From Ignavibacteria bacterium (lineage in GTDB: Bacteria > Bacteroidota > Ignavibacteria > Ch128b), in the NCBI GenBank assembly GCA_013177855.1, contig JABLYA010000008.1, positions 1-47,125 of the forward strand: a stretch of 47,125 bases of DNA, given 5' to 3'. A model generated the notes under the pieces. The model saw only the letters and a list, made by a program, of their open reading frames with translations, was not told the origin of the DNA and did no database searches. Shown one piece after another: positions 1-47,125 of the stretch. Both the position numbers and the translations under genes were made by a program. Position 1 is the first letter of the stretch. Each line of letters starts with the position of its first letter.

Positions 1-480
1 GTTGAAGGTAATTTTAATTGTTCTTTTAATCAATTAACTTCATTAGAAGGTGCCCCAGAAATAGTTGAAGGTGATTTTTATTGTGATAATAATAAATTAA
101 CTTCATTGGAAGGTGCCCCAGAAAAGGTTGAAGGTTATTTTAATTGTTCTTATAATCAATTAACTTCATTGGAAGGTGCTCCAGAAATGGTTGAAGGTAG
201 TTTTAATTGTTCTTATAATCAATTAACTTCATTGGAAGGTGCTCCAAAAATAGTTGAAGGTGTTTTTTATTGTTCTTATAATAAATTAACTTCATTAGAA
301 GGTGCCCCAGAAAAGGTTGAAGGTGATTTTATTTGTTCTTATAATCAATTAACTTCATTGGAAGGTGCTCCAGAAAAGGTTGAAGGTGATTTTTATTGTG
401 ATAATAATAATTTAACCGAAAAAGATATAGAATGGTTAAAACAAAATTGCAAAATAAAAGGAAGAATTATTTTTAAATGA
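1..480 (+). CDS. LRR-like repeat protein, 5'-truncated by the window edge
   Basis: The frame is open from base 1 to the TGA at 478-480, so the start lies outside the window. It encodes tandem repeats of about 21 residues (core LTSLEGAPEKVEG followed by F.CSYNQ), a leucine-rich-repeat-like fold common in proteins of AT-rich phages. The C-terminus is a non-repeat cap, DIEWLKQNCKIKGRIIFK. The gene is almost the same as the repeat half of the minus-strand gene at 4766-6075, and the nucleotide repeats are near-identical. The next gene starts at 477 through an ATGA overlap, implying translational coupling. LRRs usually bind proteins; the target is unknown. By analogy with its twin, the missing N-terminus may carry the GKGTEWCTA domain. 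Confidence 0.8.
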   Translation, partial: VEGNFNCSFNQLTSLEGAPEIVEGDFYCDNNKLTSLEGAPEKVEGYFNCSYNQLTSLEGAPEMVEGSFNCSYNQLTSLEGAPKIVEGVFYCSYNKLTSLEGAPEKVEGDFICSYNQLTSLEGAPEKVEGDFYCDNNNLTEKDIEWLKQNCKIKGRIIFK

Positions 481-1235
481 AATATTTAAAGACATATAAT
501 GAAGTTAGTTCTTATTTAAATCTTCACGGTGATGATGATTATGAAATAACACAAGTTAAAAGAGACAAAAACCACCATTATGCAAGAGTTGATGGTGTCC
601 TATACGAATTGTCTGGTAGAAAAGATATAATAGTTGATATAGATTCTGTACATTATACGGAAGGAAACATGTTTTATTCAGACCAAATAGAAAGATACAA
701 AGAATATATTGAGAATGGCGGTATTTTACAAACCTTCCCTGTAGAAGAAATTTCCAAATGTGATAATTTAGATGAAATGCTTTCATACTTAGACGATGAA
801 AAAGAAGGATTTGATATTGTATGGCATTTGTTTAAAGACAAAAATCAAAAAATGTACGATTTATATTTTGAAAGAGGTGGTTATTGGAAAATAACCTGTG
901 AACCAGAACTTTATGGATTTAGTGAAGAATATTTACCTGTTGGTAAAAATCCATTAAAAAGTATAAGAACAATTGAAGATTTGGAAAATATTTATCATAA
1001 TTATGAAGATGAAGAACCAATAGAATCTGATTACGATAATAAGGATGAATATGAAATTGCTTACAATGAATGGAAAGACAAAATGAAAGTATATGATGAA
1101 GATATTCTTGATGGTATGAGAGAAATAATAAAATATTTTGAAGATGAAAAAGAATACCATCTTACAGATTTTAATCATAGGTTTGCAGCTTTAAAAGAGT
1201 TAGGTAAAAAATTAGTTTATGTTGAAGTGTTATGA
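477..1235 (+). CDS. ParB/sulfiredoxin-like domain protein with phage N-terminal leader
   Basis: This 252-residue protein begins with the leader MKYLKTYNEV found on many proteins here. Two blocks resemble the ParB/Srx N-terminal fold: RYKEYIENGGILQTFPVEE near residue 75, and the C-terminal DFNHRFAALKELGKKLVYVEV, which matches the family's (D/N)GxHR..Aa..lG...v.v pattern. The middle is acidic and not recognised. ParB-like folds include CTPases, DNases and DNA-binding proteins, and none of those activities can be assigned here. It overlaps the upstream gene (ATGA) and the next gene by 4 bases, so this is an operon running to about 3.3 kb. The ParB assignment is inference from motifs. Confidence 0.7.
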   Translation: MKYLKTYNEVSSYLNLHGDDDYEITQVKRDKNHHYARVDGVLYELSGRKDIIVDIDSVHYTEGNMFYSDQIERYKEYIENGGILQTFPVEEISKCDNLDEMLSYLDDEKEGFDIVWHLFKDKNQKMYDLYFERGGYWKITCEPELYGFSEEYLPVGKNPLKSIRTIEDLENIYHNYEDEEPIESDYDNKDEYEIAYNEWKDKMKVYDEDILDGMREIIKYFEDEKEYHLTDFNHRFAALKELGKKLVYVEVL

Positions 1236-1435
1236 AATATATAAATCATTTTGAAGATTTTAAAAAAATCTCCTACGGTAATAAAGATTTCGAATATGAA
1301 AAAATAATGATTATAATGTCCGATGACGAAATCGTTGATTATATAATTAAAAATTGTTCGGAATTTATCGAAAGACCTACTTTAATTTATAGAACAGTTA
1401 ATGCAAAAGTAAATTTTTTAGGAGTGAGCCAATGA
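1232..1435 (+). CDS. N-terminal piece of a frameshift-split duplicated protein
   Basis: This 67-residue ORF begins MKYINHFEDFKKI, a leader-like N-terminus. From residue 29 it matches the start of the second repeat of the following gene: MSDDEIVDYIIKNCSEFIER here against MTVEEAVDFVINNCEEYLEH there. In that internal copy the homologous sequence is continuous, whereas here it stops at 1433-1435 while the -1 frame continues the homology (KFFRSEPMKRVSRDN, against NIFYSKPVKRWSRDN). It is therefore the 5' part of a longer ancestral or frameshifted coding region. It is either expressed as a -1 frameshift fusion or was separated by an indel in a T-tract, after which the downstream ORF is translated from ATG 1432. 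Confidence 0.7.
   Translation: MKYINHFEDFKKISYGNKDFEYEKIMIIMSDDEIVDYIIKNCSEFIERPTLIYRTVNAKVNFLGVSQ
1414..1420 (+). promoter_or_regulatory. Candidate -1 ribosomal frameshift slippery heptamer
   Basis: T TTT TTA lies in the exact zero-frame phase of the 1232 ORF (codons TTT 1415-1417, TTA 1418-1420). This is the classic X XXY YYZ arrangement, and the -1 frame then joins the 1432 gene. AGGAG at 1420-1424 lies 7-8 bases before ATG 1432, so independent initiation is a rival explanation. No clear downstream stem or pseudoknot was seen by eye. Confidence 0.45.
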
Positions 1436-2949
1436 AAAGAGTTTCAAGAGATAATCCAAATTGGTATACTTTGATGATAGATAATTCTGAATATTGGAAA
1501 GATTATCCAAAAAGAGGAAAATCTTTTATATGTTATATTAGCAATGATAGAGATGAACCTAATTGGTATCAATATATTGTCATACCAGAAAATGGCTCTA
1601 AATGGGCAATAGCTCCAGAAGATGATATATATTCTTGTTTTGAAAGTACTATTGGTCATCCTGATGAATTTTTTAATATGATGAATCAAATGTCATTAAA
1701 TTTAAAATTAGGTGGTATTAGTGACAATTCTTTTGATGAAATGAAAGAAGATATTAATAAATTACAAAAAACATTACACGAAAGATGGAAAAACTTCTTA
1801 GATTTTGAAGATTATTATGGTAATTATTTGGGATATAATACCAAGGATTTGTTTAGTAACTTTTTGTGGAAATTCTGGGAAAAAGATATGGTAAATCAAA
1901 TAGAAATATTAATGGAACCAAAAAAGAATTATTTTGATTTATATGATTATAAAAATATAAAATATCAACCTTTTTTGTCAGAAACTTGGACCGATTCGCC
2001 ATGTGTTTTTGTTAAATATAATGCTCATTTTGATATAATGAGTAAAATTAGTCAAAAAATTGGTAAAAAATTATACTTAAAATATTTTGAATCTATTTGG
2101 ACAGAACGTAAATATAGAACTAAAAAACGTTTTATTAAAGCTAGTCAAAAAATGACTGTAGAAGAAGCTGTCGATTTTGTCATAAATAATTGTGAAGAAT
2201 ATTTAGAACATCCTGTGAAAATAATTAGAGGTTTAAGAACAAATGATGCAACTAATATATTTTATAGTAAACCTGTAAAAAGATGGTCTAGAGATAATTA
2301 TAATTATTATAATTTAATTATGGATAATCATCCATCTTGGGCACAATATCCAAAAAGAAATAAATCATTTATTTGTTCACTTAATAAATTGCAAATGAGT
2401 AATATTGAATATTTTGTAATTCCAGAAGATGGCTCTACATGGGGTGTTGCACCTAAATCTGATATACTTCAATCTTTTAATGAAGGTATTAAAAAATATA
2501 TAACTGATGGATACGATATTGATATGTTTTTTAATGATTTATCTTATATTTATTGTGATATACACCAACAAGAACTAAATGATACTAATTATAGAATTTT
2601 TAAAAATCAATTATTAAATTTTGATTTGAAAAAATTAAAAGATGAGTATGAAAAAATTAAAAAATCTGAATTTAAATATTTTAAATTTAAAAGATTAGAA
2701 TATTTTTTTAATAAAAGTAACGACAATGTTTTTAAAAAAATTATTGATATAATAAATCCGAAAATAAATAATTTTAAGTTGTTAAGTTATAAAGAATTAT
2801 ATAATGATATGGAAAATCTATCCATTAATGAATGTTGGACTGATAGTCCTTGTTTATTCATTGAAAAAAGTAGTTTTCCAGAATTCCGTAAAATTTTAAA
2901 AAAGAAAACAAGTAAAAAATTTAATGGATTTTATTTAAAAAACAAATAA
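1432..2949 (+). CDS. Tandem-duplicated phage protein, possibly ADP-ribosyltransferase-like
   Basis: This 505-residue protein consists of two copies of one domain. Copy 1 contains NWYTLMIDNSEYWKDYPKRG, KSFICYI, VIPENGSKWAIAPEDDI and ETWTDSPCVF. Copy 2, from about residue 240, repeats all four blocks (YYNLIMDNHPSWAQYPKRN, KSFICSL, VIPEDGSTWGVAPKSDI, ECWTDSPCLF). In each copy the order is an Arg after a hydrophobic strand (IYR in the preceding ORF, IIRG in copy 2), then a Ser-containing KSFIC strand, then a Glu in ExWT. That order is compatible with an R-S-E ADP-ribosyltransferase, but this is weak inference. The N-terminal part of copy 1 lies in the 1232 ORF. Such an enzyme could modify host proteins. 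Confidence 0.6.
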   Translation: MKRVSRDNPNWYTLMIDNSEYWKDYPKRGKSFICYISNDRDEPNWYQYIVIPENGSKWAIAPEDDIYSCFESTIGHPDEFFNMMNQMSLNLKLGGISDNSFDEMKEDINKLQKTLHERWKNFLDFEDYYGNYLGYNTKDLFSNFLWKFWEKDMVNQIEILMEPKKNYFDLYDYKNIKYQPFLSETWTDSPCVFVKYNAHFDIMSKISQKIGKKLYLKYFESIWTERKYRTKKRFIKASQKMTVEEAVDFVINNCEEYLEHPVKIIRGLRTNDATNIFYSKPVKRWSRDNYNYYNLIMDNHPSWAQYPKRNKSFICSLNKLQMSNIEYFVIPEDGSTWGVAPKSDILQSFNEGIKKYITDGYDIDMFFNDLSYIYCDIHQQELNDTNYRIFKNQLLNFDLKKLKDEYEKIKKSEFKYFKFKRLEYFFNKSNDNVFKKIIDIINPKINNFKLLSYKELYNDMENLSINECWTDSPCLFIEKSSFPEFRKILKKKTSKKFNGFYLKNK

Positions 2950-2955
2950 TTATTT

Positions 2956-3294
2956 ATGAAATATATAAAACAATATGAGAAATATAATAATGATAAGCTC
3001 AATGAATTAATCGTTAAATATTATAATGAATATTCAGAAGAAATGATTGATATTATAAATACATATTCAAAACCATCTGATGTAGAAGGAATAATGCAAA
3101 AATTGTCTTTTGTTATGGAATCACCTGGTGATGTCGAAACAATTGAAAAGGATGGAGAGATTGTTGCTTACTTTGTTGATATGAAAGAGGTAGATGCACA
3201 AACTATATTCTTTGATGTTAAAAATAAAAAATTCCGAATGAACTCATATAAAAATTTTATGGATAGTTTAGAAAATAAAAAAGACCTCAAATAA
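2956..3294 (+). CDS. Small acidic phage protein with N-terminal leader
   Basis: 112 residues beginning MKYIKQYEKYNND, the leader shared by many genes here. The rest is acidic and soluble with no recognised domain (middle block GDVETIEKDGEIVAYFVDMK). It is the last gene of the 1-3.3 kb plus-strand operon, 6 bases after the duplicated protein, and its final codons lie inside the terminator hairpin. If the leader is a capsid-targeting signal, this would be an internal head protein. Function is unknown. Confidence 0.65.
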   Translation: MKYIKQYEKYNNDKLNELIVKYYNEYSEEMIDIINTYSKPSDVEGIMQKLSFVMESPGDVETIEKDGEIVAYFVDMKEVDAQTIFFDVKNKKFRMNSYKNFMDSLENKKDLK

Positions 3295-3304
3295 GGTCTT
3301 TTTT
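3277..3304. terminator. Bidirectional intrinsic terminator
   Basis: The stem AAAAAAGACCT / AGGTCTTTTTT has a 6-base loop, and T-runs follow it on both strands. It separates the plus-strand operon ending at 3294 from the convergent minus-strand gene ending at 3354. The stop codon of the 2956 gene lies in the loop region. Confidence 0.85.
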
Positions 3305-3353
3305 ATTTAATTTTATACATATTAAAAATTAACAATAATTTAAATTTTGTATT

Positions 3354-4664
3354 TTATTCTTTAAATTTCTTAATAGTGTTTAAATTTTCTACTACTTTGT
3401 TTTCCTCATATACTTTATTAAAAACGTCATTTAATGTTTCTATTTCATCAACTTTCTTAATTTTAAGAGTTTCATTAACAATACATTTCAAACATGCTTC
3501 TTCTTTTTCTTCTTTGATAGAAACGCCATATTTTTCTTGCCATTCTTTTGAACCAAATGATTCTTTTGTTTCCAATTTTTTCTTAACATCTTTATAAATT
3601 TCATCTATTAAAGAAGCCATTAGTTTTCCATCTTCTTCCAATTTTTTCTTAGTTAATTTATCAAATAACATTCCTTTTAAAGCATCTTTAACTTTTTCTT
3701 TTGTACATTCTCCATCACAATTATCTAAAACATGATTAACAGCTTTATCGTATTCCTTTCTGCTTAAAATTTTTGCAATTTTACCAAGAAAACCTTCATT
3801 TAAAGATTCATTACATTTGATACAATCTGGTTTACCACATTCACATTTTTTAGATTCACCACATTCACATTCTTTTTTGCCACATTTTTCGCATTTTTCA
3901 TTTTCGATTGCTTTTGGTTTACCACAACCACAATCTTTTTTCTTTTCAGTAATACCTTCATCTTCAATAGATTCTTCATATACTGTTTTTAACCAATCAT
4001 TAAGTTTATCTTGTTCTCCAATTGATTTTCTAAAAAGGTCAGGATATTCTTTCATCATTTCAATTTTGAAATTTTCAAATGAACCTGCTTCATTTGCAAT
4101 TATGTGTATATTGCTCATATGACCTTCATTTAAAAAAGATTTGTTTTTCTTTTCCTTTAATTTTGCGGCTTTTTCGGCTTGTTTTGCCATTTCTTCTTCT
4201 GACATTTCATATTCATCATCTTCCTCAAAAGGATGATCATCTGAATCTCTTTCAAATTGTTCTGAACGTTTCTTTTCTTCACGTTTCTTAATAGCTTCTT
4301 TATCAACTTTTAACTTTTTAATTTTGAATTTAATAGTATATTTATTTTTATCTTTATCTTTATCTTTACCTTCTTGATTTTTTGATAAATAAACCAATGA
4401 TGGTTCAAAGTCTCTCTTTTTCAAAACACCCTCTGAAAAGTCATTCTTTAATTCATCATCATATTTACAGAACCAGTCATTATAAATAACTTCAAATTCT
4501 ACAGATATTGGAAAACCTTCATCATCATATTCATATTTTGGTTTTTTAGCCACAAGAAACATATCATTAATGATATTTTCCACATCTTTCTTGAATAAAC
4601 TAAGTGTGGTAACGCTTTTTTTTGCTTCACTTATAAAGTTTTCGTAATCAAATAAAAATTTCAT
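3354..4664 (-). CDS. Three-module leader protein with Cys-rich (zinc-ribbon-like) cluster
   Basis: 436 residues starting with the leader MKFLFDYENFISEAKK, which carries an ISE motif at residues 11-13. Three modules are separated by LNE motifs. Residues 14-177 are a charged domain ending in a Lys/Glu-rich coiled region; SFLNEG is at 176-181. Residues 181-287 contain FENFKIEMMKEYPDLF and a Cys cluster (about 245-284) with repeated CGCGK, CEKCGKKECECG and CECGKPDCIKC motifs, suggesting bound metal. LNEG at 288-291 precedes a helical C-terminal module. (L/I)xE is the T4 prohead protease consensus, so cutting into three pieces is possible. The metal binding and processing are inferences; no enzymatic motif was seen. 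Confidence 0.75.
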   Translation of the reverse strand: MKFLFDYENFISEAKKSVTTLSLFKKDVENIINDMFLVAKKPKYEYDDEGFPISVEFEVIYNDWFCKYDDELKNDFSEGVLKKRDFEPSLVYLSKNQEGKDKDKDKNKYTIKFKIKKLKVDKEAIKKREEKKRSEQFERDSDDHPFEEDDEYEMSEEEMAKQAEKAAKLKEKKNKSFLNEGHMSNIHIIANEAGSFENFKIEMMKEYPDLFRKSIGEQDKLNDWLKTVYEESIEDEGITEKKKDCGCGKPKAIENEKCEKCGKKECECGESKKCECGKPDCIKCNESLNEGFLGKIAKILSRKEYDKAVNHVLDNCDGECTKEKVKDALKGMLFDKLTKKKLEEDGKLMASLIDEIYKDVKKKLETKESFGSKEWQEKYGVSIKEEKEEACLKCIVNETLKIKKVDEIETLNDVFNKVYEENKVVENLNTIKKFKE

Positions 4665-4691
4665 TTTCTAACTTATTATTTTTTATAATAG

Positions 4692-4703
4692 TATATATAT
4701 AAA
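4692..4703 (-). promoter_or_regulatory. TATATAA-type promoter-like element
   Basis: The reverse strand reads TTTATATATATA about 28-40 bases before the ATG at 4664. The same TATATAA-type box recurs upstream of most leader-bearing and structural genes here and resembles the T4 late promoter TATAAATA. Confidence 0.45.
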
Positions 4704-4765
4704 TTGAAAATCCATTTTTTTTTAATTAAAATAATAATTTTAATTTTTCCTTTATTTCTATATAA

Positions 4766-6075
4766 TTATTTCCATATAATTCTTCCTTTTATTTTACAAT
4801 TTTGTTTTAACCATTCTATATCTTTTTCGGTTAAATTATTATTATTATAACAATAAAAACCACCTTCAACTATTTCTGGAGCACCTTCCAATGAAGTTAA
4901 TTTATTATTATCACAATAAAAATCACCTTCAACCTTTTCTGGAGCACCTTCCAATGAAGTTAATTTATTATTATCACAATAAAAATCACCTTCAACTATT
5001 TCTGGGGCACCTTCTAATGAAGTTAATTGATTAAAAGAACAATTAAAATTACCTTCAACCTTTTCTGGTGCACCTTCTAATAAAATTAATTGATTATAAG
5101 AACAATCAAAATTGCCTTCAACCATTTCTGGTGCACCTTCTAATGAAGTTAATTGATTATAAGAACAATCAAAATAACCTTCAACTTTTTCTGGGGTACC
5201 TTCTAATGAAGTTAATTGATTAAAAGAACAATTAAAATAACCTTCAACCTTTTCTGGGGCACCTTCTAATGAAGTTAATTGATTATAAGAACAATCAAAA
5301 TCGCCTTCAACTATTTTTGGTGAACCTAATAGTGTGTTTTTTCCCCATTTAATAGAATCATTAAAATATTTTTTATATTCTTTATTATAATTATTTAACA
5401 ACCAATATTTTATATCTTCATTTTCATTTAAAAATGTTTTTAGATCAACTTTTTTATCGAATTTATCCATGAATTGTTTTGATCTTAAATGAAGTTGGTA
5501 TTTTTCTTTTGAATCTGTTTTAGAAATGAATATAAGTAATTCTCTTCCAGGTTTATGATATTTTTTATACCATTTAGAGGTTTTTTCTGTGGCTGTACAC
5601 CATTCAGTTCCTTTACCAAGAATGCATGAATCTTCATATGTTCTAGGAATATATAAATTAAAATTTTTAAACTCCTTTACAAAAATTTTATCTTTTATCT
5701 CACTTCTGCTTAAAATTTCTTCACTTTCTTTAAAAGGTTCTATAGTTTTTGCTAATTCACCCAGAGAATCATATAAATTTATATCTCTTTTATTGAGAGG
5801 TAATTTATTTCTAACAGATTGTCTATTAAATATATCCAAATAGTCTTTTACTTTATAAAGGTCTTCTAATTTTAATTTATTTGATTTATAAAGGTTTAAA
5901 AGCCACTTACAATATTTACCGAAATAAAGATTTCCATCTATCCAAGATGTTGATCTGATGAAATAATTTCTTTAAATATTTTGTAATCAATGTTTTTATA
6001 ATATTTATTATAAATTACATCTATGTTTTCTTTTCGAATGATTTTTTCTAATATGAAATTGTTATAATTTTTCAT
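4766..6075 (-). pseudogene. GKGTEWCTA/LRR protein, broken by one frameshift
   Basis: The start is ATG at 6075 (MKNYNNFILEKIIRKEN), in a frame that runs to TAG at 5938-5940. The homologous continuation lies in another frame: restoring one C near 5957 turns GATCAACATCT into GATCCAACATCT, giving DPTSWIDG and then FGKYCKWLLNLYK. The remainder (to 4766, over 390 codons) has LGKGTEWCTATEK, a motif seen in phage PcfJ-like proteins, a KYQLHLRSKQFMDKFD block, and then about eight 21-residue LTSLEGAPEKVEG repeats with the same C-terminal cap as the gene at 1-480. It is either a recent single-base deletion or a base-calling error. The large downstream part could still be made from an internal start. Confidence 0.75.
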
Positions 6076-6078
6076 ATT

Positions 6079-6129
6079 TTAATTTTTCCATTTATTTTTA
6101 AATAATTCATATATTTGTAAATGTTTCAT
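6079..6129 (-). CDS. Possible 16-residue leader-like peptide ORF
   Basis: The ORF MKHLQIYELFKNKWKN ends 3 bases before the ATG of the frameshifted gene at 6075. It resembles the shared MKyLKxYExF leader but has no cargo. It may be a leftover of a deleted gene or chance; expression is unknown. Confidence 0.25.
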   Translation of the reverse strand: MKHLQIYELFKNKWKN

Positions 6130-6371
6130 ATTTCATCTTTTAATTTTTTTTTCAAATATGTAATACAATCTATCATTCTTCAAAATTTTAAATATTTCAA
6201 ATTTCTTTATGTATTACACATATTTAGTTTTTTTGTTTTATAGTAGTATATATAAAATAAATAAATTACTTTTTAAATTGTATAAAAATAAAATTAAAAT
6301 AGTGTTTAAATAGAAATAATTTACATTTATACAACCGATTCTTATAAAAAAAGTGTTGGTACAAAATAGGT
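6130..6371. other. Non-coding AT-rich intergenic region
   Basis: No convincing ORF on either strand. It separates minus-strand genes from plus-strand remnants and contains TATATAAAATAAATAAATT near 6249-6267, which is a plausible promoter box. No other structure was seen. Confidence 0.4.
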
Positions 6372-6898
6372 ATGACAACGCAAGTTTCAGCAGACGTAAG
6401 AATCAATTAACAAGACAAGACATCAAATCCAGAAAAGTTAATCAAGTTATATGAATTAGACCTTCAAAAAGAAGGACACTTATTTAATCAACAAGTTAAA
6501 AAAATTATAGAACTAAAAAACGACAATATTGATATGCTAAAGAATTACATAGAATTGATAAATGATTACTTGATGCCAAGTACAACTGAAAAGAAAGAGT
6601 TTGCAGAAGTAATGACACCATTTACAATAATTGACGAAATGTTAGATTTATTAGATTAGAACGATTTTAAAAAATCCTGATTTAAAATGGTTCGGACCAA
6701 CGGCTGGTCTCGGAAATTTTCAAGTCAAAATAGTAGAAAGATTGATAAAAGGTCTAAACCAATGGGAACCAGATGAAGAAAAAATATACAAACATATAAT
6801 TGAGAATCAGATTTATTAGATGTTATTAACAATACAAATGTTTGTATAGATAAGGTGCATGAAATATTACCAAAAGTGACAAAAAGATGGAGATAAAA
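6372..6898 (+). pseudogene. Remnant of an N6-adenine DNA methyltransferase
   Basis: From ATG 6372, frame 3 reads MTTQVSADVRIN, an in-frame TAA (6408-6410), then a good coding stretch ending FAEVMTPFTIIDEMLDLLD and TAG. Another frame (from about 6670) continues NPDLKWFGPTAGLGNF and VERLIKGLNQWEPDEEK before a further break. TPxxIxxEMLDLL and the glycine-rich AGLGNF (motif I, SAM binding, with the usual DPA here GPT) are typical of type I/Eco57I-like adenine methyltransferases. The catalytic (N/D)PPY motif is missing, and at least one stop and two frame changes make this a dead, truncated gene. It was probably once an anti-restriction methylase. Confidence 0.75.
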
Positions 6899-6928
6899 CT
6901 TTTTGTTTTCATTCATATATAAATTCTT

Positions 6929-7231
6929 ATGACAATACAACAATATTATAATACTATCAAGAAAAAGATAGAGGTCGGAGACTTTAAACGTCTCACAAGC
7001 AAAGATCCAAAACTAGCACCTTCAAAAGAGGAATGTTCTAAAAATGCTCATTTGGAAGCAATTCACTATCTTATGTATGAATTTATGAAAGATAGAAATG
7101 ATAAAAGAATGTTCTTTGTATTTGACTATGTTTGTCAACCAAAAGGTGTTAATAAAGGTGATATTGATATTGACTTCACTAAATGGAAGATCGAAGACTT
7201 TCTTAAAGAAATAATGAAATTAAAAAATTAA
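6929..7231 (+). CDS. Small phage protein of unknown function
   Basis: 100 residues (MTIQQYYNTIKKKIEVGD...) with a conserved-looking block KNAHLEAIHYLMYEFMKDR followed by MFFVFDYVCQPKG and the C-terminus WKIEDFLKEIMKLKN. No domain recognised. A decayed copy of its last about 18 codons sits at 10521-10578, so this family was duplicated in the region. Codon use looks normal and the frame is intact. The next gene follows after 14 bases. Confidence 0.65.
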   Translation: MTIQQYYNTIKKKIEVGDFKRLTSKDPKLAPSKEECSKNAHLEAIHYLMYEFMKDRNDKRMFFVFDYVCQPKGVNKGDIDIDFTKWKIEDFLKEIMKLKN

Positions 7232-7245
7232 AAGAATTTAAAATA

Positions 7246-7752
7246 ATGACTAGAAAAGAATGTTTAATAGAAATTTTAAAAGATTTTGATAAATTAACAT
7301 CATCAGAAATAACCGATAAATTTTATGAGTTATATCCTGATATAATTGAAGAAAAAAGACAATCTTATATTAATAAGAACGTAAATAAAACTGATAAACA
7401 ATTATGGGATCAATTGAGAGCTGAATTGATTTCGTTCATGACCCAACATGATAAGTCAAATTCTTTTATTCAATTTAAAAATGATGGTAAGACATATTAT
7501 AAATTGAATAAAAAGCCTGTTGAAGAAACAAATGAAAAGCCAGAATGGTTTAAAAATATTGTTGAAAAATTCTTTAAAGTTTTGGGCGATCCTAATATAA
7601 AAATAAATTATAATGCAAAAGATTATATTAGTATTAAAAAAGATAATATATTATTATATACATTTTATTGTCTAAAAAATAGTGTTAAAATTGAATTTTG
7701 GTATCAAAAAGATAATGTAAAAAAAACAAAAAATAGAAGAAATATTAAATAA
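7246..7752 (+). CDS. N-terminal half of a frameshifted HTH/DUF4268-like/T5orf172 nuclease
   Basis: 168 residues. Residues 1-90 look like a winged-helix module (LTSSEITDKFYELYPDI, FIQFKNDGKTYYKL); residues 100-155 start a second domain (WFKNIVEKFFKVLGDPNIK). The frame ends at 7750-7752 in a non-homologous tail (KKTKNRRNIK) entered at an A8 tract, 7719-7726. Removing one A restores KKQKIEEILNKNNVNYN and joins the downstream frame into one protein of about 645 residues. See the next entry for the rest. Either transcriptional slippage on A8 makes the full protein, or the gene is off or phase-variable. Confidence 0.65.
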   Translation: MTRKECLIEILKDFDKLTSSEITDKFYELYPDIIEEKRQSYINKNVNKTDKQLWDQLRAELISFMTQHDKSNSFIQFKNDGKTYYKLNKKPVEETNEKPEWFKNIVEKFFKVLGDPNIKINYNAKDYISIKKDNILLYTFYCLKNSVKIEFWYQKDNVKKTKNRRNIK

Positions 7753-9184
7753 AAACAATGTAAATTACAATATTAAAGATAAATCATTTGTTTATAAATT
7801 AGATGAAAGTTTTATAAATAAAAATATAAAATTAATAAAAGACATACATTCTATTAAAATAGATAATATAGACAAATTAGAAAATAAACAATTATTTAGA
7901 GAATTTTGGTCATTCTTTTTAAAAAGAATTGATGAATATTCAGATTTATTTTATACAAGAACAACCTCATGTGAGTATTGGATATCATCAAAATCAATAA
8001 AAATAGTACAATATAATGCAGCGGTTAGTGGTAAATATGCAAAAATAAATTTATGGTTTAATGGAAATAAAAACGATAACAAAAAATTATATGATTATTT
8101 ATTCGAAAATAAAAATGATATTGAAAAATCATTTGGTAATACTCTAACTTGGAGAAGAATGGATGATAAAAATACATGCGAAATAAAATATCAAATAGAT
8201 AATGTTAATATTTATGACAAATCTCAATGGAATAATATACTAGAATTTTTTATTAAATATACAGAAAAATTTAGAAAATCTATTGACCCATTTTTATTTA
8301 AATATTTTAACAAAACACCAGTAGAAACTATAATAGAACAACCAGACACAACCATAATAGTTCCAAAAGAAAAGCAAAACATGAGATTTTTAGATGCTGC
8401 TATAAAAATATTATTAGATAATGGAAATAAACCTATGTCTGCTAATGATATATGGAAAGAGATTTCAAAACAAAAATTGGTTGAAACAAATGGTAAAACA
8501 CCTTGGGCATCATTAAATACTATCATATTATATGGTTGTATTAATTCTCCAATAAATCCAGAACAATTAAAAAAAGAACCAGAAAAAAATAAAAATATTT
8601 TTGATATTGTTGGAAATAAACCATATACTTTTAAATTAAATGATAATTATTTAGATAAAAATCAAACCGAACAACCACAAAGCGAACAACCACAAAGCGA
8701 ACAACCACAAAGCGAACAACCACAACCAGCCACAACCATAATAGTTCCAAAAGAAAGGCAAATTGTATATCAAATGACTAGTGAGGAATTAGAATGGAAA
8801 TGTCTTACGATATATAAAGATGATGATCATTTGAATTATGAATTATCAGAATGTCTAGAATATACCTATGTATTCGATGATAACACTAAATTAAAAATAG
8901 GCAGAACATCACAAGAAAATCCAGTTAGAAGATTAGATACAATGAAAACAGCAAATCCAACAATACATATTGATATAGTATTTCCTTCTTCTCAATATTC
9001 AGAAAAAGAATTACATAAAAGATTTGATGATTCAAGAATGGTTGATAACAGAGAATGGTTTCATAAAACAAAATCACTCTCAAAATTCATTGATGAACAT
9101 AAAAAGAAAAATGAAATAATTTTAGATTTTTATTATAGACAGAAAGAGATAAAAGAAAAAGAAAAGATTATATTGAATTGGTAA
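7721..9184 (+). CDS. C-terminal half: DUF4268-like + HARE-HTH-like + T5orf172 (GIY-YIG-type) nuclease
   Basis: The frame opens at 7721, with the first ATG at 8159. Before that ATG it reads a clear coding stretch (FREFWSFFLKRIDEYSDLF, EKSFGNTLTWRRMDDKN) that resembles DUF4268, a domain of restriction-like proteins. Next comes a HARE-HTH-like module (FLDAAIKILLDNG, MSANDIWKEISK, TPWASLNTIILYG), a SEQPQ-repeat linker, and a T5orf172/MUG113 domain (YTYVFDDNTKLKIGRTS, RRLDTMKTANP, SEKELHKRF, REWF) of the GIY-YIG superfamily. It is a likely DNA-cleaving accessory or defence protein. The family assignments are mine from motifs. Its TAA overlaps the next ATG (TAATG). Confidence 0.7.
   Translation, partial: KKQKIEEILNKNNVNYNIKDKSFVYKLDESFINKNIKLIKDIHSIKIDNIDKLENKQLFREFWSFFLKRIDEYSDLFYTRTTSCEYWISSKSIKIVQYNAAVSGKYAKINLWFNGNKNDNKKLYDYLFENKNDIEKSFGNTLTWRRMDDKNTCEIKYQIDNVNIYDKSQWNNILEFFIKYTEKFRKSIDPFLFKYFNKTPVETIIEQPDTTIIVPKEKQNMRFLDAAIKILLDNGNKPMSANDIWKEISKQKLVETNGKTPWASLNTIILYGCINSPINPEQLKKEPEKNKNIFDIVGNKPYTFKLNDNYLDKNQTEQPQSEQPQSEQPQSEQPQPATTIIVPKERQIVYQMTSEELEWKCLTIYKDDDHLNYELSECLEYTYVFDDNTKLKIGRTSQENPVRRLDTMKTANPTIHIDIVFPSSQYSEKELHKRFDDSRMVDNREWFHKTKSLSKFIDEHKKKNEIILDFYYRQKEIKEKEKIILNW
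8347..8762 (+). repeat. 32-bp direct repeats flanking the HARE-HTH module
   Basis: Copies at 8347-8378 and 8731-8762 differ at one base and both encode TTIIVPKE(K/R)Q. They bracket the HTH module exactly and could allow its gain, loss or exchange by recombination. Confidence 0.8.
8666..8725 (+). repeat. 15-bp tandem repeat (TEQPQ then three SEQPQ)
   Basis: Four 15-bp units encode a Pro/Gln-rich flexible linker between the HTH and T5orf172 domains. Units are almost identical, so copy number can change in frame. Confidence 0.85.
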
Positions 9185-9513
9185 TGTTTATAGGTGAAAT
9201 GTTTGAATCAAAAAAAATCTGGCGAAATTTATATAATTAGTGAGTATATTGAAAAAATAATTAAGGAAAAATAAAGAATAGTTAAATTTTTATACACCCT
9301 TTTACCATTTCCAAAATTTGATTGTGATACTTGCATCTTACGTGATAAATGTGATGAAAACTTTTTAAACACAGAATCAAATTAGCAAGAAGAACTAATT
9401 ATAGAAGCTAAAAAACTATATCAACTAATAAGAGAACAAAAATTAAAAAGGATTTTGGAATGTTTATAGGTGAAATGTTTGAATCAAAAAAAATCTGGCG
9501 AAATTTATATAAT
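9183..9513 (+). repeat. Perfect 55-bp direct repeat (9183-9237 and 9459-9513)
   Basis: Both copies hold the first codons of the MFIGE family, including the same A8 tract. The identity shows a recent duplication. Between the copies lie decayed coding fragments, one with a CDTCILRDKC cysteine motif and an in-frame TAG (near 9384). Confidence 0.85.
9184..9274 (+). pseudogene. MFIGE-family small gene, copy 1 (A8 frameshift, truncated)
   Basis: ATG 9184 overlaps the previous stop. The sequence reads MFIGEMFESKK, then an A8 run (from 9210) shifts the frame; with seven A it would read SGEIYIISEYIEKIIKEK. It is homologous to the intact gene at 10050 but lacks its centre. Its first 55 bases (9183-9237) are repeated exactly at 9459-9513. 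Confidence 0.65.
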
Positions 9514-9598
9514 GATTTATAAATTAGATTCTTATTATCTTTTTGTAAAAAATAACGGTGGAAAACAAATTAAAAAACTGTTAGAGAATGAATGCTAA
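9460..9598 (+). pseudogene. MFIGE-family small gene, copy 2 (A8 frameshift)
   Basis: With one A removed from the A8 tract it reads MFIGEMFESKKSGEIYIM then IYKLDSYYLFVKNNGG and KQIKKLLENEC. This aligns with the intact copy at 10050 (IVYKLDSYYLFALND). As written the frame breaks after ten codons. It is either dead or dependent on slippage. Confidence 0.65.
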
Positions 9599-9776
9599 AT
9601 TAGAAAAATTGTTATCACAGATAAATGAAAACATGTTGATAAACTATGGTAAAATTAGGTCTATTTCAATGATTAGTGAAAAAGGGTTTGATTCAAAATT
9701 ATTAATTACAGACTTTGATAATAATACAAAAACATATACCGAAGATGAATTAATAAAAGAATTGGAAACATATTAG
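9588..9776 (+). CDS. Small protein of unknown function, C-terminus probably lost
   Basis: 62 residues (MNAKLEKLLSQINENMLIN...), overlapping the end of the preceding remnant. Directly after the TAG another frame encodes LELREKKLKRLL, like the REKKLERLINK tail of the 10050 protein, so a frameshift near the end has likely shortened it. No domain recognised. Confidence 0.45.
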   Translation: MNAKLEKLLSQINENMLINYGKIRSISMISEKGFDSKLLITDFDNNTKTYTEDELIKELETY

Positions 9777-9825
9777 AACTTAGAGAAAAGAAATTAAAAA
9801 GATTATTATAGATTAATTTAACTTA

Positions 9826-9954
9826 TTAATCGTATTCTTTCATTGCTCTCTTATAGTAAAGAAACTTTTCAGGATATTTATAAGCCACAATAGTTCTTGC
9901 AAAATCTAATTTCTTTTCTTCCAAATATTTTTATCAAACAATTCATTTTTTCAT
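9826..9954 (-). pseudogene. Frameshifted remnant of a small minus-strand gene
   Basis: The reverse strand has ATG 9954, then stops. Joining frames gives MKKNELFDK, then YLEEKKLDFARTIVAYK and YPEKFLYYKRAMKEYD with TAA at 9826-9828. This is good coding character in a frame without a start, typical of a decayed ORF of about 42 residues. It is the only minus-strand remnant in a plus-strand cluster. Confidence 0.45.
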
Positions 9955-10049
9955 TTATATAATATGTAAAAGTATGGGAATATTTGATTTGATTTTCGGA
10001 GTTAAATGTGACACAGAATTTTATATATGTAATAATATATTTGGTTAAT

Positions 10050-10343
10050 ATGTTTATAGGCGAATTATTTAAATCAAAAGAAAGTGACAAAATTTATAAA
10101 ATTGTTTATAAACTTGACTCTTATTATCTTTTTGCATTAAATGATGAAGTAAAACAAGATGAAAGATTTACTCAATATATTATTAAAGAAAATGGAGAAA
10201 AAGTAAATTTGGATGATTTAGGTATAAAGGAATATATTATATTTTATGTAGAAGACAATTATGAAAAAATCAAAGAATTAAAAAAATATACTACCTCTAT
10301 TAATAGTAGAGAAAAGAAATTGGAAAGATTGATAAACAAATAA
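10050..10343 (+). CDS. MFIGE-family small protein, intact copy
   Basis: 97 residues: MFIGELFKSKESDKIYK, IVYKLDSYYLFALND, then EKVNLDDLGIKEYIIFYVED and the C-terminus REKKLERLINK. The start at 10050 is chosen because the two broken paralogs at 9184 and 9460 begin at the same MFIGE; the frame is open upstream to a GTG at 10008, but that part is not shared. The KSKESDKIYK block is where the paralogs carry an A8 frameshift. Possibly a small SH3-like fold (GExFxSKxSxxIY); function unknown. Confidence 0.65.
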   Translation: MFIGELFKSKESDKIYKIVYKLDSYYLFALNDEVKQDERFTQYIIKENGEKVNLDDLGIKEYIIFYVEDNYEKIKELKKYTTSINSREKKLERLINK

Positions 10344-10394
10344 ATAAAAACAAATGAAAAACTTCTTTAAAAAGTATTAAACCGTAAAATATAA

Positions 10395-10520
10395 CCTCAT
10401 TCAGTAAAAGTTTATGAAGGTTGTACAAAGTCTTATGGTACTGAATACCATCCTTCTTGTGACTGCGATCATACATTTACTTTATGGTTTGCACAAGAAT
10501 GGTGTACTATTGTAGGATGA
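10395..10520 (+). pseudogene. Cys/Trp-rich coding fragment
   Basis: An open stretch without a start reads VKVYEGCTKSYGTEYHPSCD and DHTFTLWFAQEWCTIVG before TGA. Its Cys-rich, structured composition suggests part of a real protein whose 5' end has been lost. Confidence 0.35.
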
Positions 10521-10578
10521 CTTTTCTAATTGAAATATCGAAGGTTTTCTTAAAGAGATAATGAAATTAAAAGATTAG
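10521..10578 (+). pseudogene. Remnant of the 3' end of a 6929-family gene
   Basis: Nucleotides closely match 7175-7231, the end of the 100-residue gene (sense DFTKWKIEDFLKEIMKLK), but with stops and substitutions. It marks a second, mostly deleted copy. Confidence 0.6.
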
Positions 10579-10580
10579 AT

Positions 10581-10673
10581 ATGAAAACTATAATAGATAA
10601 GATAAAATCGACAATAAATAATGAAAATCAAAAAGATATAAATGATTTTTATGAATTAAAAAATTTATATTAG
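10581..10673 (+). CDS. Possible 30-residue ORF or fragment
   Basis: MKTIIDKIKSTINNENQKD followed by INDFYELKNLY and TAG. Another frame continues ENRTEKEKHFKL, so this may be the start of a longer, frameshifted gene. No homology recognised. Confidence 0.3.
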   Translation: MKTIIDKIKSTINNENQKDINDFYELKNLY

Positions 10674-10707
10674 AAAATAGAACAGAAAAAGAAAAACATT
10701 TTAAACT

Positions 10708-10953
10708 ATGTTAACCTCTCCATTATTTTGGGTGTTTATAGCACCTATAATTATAAATGTTGTAATCATTACAATAAGATTTTTATTAGCAAGGGAAAAA
10801 TTTCCTAAATGGTCAGAAATATCTGATCATTTTCTTTCGATAGCATTATATTTCTTATTGTTTGTAACACCACCATACTCAATATTAACATCAATCGCAA
10901 ATTGTGTTGGTTTGATTAGAGATGTTTCAGGAATGAATGACGAAGAAGATTGA
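10708..10953 (+). CDS. Small two-helix membrane protein
   Basis: 81 residues with hydrophobic segments at about 8-28 (FWVFIAPIIINVVIITIRFL) and 42-66 (FLSIALYFLLFVTPPYSILT), a short basic loop between them and an acidic tail. Inner-membrane location is likely. It could be a small superinfection or lysis-related protein, but nothing specific supports that. The frame is intact in a region of broken genes. Confidence 0.6.
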   Translation: MLTSPLFWVFIAPIIINVVIITIRFLLAREKFPKWSEISDHFLSIALYFLLFVTPPYSILTSIANCVGLIRDVSGMNDEED

Positions 10954-11004
10954 TTTTCAATAACATAAATCTCTATTTTATATAATGATATATACTATAA
11001 TTGT

Positions 11005-11217
11005 ATGATTGAAACCATTGATAGACTAAGTAAAAAATATCCTGATGTTAATATATCAGCGACTATAGCAGCAGATATTTTTATTTATTTGACTTTTAAA
11101 AATGGTAAAGTAATAAGTTTTAGTATAAAAAATAAACCATTTGAAGAACAAATAGAAGAAAAAATATTAGGTTATAAAAGATTAATTCGCATTAAAAAAC
11201 TTGAAAGAATATGTTAG
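11005..11217 (+). CDS. Small protein of unknown function
   Basis: 70 residues (MIETIDRLSKKYPDVNISAT...), predicted mixed alpha/beta, with a basic C-terminus KRLIRIKKLERIC. A TATA-rich stretch (near 10977-10995) lies just upstream. No family recognised. Confidence 0.55.
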   Translation: MIETIDRLSKKYPDVNISATIAADIFIYLTFKNGKVISFSIKNKPFEEQIEEKILGYKRLIRIKKLERIC

Positions 11218-11257
11218 ACAGAATATTAAATGAAAGTGCTTATTTAACAAAATTCAA

Positions 11258-11536
11258 ATGAAAATTATAGAAACAAAAATAATTGATAATTTAGATTCTT
11301 CTGAATAGATTAATATAAATAATCCAATTAGTTATTCTTTGGTTGAGGTTGAAGGTATGAAATACAAACAATACAAAAGAATAATAATTGATGAATATGA
11401 TATATATGGTAATAAAGTATATCATCCAAAATGGAGAGGTTGTATAAATTCAGGAGAATTTGTGGCTATTATTATAAGTGATTATGATATATTGGAACAA
11501 AAATATAAAAAATCATTGAGAAAATTTAAATTATAA
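11258..11536 (+). pseudogene. Small gene interrupted by an in-frame TAG
   Basis: ATG 11258 gives MKIIETKIIDNLDSSE, TAG (11306-11308), then the same frame continues INNPISYSLVEVEGMKYKQY, DEYDIYGNKVYHPKWRG and so on to TAA at 11534-11536. The downstream part (65 codons from a TTG, or from ATG 11357) could be expressed alone. There is no sign of general TAG recoding: the tail tube gene ends at TAG right before a terminator. This is therefore best read as a nonsense mutation. Confidence 0.5.
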
Positions 11537-11671
11537 AGGATTGTCAATCATTCTGTAAAAAAAGAAAACGAGAAAGGATTTGTAAATGAGTAGATATACA
11601 GATTAAGTTTGGAATGTAAGAAGACAATCAATTAATAACTTTCTATAAAAGACTTTGCCAGTTGAAACCAA

Positions 11672-11774
11672 GGTGTAAACCTTTTAATTTTGCAATGTTT
11701 TTCTAATGGAGTGTAAAGAATAGCATTAGAATTTTGCGGTGTAAACCCTTTAATTTTTGTAATGTTTTCCTAAT
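11672..11774. CRISPR. Two-repeat CRISPR-like mini-array (satellite of the 17-18 kb array)
   Basis: Repeat copies at 11672-11707 (36 bp) and 11738-11774 (37 bp, one extra T) flank a 30-bp unique spacer. Both copies begin GGTGTAAACC and end CTAAT, and both carry a few changes from the main-array consensus. There is no associated gene, and the 160 bases on the higher-coordinate side hold no ORF. The rest of the gap 11537-11942 shows only decayed coding (near 11587, broken by TAA). Confidence 0.55.
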
Positions 11775-11942
11775 ATGAGGATGAATTTGACATCATCATA
11801 GATTTATCATAATTTCTTTATATAAGATCTATTATGAATTGCATGCTTATACTATTAATTCTGTTTCCTAATTCAATTATTAATTATAAAAATTCATTAA
11901 TGTTTGTTTTTAACAAGTAATGTTTATACCATTACAATAATT

Positions 11943-12524
11943 TTATTTAATAATTTTATTTAATTTCTTACTTCTTTGTCTTTGAATAAAACCTTTGTCA
12001 GTGAAATTGTATATAAATTCTTCAACCGTTGGTAATTTGTCCAATGGATATGAATCAATCATTTTAACTGCATAATATCCATCTTTATCCATATCATTAT
12101 AAAACCTTTGTGTTTTATTTAATTTGTTTTTCTGAAATCCTTCATACACTTCAAATGTATTCTTTGAAAAGTCTATGATATATGCCCATTCACAAAATAA
12201 TGAATCATAGGCAAAATCACTACTATCTATTAAACCAAGTTTAGTATCCTCTTTAACATTCTCATAAATATAGTTTAATATATCAGCACCATGGTCTCTA
12301 CTTAATTGTGGATATTTATCTAAGGTTGCGTTTTCATCTATATCACCTTCTTTATAAAAGAAACAGTTTTCAATTTTCTTTTGAAACTCTTCTAAATTAT
12401 TTTTTAATAAAAATTTTAAAGCGATAGAACCTTGACCTTCAGGATAACCATCCCATTGACCATATTGTGCAACTTTGGTTTCACCTTCCTTATTGATTAC
12501 TATTGTTAAATTTCTTGTTCCCAT
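11943..12524 (-). CDS. Conserved MGTRNLT-family protein
   Basis: 193 residues with the conserved opening MGTRNLTIVINKEGETKVAQ and then YGQWDGYPEGQG. Proteins with this start recur in phages and bacteria, with no function known to me. Later blocks are SRDHGADILNYIYENV and CEWAYIIDFSKNTFEVYEGF. It is soluble with no signal peptide, full length and intact. It is divergently placed from the recombination nuclease gene, with about 95 bases between them that probably hold both promoters. Confidence 0.75.
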   Translation of the reverse strand: MGTRNLTIVINKEGETKVAQYGQWDGYPEGQGSIALKFLLKNNLEEFQKKIENCFFYKEGDIDENATLDKYPQLSRDHGADILNYIYENVKEDTKLGLIDSSDFAYDSLFCEWAYIIDFSKNTFEVYEGFQKNKLNKTQRFYNDMDKDGYYAVKMIDSYPLDKLPTVEEFIYNFTDKGFIQRQRSKKLNKIIK

Positions 12525-12620
12525 AAAAAAATTAAATATTATTTAAACTTTTCCAATCAAATTTACTAAAATATCATAGTGAATTTATTTTATTCACATT
12601 TCAAAAAATAACCATAATAT

Positions 12621-15600
12621 TTGATGATAAGTAAAATTGCACACCTTGGTGATTATCACATACATAATCAAAAATGGCATGATAGATATGAATTAGGAAA
12701 TCAATTTATTTACAAAACACTTGAAAAACAATCACCAGACAGAATTGTCATTGTTGGTGACTTGTTTGAAAACTTTATCCAAATTTCGAATGAAGCTAAA
12801 ACATTTGCTGGTAGATTTCTAAACAAACTTTCAGAAATCGCACCTGTTATAATTGTTCCTGGTAATCATGATATTAGGAAAAAAGACCTTAAAAGAAAGA
12901 ATTCTGTTCAAACAGTTATTGAACTTATAAATAATCCAAAAGTTACATATTACGATAAGTCTGGTTTTTATGATGATGATAATGTAGTTTGGGTTAATCA
13001 TTCTCATTTAGAGAAGGATATAAATCCTTGGAATGATATTCCTCATAAAAAATCTAAAAATAAAATATACATTGATCTTTGGCATGATCCTGTAAACGGT
13101 TGTTTTTCTGATAATGGTTTTCAAATGACATCCAAATCATATAGAAACATATCTGATTTTAAAGGTGATTTTGGTTTCTTTGCTGATATTCATAAATTTC
13201 AATATCTTAATGATAAAAAAACAATAGCATATTGTTCTTCAACATTTCAACAAACAATGGGTGAAGATGTTGAAAAACATGGTTTTATCATTTGGGATAT
13301 TGTGAACAAAACATCAGAATTTATTATAGTGCCTGATGAATATAAACTTATAACATTCAGAACAACTGAAAATTATGATTATGATAACATAGATTTTAGT
13401 CATCCTTTAGCTTCAAACAAATCAGAATTTAGAATTATTTGGAGAGATTATTCTGCTAATATAAATAATGAAAATGAAGAAAAATTAAAAAAGTATATTT
13501 CATCTAGATGGAATGATAATATAAAATTTGAAAAAGAGAGAATTTATACAAATTTAAATTCTGTTCAAAAATTAACAGAATCTATAAATATTAATGATAA
13601 GCAAGTTCAACAGGATATATTTAGAGAATATTTGATTGCTAATAAATATAATGATGATTTTATTGAAGAAATATTGAAAATTGATAATATTATTAATGAA
13701 AGATTAGAAATAACAAAAACAATAAATAATGTTGAATGGTCTATTAATAAAATATGGGTTAATAATTTTAAATCATATGATCATTTTGAACTTGATTGGT
13801 CAAATGTAAAAGGTATTATACAGATTGGTGGTGAAAATCAACAAGGCAAAACAACATTATTAGATGCTATAACTTATATAACACATGGTACTACATTAGC
13901 TACTAACAAACTAGGTGGTGCTCAAAGAGAAAAAAATGCAGACAATCGTTATATTAATAATAAAAGAAATTTAGATTTTTGTGAAGGTGGAATGGTAATT
14001 GATATAAATGGTGATCTTTATACATTATTTCGTAGAACTGAAAGAAAATTGTCAAAAGATAAGAAAACAATATCTTCTTGTTCAACAATTTTAGAATATT
14101 ATGAAGGTCCTATTATTAGTGAAGATAAAAAATTAATAGGTGAAAGAAAAATTGAAACACAACAAAAAATAGATTCTATTATTGGTAATTTTGAAGATTT
14201 TGTTAGAATGACTTTAACAAATTCGGAAAATTTAAATTATTTAATATCATTAGATAGAGCAACTTTTATAGATTCTATTATTAGAGATGCTGGTTATGAT
14301 ATTTTTGAAAAAAAATTAGAAGAATTTAAAGAATATAAAAAACAAATAAATATAGAAAGAATTGATATAAATTTAAATGAATCTGAAGAAGAATTAAAAA
14401 ATTTAAAAAATTTATTACAGGATTATAAAAAAGAACATGATGACTTTAAGAAAAAAATTTCAGATATTGATGAAAGAATAAAAGTTGTAAGTTCTGATAG
14501 AGATAATGAAATCAAAAAATTAAACAAGATTGATGACGAAATTGCTAATATTGATATAGAAAGTGCTAAAAATAAAATTGAAGAATACAATAAAGCGATT
14601 GAAAACAATATATCACAACAAAAAATAAATAACGATAAGCAAAAAAATCTTAAAAAAGAGTATGATAAAGATAAATATGAAAGTCTTATTAAAGATATTA
14701 AAAAAATTGAAGATGATATATTAAATTTAAAACTTAAAATTTCTCAAGAAGAAACTAAGATTGAGAAGGAAAAAAGTAATATAGTTAGAATTGATGACAA
14801 AATAAAATCTTTGAAACAGAAAGAAATTGATTCACAAAAAGCAAAACTTATTGTTATTAACAATGATATTGAAAAAATTTCAAATGAATTAAATATCGCT
14901 ATTGAAAGTAAAAAGCGTGATATTAAGGATCAACAAAAAACACAAGATTTTAAAATCAAAACTCTTTCAACAGAAATCAAAAATATAAAGGAGAAAGGTC
15001 TTAGTCTTAAAGAACAAATAAAATTGTTAGAAGAATCAGAAAATTGTCCTACTTGTGGTGCTTTACCAGAACACCAAAAACATAAAACCGATAAGATTGC
15101 TGAATTAAAAAAAGAAATTCAGAATTTATTGGATAAAGGCATGGATGTACAAACAAAACTTAATGATGCAAAAACAAATGCCGAAAAAATTCAAAAGAAA
15201 CTTGATGATTTAGAAGCAGGTATTTATCCAAAAGATATTAAAGATATTGAAAAGAATATAAAAGATAAATTAGAAAAAAAGAAAGCTGAAATAGATCAAA
15301 TCAATAATATTTGTGAAGAAATAAAAAGCAATAATTTTGAAAATGTTCCTGAATTGAAATCAAATATTGAAATGGGTCTTAAAATTAGGACAACATCCGA
15401 AATATCAATTAAAACAAGTGAAGAAACTATTAAATCTTTGAAACAAAATATTAAAGATAAAGAAACGAAAAAGTTTAATGTTCAAGATGAAATATCTAAA
15501 ATTGAAAAAATTAAAGAAGAAGTAAAAACTTATGAAACTTTAGTTCAAGAAAATAAAGAATTGGTATTAAAAATAGAAAATATTAAACTTACTATAGAGA

Positions 15601-16304
15601 ACGCTAAAACAAAAATTGATAAGTATTATGAACAACTTAAATATATTGATGAAAATAAAGTTATAGAAATTGCTATAAATGAATTTGATGAAAAATTATC
15701 AGCATTAAATACAGAGAAAACTGAGTACACAGAAAGATTGGCTGATGTTATGAAAGAAGCAGCAGTAACAAAACAAACTATTCAAGATATTCAGAACAGA
15801 ATTAAAAAGTATCAAGAACAAGTTAAGAGAGATGAGATATTAAAAGAATATATGAAATGTGTACACCGTGATGGTATACCAACTTTCTTATTACAAAAAT
15901 CTAAGGATCTTATCAATATTGAATTAGATGATATGCTTAGTAATGTTGATTTTTCAGTATTTTTTGATGAATTCTTGAATTTAAAGATGTATATGAAAAA
16001 TTCGCCTTGGGCTATACAAAACTTACTAGAAAGTTCTGGTTCTGAACGTTCCTTTGGTGCGGTTGCATTGAAAATGGCGTTACGAACAATAAACAATAAA
16101 TCAAAACCAAATCTTTTAATGTTGGATGAAGTTATGATGAAACTCAAAAATCATATGGTTGATAAGTTTAATGATATGTTGTTGGATATGAAGAAAAAGA
16201 TTGATAAGATTCTTATTATTGAGCACGTTCATACTGTACCTTTTGATGTTTTGATTGAAGTTCAAAAATCAAAAGATGGTATCAGTTCATTAACAATTAA
16301 TTAA
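12621..16304 (+). CDS. Fused Mre11-Rad50 (gp47-gp46) recombination nuclease/ATPase
   Basis: 1227 residues. The N-terminal Mre11-type metallophosphoesterase has GDYH (10-13), GDLFE (46-50), GNHD (81-84), a WVNHSH block and ADIH. The Rad50/SMC part has Walker A GGENQQGKTT (around 405), a long coiled coil with a zinc hook CPTCG (around 809), the signature SSGSERSFGA (around 1138) and Walker B LLMLDE (around 1167). In T4 these are two proteins, gp47 and gp46, which resect DNA ends for recombination-dependent replication; here one chain carries both, nuclease first. The order and motifs are seen in the sequence; the role follows from the family. The frame is intact over 3.7 kb. Confidence 0.95.
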   Translation: MMISKIAHLGDYHIHNQKWHDRYELGNQFIYKTLEKQSPDRIVIVGDLFENFIQISNEAKTFAGRFLNKLSEIAPVIIVPGNHDIRKKDLKRKNSVQTVIELINNPKVTYYDKSGFYDDDNVVWVNHSHLEKDINPWNDIPHKKSKNKIYIDLWHDPVNGCFSDNGFQMTSKSYRNISDFKGDFGFFADIHKFQYLNDKKTIAYCSSTFQQTMGEDVEKHGFIIWDIVNKTSEFIIVPDEYKLITFRTTENYDYDNIDFSHPLASNKSEFRIIWRDYSANINNENEEKLKKYISSRWNDNIKFEKERIYTNLNSVQKLTESININDKQVQQDIFREYLIANKYNDDFIEEILKIDNIINERLEITKTINNVEWSINKIWVNNFKSYDHFELDWSNVKGIIQIGGENQQGKTTLLDAITYITHGTTLATNKLGGAQREKNADNRYINNKRNLDFCEGGMVIDINGDLYTLFRRTERKLSKDKKTISSCSTILEYYEGPIISEDKKLIGERKIETQQKIDSIIGNFEDFVRMTLTNSENLNYLISLDRATFIDSIIRDAGYDIFEKKLEEFKEYKKQINIERIDINLNESEEELKNLKNLLQDYKKEHDDFKKKISDIDERIKVVSSDRDNEIKKLNKIDDEIANIDIESAKNKIEEYNKAIENNISQQKINNDKQKNLKKEYDKDKYESLIKDIKKIEDDILNLKLKISQEETKIEKEKSNIVRIDDKIKSLKQKEIDSQKAKLIVINNDIEKISNELNIAIESKKRDIKDQQKTQDFKIKTLSTEIKNIKEKGLSLKEQIKLLEESENCPTCGALPEHQKHKTDKIAELKKEIQNLLDKGMDVQTKLNDAKTNAEKIQKKLDDLEAGIYPKDIKDIEKNIKDKLEKKKAEIDQINNICEEIKSNNFENVPELKSNIEMGLKIRTTSEISIKTSEETIKSLKQNIKDKETKKFNVQDEISKIEKIKEEVKTYETLVQENKELVLKIENIKLTIENAKTKIDKYYEQLKYIDENKVIEIAINEFDEKLSALNTEKTEYTERLADVMKEAAVTKQTIQDIQNRIKKYQEQVKRDEILKEYMKCVHRDGIPTFLLQKSKDLINIELDDMLSNVDFSVFFDEFLNLKMYMKNSPWAIQNLLESSGSERSFGAVALKMALRTINNKSKPNLLMLDEVMMKLKNHMVDKFNDMLLDMKKKIDKILIIEHVHTVPFDVLIEVQKSKDGISSLTIN

Positions 16305-16392
16305 AAATAAATAAATTAAAAAGAATTGTGTCTGATACATTTAATAGATATTTCAATAAATATAATATAGAGTATAAAAAATAATCAAGAAA

Positions 16393-16748
16393 ATGGAAAT
16401 ACACAAAATAGATATTGATTCTGTAAATGAATCTACATATTATGATACACATCAAACTATAGCAAGAAGAATTATAACTAGAATAATTAGAGCTAATAAT
16501 GAGGTATCTATCAAAAATGGTAAATTATGTAATAACATACTTGTGTAAATTTTCTTATATTTGAGTACTTATATGATTCTCCTGGGTTTTATATAACATC
16601 ACCAAGTAGTAGTAATCATATTGGTTCTATTGCTGGTTTGACTGTGTATGTTGATACAACTTCAACATTAAAAGATAATGAAATATTTCTATTTAATGAT
16701 ATATCTGAATTGAATTTCATTAAAAATATAAGTAGAGCCAAAAATTAG
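16393..16748 (+). pseudogene. Frameshifted gene of unknown function
   Basis: ATG 16393 starts MEIHKIDIDSVNESTYYDTH and ends at TAA 16546-16548 after 51 codons. Another frame from about 16572 reads YDSPGFYITSPSSSNHIGSI then GLTVYVDTTSTLKDNEIFLF and ends at TAG 16746-16748. Together this would be a protein of about 118 residues, with at least one indel near 16550-16570. The second block looks beta-rich and structural; no family is named. This accounts for most of the gap 16305-16852. Confidence 0.55.
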
Positions 16749-16852
16749 AAAGAATTTTATGTCAGGAATAACATGTTTTTTTTTAAAGCAACAAAAACAT
16801 TCGTTTTGCCAGGTATAAAACCAACGCTTCTAAAACCGCTTTAAATACTTTT

Positions 16853-17140
16853 TTATCTTTCATTTTTTTTAAATTTATTAGTCCGACAAAAACACTGCTG
16901 CCCAACCCACATAAGAACATTATCTTCTAATTTATAATCATCGTATCTAATTTTCTTTATTCCGCTTTTGCTCAATTTCACAAAAAAACCGTTTTCATCA
17001 CTCCAAAATATTTCAAAGATTTCATCTCTATAAGCTTCTGCAATGCCAATAACAATGGCACTAAATTTTATCAACTTCTCTTCACTTTTATTCATAACTA
17101 TTTTGTCCAATTTTACTAATTGCATAGGCATTCCCCACAA
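16853..17140 (-). CDS. Small protein of unknown function, N-terminus uncertain
   Basis: 95 residues from ATG 17140, with blocks LIKFSAIVIGIAEAYRDE, EIFWSDENGFFVKLSKSG and LMWVGQQCFCRTNKF. The frame is open further upstream (KQDNGLWGMPMQLVKLD) to a 13-A run (T13 on the plus strand, 17153-17165). Beyond it another frame reads TLNKFEIST, so the original start may have been displaced by slippage at that run. No domain recognised. Confidence 0.5.
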   Translation of the reverse strand: MWGMPMQLVKLDKIVMNKSEEKLIKFSAIVIGIAEAYRDEIFEIFWSDENGFFVKLSKSGIKKIRYDDYKLEDNVLMWVGQQCFCRTNKFKKNER

Positions 17141-17152
17141 TCCGTTATCTTG

Positions 17153-17165
17153 TTTTTTTTTTTTT
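17153..17165. repeat. T13 homopolymer at the 5' end of a minus-strand gene
   Basis: Thirteen consecutive T on the plus strand, among the longest single-base runs seen in the window. It sits where the reading frame of the 16853 gene appears to change and next to the array locus. Confidence 0.8.
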
Positions 17166-17233
17166 GTTGAAATCTCAAATTTATTTAAGGTTAAACATAA
17201 AAATAATTATATATACTTGCCGCAACGTAAATC

Positions 17234-20385
<3,152 letters not shown>

Positions 20386-20438
20386 AATTTTTAATTTTTA
20401 TGTATTTGTATTTACATTCAAATTTTTAAAAAGTTTAA

Positions 20439-20666
20439 TTATTTTAATTTTGATACTAAATGTTTTGGTACTTCAACTTCAATTCTGATATAATCACCTT
20501 TATCTTCAATAATTTTACCAATACGAATATTAGAACTAATATTAACTACTTCACCAACATCAAATTTCATTTCTTTAATACGTTTTGTATTCTTTAATAA
20601 AATTGCTAATCCAGTTATCCCAGCAGATATGCAGATTATTACTATAAATGTTATCATACAATTCAT
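20439..20666 (-). CDS. Small single-pass membrane protein
   Basis: 75 residues: an N-terminal membrane helix (MITFIVIICISAGITGLAIL), a basic stop-transfer segment (KNTKRIKEM) and a small beta-rich domain (KFDVGEVVNISSNIRIGKII, YIRIEVEVPKHLV) like an SH3-type barrel. It lies 53 bases upstream of the unfoldase on the same strand, so probably co-transcribed. Function unknown. Confidence 0.6.
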   Translation of the reverse strand: MNCMITFIVIICISAGITGLAILLKNTKRIKEMKFDVGEVVNISSNIRIGKIIEDKGDYIRIEVEVPKHLVSKLK

Positions 20667-20769
20667 TTAAATTATTATTTATACAAAGATAAAGTGATTT
20701 TTATAATAAAAAAAAATGATAAACTTTATTACTATTTTCATATAAAATTACAAAACGAATCGCATATGA

Positions 20770-21951
20770 ATGTGTAGAGATGAAAAAGATTATTTATGGC
20801 AATTTCTTCCAAGAGATTTTGTATATCTCACTGAACAAAAAACCCAAATTTACAAGAATTATACCCTAAAAAACGATTACCTTATAAATATAATGCATGA
20901 ACTCATATTAAAGTTCTTTTTTAATAATGAGTTAAATCATAATTTATGGTCTACTATATTAAGAAAGAAATATGGTAAGACCTATAACATTTATATAGAT
21001 TATTTATTAGAAAAAGGTTTTATGAATCTTATATCTAATTATTATGTAGGTAAAAAAGCAAAAACATATAAATTAAACATTACAATATTAGATGTAATTA
21101 AACATAAAGTAACAGATAAAGTTTTATTAAAAAAACATAGTAAAGATTATCTTTTGAGAACATTTACATCAGAACAAGAGAGTCCAATTAACTTATCTCT
21201 TAGAAAAAAACTCATAGATGATTTATATCATGTTGAAATTGATTATGAAGCCGCATATAAATGGTTGAATGAAAGAAAAAATGATAAAACGTTAGAATTA
21301 GAAAAATATTTTAGAAATGTTGGTGCAATAGATGGTATAAACAGTGGTTATATATTTTTTAAATTTGATTCTTATGGTAGATTACATACAAACTTTACTG
21401 TTTTAAAAAAACACATAAGAAAAAATTTTCTAACAATAGATGGGCAAGAAATCGAAGAAATTGATATTAAAAACTCACAACCTTTCTTTTTTGCAGTTGC
21501 TATTAAAAATGAACATGGTGAAGACACTTTTGATGACGAAATGCGCAGATATGTTGATTCTGTAAAAAATGGATTAATATATGATGAAATATTACAAAAA
21601 TTTCCAGATAAAATAAAAACAAGAGATCAAGCTAAAGTTATGATGTATAAAGTATTATTTGGTAATAATGTTGATAGATCCAATGAAGAAACAAGACTTT
21701 TCAAAAAATTATATCCAGGTATATGTGAATATATTAAAGATTTCAAATATTTTTCCAACTCATATAAAGAATTGAGTCATAAATTACAATTATTAGAAAG
21801 TGAATTTATCTTTAACAAGGTTGTTACAGAAATAAAACAAAAGTTTCCACAAATTAAATTATTCACTGTTCATGATTCTATCTGTTTTCCAGTTAAATAC
21901 AAAGAAGAAGTAAATATAATCTTCCGAAAACATCTTGATAGTTTACTATAA
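20770..21951 (+). CDS. Minimal A-family (Pol I / T7 RNAP-type) polymerase
   Basis: 393 residues, far shorter than DNA Pol I. The N-terminal region (30-105) looks like a winged helix (LRKKYGKTYNIYIDYLLEKG, KKAKTYKL). The palm/fingers motifs are in order: GRLHTNFT (203-210), motif A EIDIKNSQPF with D232, O-helix/motif B RDQAKVMMYKVLFG with R285, K289, Y293, F297 and G298 at the family's 0/4/8/12/13 spacing, and motif C TVHDS with H368 and D369. The usual motif A steric-gate Glu is not in place, and HDS resembles T7 RNA polymerase, so the nucleotide choice is unclear. No exonuclease domain. It might be a primase-like, gap-filling or transcription enzyme. Confidence 0.75.
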   Translation: MCRDEKDYLWQFLPRDFVYLTEQKTQIYKNYTLKNDYLINIMHELILKFFFNNELNHNLWSTILRKKYGKTYNIYIDYLLEKGFMNLISNYYVGKKAKTYKLNITILDVIKHKVTDKVLLKKHSKDYLLRTFTSEQESPINLSLRKKLIDDLYHVEIDYEAAYKWLNERKNDKTLELEKYFRNVGAIDGINSGYIFFKFDSYGRLHTNFTVLKKHIRKNFLTIDGQEIEEIDIKNSQPFFFAVAIKNEHGEDTFDDEMRRYVDSVKNGLIYDEILQKFPDKIKTRDQAKVMMYKVLFGNNVDRSNEETRLFKKLYPGICEYIKDFKYFSNSYKELSHKLQLLESEFIFNKVVTEIKQKFPQIKLFTVHDSICFPVKYKEEVNIIFRKHLDSLL

Positions 21952-22020
21952 TTTTTAATTATTTTTTAATATATAGTTATGTAAAACCATAAATGAACAA
22001 AAAAAGTGGTTTTTCATAAT

Positions 22021-22030
22021 TAATATATAA
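22021..22030 (+). promoter_or_regulatory. TATATAA-type promoter-like element of the tail operon
   Basis: TAATATATAA lies 28-37 bases before the sheath ATG. It matches the box seen before other structural and leader genes and fits a late promoter. Confidence 0.5.
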
Positions 22031-22057
22031 GTATAATAAAAAATAATAAAGTAAATT

Positions 22058-25000
22058 ATGCCAATTCAAGAAAAAGATTTAGGAAGATACAAAAGACCAG
22101 GTATTTTTATAAACGAGATCGATAACTCAATTATAGAATTACCAGTACAAAATGTGCTAATTAATTTAGTACCAGGTTTTTCTAAAAAAGGACCTGTAAA
22201 TAGACCAATCTATATTACAAATCCAAATGATTTTATTACTATTTTCGGTGATATTGATAGGGGTTTAGAAAGAAAAGGTTCATTCTTCCACAGAACATGT
22301 TTGAAAATGTTGCAAAGTGGTCCAATTTGGGCACTTAATTTATTAAGTACAAATGATACAAGAGATAAATTAAATTGGAAATCAATATCTTGTGCTTCAT
22401 CATATAATAATGCTGCAACAAAACAAATGCCTTATTCAAGAATTTTTAACAGACAAGATTTTTGGATAAGAGATGATGAATCATTTTTAGATTATATAAA
22501 TGATCCAACACCTGACAATAACAGACTTTTACATATTACAAACTTAGGTGAAAAAACTATAACAGTTTTCTTATATAAGTCTAGTATTACAGGTTTTGAT
22601 GTGACAGCAGAAGATTGGTATGGTGGTGTAACAAAAGTTCCACAATACATTCATCCAAAAGATTGGATTTCTGATTATATGGTTTCAGTATTAGTTGTTA
22701 TGGGTGATTGGACAGATTATGACAATCTTTCAGTTGATGCAACTTGGGGACAATATTTTACATCAGAAGGTTTAGACAAAACTAAAGTACAAGATTTTGT
22801 TAATGAAACAAATGTAACAGTCGCTGCTTACTATGATTGTTCATTAATTCCTTATTTCAAAGATATTGACGGTAGAGATATGTATATCAAAACTATTATC
22901 AATAACAACACAGATAAAACTGGTCTTTTCTGTGCTTACAATGAAAGCATATTATTAGATTCTGATTATCCAACTGGTAAAATAGATATTATTGGTGATG
23001 GTATTGTAGGATTAGAAAATACATCAATAGATTTCTTATCTTATAAAGAATCTATTGTTGAATCATTGGCTTATGCTCAAACATCACTAGATGCACATAA
23101 TAATGTATTTGGTAATCACAGTACTGTGTTATCAAATCCTTTTGCTCTAAAGAACAGTAGAACTGGTTCAAAAACAAACTGGTATGTTAATGATGTAACA
23201 ATCGGTGACACAGGTTCAACTTTGATTAACATAACAATAGCGGCTTATTCATCAGGTAAGAGTTGGTTATGTACAGATTATGCTTCATCAGTTGATTTTG
23301 ATACACCTCCAGTAAATATTTATCATAAAGCATTCGTTGCTGGTGATGCTGTATATCTTAACAAAGATTATGCAGGTTTAGAAGCATATAAAATTTATTA
23401 CATTGAAGACGCTTCAACAAACGATGGTTGGTATTCATTATCAGAAACAAGAGGCGGTTCTCCAATAGTATTCTGTACAAATAATAGTTGTACAGTACCT
23501 TCAGGATTATATATCCAAAGAGCAACTATTGAAATTGATACAAGTATTAACTCATATTTCAATCTCGGCGGTGCTCAATACACTCTTAATACTGGTTTGA
23601 CTGAATATCAATTTGAACCTTTAACAATCAACACAATTTCAGCAGGTATCGAAAGATATGATGTTTTATACCTTACTGAAGGAAGTGATGAAGTTCATAT
23701 TTTGAAAGGTGTTCAATCTAATAATGGCACTGCAGAATTACCTGATTTTACAATAGATTACAACGATGCTATCATTTTAGGTTATGTTCATTTGCATATT
23801 ATATCAGGTGCAACACCAGGCACAGGTCAAACAGATTTTGCAATCCTTTGCGATTATACACCTGTAACAATTGATAGTACTGGTTATTTACCATTAACAG
23901 ATATTACACTTAGCGGTTATACAGTAAATAATGTAAATTATGCTATTCTAACATTCGGCAATACTCTTGGTGTAGCAAGTCTTAAAAATTATATTCAATT
24001 AAGATATAGAGCCGCTTATAATGAAATGGAATCTTATCTTGATGATGGTAAAGGTGTTATTATTAATAATCTTACAGGATATAAATATCCTATCATTGGA
24101 GCAACATTTACAGATTACTCAACAACTTATAATGCAAGCATTACAATTAATACAGGAACATATCCTTATACTCAATTTTATAACACAAATCCTTATAAAT
24201 GGTTAATTTATTACCTTGATAATGAATTTATGATTGGCACAACATCAACTTCAAGAGTTTGGAGTTCATTAGCACCAATTGAAGATTTAAGTTTGAGTGG
24301 ACATGGTGTAATCGGTAAATATTCAGATATATACCTTGATATTTACAATGGCATAATCAATAACTGGGATTATGGTTATGAATATAACGATACCGGTTCA
24401 ACAACAAAGATTTACTTAAAATCTTGGATTCAAGGTGTTGATACAATGTATATTGATTTTATGGCAGAAGATAGAGTTTCACCACAACCTATTACTAACT
24501 GGGTTTCAAACTACGGTGAACAACTTGTTATCTGGTCAAATGAATCAAGTTACAAACAAACAGTTGAAATTGAATCATTAGATGAATCTAAATTACCTAA
24601 TTTGGTTTATGAAATCAAAGTAGATAAAAACAGATATTCAGAAATCGTAAAAGGTGATTTTTTAGAAGCATATTATGATGAAAGTTTATACGAAGCAGGT
24701 GGTGAATTATATGGTGCTGATCCTCGAAAATTAACAAGAGTTATTAGTGTAACTATTGATTCAAATAACACTGATTTGAAAATTATTAAAACGGATGCTC
24801 CTATTAAGATTGAACAAATCGATAAAGTAGGAGGTGGTTATGATTATCAAACAACAGTATATCCTCAAATTGATGAGTATGTTGATACATACAAAGGTAT
24901 AAAACTTATTCCTTTCACAATTCATCCTGATTCAATTCCAAATGGAACTGAAGAAAGACAATCATCAATACTTGATGTTATAGCTAAAACAACAAATCTT

Positions 25001-25930
25001 GCTAAAGGTCTTGCAAATAAGAATAGGATTTCTTGGAGATATTTGATTGATTCGTTTGGTTTAGGTTTGACAGCAAATTCAAAACAACAATTAGTTGATC
25101 TTTGTGGAATGAAATTAAACTGTTTTGGTTTCATTAATGCACCAAGTGTTAGAACATTTAAAAACAGTTCAAATCCATCATTTGTTAATGATGATAGAAC
25201 TTTGAATACTGCTTATTTAAGATCAGGTGGTGATGAAACAAAGAATCCTTCATTTCTATATTCATTTGCTTCTGGTGTTGGACGTTCTTGTGTTGGTTAC
25301 TTCTTCCCATATGTAAAAATTGATGATCAAGGTATTCAAAAAGATGTTCCACCAGCAGCTTGGGTAGCAACAACTTATATGAATAAATTCATATCAACAT
25401 CAAGTTTAGTTGAACCTTGGACAATTTGCGCTGGTGTTTCTCACGGTAGAGTAATAGACATAGCAGGCGTTGAAATGGATTTTACAAATGAAGATTTAGA
25501 AAACTTATATCAAATGAATCTTAATCCAATTGTTAAAGTTCTTAATAATGGATACTGCATCAACTCAGAATCAACAGCACAAGTATTTCCATATAGTTCA
25601 TTAAGTTTAATCCATTCAAGAGAAGTTTTAATTGAACTTGAAAATGCACTATATGATATGTTGTTAAGATACCAATGGAGATTTAATACTCCTGAAATCA
25701 GAAATGAAATTAAATATAGGGCTGATAAAATCTGTAAAGATATGCAAGACAGAGACGCTTTATATAACTTTAAAAACGTAATTGATGGAACAAATAATAC
25801 AAACTATATCATTGATTTACAAATGGGTGTTCTTGATACATATGTTGAAATTATTAAAGGTATGGGTATTATTACAAATAATATCACAATCCTGAAGAAA
25901 GGTGATATTGAATCTGGTGGATTTGCATAA
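22058..25930 (+). CDS. Contractile tail sheath protein (gp18-like), extra large
   Basis: 1290 residues, about twice T4 gp18. The N-terminus is typical: an EKDLGRYKRPGIFINEID block, then VLINLVPGFSKKGPVNRPIY and FITIFGDIDRGLERKGSF. The C-terminal part from about 985 is the conserved sheath core (NRISWRYLIDSFGLGL, CVGYFFPYVKIDD, PPAAWVATTYMNKF, EPWTICAGVSHGRV, RYQWRFNTPEIRNEI). The middle 300-900 region is a variable, Thr/Gly/Tyr-rich insertion likely exposed on the tail surface. It forms the contracting outer cylinder around the tube encoded next door. The frame is fully intact. Confidence 0.92.
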   Translation: MPIQEKDLGRYKRPGIFINEIDNSIIELPVQNVLINLVPGFSKKGPVNRPIYITNPNDFITIFGDIDRGLERKGSFFHRTCLKMLQSGPIWALNLLSTNDTRDKLNWKSISCASSYNNAATKQMPYSRIFNRQDFWIRDDESFLDYINDPTPDNNRLLHITNLGEKTITVFLYKSSITGFDVTAEDWYGGVTKVPQYIHPKDWISDYMVSVLVVMGDWTDYDNLSVDATWGQYFTSEGLDKTKVQDFVNETNVTVAAYYDCSLIPYFKDIDGRDMYIKTIINNNTDKTGLFCAYNESILLDSDYPTGKIDIIGDGIVGLENTSIDFLSYKESIVESLAYAQTSLDAHNNVFGNHSTVLSNPFALKNSRTGSKTNWYVNDVTIGDTGSTLINITIAAYSSGKSWLCTDYASSVDFDTPPVNIYHKAFVAGDAVYLNKDYAGLEAYKIYYIEDASTNDGWYSLSETRGGSPIVFCTNNSCTVPSGLYIQRATIEIDTSINSYFNLGGAQYTLNTGLTEYQFEPLTINTISAGIERYDVLYLTEGSDEVHILKGVQSNNGTAELPDFTIDYNDAIILGYVHLHIISGATPGTGQTDFAILCDYTPVTIDSTGYLPLTDITLSGYTVNNVNYAILTFGNTLGVASLKNYIQLRYRAAYNEMESYLDDGKGVIINNLTGYKYPIIGATFTDYSTTYNASITINTGTYPYTQFYNTNPYKWLIYYLDNEFMIGTTSTSRVWSSLAPIEDLSLSGHGVIGKYSDIYLDIYNGIINNWDYGYEYNDTGSTTKIYLKSWIQGVDTMYIDFMAEDRVSPQPITNWVSNYGEQLVIWSNESSYKQTVEIESLDESKLPNLVYEIKVDKNRYSEIVKGDFLEAYYDESLYEAGGELYGADPRKLTRVISVTIDSNNTDLKIIKTDAPIKIEQIDKVGGGYDYQTTVYPQIDEYVDTYKGIKLIPFTIHPDSIPNGTEERQSSILDVIAKTTNLAKGLANKNRISWRYLIDSFGLGLTANSKQQLVDLCGMKLNCFGFINAPSVRTFKNSSNPSFVNDDRTLNTAYLRSGGDETKNPSFLYSFASGVGRSCVGYFFPYVKIDDQGIQKDVPPAAWVATTYMNKFISTSSLVEPWTICAGVSHGRVIDIAGVEMDFTNEDLENLYQMNLNPIVKVLNNGYCINSESTAQVFPYSSLSLIHSREVLIELENALYDMLLRYQWRFNTPEIRNEIKYRADKICKDMQDRDALYNFKNVIDGTNNTNYIIDLQMGVLDTYVEIIKGMGIITNNITILKKGDIESGGFA

Positions 25931-25938
25931 TAATTTGA

Positions 25939-25971
25939 TTTTTTGAGGGATTTAAAAGATCCCTCAAAAAA
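25939..25971 (+). terminator. Hairpin between sheath and tube genes
   Basis: The stem TTTTTGAGGGAT / ATCCCTCAAAAA encloses a 7-base loop. The T-run is on the 5' side and no T-run follows on the plus strand. It may be an attenuator or mRNA-stability hairpin rather than a strict terminator. Confidence 0.5.
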
Positions 25972-25994
25972 TTAAAAAAATGAAGTTGTAATAA

Positions 25995-26006
25995 TTTATA
26001 TATAAT
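25995..26006 (+). promoter_or_regulatory. TATATAA-type promoter-like element before the tube gene
   Basis: TTTATATATAAT lies 27-38 bases before ATG 26033, giving the abundant tube protein its own transcript. Confidence 0.55.
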
Positions 26007-26032
26007 GTATACAAAAAATAATTTTTAAAAAT

Positions 26033-26590
26033 ATGCCATTAGCTCATTTTACGAATATAAACTCCCATAATAAAATATGGGAACCAGTTTATAAAAATTT
26101 GTATGAAGTAGTTATCATTTTACCACCTGCGATTCAAGCATTACATCCAGGTTATGAAACGATATTACTTGAAAATACAACAACAGTTAAATTTCCAACT
26201 TATCCTGACATCGCTACACAAACTCAAAGATTTAAATATTCAACTAGATTATTCTTAACATTTCCTGATAAGACTGATACCAGCGTGGATATTAATTTCA
26301 ACATGAATGTTAATGAAGACTATCAAGTTATGACATTTAGAATGATGAAAGACTGGTATGATCTTGTATGGAACAATGAAGATGGTTCAGTACATTATAA
26401 GAAAAATATTATTTCTGATATTATTGTCCATGCTCACGATAAAGAAGGACATGTTATCAGAAGAGTAACATATCATAATGCTCAAATCACTAACTTTAGT
26501 GGTTGGGAAGATATGGACTGGTCATCAACAGACTTACAATCACTTACTGTTAAGTTCGTTGCAGATTACTGGGAAGATATGTATTATTAG
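26033..26590 (+). CDS. Tail tube protein (gp19-like)
   Basis: 185 residues: MPLAHFTNINSHNKIWEPVY, YEVVIILPPAIQ, TVKFPTYPD, TSVDINFNMNVNEDYQ, MKDWYDLVWNNEDGSVHYKK, VHAHDKEGHVIRRVTYHNAQ, and a WEDMDWSSTDLQSLTVKFVA ending, all typical of T4-type tube proteins. Length is close to T4 gp19 (163). It polymerises into the inner tail tube. Its position directly after the sheath gene supports the call. TAG stop followed by a strong terminator. Confidence 0.9.
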   Translation: MPLAHFTNINSHNKIWEPVYKNLYEVVIILPPAIQALHPGYETILLENTTTVKFPTYPDIATQTQRFKYSTRLFLTFPDKTDTSVDINFNMNVNEDYQVMTFRMMKDWYDLVWNNEDGSVHYKKNIISDIIVHAHDKEGHVIRRVTYHNAQITNFSGWEDMDWSSTDLQSLTVKFVADYWEDMYY

Positions 26591-26611
26591 GCATTTACTA
26601 ATCAAAAATAT

Positions 26612-26638
26612 AAAACCACTCATATGAGTGGTTTTTTA
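26612..26638 (+). terminator. Intrinsic terminator after the tail tube gene
   Basis: A perfect 12-bp palindromic stem AAAACCACTCAT / ATGAGTGGTTTT followed by T residues, 22 bases after the tube stop codon. Confidence 0.88.
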
Positions 26639-26663
26639 TTGCATTTCTGTTCCTGTGTATTAT

Positions 26664-26921
26664 TCAAGTTTTGTTTTTTTTTAAACATTGTACCCATATA
26701 TTGAGCCACAATACTTGTATATCAACTCCTATGTAATAATTAGAAAATTTTGTTTGTTGATATATTCTTAAACATAGTGCAATATCAGTCCATTCCCAAA
26801 AAATTACTGGTTTAAAAAACTTGTGCATAATAGCAAGTAAAAAACATTTTTGTTGTTGTGGTTTTTTGAATAACCTAATATTTTTGAATCTTTGTGTAAA
26901 ATTTATCTTTTGTTTTTTCAT
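26664..26921 (-). CDS. Small basic protein of unknown function
   Basis: 85 residues from ATG 26921 (MKKQKINFTQRFKNIRLFKK), then FLLAIMHKFFKPVIFWEWTD and a hydrophobic aromatic C-terminal half. The longer frame from 26951 is rejected because it would run through the end of the upstream gene. That gene's TAA (26927-26929) is just 5 bases before this ATG, implying coupling. Possibly membrane-associated; no family recognised. Confidence 0.45.
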   Translation of the reverse strand: MKKQKINFTQRFKNIRLFKKPQQQKCFLLAIMHKFFKPVIFWEWTDIALCLRIYQQTKFSNYYIGVDIQVLWLNIWVQCLKKNKT

Positions 26922-26926
26922 TTTAC

Positions 26927-27115
26927 TTATTCCGTATGTATATCTAAGCATAATTTTAGTTCATGATATATCTTAAATTGCATTTCATACAATCTAATTG
27001 AGTAATATTCATTATTTTCAGTTATTCCTGCTTCTGCTAAAATTATTTTTGCGTTCTTTAAGGCAATTTCTCTTGCTTTTTTCATTTTTTCATATGTTGA
27101 ATCCATATTTTTCAT
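26927..27115 (-). CDS. Small helical protein of unknown function
   Basis: 62 residues from ATG 27115 (MKNMDSTYEKMKKAREIALK), followed by NAKIILAEAGITENNEYYS and an amphipathic C-terminal helix. ATG 27139 is also in frame, but a TATTTTTG element (27137-27144, matching the Bacteroidota -7 consensus TAnnTTTG) overlaps it, so the inner start is preferred. That element is common by chance in such AT-rich DNA. Confidence 0.5.
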   Translation of the reverse strand: MKNMDSTYEKMKKAREIALKNAKIILAEAGITENNEYYSIRLYEMQFKIYHELKLCLDIHTE

Positions 27116-27160
27116 TTTTTTAATTATTTGATAATACAAAAATAAGGTATATTTTTAGTA

Positions 27161-27352
27161 TTAAAAAATTTTATTAAAAATTCTTTTTAACCTACTGGGT
27201 TTCTTTAGTAATCTCTTTAATTTTTCTTCTCTTAAATTTGAATTATTACTACAATATTTTATTTTTGATATAATCGTTGATGGATATGAAGCGACATTGA
27301 AAGTCTTTGTTGTTGTTTTGCTGAATTTAGAACCAGGTATTGTTCCAACCAT
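27161..27352 (-). CDS. Small basic protein, N-terminus possibly frameshifted
   Basis: 63 residues: MVGTIPGSKFSKTTTKTFNV, ASYPSTIISKIKYCSNNSNL and a basic tail KLKRLLKKPSRLKRIFNK. Upstream, a 29-codon ORF in another frame (from ATG 27416, MNVIKINDIEILEDGNRYYI) overlaps the start. Its EDGNRYYIL followed by PGSKF looks like one continuous ancestral sequence, so a frame change near 27330-27352 is likely. The basic C-terminus suggests nucleic acid binding; function unknown. Confidence 0.5.
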   Translation of the reverse strand: MVGTIPGSKFSKTTTKTFNVASYPSTIISKIKYCSNNSNLREEKLKRLLKKPSRLKRIFNKIF

Positions 27353-27471
27353 TTAAAATATAATAACGGTTACCATCCTCAAGAATTTCTATATCATTTA
27401 TTTTGATAACATTCATTTAATTTATATGAATAAAAATGCAAAAGTTTATTTTGGGAAATATTTCATAATTT

Positions 27472-28347
27472 TTATTTTATTTCAACTTGTTTATCAAATG
27501 TAATTTCAAAATAAAATCCCATTCTATGAATGACGGTTTCAACTCCAGGTAAATTTTCTAAATATTCCATAGCATCTGCTATATCTTTTGGATTATTAGT
27601 ACCAGATGCTTCATATTCATATGTAATTAGAATTTCATTATTATTGTGTCCTTCTTCTATCTTATTATTTTCACGAAAGAATCTGTATAATTTTCTTTCC
27701 AAGTTCATTTTATTTATTATATATCTATCACCATTATCCACAACTATTAAATTTGGATTGTCATTTTCATTAAGTTTACCACCAAGAAACAATTCATTTA
27801 TAAATTTTCCATATTTCATCACTCTTGGATTATATTTTTCCTCAATTTGAGTTTGAATTTTTTGACCTGTTTGACCATGAATCTTACCTTGAGTTTGAAT
27901 TGTTGGTTCACCTTGAATCTGGGTTTGAATTTGTGTTTCTGGTTGTTGTGTTTTTTCTGTTTGATTTACATTTTTAGATATATTAACATCTTTAAATTCA
28001 CCACCTCTAATATCTGCAAATAAAATATCACCTTTTAAAAATGTACCATTAAAAATAATACCCCTTTCAACAGTCACTCTTTTAAAAATACCATTATAAA
28101 TAACACCGTTTTTAAATGTGCCTGCTCTCCAATCAATATCACGAATTACGCCATATTCCCATACACCATTATACCATATACCAGCATTGAAAATTAATGT
28201 TTCTTTCATAATTTCTATTCTAGCATTTTCTATTTCTGCATCAAGAAACCAATTAAAACCATTTTCTAACAATATCTCATCTATTTGATATTTCTTTGTG
28301 TAGGTTTTACCTTCAAATTTTAATTCTTTATATCTTAGATTTGCCAT
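27472..28347 (-). CDS. MORN-like repeat protein with an internal leader-like segment
   Basis: 291 residues in three parts. Residues 53-120 hold MORN-like WxxG-x-W/F repeats (AGIWYNGVWEYGVIRD, WRAGTFKNGVIYNGIF, IIFNGTFLKGDILF), like those of the 2059-residue protein. Residues 128-172 are a Gln/Thr-rich linker (TQIQTQIQGEPTIQTQGKIH). Residue 177 starts MKYGKFINELFLGGKLNEND, which looks like the shared N-terminal leader with LNE, then a C-terminal alpha/beta domain (VETVIHRMGFYFEITFDKQV). It appears to be a fusion of a MORN module to a leader-type protein, or has an internal start at ATG 27819. One base separates it from the kinase gene. Confidence 0.7.
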   Translation of the reverse strand: MANLRYKELKFEGKTYTKKYQIDEILLENGFNWFLDAEIENARIEIMKETLIFNAGIWYNGVWEYGVIRDIDWRAGTFKNGVIYNGIFKRVTVERGIIFNGTFLKGDILFADIRGGEFKDVNISKNVNQTEKTQQPETQIQTQIQGEPTIQTQGKIHGQTGQKIQTQIEEKYNPRVMKYGKFINELFLGGKLNENDNPNLIVVDNGDRYIINKMNLERKLYRFFRENNKIEEGHNNNEILITYEYEASGTNNPKDIADAMEYLENLPGVETVIHRMGFYFEITFDKQVEIK

Positions 28348-28348
28348 A

Positions 28349-29092
28349 TTACTTTTTTATTAATTTTTGTTTTTTAATTATCAGTTTATTATTTTCATAT
28401 TTTGATAAAATATTAGTATCTCTATTATAGACATAAAAAGCATTTGGTTTTAAATCCATATATTTCTTTTCAAGTTCAAAACTCCTTTCAATTGTATCTA
28501 ATTGATAATCAATTTGAACTCTTCTTCCTCTTTTTAGATTTGAAAATACTGCAGTTTTTACATCAGCCACTATTTTTATAAATATTATATTATAGTTATT
28601 TTCTTTAGCCATTTCAAAATATTTTTTAATCTTATTAAAACTATTACCAGTTGTATCAAATATTATATCAGAATATTTATTAGTAGTCATAAAATTATTA
28701 AGATGTATATCAATTAATCTATCAATGTCTTTAACCCAAATATTCTTATTTATAATATCCATTATTTCTTCATCAGTTAATTCAATTGGAATATCATATT
28801 CTGTTTGTAATCTTTTTATTGTTTTTTTGATATCTTGAAATTTTTGATATTTTTCTTTTTGTGTTCTTATAACTGGTTCTTTACTAATTTTTATAAGATA
28901 ATCAGAATATTTGTCTGGGTCAAATATTTTATAGTTACTCATTTTAGGAATCAAAAAATAATTTATAAATTCAGATTTTCCTACACCAGGTGCACCAAGT
29001 AAAAAAATCATATTTTTTGATTTTTTATTTAATTCTGGAATCGGTTCAGATATTGATTCAGTAATAAATTCTTTAAATTTATAAATATACAT
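28349..29092 (-). CDS. P-loop kinase (zeta-toxin/polynucleotide-kinase type) with N-terminal leader
   Basis: 247 residues: leader MYIYKFKEFITESISEP with ITE at 10-12, then Walker A LLGAPGVGKSEF (GAPGVGKS 33-40), IFDPDKYSDYL, a helical insert, SDIIFDTTGN, IIFIKIVADVKTAVFSNLKR, GRRVQIDY with lid-like arginines, and a short C-terminus. The FD.DKY ... DTTG pattern fits zeta-toxin-like or PNK-like kinases that phosphorylate small molecules or nucleic-acid ends; the substrate is unknown. With the leader it could be a packaged, injected enzyme (inference). A TATATAA box lies upstream. Confidence 0.8.
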   Translation of the reverse strand: MYIYKFKEFITESISEPIPELNKKSKNMIFLLGAPGVGKSEFINYFLIPKMSNYKIFDPDKYSDYLIKISKEPVIRTQKEKYQKFQDIKKTIKRLQTEYDIPIELTDEEIMDIINKNIWVKDIDRLIDIHLNNFMTTNKYSDIIFDTTGNSFNKIKKYFEMAKENNYNIIFIKIVADVKTAVFSNLKRGRRVQIDYQLDTIERSFELEKKYMDLKPNAFYVYNRDTNILSKYENNKLIIKKQKLIKK

Positions 29093-29112
29093 ATTATTTG
29101 GTTCTTATTTCC

Positions 29113-29124
29113 ATTATATATAAA
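29113..29124 (-). promoter_or_regulatory. TATATAA-type promoter-like element
   Basis: The reverse strand reads TTTATATATAAT 21-32 bases before the kinase ATG (29092). Same box as before the tail and head-type genes. Confidence 0.5.
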
Positions 29125-29186
29125 ATGTAAAAGTTGAAAACTTTTAAAATAAAATGAAATATAACTAAAAAACAATAATTTAATAT

Positions 29187-30476
29187 ATGAATCAATTTAT
29201 TCATGTTGAAACAAAAGAAATTGTAAGAATTATGTCTGATGAAGGTAATTTTTACATTCTAAACAATGGTATGAAAATAGATAAACAACTTTTTGCACAA
29301 AAATATGCCGCTGTAAACTCAAACCAATCTATGGATGCAGAGTCATTTTTAAACCAAAAAACTTTAATTCAAGTAAATCCACCAAAACAACAAATAGTAG
29401 AAAATGTTGCTGTTAATTCTGGTCCAAATGTACCAGTCGATCCTATCGATTTTTTAAATCCAACAAGTTCGTTAGCTAATATTAAAGGTATTGATGGTTT
29501 GATGAAAATAGATACATCTAAATATGTAGATGCTCCTGAATCACAGAGAGTTGTTGTTAGAGATTTATCAGCTCAAGAACAACAAAATCCTGGAATTCAG
29601 GTTAGAAATTTAGATAATGAAAAGCAAACATTATTAGAAAAATACAAACATATGGGAACAAATATTCAAGCTAATTTTGTTGATGAAAATGATGATAAAG
29701 CTGTTGATCAACTTGTTAAGAATTTGGAAAAACCACAACCAAAAGTTGTTTTAAATGAAAATGGTTTGACCGAAACGCAAGAAATATTCAGACAACAACA
29801 AATAGAATTAACTGGTAAAGATCCTTATGAAGATAAAATAAGAAAATATAGAATAAGTAAAGGATATCAAAATATAGAACCATTAAAAAATCCAAAGGTT
29901 ATAGTTGATGAAACTGTTTATCCATATGAACAGAATGCAACACAAGTTACTGTAAACAACATAACACAACAACAAATTCAAGGTGAAGATCCTACAATAG
30001 CCATATTTAAGAAATTCAAAAGAAATCATAATGTTACAATAAAATTAGAAATAAAAGATAAGATTTCTAAACCAGATTTTATAAAAGTAATAGCTGATGG
30101 TTTTGAAGGTGATATTATACAATTCTATGCGGATGAATTATTTAAAACTTTCCTTGATGATTTTAAAAACATTAAGAAAGAAATATATAATCAACTTTAT
30201 AAGAATATTTATGGTTATCTACCAGATGAAGAGATAGAAAAAGAAAATCAAAATCAAAAAAGAGCTATTAAAAATGTTCCAAAGAATAAAAAATCAAAAC
30301 TTAATGAAAATATTGATTCAAAAGAAGATACAATCGTGCTTATTCCTGGCAAACCAACAAAAACTGGAAAATTAACATTTAAATATTTAGATAAAAAAGG
30401 TAAGGTTATCGATATGATTCCTGAAATAGCAGAATCAAAAGGATATATACCAGCAAAAGAAAGCGATATTAAATAA
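29187..30476 (+). CDS. Phage protein of unknown function, Gln-rich with C-terminal helical domain
   Basis: 429 residues beginning MNQFIHVETKEIVRIMSDEG. Residues 40-230 are low-complexity, rich in Gln, Asn and Asp, probably disordered. A folded segment at about 270-350 (FKKFKRNHNVTIKLEIKDKI, DFIKVIADGFEGDIIQFYAD, KNIKKEIYNQLYKNIYGYLP) is helical. The C-terminus contains SKLNENIDSKED with an LNE motif. Stop and next start overlap by one base (TAATG), so it is translationally linked to DHFR. It might be a head or neck assembly protein; no specific family recognised. Confidence 0.65.
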   Translation: MNQFIHVETKEIVRIMSDEGNFYILNNGMKIDKQLFAQKYAAVNSNQSMDAESFLNQKTLIQVNPPKQQIVENVAVNSGPNVPVDPIDFLNPTSSLANIKGIDGLMKIDTSKYVDAPESQRVVVRDLSAQEQQNPGIQVRNLDNEKQTLLEKYKHMGTNIQANFVDENDDKAVDQLVKNLEKPQPKVVLNENGLTETQEIFRQQQIELTGKDPYEDKIRKYRISKGYQNIEPLKNPKVIVDETVYPYEQNATQVTVNNITQQQIQGEDPTIAIFKKFKRNHNVTIKLEIKDKISKPDFIKVIADGFEGDIIQFYADELFKTFLDDFKNIKKEIYNQLYKNIYGYLPDEEIEKENQNQKRAIKNVPKNKKSKLNENIDSKEDTIVLIPGKPTKTGKLTFKYLDKKGKVIDMIPEIAESKGYIPAKESDIK

Positions 30477-30979
30477 TGGGAAGTTTATCAATGATATTTG
30501 CAACATCAGATAATGGTGTTATCGGTAAAGATAATAAGTTATTATGGCATTTACCGAATGATTTAAAGTTATTTAAGAAATTAACTAGCAATAAAATAGT
30601 CATAATGGGTAGAAAAACATATGATTCTTTACCAAATAAACCATTACCTAATAGATTAAACGTAGTATTGTGTAATGATGATCCAACATTTTCACCTGAC
30701 CCAAGTGTAATTGTGTTAGAAACTGTGAATGAGGTTTTGGATTTTGTAAAAAATTATAATGATGAATCGTTTATAATTGGTGGAGGAATGATTTACAAAT
30801 TATTTCTACCTTACGTAGATAAGATTTATATGACAACAGTTCATGTTGATGTTGAAGGCGATACATATGCACCAGTTATATTTGATTATCAATGGAAAAT
30901 ATTAAATCATGAAGAATTATGTAAGGATGATACACATTCTTATGATTATTCTTTCACAATATTAAAAAAAGTTAAATAA
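30476..30979 (+). CDS. folA: Dihydrofolate reductase
   Basis: 167 residues with the DHFR order: MIFATSDNGVIGKDNKLLWH (substrate and Met20-loop region), LPNDLKLFKKLTSNKIVIMG (Asp/Glu-containing helix and NADPH-binding strand), RKTYDSLPNKPLPNR, IIGGGMIYKLFLPYVDKIYM (GG cofactor loop), HVDVEGDTYAP and a C-terminal SYDYSFTIL strand. It reduces dihydrofolate to tetrahydrofolate with NADPH to support thymidylate synthesis, as T4 Frd does. No thymidylate synthase is in the window. A longer start upstream is excluded by the TAATG overlap. Confidence 0.95.
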   Translation: MGSLSMIFATSDNGVIGKDNKLLWHLPNDLKLFKKLTSNKIVIMGRKTYDSLPNKPLPNRLNVVLCNDDPTFSPDPSVIVLETVNEVLDFVKNYNDESFIIGGGMIYKLFLPYVDKIYMTTVHVDVEGDTYAPVIFDYQWKILNHEELCKDDTHSYDYSFTILKKVK

Positions 30980-30980
30980 T

Positions 30981-31364
30981 ATGATTAAAATAAATCAAAG
31001 ATATTTAAATGAAGCAAACAGAATTAGAGAAAATTTTATTGCAATAATTAATGAAATTGGTGAAAAGGAAAAAGAAATTTCTTCCTATAAGAAAAGAATA
31101 GAAATTATTATGGAAGAAAATAAGATATACGTTGATAAAAATAAAGATAAACCTGTTGAAATAGCAAAAGAAGATTTGAAAGAACAATTAGCAGAAATAG
31201 ATAAAAATATTAATAAAATTGTAAATAAATTAAATCCATTATTTGATAAATTAAATAAATTAAAAAAGGAATCACATGAACTCTATATATCAATAAAAGA
31301 TAAGTATCCTGAATTATCAGAATCAGATATTCAGGAACAAGTATTAAAGTCTTTAAAAAGATGA
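30981..31364 (+). CDS. Coiled-coil protein
   Basis: 127 residues, nearly all charged helix (NEIGEKEKEISSYKKRIEII, KEQLAEIDKNINKIVNKLNP, KESHELYISIKDKYPELSES). It starts one base after the DHFR stop, in the same operon. Its 3' end overlaps the convergent gene at 31353 by 12 bases. No enzyme motif; likely a structural or accessory protein. Confidence 0.6.
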   Translation: MIKINQRYLNEANRIRENFIAIINEIGEKEKEISSYKKRIEIIMEENKIYVDKNKDKPVEIAKEDLKEQLAEIDKNINKIVNKLNPLFDKLNKLKKESHELYISIKDKYPELSESDIQEQVLKSLKR

Positions 31365-31748
31365 TTTACTTCTTAATAAGTAATCATAGAATAAATTAAA
31401 AGAACTACTAAAAATTATTCTATAAATAACAAAATCAAATATCCAAGTATAACTAACTGAGAAAAATGGTATGTAGAATACCAATCCTAAGAAAATACTT
31501 GTTAGAAATAACATTTGGAAGAAATGCCAAGCATCAGTTAAACTTACTAAAAATGTAGTAGATCCAAAAAACTTCGGACCTTGTTTAGGATCGTTATTTT
31601 TATATTTATTTTTCCAACTGATTGATGGATTCCACCAATTTTTGTTATTATTAATAAATATAGATTTATCAAAATGAAATTGTAAGGTATCCATAATAGC
31701 TTTAAAAATACCAGCAATTAATATAAAAAATATTGTAAGTATTATCAT
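31353..31748 (-). CDS. Membrane protein, three predicted helices
   Basis: 131 residues. Hydrophobic segments at about 1-19 (MIILTIFFILIAGIFKAIMD), 78-97 (FQMLFLTSIFLGLVFYIPFF) and 98-118. A conserved-looking region GSTTFLVSLTDAWHFFQM lies before the second helix, and a WWNPSISWKNKYKNN loop between. It overlaps its upstream neighbour by ATGA, so the two membrane genes form a unit. It could be a membrane-remodelling or superinfection protein; no evidence distinguishes these. Confidence 0.6.
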   Translation of the reverse strand: MIILTIFFILIAGIFKAIMDTLQFHFDKSIFINNNKNWWNPSISWKNKYKNNDPKQGPKFFGSTTFLVSLTDAWHFFQMLFLTSIFLGLVFYIPFFSVSYTWIFDFVIYRIIFSSSFNLFYDYLLRSKSSF

Positions 31749-31975
31749 TTTAATTTTTTATTTTCTTTCCAAATTTTTATAGGATTTATTATCCAAGCAT
31801 ATACTATTACATATAATGTAAAAACTATAATATAAGCAAAAAATCCAAGTCCTATCCAACCTAAGGTGTTATTATCTAATTGATCACTTAATACTTGAAA
31901 CAATACTGTAAAAAATAAAGCCAATACTAATCTTCCATATTTAGTTAGTATTAACCATTGAAATGTTTTTTTCAT
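31745..31975 (-). CDS. Small two-helix membrane protein
   Basis: 76 residues: basic N-terminus MKKTFQWLILTKYGR, helices at about 15-32 (LVLALFFTVLFQVLSDQL) and 38-63 (LGWIGLGFFAYIIVFTLYVI), and a basic C-terminus. Its stop overlaps the start of the next membrane gene by 4 bases. A TATATAA box (31997-32008) is upstream. Confidence 0.6.
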   Translation of the reverse strand: MKKTFQWLILTKYGRLVLALFFTVLFQVLSDQLDNNTLGWIGLGFFAYIIVFTLYVIVYAWIINPIKIWKENKKLK

Positions 31976-31996
31976 AGATATAAGATTTATTTTTAA

Positions 31997-32008
31997 TTAT
32001 ATATTAAA
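31997..32008 (-). promoter_or_regulatory. TATATAA-type promoter-like element
   Basis: The reverse strand reads TTTAATATATAA 22-33 bases before ATG 31975, the start of the two-gene membrane unit. Confidence 0.5.
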
Positions 32009-32139
32009 AATTAAAGATTGTTAAAGCGAACCAATTTATCATATTATCTAACAAAAACGGATATATTTCAGGTTTTTAATTTACATCTAGTAAAGTGGTT
32101 TTTAATAAATTTTATTTTTGTAAAAAATAAAGTCTTTAT

Positions 32140-34038
32140 TTATTTTAAATTTGCATTTATTTGAGCAATGTCTTCTTCTTTCCATTTCTTATATTGATTT
32201 TCAACATCTTGTACTTTTCTGATTTGATCTTTTTTCAAAACCCTTTTATTCATATCTTCATCTCTAGGTTTTGGTGCTGGTTTTTCATCAGGATCGCCCC
32301 ACTGAATAGTTATATCAAATTTAATACCCGATAAGTCGGAAATCATTTTATTTTTTATCATATCTAAAAATTTAACACCTTGATATTTTTTCATTAATTT
32401 TCTTGCACTGTCTGGCAATTGATATTGTTTACCGCCTTCACAATCTTCAACGGCTAATAATAAATCTGGATTTTGAACTTCACCAAAGATATTACTAATT
32501 GAACCAATACCTTTGTGTCCACCAGATTTTGTAGTCATTTCAGGTATATAATTTTTATTGTATCCAAAATTTCTAATAAAATTACATAATAGGTTATCAC
32601 AGTATTTACCTAAATCATCAATAGTTGTACCATCTTTTAATTTTGGTAAATATTCCTTAACATATAAATCAAATTTATGCAGTGTAGCAACTTGTAATGT
32701 ATTTCCATATTGTAATAATATCCAGAATATTGGTTGTTTAGCTTCAAAAACAACATTATCACCATCAACAACTACAACACCTCTAATACCTTCAATTTTT
32801 TCATTATCTGTAACATCTTGTTTTACAACTAATGTTGCTTCAACTGCAGTTGATTTTTTAATATCACCGACTAATTCTCTAGTTTGTCCATTTCTTAATT
32901 TTAAATCTTCATATAAAGGACTATTTTTGGCAACATTATATTTAATAAGTGGAATTCTTTCATCAGATTCTAAATCACGTTCTAATATTGCTCTTGCTCT
33001 TAAAGCATTTGCCCAAGTACCAGATGGCACAAAACACAAGTTGCCAATGATTTGATAACCTGGCATATGAACTTTTGGGTTTCCACCTTTACCTGTAGTA
33101 CAGAATAATTTTTTAAATGTTTCTTGTGAATCAATATATTGTTTTGCACCATATTGATCTCCACCCCAAACTCTCGATTTCATTTGACCTAATCTCCAAT
33201 AAGCATCATCTAAAAAGTCTTTTTCAAATTCTCTCATAACTTTTGGATTTTTCCTTTTAATATCTTCAATAAAAGCTTTAACATCTGGTTTTCCATCATC
33301 TGTTAAAAATCCAGCATTTTGAGCATATTTTTTAATTTCAATATTGTTTAAGTTGTTTGCTGGATATAAAATTCTAAATAATCTAAATATGTTGTAAACT
33401 GAAGGATTAATATCTTTACAATTAGCGACAACTTCAATAAAAGTCTTATGGTCACTTCTTTTTAATAATTGATTAAACGCTGCTGCAAATTCCAATTTAT
33501 TTTTGAATTGTTTAAAATCGAAATTTATAATACTTTTAACATCAACTTTATAATCGTCATATTTTGCAGAGTCAACCATGTCAATAACATTAACAACTGT
33601 TCCATCAACTGGTAGACCTAATTGATCCATAATACCTTCGTATGCAGAAGATGTTTTTGTTTTTACTGCTGTTGGTTTACCTTTATTTTCACCTTCTTTA
33701 AATTCACCATGGTGGTCGATATAAACATCAATGTTTTCAACATTTTCTGCATAGTCTAATGCTATATTAATTAATTTTGGATCTAATACTGTTGTTGTCC
33801 AACCTTCTTGATAGTTTACTATACCATACTGAACAATATCAAAACCTTTTTTTTCTAAATAACCTTTCATTGCAATAGCTGAATAGATACCATCTAAATC
33901 ATCATGAAAATATAAAGCTACTTTTTTATCAGGTTTTCCTTTTTTTGCCCAGTATTTCTCATCATTTGGAATTCTTGGAGCAGATTCGTTTAATTCTTCT
34001 TTTTGTTTCTTTGAAAAAAGACTATAATTCTTTAACAT
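32140..34038 (-). CDS. DHH-family phosphoesterase with N-terminal leader
   Basis: 632 residues. The N-terminus MLKNYSLFSKKQKEELNESA has a leader and LNE at 16-18. The DHH domain has KVALYFHDDLDGIYSAIAMK (DxDG, 47-50) and VYIDHHGEF (DHH 108-110), the metal-binding motifs of RecJ/NrnA-type enzymes. A C-terminal SGGHKGIGSISNIFGEV resembles the DHHA1 substrate-binding GGxxxx motif. The long middle and the tail (KKDQIRKVQDVENQYKKWKE) are not assigned. Likely hydrolyses short oligonucleotides, cyclic dinucleotides or 5' DNA ends; which one cannot be told. If it is packaged, degradation of host signalling nucleotides is an attractive but untested idea. Confidence 0.82.
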   Translation of the reverse strand: MLKNYSLFSKKQKEELNESAPRIPNDEKYWAKKGKPDKKVALYFHDDLDGIYSAIAMKGYLEKKGFDIVQYGIVNYQEGWTTTVLDPKLINIALDYAENVENIDVYIDHHGEFKEGENKGKPTAVKTKTSSAYEGIMDQLGLPVDGTVVNVIDMVDSAKYDDYKVDVKSIINFDFKQFKNKLEFAAAFNQLLKRSDHKTFIEVVANCKDINPSVYNIFRLFRILYPANNLNNIEIKKYAQNAGFLTDDGKPDVKAFIEDIKRKNPKVMREFEKDFLDDAYWRLGQMKSRVWGGDQYGAKQYIDSQETFKKLFCTTGKGGNPKVHMPGYQIIGNLCFVPSGTWANALRARAILERDLESDERIPLIKYNVAKNSPLYEDLKLRNGQTRELVGDIKKSTAVEATLVVKQDVTDNEKIEGIRGVVVVDGDNVVFEAKQPIFWILLQYGNTLQVATLHKFDLYVKEYLPKLKDGTTIDDLGKYCDNLLCNFIRNFGYNKNYIPEMTTKSGGHKGIGSISNIFGEVQNPDLLLAVEDCEGGKQYQLPDSARKLMKKYQGVKFLDMIKNKMISDLSGIKFDITIQWGDPDEKPAPKPRDEDMNKRVLKKDQIRKVQDVENQYKKWKEEDIAQINANLK

Positions 34039-34061
34039 ATACTTAGTATTATTTTTATGTT

Positions 34062-34075
34062 ATTATATATAAAAA
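34062..34075 (-). promoter_or_regulatory. TATATAA-type promoter-like element
   Basis: The reverse strand reads TTTTTATATATAAT 24-37 bases before ATG 34038 of the DHH gene. Confidence 0.5.
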
Positions 34076-34091
34076 ATAAAATATTAAAATA

Positions 34092-34120
34092 AAAAACCAC
34101 ACTTTTTGAGTGTGGTTTTT
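34092..34120 (-). terminator. Intrinsic terminator after the 34137 gene
   Basis: The 12-bp stem AAAAACCACACT / AGTGTGGTTTTT has a 5-base loop. On the minus strand it is followed by T-rich sequence, 16 bases after the stop codon at 34137. Confidence 0.85.
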
Positions 34121-34136
34121 AAGTTAAACGTTTTTT

Positions 34137-34670
34137 TTATTTTAGTAACTTGACTAAATCATCATTTATTACTTGAATGAGTTTTCTTTCACCAAATAAT
34201 ATATTTGGAATATTTTTAATTATTGAGTAATGTTCTGTTCCTTCAACAACAATTTTACTAAATGGTTGTCTTAATTGTTCATTTTTCATATAATATTGCA
34301 TTAATATTGTAATAAATTCTGTCAATTTGATTTCAGCATTTTCATTATATTTTATAACAACTAAAGTATCAGGTGTTTGTTCACTAATAATATAGTGCAG
34401 TTTTTCTTTGCTAACTTTATTATTTTCTAATAACACCAAAGAAACAGAAGGTTTAATATTACCAGGAAATTTTGCTATCTTACCAACAAATTCAAATTTC
34501 TCCATTTTAGGTTCCTTAGGTTCTTGACACCTTGGAGTTTCTTTTTTAGGAATTTTTGGTTCTATTGATTGTGATTTAACTTCTTTTTTTGGTATAGCAA
34601 TAACTTTACTATCGCTAGGCTTAGCAATAGAAGTTTTTTCATTGGTAAAATCTGTAAACCTTTTTAACAT
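34137..34670 (-). CDS. Leader-bearing phage protein of unknown function
   Basis: 177 residues from ATG 34670, beginning MLKRFTDFTNEKTSIAKPSD. This start is preferred to ATG 34703 because it places the shared leader at the N-terminus. A Pro/Lys/Glu-rich linker (KKEVKSQSIEPKIPKKETP) leads to a folded domain (FVGKIAKFPGNIKPSVSLVL, LVVIKYNENAEIKLTEFITI, NIPNILFGERKLIQVINDDL). It has a dedicated terminator. No domain recognised. Confidence 0.6.
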   Translation of the reverse strand: MLKRFTDFTNEKTSIAKPSDSKVIAIPKKEVKSQSIEPKIPKKETPRCQEPKEPKMEKFEFVGKIAKFPGNIKPSVSLVLLENNKVSKEKLHYIISEQTPDTLVVIKYNENAEIKLTEFITILMQYYMKNEQLRQPFSKIVVEGTEHYSIIKNIPNILFGERKLIQVINDDLVKLLK

Positions 34671-34693
34671 TTTATTTAAATTAAATTTAAACA

Positions 34694-34737
34694 ATAAACC
34701 CAACTGTCCAAATGAAGATTTAGATGATTGGGTTTAT
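34694..34737 (-). terminator. Hairpin after the 34744 gene
   Basis: The inverted repeat ATAAACCCAA / TTGGGTTTAT surrounds a 24-base loop, just past the stop at 34744. On the minus strand the end is T-rich but interrupted, so it is a weak terminator. Confidence 0.5.
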
Positions 34738-34743
34738 GTTTGA

Positions 34744-35238
34744 TTAAATTTCCTGTGTAGAGACTTGACTTTGTCCTTGGGTTTGTCCTTGACCTTGTGT
34801 CTGACTTTGTCCTTGGATCGCACCTTGACCTTGTCCTCCTTCTTTAGCAGGTATTTCTTGAGCAGTTACTTGTGCTTGAATATTTTGTCCTTCAGGTTTT
34901 TGTGAAGTTTGTTCTTGTTGTACTGTTTGAACAGGTTTTGTCTGAATTTGTACACCAGCATATTCATCACCTAATACATCAAGAGGTAAGTTATCAATTG
35001 TTAAGAATTTAGTTTGAATATATTTTGCAATAAATTCAGCTAATTCTGTATCAGCGAATTTACCAGAAATATCGTAACCTGAATCTTTAGCTTTTTTCTT
35101 AAAAGCATTAACTAATGTTTTTGGTACATCAAAACCACGAATTCTATAATCAACACCCATATCTACAACATCTTCTGTAATTAATGAATTTCCTTTTTTC
35201 AAATTTCTAAAAGATTTAAAATCAAATGTATTTTTCAT
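34744..35238 (-). CDS. Leader-bearing protein with Gln/Gly-rich repetitive tail
   Basis: 164 residues: leader MKNTFDFKSFRNLKKGNSLI followed by TEDVVDMG (LITE, an (L/I)xE motif), a small folded core (RIRGFDVPKTLVNAFKKKAK, AEFIAKYIQTKFLTIDNLPL), then about 65 residues rich in Gln, Thr and Gly (QGQGAIQGQSQTQGQGQTQG), likely disordered. It may be an internal head protein or scaffold-like factor. A TATATAA box lies upstream. Confidence 0.65.
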   Translation of the reverse strand: MKNTFDFKSFRNLKKGNSLITEDVVDMGVDYRIRGFDVPKTLVNAFKKKAKDSGYDISGKFADTELAEFIAKYIQTKFLTIDNLPLDVLGDEYAGVQIQTKPVQTVQQEQTSQKPEGQNIQAQVTAQEIPAKEGGQGQGAIQGQSQTQGQGQTQGQSQVSTQEI

Positions 35239-35259
35239 ATTAAAACATTATTTTTTTAA

Positions 35260-35271
35260 TTATATATTAAA
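35260..35271 (-). promoter_or_regulatory. TATATAA-type promoter-like element
   Basis: The reverse strand reads TTTAATATATAA 22-33 bases before ATG 35238. The rest of 35239-35509 has no good gene, only a startless minus-strand stretch (SDSDLDNLNKELEGTR near 35335-35385) that may be a remnant. Confidence 0.5.
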
Positions 35272-35509
35272 TATAAAAATCGTTTTTTCTACACACCTTT
35301 TTATTTCTATATCATGAAACCAAAATATTTCTATCTAGTACCTTCAAGTTCCTTATTCAAGTTATCTAAATCACTATCACTAACTAATTTATTTATTTTA
35401 ATACTATATATTAAAAATTGACAATAATTTAACATAAAAATTATAAAAAATAATTTTCTTTAATATATAAGGGATTAATTATTTAGTTTATTGAATTTTG
35501 TATTTTAAT

Positions 35510-36376
35510 TTATTCAGTCGTATTTTTGAATAGATCTTTTATTGACTTTTTACCTTCAGTTTTCGCAAACATATTATATGTTAATGACAAACCAACACTC
35601 CAACCCCATCTCGTGTTTTCGCCTTTTATATCAGTATTTAAACCAATACCTGCATATGGTCCAAATGCCCATCTATTAGGAGTTTTAGCTTCGTGTATAA
35701 CTTTATCAATAATTAAAGCACCATCTAATTCAGTAAATTTAACCAATTTTGAAGGTGAAAATGCTTTTACAATGTACCTATTATTTTCTTCTGTTAAAGA
35801 ATATCTTAAACTAATATTAAAATAATTTGTATCTAATATTGATTGTAATGGAGATGCTTTACAAGTATTTGGATTAATTCTAAATTGAGTTCTTCCATAT
35901 AATGATTGTATAAAACCTTCATCTCTATAATTAAAATTCCAAGGAATTGTATATTTATTAGAATCTTTTGGATCTACAAATATATCTGTAAGTTCACTAA
36001 TTAAAGTAGGTACAATAACACTAACATCACTTTGAATACCAGCGACCATTCCTTTCATATTTTTAAATTCATTATAAAATTTCTCATTATATTTTTGCAT
36101 ATCATCAACGGTTTTAATCAGATATGATGTTTTTTCAGTTACAATTCTATCCAATTCTTTATCATAATATGTTCTTAATGAGTCTTTCATTGCAACAAGA
36201 TTATTCTCATACATCGCAACATCTCTTTTATGATCCAATTTTTCTTCTTTTAATTTATTACAAGTTCTAAATAATAGAACAATTAAAATTAATATAATTA
36301 CAACTAATGTAATTTTAATGTATTTATTACTAAATACTCTGTTGAAAAAATCAACAATCGAATTAATGATTTTCAT
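35510..36376 (-). CDS. Membrane-anchored coiled-coil protein with beta-rich C-terminus
   Basis: 288 residues: one membrane helix (about 19-40, IKITLVVIILILIVLLFRTC), a coiled coil (42-110, EEKLDHKRDVAMYENNLVAM), then a beta-rich domain ending WAFGPYAGIGLNTDIKGENT and GWSVGLSLTYNMF, a pattern like the last strands of an outer-membrane barrel. A membrane anchor plus periplasmic coil plus a barrel-like end suggests an envelope-spanning role such as a spanin-type lysis protein in a Gram-negative host, but this is inference. It starts 2 bases after the giant structural gene. Confidence 0.6.
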   Translation of the reverse strand: MKIINSIVDFFNRVFSNKYIKITLVVIILILIVLLFRTCNKLKEEKLDHKRDVAMYENNLVAMKDSLRTYYDKELDRIVTEKTSYLIKTVDDMQKYNEKFYNEFKNMKGMVAGIQSDVSVIVPTLISELTDIFVDPKDSNKYTIPWNFNYRDEGFIQSLYGRTQFRINPNTCKASPLQSILDTNYFNISLRYSLTEENNRYIVKAFSPSKLVKFTELDGALIIDKVIHEAKTPNRWAFGPYAGIGLNTDIKGENTRWGWSVGLSLTYNMFAKTEGKKSIKDLFKNTTE

Positions 36377-36378
36377 AG

Positions 36379-39300
36379 TTATCTATCTTTTTTTCTTAAT
36401 GGTAAATTTATAGTTTCACTATTATTTTTATTTGCTTCATCCCAAGGAGCAATATCATAATATTTTTTCTTCTTTTTTAATAAAGTATAATTTGTTTCGT
36501 AATTAACTTTTTGCTTAGCTGATAAATCAAAATCTGATGGTTTTATAAAAGCCGTATCACCTGTTGTTGTTTCATCTGTATTTAATAAATTCCAACCAAA
36601 CCAATTACCTGAAATCCATTTACCACCATGCCAACCACCTTCGAATCTATAACCATAAAACTCACCATTATACCATTGATCTTTGAAATCACTTATATTT
36701 GCGCTTACATTCCTTGAATAAATCTGTATTCCTGCTTTTTTATTAAAGTTTTGTGTACTTGTTTGCACCCTACTATTCCAATTTTTGAAATTTTCTTTGT
36801 CATTTTCTGTCAATATATTATTGTAGATATTACTGTAACCAGATGAAGAATTTTTCATATCATAAAATAAATATCTCATAAATACATCGTCTATATCAAA
36901 ACTTGAATAATTTGATAGGTTATTTTTCATGTATGAATGATAAACACTAAATAAAGCAGCATCTTGAAAATTATGATAATTACTATAATCTACGTCTCCA
37001 TAATACCAAACTAAATCATTAGGTAAATTATTAGCAATATTTGATTTCATATAAGACCATATCCTATTCTGACTATCATTGCTTTCTACTTGGTATACAC
37101 CAAATTTTGTCATACCAGAATAAGAATCTATATGATAGTTTGGATACAATGATTTAAATTCATTATCAGACATTTTCTCTAAAAAATTAACTTCCTTTAT
37201 TATAGGTCTCATATTTGTATTATAATTTGATAAAATTTCAATTTGAATTTTATCAGTCGTGAGTATTTCAACCGAACTAGTTTTTGTTCTTATAAAAGTT
37301 ATTTTTTCTAATAAATGTGTATTATTCCAATAATCTTCCGTAATAGATTTCTCTTGTTCATAATTTCTACCATTATTTGACCAACCACTTGAATATCCAA
37401 TAGGCGTTGAAGTTTGATATATTTTTGTTGGTTCTCCTATTAATGTTTCTTGTGTAAGATCCTTATAAATTAATTTATTAAGTGTTGAATCATATACATT
37501 CGATACTGGTGTTGTTTTTGGAATATCATTGATATTAACAATTCTTTGTGCACTTATTGGTGATGATTCATTAATTGTTGAACCTGAATACTTTATTATT
37601 GTTGAAATTAAATAATCTCTGTAAGGATTAATAGATAATTTTTCAAATGAATTAGGGAATGTTACTGTTGATTTAGTCATTGAGAATGGTGATATTGAAT
37701 TCCAATTTTGAACATTATATGAAATTTGAGGATTGAATGAAGGTGTTGCAACAGTATAAGGTGATGTCAATGTAAAACCTGTAGATAAATTGAATACATT
37801 ATAAGATTTCATATTCGTACCTAACCAAATATCTGTAGCATTTATATATACACCAGCAGGAGAAACATCAAAAATATATGCTTTATTTATAAAATCATAA
37901 TCTAAAATAGTAGTATTTATAGTTTTTATTACACCATCTTCATTCTTATACATAATATTAACAATCTTTCCAGCACAAGATGGTGTAGGTTCTATACCAA
38001 CATGAACATAACCTGTTGGACCAGTTGGTAAAGTAAATGCGGGCACATTATTAAAATTAGGATCTATTATTTCTACATAGAAATTTCCACCTGTAATACC
38101 AGAATTACCAACTCTCCAAGTACCTTTAATTTTATTATTTATTGATGTATCCGAATAATAACTTAATGATATCCAATTTGTCGAATTTTCATCATATTTC
38201 CAAGCCGATTTAATATTTGTTGGATTTAAATATGAAGATAAACTTGAATTTCCAGTTATACCACCAAAAAAACAAGGAAGTAATTGAGCGTTTTGAAAAG
38301 TATCACCAGTAGCAAAACTCCAAGGCATAACATTTTTGAATATTAATCTGTAATAAGCACCAGGTTTTGTTACCTCACAATAATATACGTTTCTATGTTG
38401 ATAATAAACTTGAGAAGTAGCTAAACTAGGTATATTAACATAAAATCCAGGATCAGGATAATAAGTATGGAATATAGGTTGCATTCTTATACCCAATTTA
38501 TTAGTTTGATTTTTATAATTTAAAGATATAAAAGTATTTGCTGTTTCACTATATTCTGGATTTAATGTTATACCTGTATTAGTATTATTATATGGTGCCA
38601 TATGAAAGAATGTTTCAGAATTACATTGTGAAATCATATTACTATAAACACCATTTTTACCTACATAGTAATAATATGGTACTATTAATCCTTGATTCAT
38701 TATATATGCGTTAGCCGAACTATTAGTAGTATCTGATACACCAAAACCAGTAATCCATAATATATTACTTCTATTTGTTAAATAATTATATCCTGATATT
38801 GCTGTAATAGTATATTCTCCATCATCTAGTGTTGTATCAGCTACAGGCAGACTTGATGATAAAGCGAATGCTGCAAAAGAAGTTGTAACACCACCAGATA
38901 ATACTGTTGTATTTTCTAAGTATACACCAGATAATACTGTTGTATTTTCTAAGTATATTTTATCTCCTATTGAAAAATAATCACTTAAATTAAAATTGTT
39001 ATCAAAATATACAGCGTGACCAATAACTTGACACTTGAATACTTGTGAATTATAAATTAAATTATTTAATTTACAATTTAATTGTGTTCTAAAATCTTTC
39101 ACAATATTAAATTTAGGATCTACTAATACTTGATCATTATATATTTGTCTAAAACTTACACCAGATGATGAGAAATTATAACCTGAATGATTTTTATGTT
39201 GATATATGTAATGAAATAACCATTCTGTAAATCTTCTTCTCATGTAAGGTGTTTGATAATTTGTTGTAGATAATTCATCAACATCATATACACTTCTATT

Positions 39301-42300
39301 AATTGAATCGTAAATTCTACTTGATATAAGATTTTCTGGTATCGTATAACCATCACAGGTTATACCATTATTTGATATTTTTGAACCGATGCTATTTGTA
39401 TATGTTCCTACGGAATCAATTAAAGTAGATGTAATTCCATTTTCAGTAAACATTACTTCCCAATTTATATATGGTGTTGTTGAGCCACTAATCCACCAAG
39501 GTGGTGGACAAGTTCCATATATCCATTTATTATTAGTGACATAAGTACCATCTGATAATTTAATAGACATTTTACCTACCTTTTGTATATCTTCATTACC
39601 ATAATCACTTGTTCCACCGCCTATCATCATTTCATATAAAACAGGCATTGGGTGAGTATAATAACCTGTATTAGCAATTGACCAAACATTTCTAAAATTT
39701 AGAGCAAATAATTCTTTTTCACTATCTGTACAATTATCATATAAATCTTTGATTGTATTGAATCTGAAAATAATATATATCGGATATGTACTTCCAGATT
39801 GTGCACCCATAATATATTCAACGTAATCATAATTCATACCAAACATTTCCTGGAATGTACGGTAAGTTCTACTTGTATATGTAACAACAGTCTCACCTAT
39901 CATAATAGTTTCTGATATATTTACTGGATCTGATGGACTTATTATTGAAACATTATATGATGTATCTGAAGCAACAAAATCTAACATTTTTTTCAAAGTC
40001 ATTCTAGATTCATATGAATTACAATCAATTCTGAAAACAAAATTATAAGGTGATATAAAATAATCAACTGAACCTGAAGTTATATCAGATTGTGCATATG
40101 GTGTTTCACGGCCCCAAACTGAAGTGTTCATATATTTCTTTGATCTATCATCTGTTACCATTCTAACCCAATCTTGTGAAAGTGTATTATCACTCGTTAA
40201 AAATGCAGAAATTGTATTGGTAATTATTTCTGGTTCATTCACAACTTTACTATAAACTAATGGATAAATAGCTTTTAATAAGTATGTTGTACTCGTTTGA
40301 GGACCTAATGAAGAATTATCAATTTCACATTTATCAATAAAAAAAGTTAATCTCGATGTTTCTTTTTGACCAAGTACATTTAATCCAAAAACACCATTAT
40401 AAAATTGACCATCATACCAAATATTATCGCTTTTACCAGATTGACTTTGGAATATACCACCATCAAATATACCATTATACCATTGGATACCATTTTTCAT
40501 TGTTGCATTATTAAACACACCATTATAAATATTAATATTTCCAAAAAAATTAGAATTATTAAATATACCATTATATATGTTATAATAATCCGTTGATGCA
40601 GATGCAACTAGAGGTAATAATGTTGTCCATTCCATTTTCTTAATAAGACCAGTGTCTCCAAACATCCAACTCTTATATGGTTTTTCTATTATTATATAAT
40701 TATCACCTATTGGTTCTACATATTCGTATGTATAACTACTAACTAACATTGATGTTGGTTTTGATAAATCAAAATATTTATTTTTTTCAATAATAACAGA
40801 ATCTGTATTATATAGTTCCTGTGAATTAAAACCTATTAAGCTAATAACTTTACCAGCATCATATTCGTTGAAGTTGTGACCATTATCAAATTCTATATAA
40901 ATCTTTGTTTCTGTAACACCAGAATCATTGAGTAGTATTTTACTTCTGATTGAACCTTTACTCATTGTAACTTTTTCAGAATTAAATAAATTTGATCTTA
41001 TGTTTATTGAAGAATTTAGTGGACCAATTTTTATTCCTACTTTATTTAAATAACCACCATAAAATTTACCATTATAAATATCTGTTGGTGATAAAAAAAA
41101 TCCATTTTCAAAATCACCATCATATATTGTATTAAAATTATAAAATATAGGATATTTAAAAGTACCATTATTTATTTTTGAATCAGAAAATTCATTATAT
41201 CCATAAGTATATGATAATATTGCAGGATGAAAATTACTTATAATATATTTTGGTCCACACCATTTACTAGAAAAATTACCATTATATATTGTACTATTAG
41301 CAAAGGTATTAAATTTTGGTGTTGTTCCTTTAATTGTTTTAAAATCACCACCATAAATATTTACATTTTTTGCAGTAATATTATAAAAAACACCATCATA
41401 AATATTACCAGAATTGAATACAACATTATTTAATTCACCACCATAAACATCTCCATCCTTCCAGAAAATTGTGTTAAATGCACCATTTGTCATTACACCA
41501 CCTTTAAATTTTCCATTAAACCATTGTGTACCAATTTTTTGTCCTGAGTATTCTGTATAACCTGTACCTAAAAATACACCTCCACTAAAATCACCATTTG
41601 CCCAAATTAATCCTTTCCAATTACCATTTAGAAAAAGACCATTTTGCCATATAGTTTTTTGATTTGGTGCACCAAATGTACCATTTAAAAAAATACCATC
41701 TTCCCACTTATTTAGTGTAAATGTCTCACCATCCCATTTTCCATAATGCCACACACATTCATTTGTTAATTGTTCTGTATTATGGAAATATCCATCATAT
41801 ATATGATATTCATCTATTAAACAATTATAAAAATATCCACCATCAATATATTTTTCTGAACCAGTTGTATTTTCAATATGACAATGATAATAGTTACCAC
41901 TTGATATATTACAATTTACTAGTGATGAATTTAAATTATAAAAATATGAATAACCATAATCGTTGTTATTTAAATTTGAATATTTGATAAATGTATTTGT
42001 ACTATCTGTATAATTAAGTAATAGTGAAACATAATTATTTGTATATTTGTCTATTATATCACAATCTATCACATCACCATCTAACACAACACCTTGTTGA
42101 AAAACTATATTACTTGTCATACCAGATGAATCGATAACACCATATTTAAAAAGTGTACCATCAATTTTAGCTTTATTTATAACTATATTATTACAAACAA
42201 CTCTTGAAACATAATGACCATACAATTTCTTACCATTTGGTATAGTGAATATAAATCTATTAATAACGAATGAATTATTCATTTTATCAACGTATATAAC

Positions 42301-42558
42301 CTTATAACCTTGAGCAAATTGATTATAGATAAAATCATTATCATATATAATGTATGTATAATTATCTAATATTATGTCGGTTGCTATATTTAATTGTGTT
42401 GTATCACCACTAAATGTTATAAAAACTGTATCACCTTCTTCTATGTGAGAATCTAATTCTGTATATAATTTGATATATCCGTTGTATGAATCTATCTTTG
42501 GTAATAATTTTACTGCATTTACTGTTCCTAAATCATCATATCTTGCTGGTGCAGACAT
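36379..42558 (-). CDS. Giant MORN-like tail/baseplate structural protein
   Basis: 2059 residues (MSAPARYDDLGTVNAVKLLP...). Many MORN-like units: residues 270-430 (HYGKWDGETF, WEDGIFLNGTFG, IWQNGLFLNGNWKGLIWANG, WFNGKFKGGVMTNGAF, IYGGDFK), again near 690-760 and near 2000 (QWYNGEFYGYRFEGGWHGGK, WISGNWFG). The centre is Ser/Thr/Tyr/Asn-rich beta sequence typical of phage fibres and baseplate parts. The size and its place in the structural region suggest a tail fibre, baseplate wedge or host-contact protein. The frame is intact for 6.2 kb. A TATATAA box precedes it. Confidence 0.72.
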   Translation of the reverse strand: MSAPARYDDLGTVNAVKLLPKIDSYNGYIKLYTELDSHIEEGDTVFITFSGDTTQLNIATDIILDNYTYIIYDNDFIYNQFAQGYKVIYVDKMNNSFVINRFIFTIPNGKKLYGHYVSRVVCNNIVINKAKIDGTLFKYGVIDSSGMTSNIVFQQGVVLDGDVIDCDIIDKYTNNYVSLLLNYTDSTNTFIKYSNLNNNDYGYSYFYNLNSSLVNCNISSGNYYHCHIENTTGSEKYIDGGYFYNCLIDEYHIYDGYFHNTEQLTNECVWHYGKWDGETFTLNKWEDGIFLNGTFGAPNQKTIWQNGLFLNGNWKGLIWANGDFSGGVFLGTGYTEYSGQKIGTQWFNGKFKGGVMTNGAFNTIFWKDGDVYGGELNNVVFNSGNIYDGVFYNITAKNVNIYGGDFKTIKGTTPKFNTFANSTIYNGNFSSKWCGPKYIISNFHPAILSYTYGYNEFSDSKINNGTFKYPIFYNFNTIYDGDFENGFFLSPTDIYNGKFYGGYLNKVGIKIGPLNSSINIRSNLFNSEKVTMSKGSIRSKILLNDSGVTETKIYIEFDNGHNFNEYDAGKVISLIGFNSQELYNTDSVIIEKNKYFDLSKPTSMLVSSYTYEYVEPIGDNYIIIEKPYKSWMFGDTGLIKKMEWTTLLPLVASASTDYYNIYNGIFNNSNFFGNINIYNGVFNNATMKNGIQWYNGIFDGGIFQSQSGKSDNIWYDGQFYNGVFGLNVLGQKETSRLTFFIDKCEIDNSSLGPQTSTTYLLKAIYPLVYSKVVNEPEIITNTISAFLTSDNTLSQDWVRMVTDDRSKKYMNTSVWGRETPYAQSDITSGSVDYFISPYNFVFRIDCNSYESRMTLKKMLDFVASDTSYNVSIISPSDPVNISETIMIGETVVTYTSRTYRTFQEMFGMNYDYVEYIMGAQSGSTYPIYIIFRFNTIKDLYDNCTDSEKELFALNFRNVWSIANTGYYTHPMPVLYEMMIGGGTSDYGNEDIQKVGKMSIKLSDGTYVTNNKWIYGTCPPPWWISGSTTPYINWEVMFTENGITSTLIDSVGTYTNSIGSKISNNGITCDGYTIPENLISSRIYDSINRSVYDVDELSTTNYQTPYMRRRFTEWLFHYIYQHKNHSGYNFSSSGVSFRQIYNDQVLVDPKFNIVKDFRTQLNCKLNNLIYNSQVFKCQVIGHAVYFDNNFNLSDYFSIGDKIYLENTTVLSGVYLENTTVLSGGVTTSFAAFALSSSLPVADTTLDDGEYTITAISGYNYLTNRSNILWITGFGVSDTTNSSANAYIMNQGLIVPYYYYVGKNGVYSNMISQCNSETFFHMAPYNNTNTGITLNPEYSETANTFISLNYKNQTNKLGIRMQPIFHTYYPDPGFYVNIPSLATSQVYYQHRNVYYCEVTKPGAYYRLIFKNVMPWSFATGDTFQNAQLLPCFFGGITGNSSLSSYLNPTNIKSAWKYDENSTNWISLSYYSDTSINNKIKGTWRVGNSGITGGNFYVEIIDPNFNNVPAFTLPTGPTGYVHVGIEPTPSCAGKIVNIMYKNEDGVIKTINTTILDYDFINKAYIFDVSPAGVYINATDIWLGTNMKSYNVFNLSTGFTLTSPYTVATPSFNPQISYNVQNWNSISPFSMTKSTVTFPNSFEKLSINPYRDYLISTIIKYSGSTINESSPISAQRIVNINDIPKTTPVSNVYDSTLNKLIYKDLTQETLIGEPTKIYQTSTPIGYSSGWSNNGRNYEQEKSITEDYWNNTHLLEKITFIRTKTSSVEILTTDKIQIEILSNYNTNMRPIIKEVNFLEKMSDNEFKSLYPNYHIDSYSGMTKFGVYQVESNDSQNRIWSYMKSNIANNLPNDLVWYYGDVDYSNYHNFQDAALFSVYHSYMKNNLSNYSSFDIDDVFMRYLFYDMKNSSSGYSNIYNNILTENDKENFKNWNSRVQTSTQNFNKKAGIQIYSRNVSANISDFKDQWYNGEFYGYRFEGGWHGGKWISGNWFGWNLLNTDETTTGDTAFIKPSDFDLSAKQKVNYETNYTLLKKKKKYYDIAPWDEANKNNSETINLPLRKKDR
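38893..38957 (-). repeat. 33-bp in-frame tandem duplication
   Basis: Two units (38893-38925, 38926-38957) encode YLENTTVLSG twice in the giant protein. Near-perfect identity indicates a recent duplication. Confidence 0.85.
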
Positions 42559-42578
42559 ATTGTATTTTTAATTTTTTA

Positions 42579-42590
42579 TTATATATTAAA
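42579..42590 (-). promoter_or_regulatory. TATATAA-type promoter-like element
   Basis: The reverse strand reads TTTAATATATAA 21-32 bases before ATG 42558, driving the giant structural gene and the following membrane gene. Confidence 0.5.
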
Positions 42591-42638
42591 ATAGACATTA
42601 CAAAAAAGAAATATATAATAAAAAATGATTGTATAACA

Positions 42639-42998
42639 ATGGATTTAAAGGAGATAAAAACTTTTATAGAAAACCAATTTTGTGATGAATATGAACAAAT
42701 CAAACAATTCATGGATAATGTTAATGAAATATTAGATAAACTTGGAATAGATAACAAATACAAAAGTTATAATAATTTTTGCTTAGATATCGAAAAAAAT
42801 ATTTTACAAATTGTAAAAGAAACAAATATTGAAAATATTACAACACAATTAATAATAGTAGCTCTTAACACAATGATTAAGTATAAAATACTGGAAGATG
42901 AACACTATGAAGAAAAAATAAAGAACTACTTTTCAAATCCAGAATTGGTAATTGATGATATTAATAATTTAAAAATAAAAAATTTATCAAAAAATTGA
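42639..42998 (+). CDS. Small helical protein of unknown function
   Basis: 119 residues from ATG 42639 (MDLKEIKTFIENQFCDEYEQ), with FMDNVNEILDKLGIDNKYKS and TTQLIIVALNTMIKYKILED helices. The AAAGGAG run after this ATG is inside the gene. The longer open frame to 42486 is rejected because it would overlap the divergent giant gene and its promoter. No domain recognised. Confidence 0.6.
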   Translation: MDLKEIKTFIENQFCDEYEQIKQFMDNVNEILDKLGIDNKYKSYNNFCLDIEKNILQIVKETNIENITTQLIIVALNTMIKYKILEDEHYEEKIKNYFSNPELVIDDINNLKIKNLSKN

Positions 42999-43339
42999 AT
43001 TTTTTCTACATTTATAAATTATTAATAATCATACATTTACATATATGTAACTTATTGTATATCAAATTGTAACAATTTGGTACAAAAGTCATTTTTTTAA
43101 AACAATATATAGATTTGTAGGTATATTCTTTTGGATTGAAAAGATTAATTAACTAATGAATCAAAAGTAATTCGATAAAAAAAAATTAACTTTTATTCGA
43201 ATATTGAATATATTAATTAGAAAGATTTTTTAGCTTTAGGTTAGATTTCCTTAAAAAATCATTGTGAAGCATTAAAGGTTTTAAACGGCTTAAAGGCACG
43301 AAGAAATTTTGGCTTCATATAAAAAAAATTTAAGGCTTT
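42999..43339 (+). promoter_or_regulatory. Long untranslated leader upstream of the gp32 gene
   Basis: 341 bases without an ORF. It contains an imperfect hairpin (ATTCGATAAAA / TTTTATTCGAAT, 43170-43202) and, just before the ATG, paired-looking tracts (GGCTTAAAGG ... AAGGCTTT and GAAG ... CTTC, 43285-43338). T4 gp32 represses its own translation through a leader pseudoknot, so a similar autoregulatory leader is plausible but not shown. Confidence 0.4.
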
Positions 43340-44305
43340 ATGAGTAAAGAATTTTTAGCTGATGATTTTTTGTTTTCAGGCTTAGAAGCAAATGATGAAA
43401 CAATGTCTGTGTTTGACAAAACCACAACAAACAATGATGGTATTTACCGTCCAAACTTAAAAGATGCAATTGATAAGAAAGTTGGTTATCGTGCAACTTT
43501 AAGATTCCTTCCAAACTTATTAGAAAATGGTAAAATTGGTCCTTCTGCAATCGAGAAGCATATTCACTATGTTGATATGAAGAACGAATCAAACCTTGCT
43601 GGTTATTATGATTGCCGTAAGAACAGTGAACCAAATTGTGAACTTTGCACAGAATATTGGAAATTGAAAAACAGTAAAAACGCTGCAGATAATGAAAAAG
43701 CAGAATTGATTAAGAGAACAACAAAGTATTATTCATATGTTCTCATCATCGAAGATGAACAAAACCCAGAATTAGTTGGTAAAATTATGATTTATCCTTA
43801 TGGATATACTATTAAAGAAAAGATTAATTCTGAAAGAAATGGCGAAGTTACAGGTACACCTTGTAATGTATTTGACCTTGCAAAAGGCAAAGATTTTAAA
43901 CTTATTATTAAAGAAAAAGGCGGTTTTCAAAACTATGAAGCTTCTTCATTCTTAGAAGTATCACCTATTAAACTTTATGATGAAGCAAGTAATAAATTTA
44001 AAACAGCTCCTGTTGATGATGATGGTAAAATTACTAACGCTAAGGTTCAGGCTAAAATTAAAAAATTTCTTCTTAATAGAACAGTCAATCTTGACGACCA
44101 TAAGGCAAAAGAATGGGATGATACTATTCAAAACAAAGTAACACAAGTTATTTCTATTCTTAGTGGAAAAGATATACTTGTTGCTGAACAGGGTGCTAAG
44201 AAAAGCAAAAACGATTCTTCAAAAGTTTCAAGAGATGAAGAAGAATCACCAATTGAAAATAAGGCAATCGATGCCGATGACTTTTTCTCACTTGATAGTG
44301 AATAA
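43340..44305 (+). CDS. Single-stranded DNA-binding protein, T4 gp32-like
   Basis: 321 residues, close to T4 gp32 (301). The N-terminal MSKEFLADDFLFSGLEAND is unusually acidic. The core has GYRATLRFLPNLLENGKIG and a zinc site built from HY (H76), C92, C100 and C103 (CRKNSEPNCELC), matching the His-Cys3 site of gp32. The strands YYSYVLIIEDEQNPELVGKI and MIYPYGYTIKEKI continue the OB fold. The C-terminus is an acidic tail (RDEEESPIENKAIDADDFFS) typical of proteins that contact the replisome. It coats single strands during replication and recombination, working with the gp46/47-type nuclease at 12.6 kb. Confidence 0.93.
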   Translation: MSKEFLADDFLFSGLEANDETMSVFDKTTTNNDGIYRPNLKDAIDKKVGYRATLRFLPNLLENGKIGPSAIEKHIHYVDMKNESNLAGYYDCRKNSEPNCELCTEYWKLKNSKNAADNEKAELIKRTTKYYSYVLIIEDEQNPELVGKIMIYPYGYTIKEKINSERNGEVTGTPCNVFDLAKGKDFKLIIKEKGGFQNYEASSFLEVSPIKLYDEASNKFKTAPVDDDGKITNAKVQAKIKKFLLNRTVNLDDHKAKEWDDTIQNKVTQVISILSGKDILVAEQGAKKSKNDSSKVSRDEEESPIENKAIDADDFFSLDSE

Positions 44306-44327
44306 AAATCATCAACTATTATGTATG

Positions 44328-44358
44328 AAAACCCAGTTCTTCGGAACTGGGTTTTTTT
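44328..44358 (+). terminator. Strong intrinsic terminator with UUCG loop after gp32
   Basis: The 12-bp perfect stem AAAACCCAGTTC / GAACTGGGTTTT closes a cUUCGg tetraloop and is followed by T residues. It is among the most stable hairpins seen in the window. Confidence 0.93.
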
Positions 44359-44386
44359 ATAATTATATTTTTTAATATATATGAAT

Positions 44387-45292
44387 ATGAAATATTTAAA
44401 AACATATGATATATTTGAAAAGTCTTCATTAACTGCTCTTGGTATACCTAATGAAGTAATGAAGAACATTCAATATAACTACGAGTTGGAACCAGATGCA
44501 AAATGGGAAAGATTGGGTTTCAAAAAAGATTTACAAAAAGAATTGAAAAAAAATGAGAAAGGAATGTTTTTAGAAATTTCTGTTAAATATATTAAAGTTA
44601 TTATTAATTTAGGTAATGATGAATATATGATTCAATATTTTAATTATGATAATAGTAATTGGGGTTCATATAATGTAGAAGAAAGAGAACCAAAAACAAG
44701 AACACAATTACTTATAGGTGTTAATCCAAAACATATAATTTATAAATTGGTTGGTAGTAATTTTCAAGAAAGACCAAAAGCACAAAGAATGGTACAAAAA
44801 GAAATGAAAATATTAGATGATACAACAGCCGAATTTAAATTATATACAATGAAAAATTTCAATAGAATTTTGCAAAGAATTTACGGTAGAAGGTTTGAAC
44901 AGGTTATGAAAAAAATTTCAGAAAATATAGCTAACATAAAACCTGGTGCTACAGCAGATGAAATTTATAATTTTTTAAAAGATAATAAAAAACTTGCAGA
45001 AAAAGCCAAGGAATATGAACAAGCTAAAAGTGAAGAAGATATGTTGAGAATTAAAAATTTAGAACAAAAATATAATTCTTTACCTGTAATAGACGAATAT
45101 CTTATAAATTTTGAAGTAGAATATTCAGAAAAATATGGTACTAGATTGAATATTCATGATTTGATAAAAACATTTGGTAAGATGATGGTTGAGACTGCAT
45201 TTATGTTTTATCTTTACACTGGAAGATTGATGGAAATGAGAATAGAATCTATAAAACTTAAACAAATGTATAAAAATAAAAAATTTCAATGA
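44387..45292 (+). CDS. Leader-bearing phage protein of unknown function
   Basis: 301 residues from ATG 44387, beginning MKYLKTYDIFEKSSLTALGI. The ATG at 44381 is also in frame, but the inner one puts the leader at the terminus. Blocks: KWERLGFKKDLQKELKKNEK, KGMFLEISVKYIKVIINLGN, EYMIQYFNYDNSNWGSYNVE, a helical middle (RRFEQVMKKISENIANIKPG) and TFGKMMVETAFMFYLYTGRL. No family recognised. First gene after the gp32 terminator, ATGA-coupled to the next gene. Confidence 0.65.
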   Translation: MKYLKTYDIFEKSSLTALGIPNEVMKNIQYNYELEPDAKWERLGFKKDLQKELKKNEKGMFLEISVKYIKVIINLGNDEYMIQYFNYDNSNWGSYNVEEREPKTRTQLLIGVNPKHIIYKLVGSNFQERPKAQRMVQKEMKILDDTTAEFKLYTMKNFNRILQRIYGRRFEQVMKKISENIANIKPGATADEIYNFLKDNKKLAEKAKEYEQAKSEEDMLRIKNLEQKYNSLPVIDEYLINFEVEYSEKYGTRLNIHDLIKTFGKMMVETAFMFYLYTGRLMEMRIESIKLKQMYKNKKFQ

Positions 45293-45648
45293 AGACAAGA
45301 TTTTTAGATTTCATAAAAAACTATGAAACATTTGAAGAATGGTTTGATATATTTATTAATCAGGTTCACAATCTTGGTTATAATGGTTCCATAATGTCTG
45401 AAACGTTTATGGAAGATTGGGAAAATGAAAAATGTCCATATGAAGTTGCAGAAGAATTTGTACAAGAAATGAATGAAAAAATAAAACTAAATATTGAGGT
45501 TGGAGATGAACTTCGTGGTGGTAGATTTAAAAATAAAAAAATTATTGTAAAAAAAATAGGAAAAGATGATGAAAATCAACCAACTGTAAATGGTAAAACA
45601 ATTCTAAAATATAAAATCGTTAAAGATTTGCCAAAAAATAAGAAATAG
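45289..45648 (+). CDS. Small leader-like phage protein
   Basis: 119 residues starting MKTRFLDFIKNYETFEEWFD, with a variant leader. An acidic helical half is followed by a basic beta-rich half (GDELRGGRFKNKKIIVKKIG, NGKTILKYKIVKDLPKNKK), possibly a small SH3-like fold. Coupled to the upstream gene by ATGA. Confidence 0.6.
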   Translation: MKTRFLDFIKNYETFEEWFDIFINQVHNLGYNGSIMSETFMEDWENEKCPYEVAEEFVQEMNEKIKLNIEVGDELRGGRFKNKKIIVKKIGKDDENQPTVNGKTILKYKIVKDLPKNKK

Positions 45649-45662
45649 GTATATGGAAATTA

Positions 45663-45746
45663 ATGAAAATGTACAATCTATCATTGCAATTATTGGATGA
45701 AATTAGAAATAGAGAAGAATTGGATGATACTAGTTATTTATTATAA
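45663..45746 (+). CDS. Possible 27-residue ORF
   Basis: MKMYNLSLQLLDEIRNREEL then DDTSYLL, between two real genes and in the same direction. Coding character is plausible for a micro-gene; nothing else supports it. Confidence 0.3.
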   Translation: MKMYNLSLQLLDEIRNREELDDTSYLL

Positions 45747-45762
45747 AAAATAATTTAAAAAT

Positions 45763-46134
45763 ATGAGATACACAATAAAAACAACATCTAAAAATAAATT
45801 TATAAAAACTTTCGAAGTATTTTTAGGTGGTATGTTACACAAAACCAATTACGACAATTTGGAAAATATTTCAAAACCAAAAGATGGTATAGGTGGTGAA
45901 GTTGATCAATTTACTAAAAATAGAATATTAAATGTTCAAAATTTTAATAAATGGTTAGCCAACGATTGGACTGGTTACGGTGACGGTAAAGGCGCACCTG
46001 GTATAGTCGGTAGAGTTGATAAACTATCACCATCAATGATAGAAGATTATTTCTTTGATCAAGGTGTTCAATGTTCAGATAGAGAAATATTTGATTTTAT
46101 TGATAAAATAAGAGGTGAATGGCTAAAGAAATGA
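45763..46134 (+). CDS. Small phage protein of unknown function
   Basis: 123 residues. After a basic stretch (MRYTIKTTSKNK) comes a leader-like FIKTFEVFLGG, then NRILNVQNFNKWLANDWTGY, GDGKGAPGIVGRVDKLSPSM and IEDYFFDQGVQCSDREIFDF. No domain recognised. The next gene begins inside its stop (ATGA at 46131). Confidence 0.6.
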   Translation: MRYTIKTTSKNKFIKTFEVFLGGMLHKTNYDNLENISKPKDGIGGEVDQFTKNRILNVQNFNKWLANDWTGYGDGKGAPGIVGRVDKLSPSMIEDYFFDQGVQCSDREIFDFIDKIRGEWLKK

Positions 46135-46337
46135 AATTTATAATGACATATGAAACATATGTGTCTATGAATTATCCAGATTTATATAATGAACCTGTAC
46201 CTGATTATATAGATACAAATTACTATATGTTTTATGTTGAAGAAGATGAAAAAAAACCACCAAAAAAAACAGGTTATGATGATCGTGAAACAAAGAATAC
46301 AAAGAAAAAATCAGTATATGTTATATCACCAACATAA
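46131..46337 (+). CDS. Small leader-bearing protein
   Basis: 68 residues from ATG 46131, beginning MKFIMTYETYVSMNYPDLYN. This start overlaps the previous stop (ATGA) and matches the shared leader, so it is chosen over ATG 46119. The remainder is short, acidic, then Lys-rich (DDRETKNTKKKSVYVI). Unknown function. Confidence 0.6.
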   Translation: MKFIMTYETYVSMNYPDLYNEPVPDYIDTNYYMFYVEEDEKKPPKKTGYDDRETKNTKKKSVYVISPT

Positions 46338-46355
46338 AAATTATTAAATTAGAAA

Positions 46356-46742
46356 ATGAAATATTTAAAAAAAATTGAAGCATTTGCACAAGATATGATG
46401 TCAATTTCAACATCTATAAAACCAAATAGTTTTACAACAGGTAAAAATAATGCACAAAATATGATGTCGATACCTACAACAATAACAGATAAAATGGCTT
46501 TATATGAAAAACTACTTCAACCTTATTATGTTTATCTTAAAACGATAAAAGGAATATCAAACTTGTCACCAATTACATATGAACAAGTTGATGATTTTTT
46601 TGGTTTCTCATTTATAGTAAATTATAATAAAATTATGATATTAACAGATAAAATATCAGTATATATACTTATTAATGAACAATTTATACCTATAACAAAA
46701 CCTTTAGAGATTATAAAAATTATAGAAAGTGAAGCAATTTAA
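46356..46742 (+). CDS. Leader-bearing small protein with internal repeat
   Basis: 128 residues starting MKYLKKIEAFAQDMMSISTS. A short internal repeat (AQDMMSISTSIKP then AQNMMSIPTTITD) lies before a beta-rich C-terminal domain (YVYLKTIKGISNLSPITYEQ, FSFIVNYNKIMILTDKISVY). No family recognised. Confidence 0.6.
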   Translation: MKYLKKIEAFAQDMMSISTSIKPNSFTTGKNNAQNMMSIPTTITDKMALYEKLLQPYYVYLKTIKGISNLSPITYEQVDDFFGFSFIVNYNKIMILTDKISVYILINEQFIPITKPLEIIKIIESEAI

Positions 46743-46778
46743 ACTATTTACAAAAAGTAATATATAAAATATAAAATA

Positions 46779-46808
46779 TGGAGATAATTTTTTTATTTCC
46801 ATTTTTTT
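46779..46808 (+). terminator. Probable intrinsic terminator
   Basis: The stem TGGAGATAA / TTATTTCCA (one G-U pair) is followed by seven T, about 37 bases after the 46356 gene stop. The gap 46743-46903 has no other feature apart from a 12-codon ORF at 46834. Confidence 0.5.
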
Positions 46809-46903
46809 AATTTATTTTGTAAACTATTTATTATGGTATTTAACGATAGAACAGCAAACGTTGAATCGTAGGTGTTAAATAAATTTCAGCTCCAATTGAG
46901 GAT

Positions 46904-46990
46904 ATGAAAAATATAAAGGAATTTAGAGCATTAGATTATGATAAAGATAAATATAAAAAATATAAATTATCTATTCGGAAAAAGAAATGA
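46904..46990 (+). CDS. 28-residue leader-like micro-ORF
   Basis: MKNIKEFRALDYDKDKYKKY then KLSIRKKK. It has the leader style (MKNIKEF) and an ATGA overlap with the next gene, which supports real translation. Function unknown. Confidence 0.45.
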   Translation: MKNIKEFRALDYDKDKYKKYKLSIRKKK

Positions 46991-47125
46991 AAATGAAAGC
47001 ACATTTAAAAAAATCGTTAGAACTACTTGATAAGTACTTTAATGAAACCCCAAATCATATTATAGATAAAGAAATTTCATTCTTTGATAAATTGGATATT
47101 GAAGGAATATCATTTAATAAGTATA
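46987..47125 (+). CDS. Small phage protein, 3'-truncated by the window edge
   Basis: Starts MKMKAHLKKSLELLDKYFNE at ATG 46987 and is open to the window end (46 codons seen), with FFDKLDIEGISFNKY near the edge. Helical, acidic; the continuation is outside the window. Confidence 0.5.
   Translation, partial: MKMKAHLKKSLELLDKYFNETPNHIIDKEISFFDKLDIEGISFNKY

Follow-up and report, generated by a model that had tools for sequence, protein, structure and literature searches.

The window analysed is a 47,125-base contig of a 3.66-Mb assembly. On its forward strand, positions 20770-21951 hold an open reading frame with an ATG start and a stop codon inside these coordinates, whose product is a protein of 393 residues. 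The ORF itself, the conservation of its family and an AlphaFold2 model point to a minimal A-type polymerase-like gene devoid of an exonuclease domain. It is preceded by an A+T-rich divergent intergenic region of 103 bp (20667-20769), which contains no more sigma-70-like promoter matches than its shuffles do; a promoter and terminator scan at the gene found no terminator. The gene adjoins a ClpB/ClpA-like AAA+ ATPase gene on the reverse strand (18376-20385, 669 aa).

Phage genes are present in the window: a tail sheath at 22058-25930 and a gp32-like single-stranded DNA-binding protein at 43340-44305. An ORF of 1251-1311 aa is kept in the downstream tail-sheath position in several close relatives. 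At 12621-16304, a 1227-aa ORF fuses a calcineurin-like metallophosphatase domain to an AAA_23/SMC-like domain, and as such resembles SbcD and SbcC (T4 gp47 and gp46) joined in one protein. Although binned in a bacterial assembly, the contig resembles part of a huge phage genome that has recombination genes of the T4 type. The window also encodes a protein matching HARE-HTH, MUG113 and DUF4268 (8159-9184) and, on the reverse strand, an ORF of 2059 aa (36379-42558). Another contig of the same assembly (86.8 kb) carries a second DNA_pol_A gene (618 aa), possibly within another mobile element.

Motifs A, B and C were located in the 393-aa protein by conservation and by alignment with Pol I, E. coli numbering being assigned through the motif positions. 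Motif A (residues 229-242; 21454-21495, forward strand as for all features below) reads E-I-D232-I-K-N-S-Q237-P; it contains the catalytic D232 and, aligned to the DYSQIE of Pol I, has Q237 at the Glu710 gate position. Motif B, the counterpart of the O-helix (residues 285-298; 21622-21663), is the stretch RDQAKVMMYKVLFG, with the pattern R285-x3-K289-x3-Y293-x3-F297-G298 aligned to R754, K758, F762, Y766 and G767. Motif C (residues 364-373; 21859-21888) reads T-V-H368-D369-S370 followed by I (TVHDSI), with the catalytic D369 and a Ser at the position of Glu883. Three other segments, identified by conservation and profile alignment, have Pol I counterparts: residues 200-221 (21367-21432; D-x-Y-G-R204-x-H-T-N ... 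I-R217) correspond to TxxGR with its R668, residues 311-318 (21700-21723; FxxLYPxI) to the YFxxYPxV segment, and in residues 339-344 (21784-21801; LQxxES) Q340 aligns with Q849 next to an invariant E343. The first-pass annotation had called motifs A, B and C intact, and D232, K289 and D369 are indeed invariant in 93/93 family members; the R-4-K-4-Y-4-FG spacing that it gave also holds, the "4" being the step between residues (x3 gaps), and the usual motif A Glu that it had found missing is replaced by Gln237, which profile alignment places at the Glu710 position.

Taken alone, the 393-aa protein has no match in Pfam, NCBIfam or PDB sequences, a single match at chance level in PHROGs, and no relative in a single-sequence scan of viral contigs. 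Relatives were found by a family alignment search, performed after these single-sequence searches had given nothing useful: viral contigs yielded 168, with 80 retained, and contigs of bacterial genomes 37, most of them from Bacteroidota and the others from Ignavibacteria/Kapabacteria, Planctomycetota and Verrucomicrobiota. The scan patterns were the conserved motifs, so these numbers count relatives that possess them. By tblastn, six records of uncultured phages, 595-735 kb long, contain relatives with 26-49% identity; two of the six are equally long (735,411 bases). One plasmid, from Hymenobacter qilianensis, also carries a homologue. None of the family members tested matches PF00476, the Pfam DNA_pol_A model. 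The family is unnamed, has no match in Pfam or NCBIfam and no confident one in PHROGs, and the literature that we searched on huge-phage family A polymerases, on mobile elements and on ICP1 gp100 does not describe it.

Among 93 non-redundant members nine residues are invariant (R204, D232, S236, Q237, G268, Y271, K289, E343 and D369). As this invariance spans homologues down to about 20% identity (86-93 non-redundant sequences), the conservation of the motifs is far beyond chance. Other positions are nearly fixed: F311 and P316 are each found in 92/93 members and Q340 in 88/93, while position 297 is Phe in 82 and Tyr in 11, and position 370 of motif C is Ser in 89 and Ala in 4. In a tree, 58 of the 59 phage or viral rows fall in one group; the homologue of a 595-kb phage is placed among the chromosomal rows. 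The Tenacibaculum homologue is longer (686 aa; 4965-7025 of its locus), and its C-terminal end matches GIY-YIG and NUMOD1, as if a homing endonuclease were fused to, or inserted in, the polymerase gene.

The AlphaFold2 model, built on an 86-sequence alignment, has a pLDDT of 92.7 and a pTM of 0.86. With VIA-align, residues from about 120 to 393 superimpose on family A DNA polymerases with Z of 11-13 over about 240-260 residues, and the best 50 PDB matches are all family A DNA polymerases; Pol theta, T7 DNA polymerase and Klenow are tied at Z of about 13 each. That T7-type RNA polymerases do not appear among these best 50 carries no weight as evidence of absence. Foldseek ranks apicoplast PolA first (E 8e-5), mitochondrial RNA polymerases coming lower, and in a viral structure library the top matches are a protein of an uncultured phage labelled "Putative DNA polymerase I", at 42% identity, and phage proteins of about 430 aa that are uncharacterised. 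The first-pass annotation had proposed a minimal A-family polymerase and held that a predicted structure without a right-hand fold would speak against it. In the model a palm-fingers-thumb core of the A type is present according to AlphaFold2, Foldseek and VIA-align alike, and this predicted fold, together with the register of the motifs, supports the proposal. The helical region of residues 117-192 (21118-21345), delimited by DSSP of the model, is thumb-like by position, from which its putative name derives.

The structural alignment with A polymerases begins only around residue 120. The absence of an exonuclease, already remarked on from the sequence, is borne out, residues 1-115 being predicted as something else. 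Folded separately with AlphaFold2, residues 1-120 reach a pLDDT of 86 and show a secondary structure consistent with H-E-H-H-E-E. Nearly all the best PDB matches of this domain are winged-helix proteins (Orc1/Cdc6, MCM8, plasmid Rep, RepA), several of them from replication initiators; Foldseek gives it no match under E 0.2. Secondary structure and PDB matches thus suggest that residues 35-102 or so (20872-21075) form a winged helix in place of the exonuclease, an assignment that stays at probable, short of proven, because the structural matches reach only Z of about 6. This probable domain and the membership of a large family go beyond what had been noted before.

Profile alignment connects the family to phrog_4756 (probability 98%, E 1.8e-14), which on sequence grounds is its sister family. 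Proteins of phrog_4756 occur in cultured phages, among them GP100 of Vibrio phage ICP1 (QVV98636.1), a protein of Vibrio phage 277E43-1 (CAH9012421.1) and gp034 of Rheinheimera Barbavirus. The 393-aa protein itself does not match the phrog_4756 profile, three related members doing so at 1e-6 to 9e-3, and a single-sequence scan of viral contigs for the sister family returned nothing. The two families share the core and the motif order GR-[YFHW], D-x-x-x-x-[HQ]-P, R..K, LQ..[DE]S, HDS. They differ in the gate, in the N-terminal part and in the hosts of the carrier phages, which are Gammaproteobacteria for phrog_4756: the gate residue is Gln in 93/93 members of the family, but His in 8/9 and Trp in 1/9 members of the sister.

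With full-length Pol I and single-subunit RNA polymerase (ssRNAP) alignments, hhalign matched motif C only; trimming to the core and inclusion of the sister family were then used. Over 189 columns the combined profile can be aligned with Pol I of Bacteroidota (P 1.6e-4), all motifs being in register: R204-R668, D232-D705, Q237-E710, R285-R754, K289-K758, Y293-F762, F297-Y766, Q340-Q849, D369-D882 and S370-E883. Reversed-profile controls gave P of 0.25 or higher. The P values are modest and single-pair, and the Pol I set is narrow, comprising the window's own phylum and one phage enzyme.

What these substitutions imply for the choice of nucleotide can be considered from known enzymes. Glu710 of Pol I blocks ribonucleotides (PMC9324360), and the gate of ssRNAPs is Gly in 11 of the 12 examined, the twelfth being unmatched by the pattern. 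A bulky Gln237 would favour dNTPs, and the family probably uses them. Use of rNTPs is possible because the family lacks counterparts of Glu710 and Glu883 and, in most members, has Phe at the Tyr766 position. The HDS form of motif C is no mark of an RNA polymerase, because Ser also stands at the Glu883 position in the DNA polymerase of phage Tt72, an enzyme active with dTTP (PMC9324360). The earlier description of a mixture of Pol I and T7 RNA polymerase features is therefore fair as regards the motifs, but HDS does not count as evidence for the latter.

Each of the 17 huge-phage records checked holds one intact copy of the gene. Among 11 phage records tested, 10 also encode a B-family polymerase (DNA_pol_B), the lone exception being a 595-kb phage with a Pol III alpha and a DNA_pol_A gene, and 7 have a Toprim_2 match (4 clear, 3 weak or borderline). 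This combination of DNA_pol_B, Toprim_2 and a single-copy gene argues for an auxiliary role. In LR756511, the 595-kb phage, the homologue shares 4 bp with the gene of another small A-type polymerase, which is 428 aa long and matches PF00476 (locus 9833-12279). In five bacterial loci an integrase lies just upstream on the same strand, at 23-335 bp, which links the family to mobile elements; these integrases were identified by Pfam, and phmmer seeded with one of them found no others.

We favour, with a probability of roughly 60%, a divergent, stand-alone, exonuclease-less A-type (Pol I-like) DNA polymerase with an auxiliary role. That the protein is a working A-type polymerase seems very probable from the predicted fold and the invariant residues. 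It would consist of a palm-fingers core, a small helical thumb-like region and, replacing the exonuclease, the probable N-terminal winged helix. D232 and D369 would hold two metals, K289 and R285 would bind the triphosphate, and R204 and Q340 may contact the primer-template, dNTPs being polymerised with Gln237 as a bulky gate. More weakly, the enzyme would serve a phage or mobile element separately from the B-family replicase. The winged helix may bring it to particular DNA sites for short-patch synthesis, either replication start at the element's own origin or gap filling; such a role alongside the replicase, whether linked to an origin or in filling gaps, is put forward tentatively. Against this explanation count the lack of a Pfam DNA_pol_A match, the missing counterparts of Glu710 and Glu883, a winged helix predicted at Z of about 6, and the immediate neighbours in the window (ClpB-like gene and tail sheath), which give no hint of replication. 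Of the roles suggested by the first-pass annotation (primase, repair polymerase, small phage RNA polymerase), an auxiliary or repair DNA polymerase comes out as the likeliest and a small RNA polymerase as the least likely.

An initiator-primase is an unlikely alternative, in which the winged helix would bind an origin or another site and the A-type core would start chains de novo, using NTPs or both kinds of nucleotide, to supply primers to the phage or host replicase. The weak structural matches of the probable winged helix to replication-initiator domains, the integrase-adjacent copies in mobile elements, the absence of exonuclease and gate Glu, and the Phe at the Tyr766 position are consistent with it. 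However, the Toprim_2 matches in the phage records, the bulky gate, and the separate replication initiation protein annotated on the Hymenobacter plasmid argue against it, and the literature searched yielded no dedicated de novo primase on a Pol I core. In a broader form, which we also consider doubtful, the family would be a third A-type branch beside Pol I and T7-type RNA polymerase, a winged-helix-guided primase-polymerase or initiator with a Gln/His gate on a Pol I scaffold, beginning synthesis at chosen sites and spread by huge phages and integrative elements.

It is improbable that the protein is a small single-subunit RNA polymerase, analogous to N4 RNAPII, with promoters chosen by the winged helix. 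Its size is near that of N4 gp16 (404 aa), it has the HDS motif C and a DxxGR-x-[HY] motif, and the sister family alone aligns with T7-type RNAP (P 1e-4, 54 columns). But HDS is present in an active DNA polymerase too, the gate Gly is replaced by Gln or His, and against the long alignment to Pol I the combined profile matches T7-type RNAP at motif C only (P 7e-4, 57 columns). Moreover, the alignment of N4 RNAP2 with T7 RNAP has P 3e-26, that with the family only P 2.6e-3. None of the 11 phage records has a PF04998 polymerase, a point in favour of this reading; the search for PF00940 was empty as well, but so were 14 control genomes, which makes it uninformative. As for a translesion or end-joining polymerase (Pol theta/nu-like) protecting phage or mobile-element DNA, it is very improbable: Pol theta is among the nearest structures, the exonuclease is absent and the gene is a single-copy accessory to a B-family replicase, but T7 DNA polymerase and Klenow tie with Pol theta in Z, repair genes are not fixed beside the gene and the family shows no testable lesion-bypass signature.

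Annotations, Pfam models and the literature searched assign no function to this family, which is single-copy in each huge-phage record checked, up to a 735-kb genome, and is present in Bacteroidota and PVC genomes. With a gate residue that neither Pol I nor T7 RNA polymerase has, the family is relevant to the way in which A-type enzymes select dNTPs or NTPs, and since its distant relative GP100 sits in the cultured phage ICP1, its function can be tested now. A primase-polymerase on a Pol I scaffold, if the family proved to be one, would represent a novel way of initiating DNA synthesis.

By its defining features the protein is neither a textbook Pol I nor a T7-type RNA polymerase. With family A DNA polymerases (E. 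coli Pol I/Klenow, T7 DNA polymerase, Pol theta, apicoplast PolA) it shares the predicted right-hand core and, in register, the catalytic Asp pair, the Lys/Arg of motif B, the YP segment and the Gln849 counterpart. It departs from textbook Pol I because the gate Glu, HDE, the 3'-5' exonuclease domain and the PF00476 match are all absent; in the family Gln replaces Glu710, Ser replaces Glu883 and Phe mostly replaces Tyr766, and a probable winged helix lies at the N-terminus. With T7 RNAP and N4 RNAPII it has in common the HDS motif C, a DxxGR-type motif and the R..K spacing of motif B, but profile similarity is confined to motif C, Gln stands at the gate Gly (T7 G542) and PF00940 does not match. 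The type-A DNA polymerase of Thermus phage Tt72 (PMC9324360) is likewise a divergent phage enzyme of family A with Ser at the Glu883 position, but it differs from the 393-aa protein in possessing a 3'-5' exonuclease and in retaining the gate Glu (E389).
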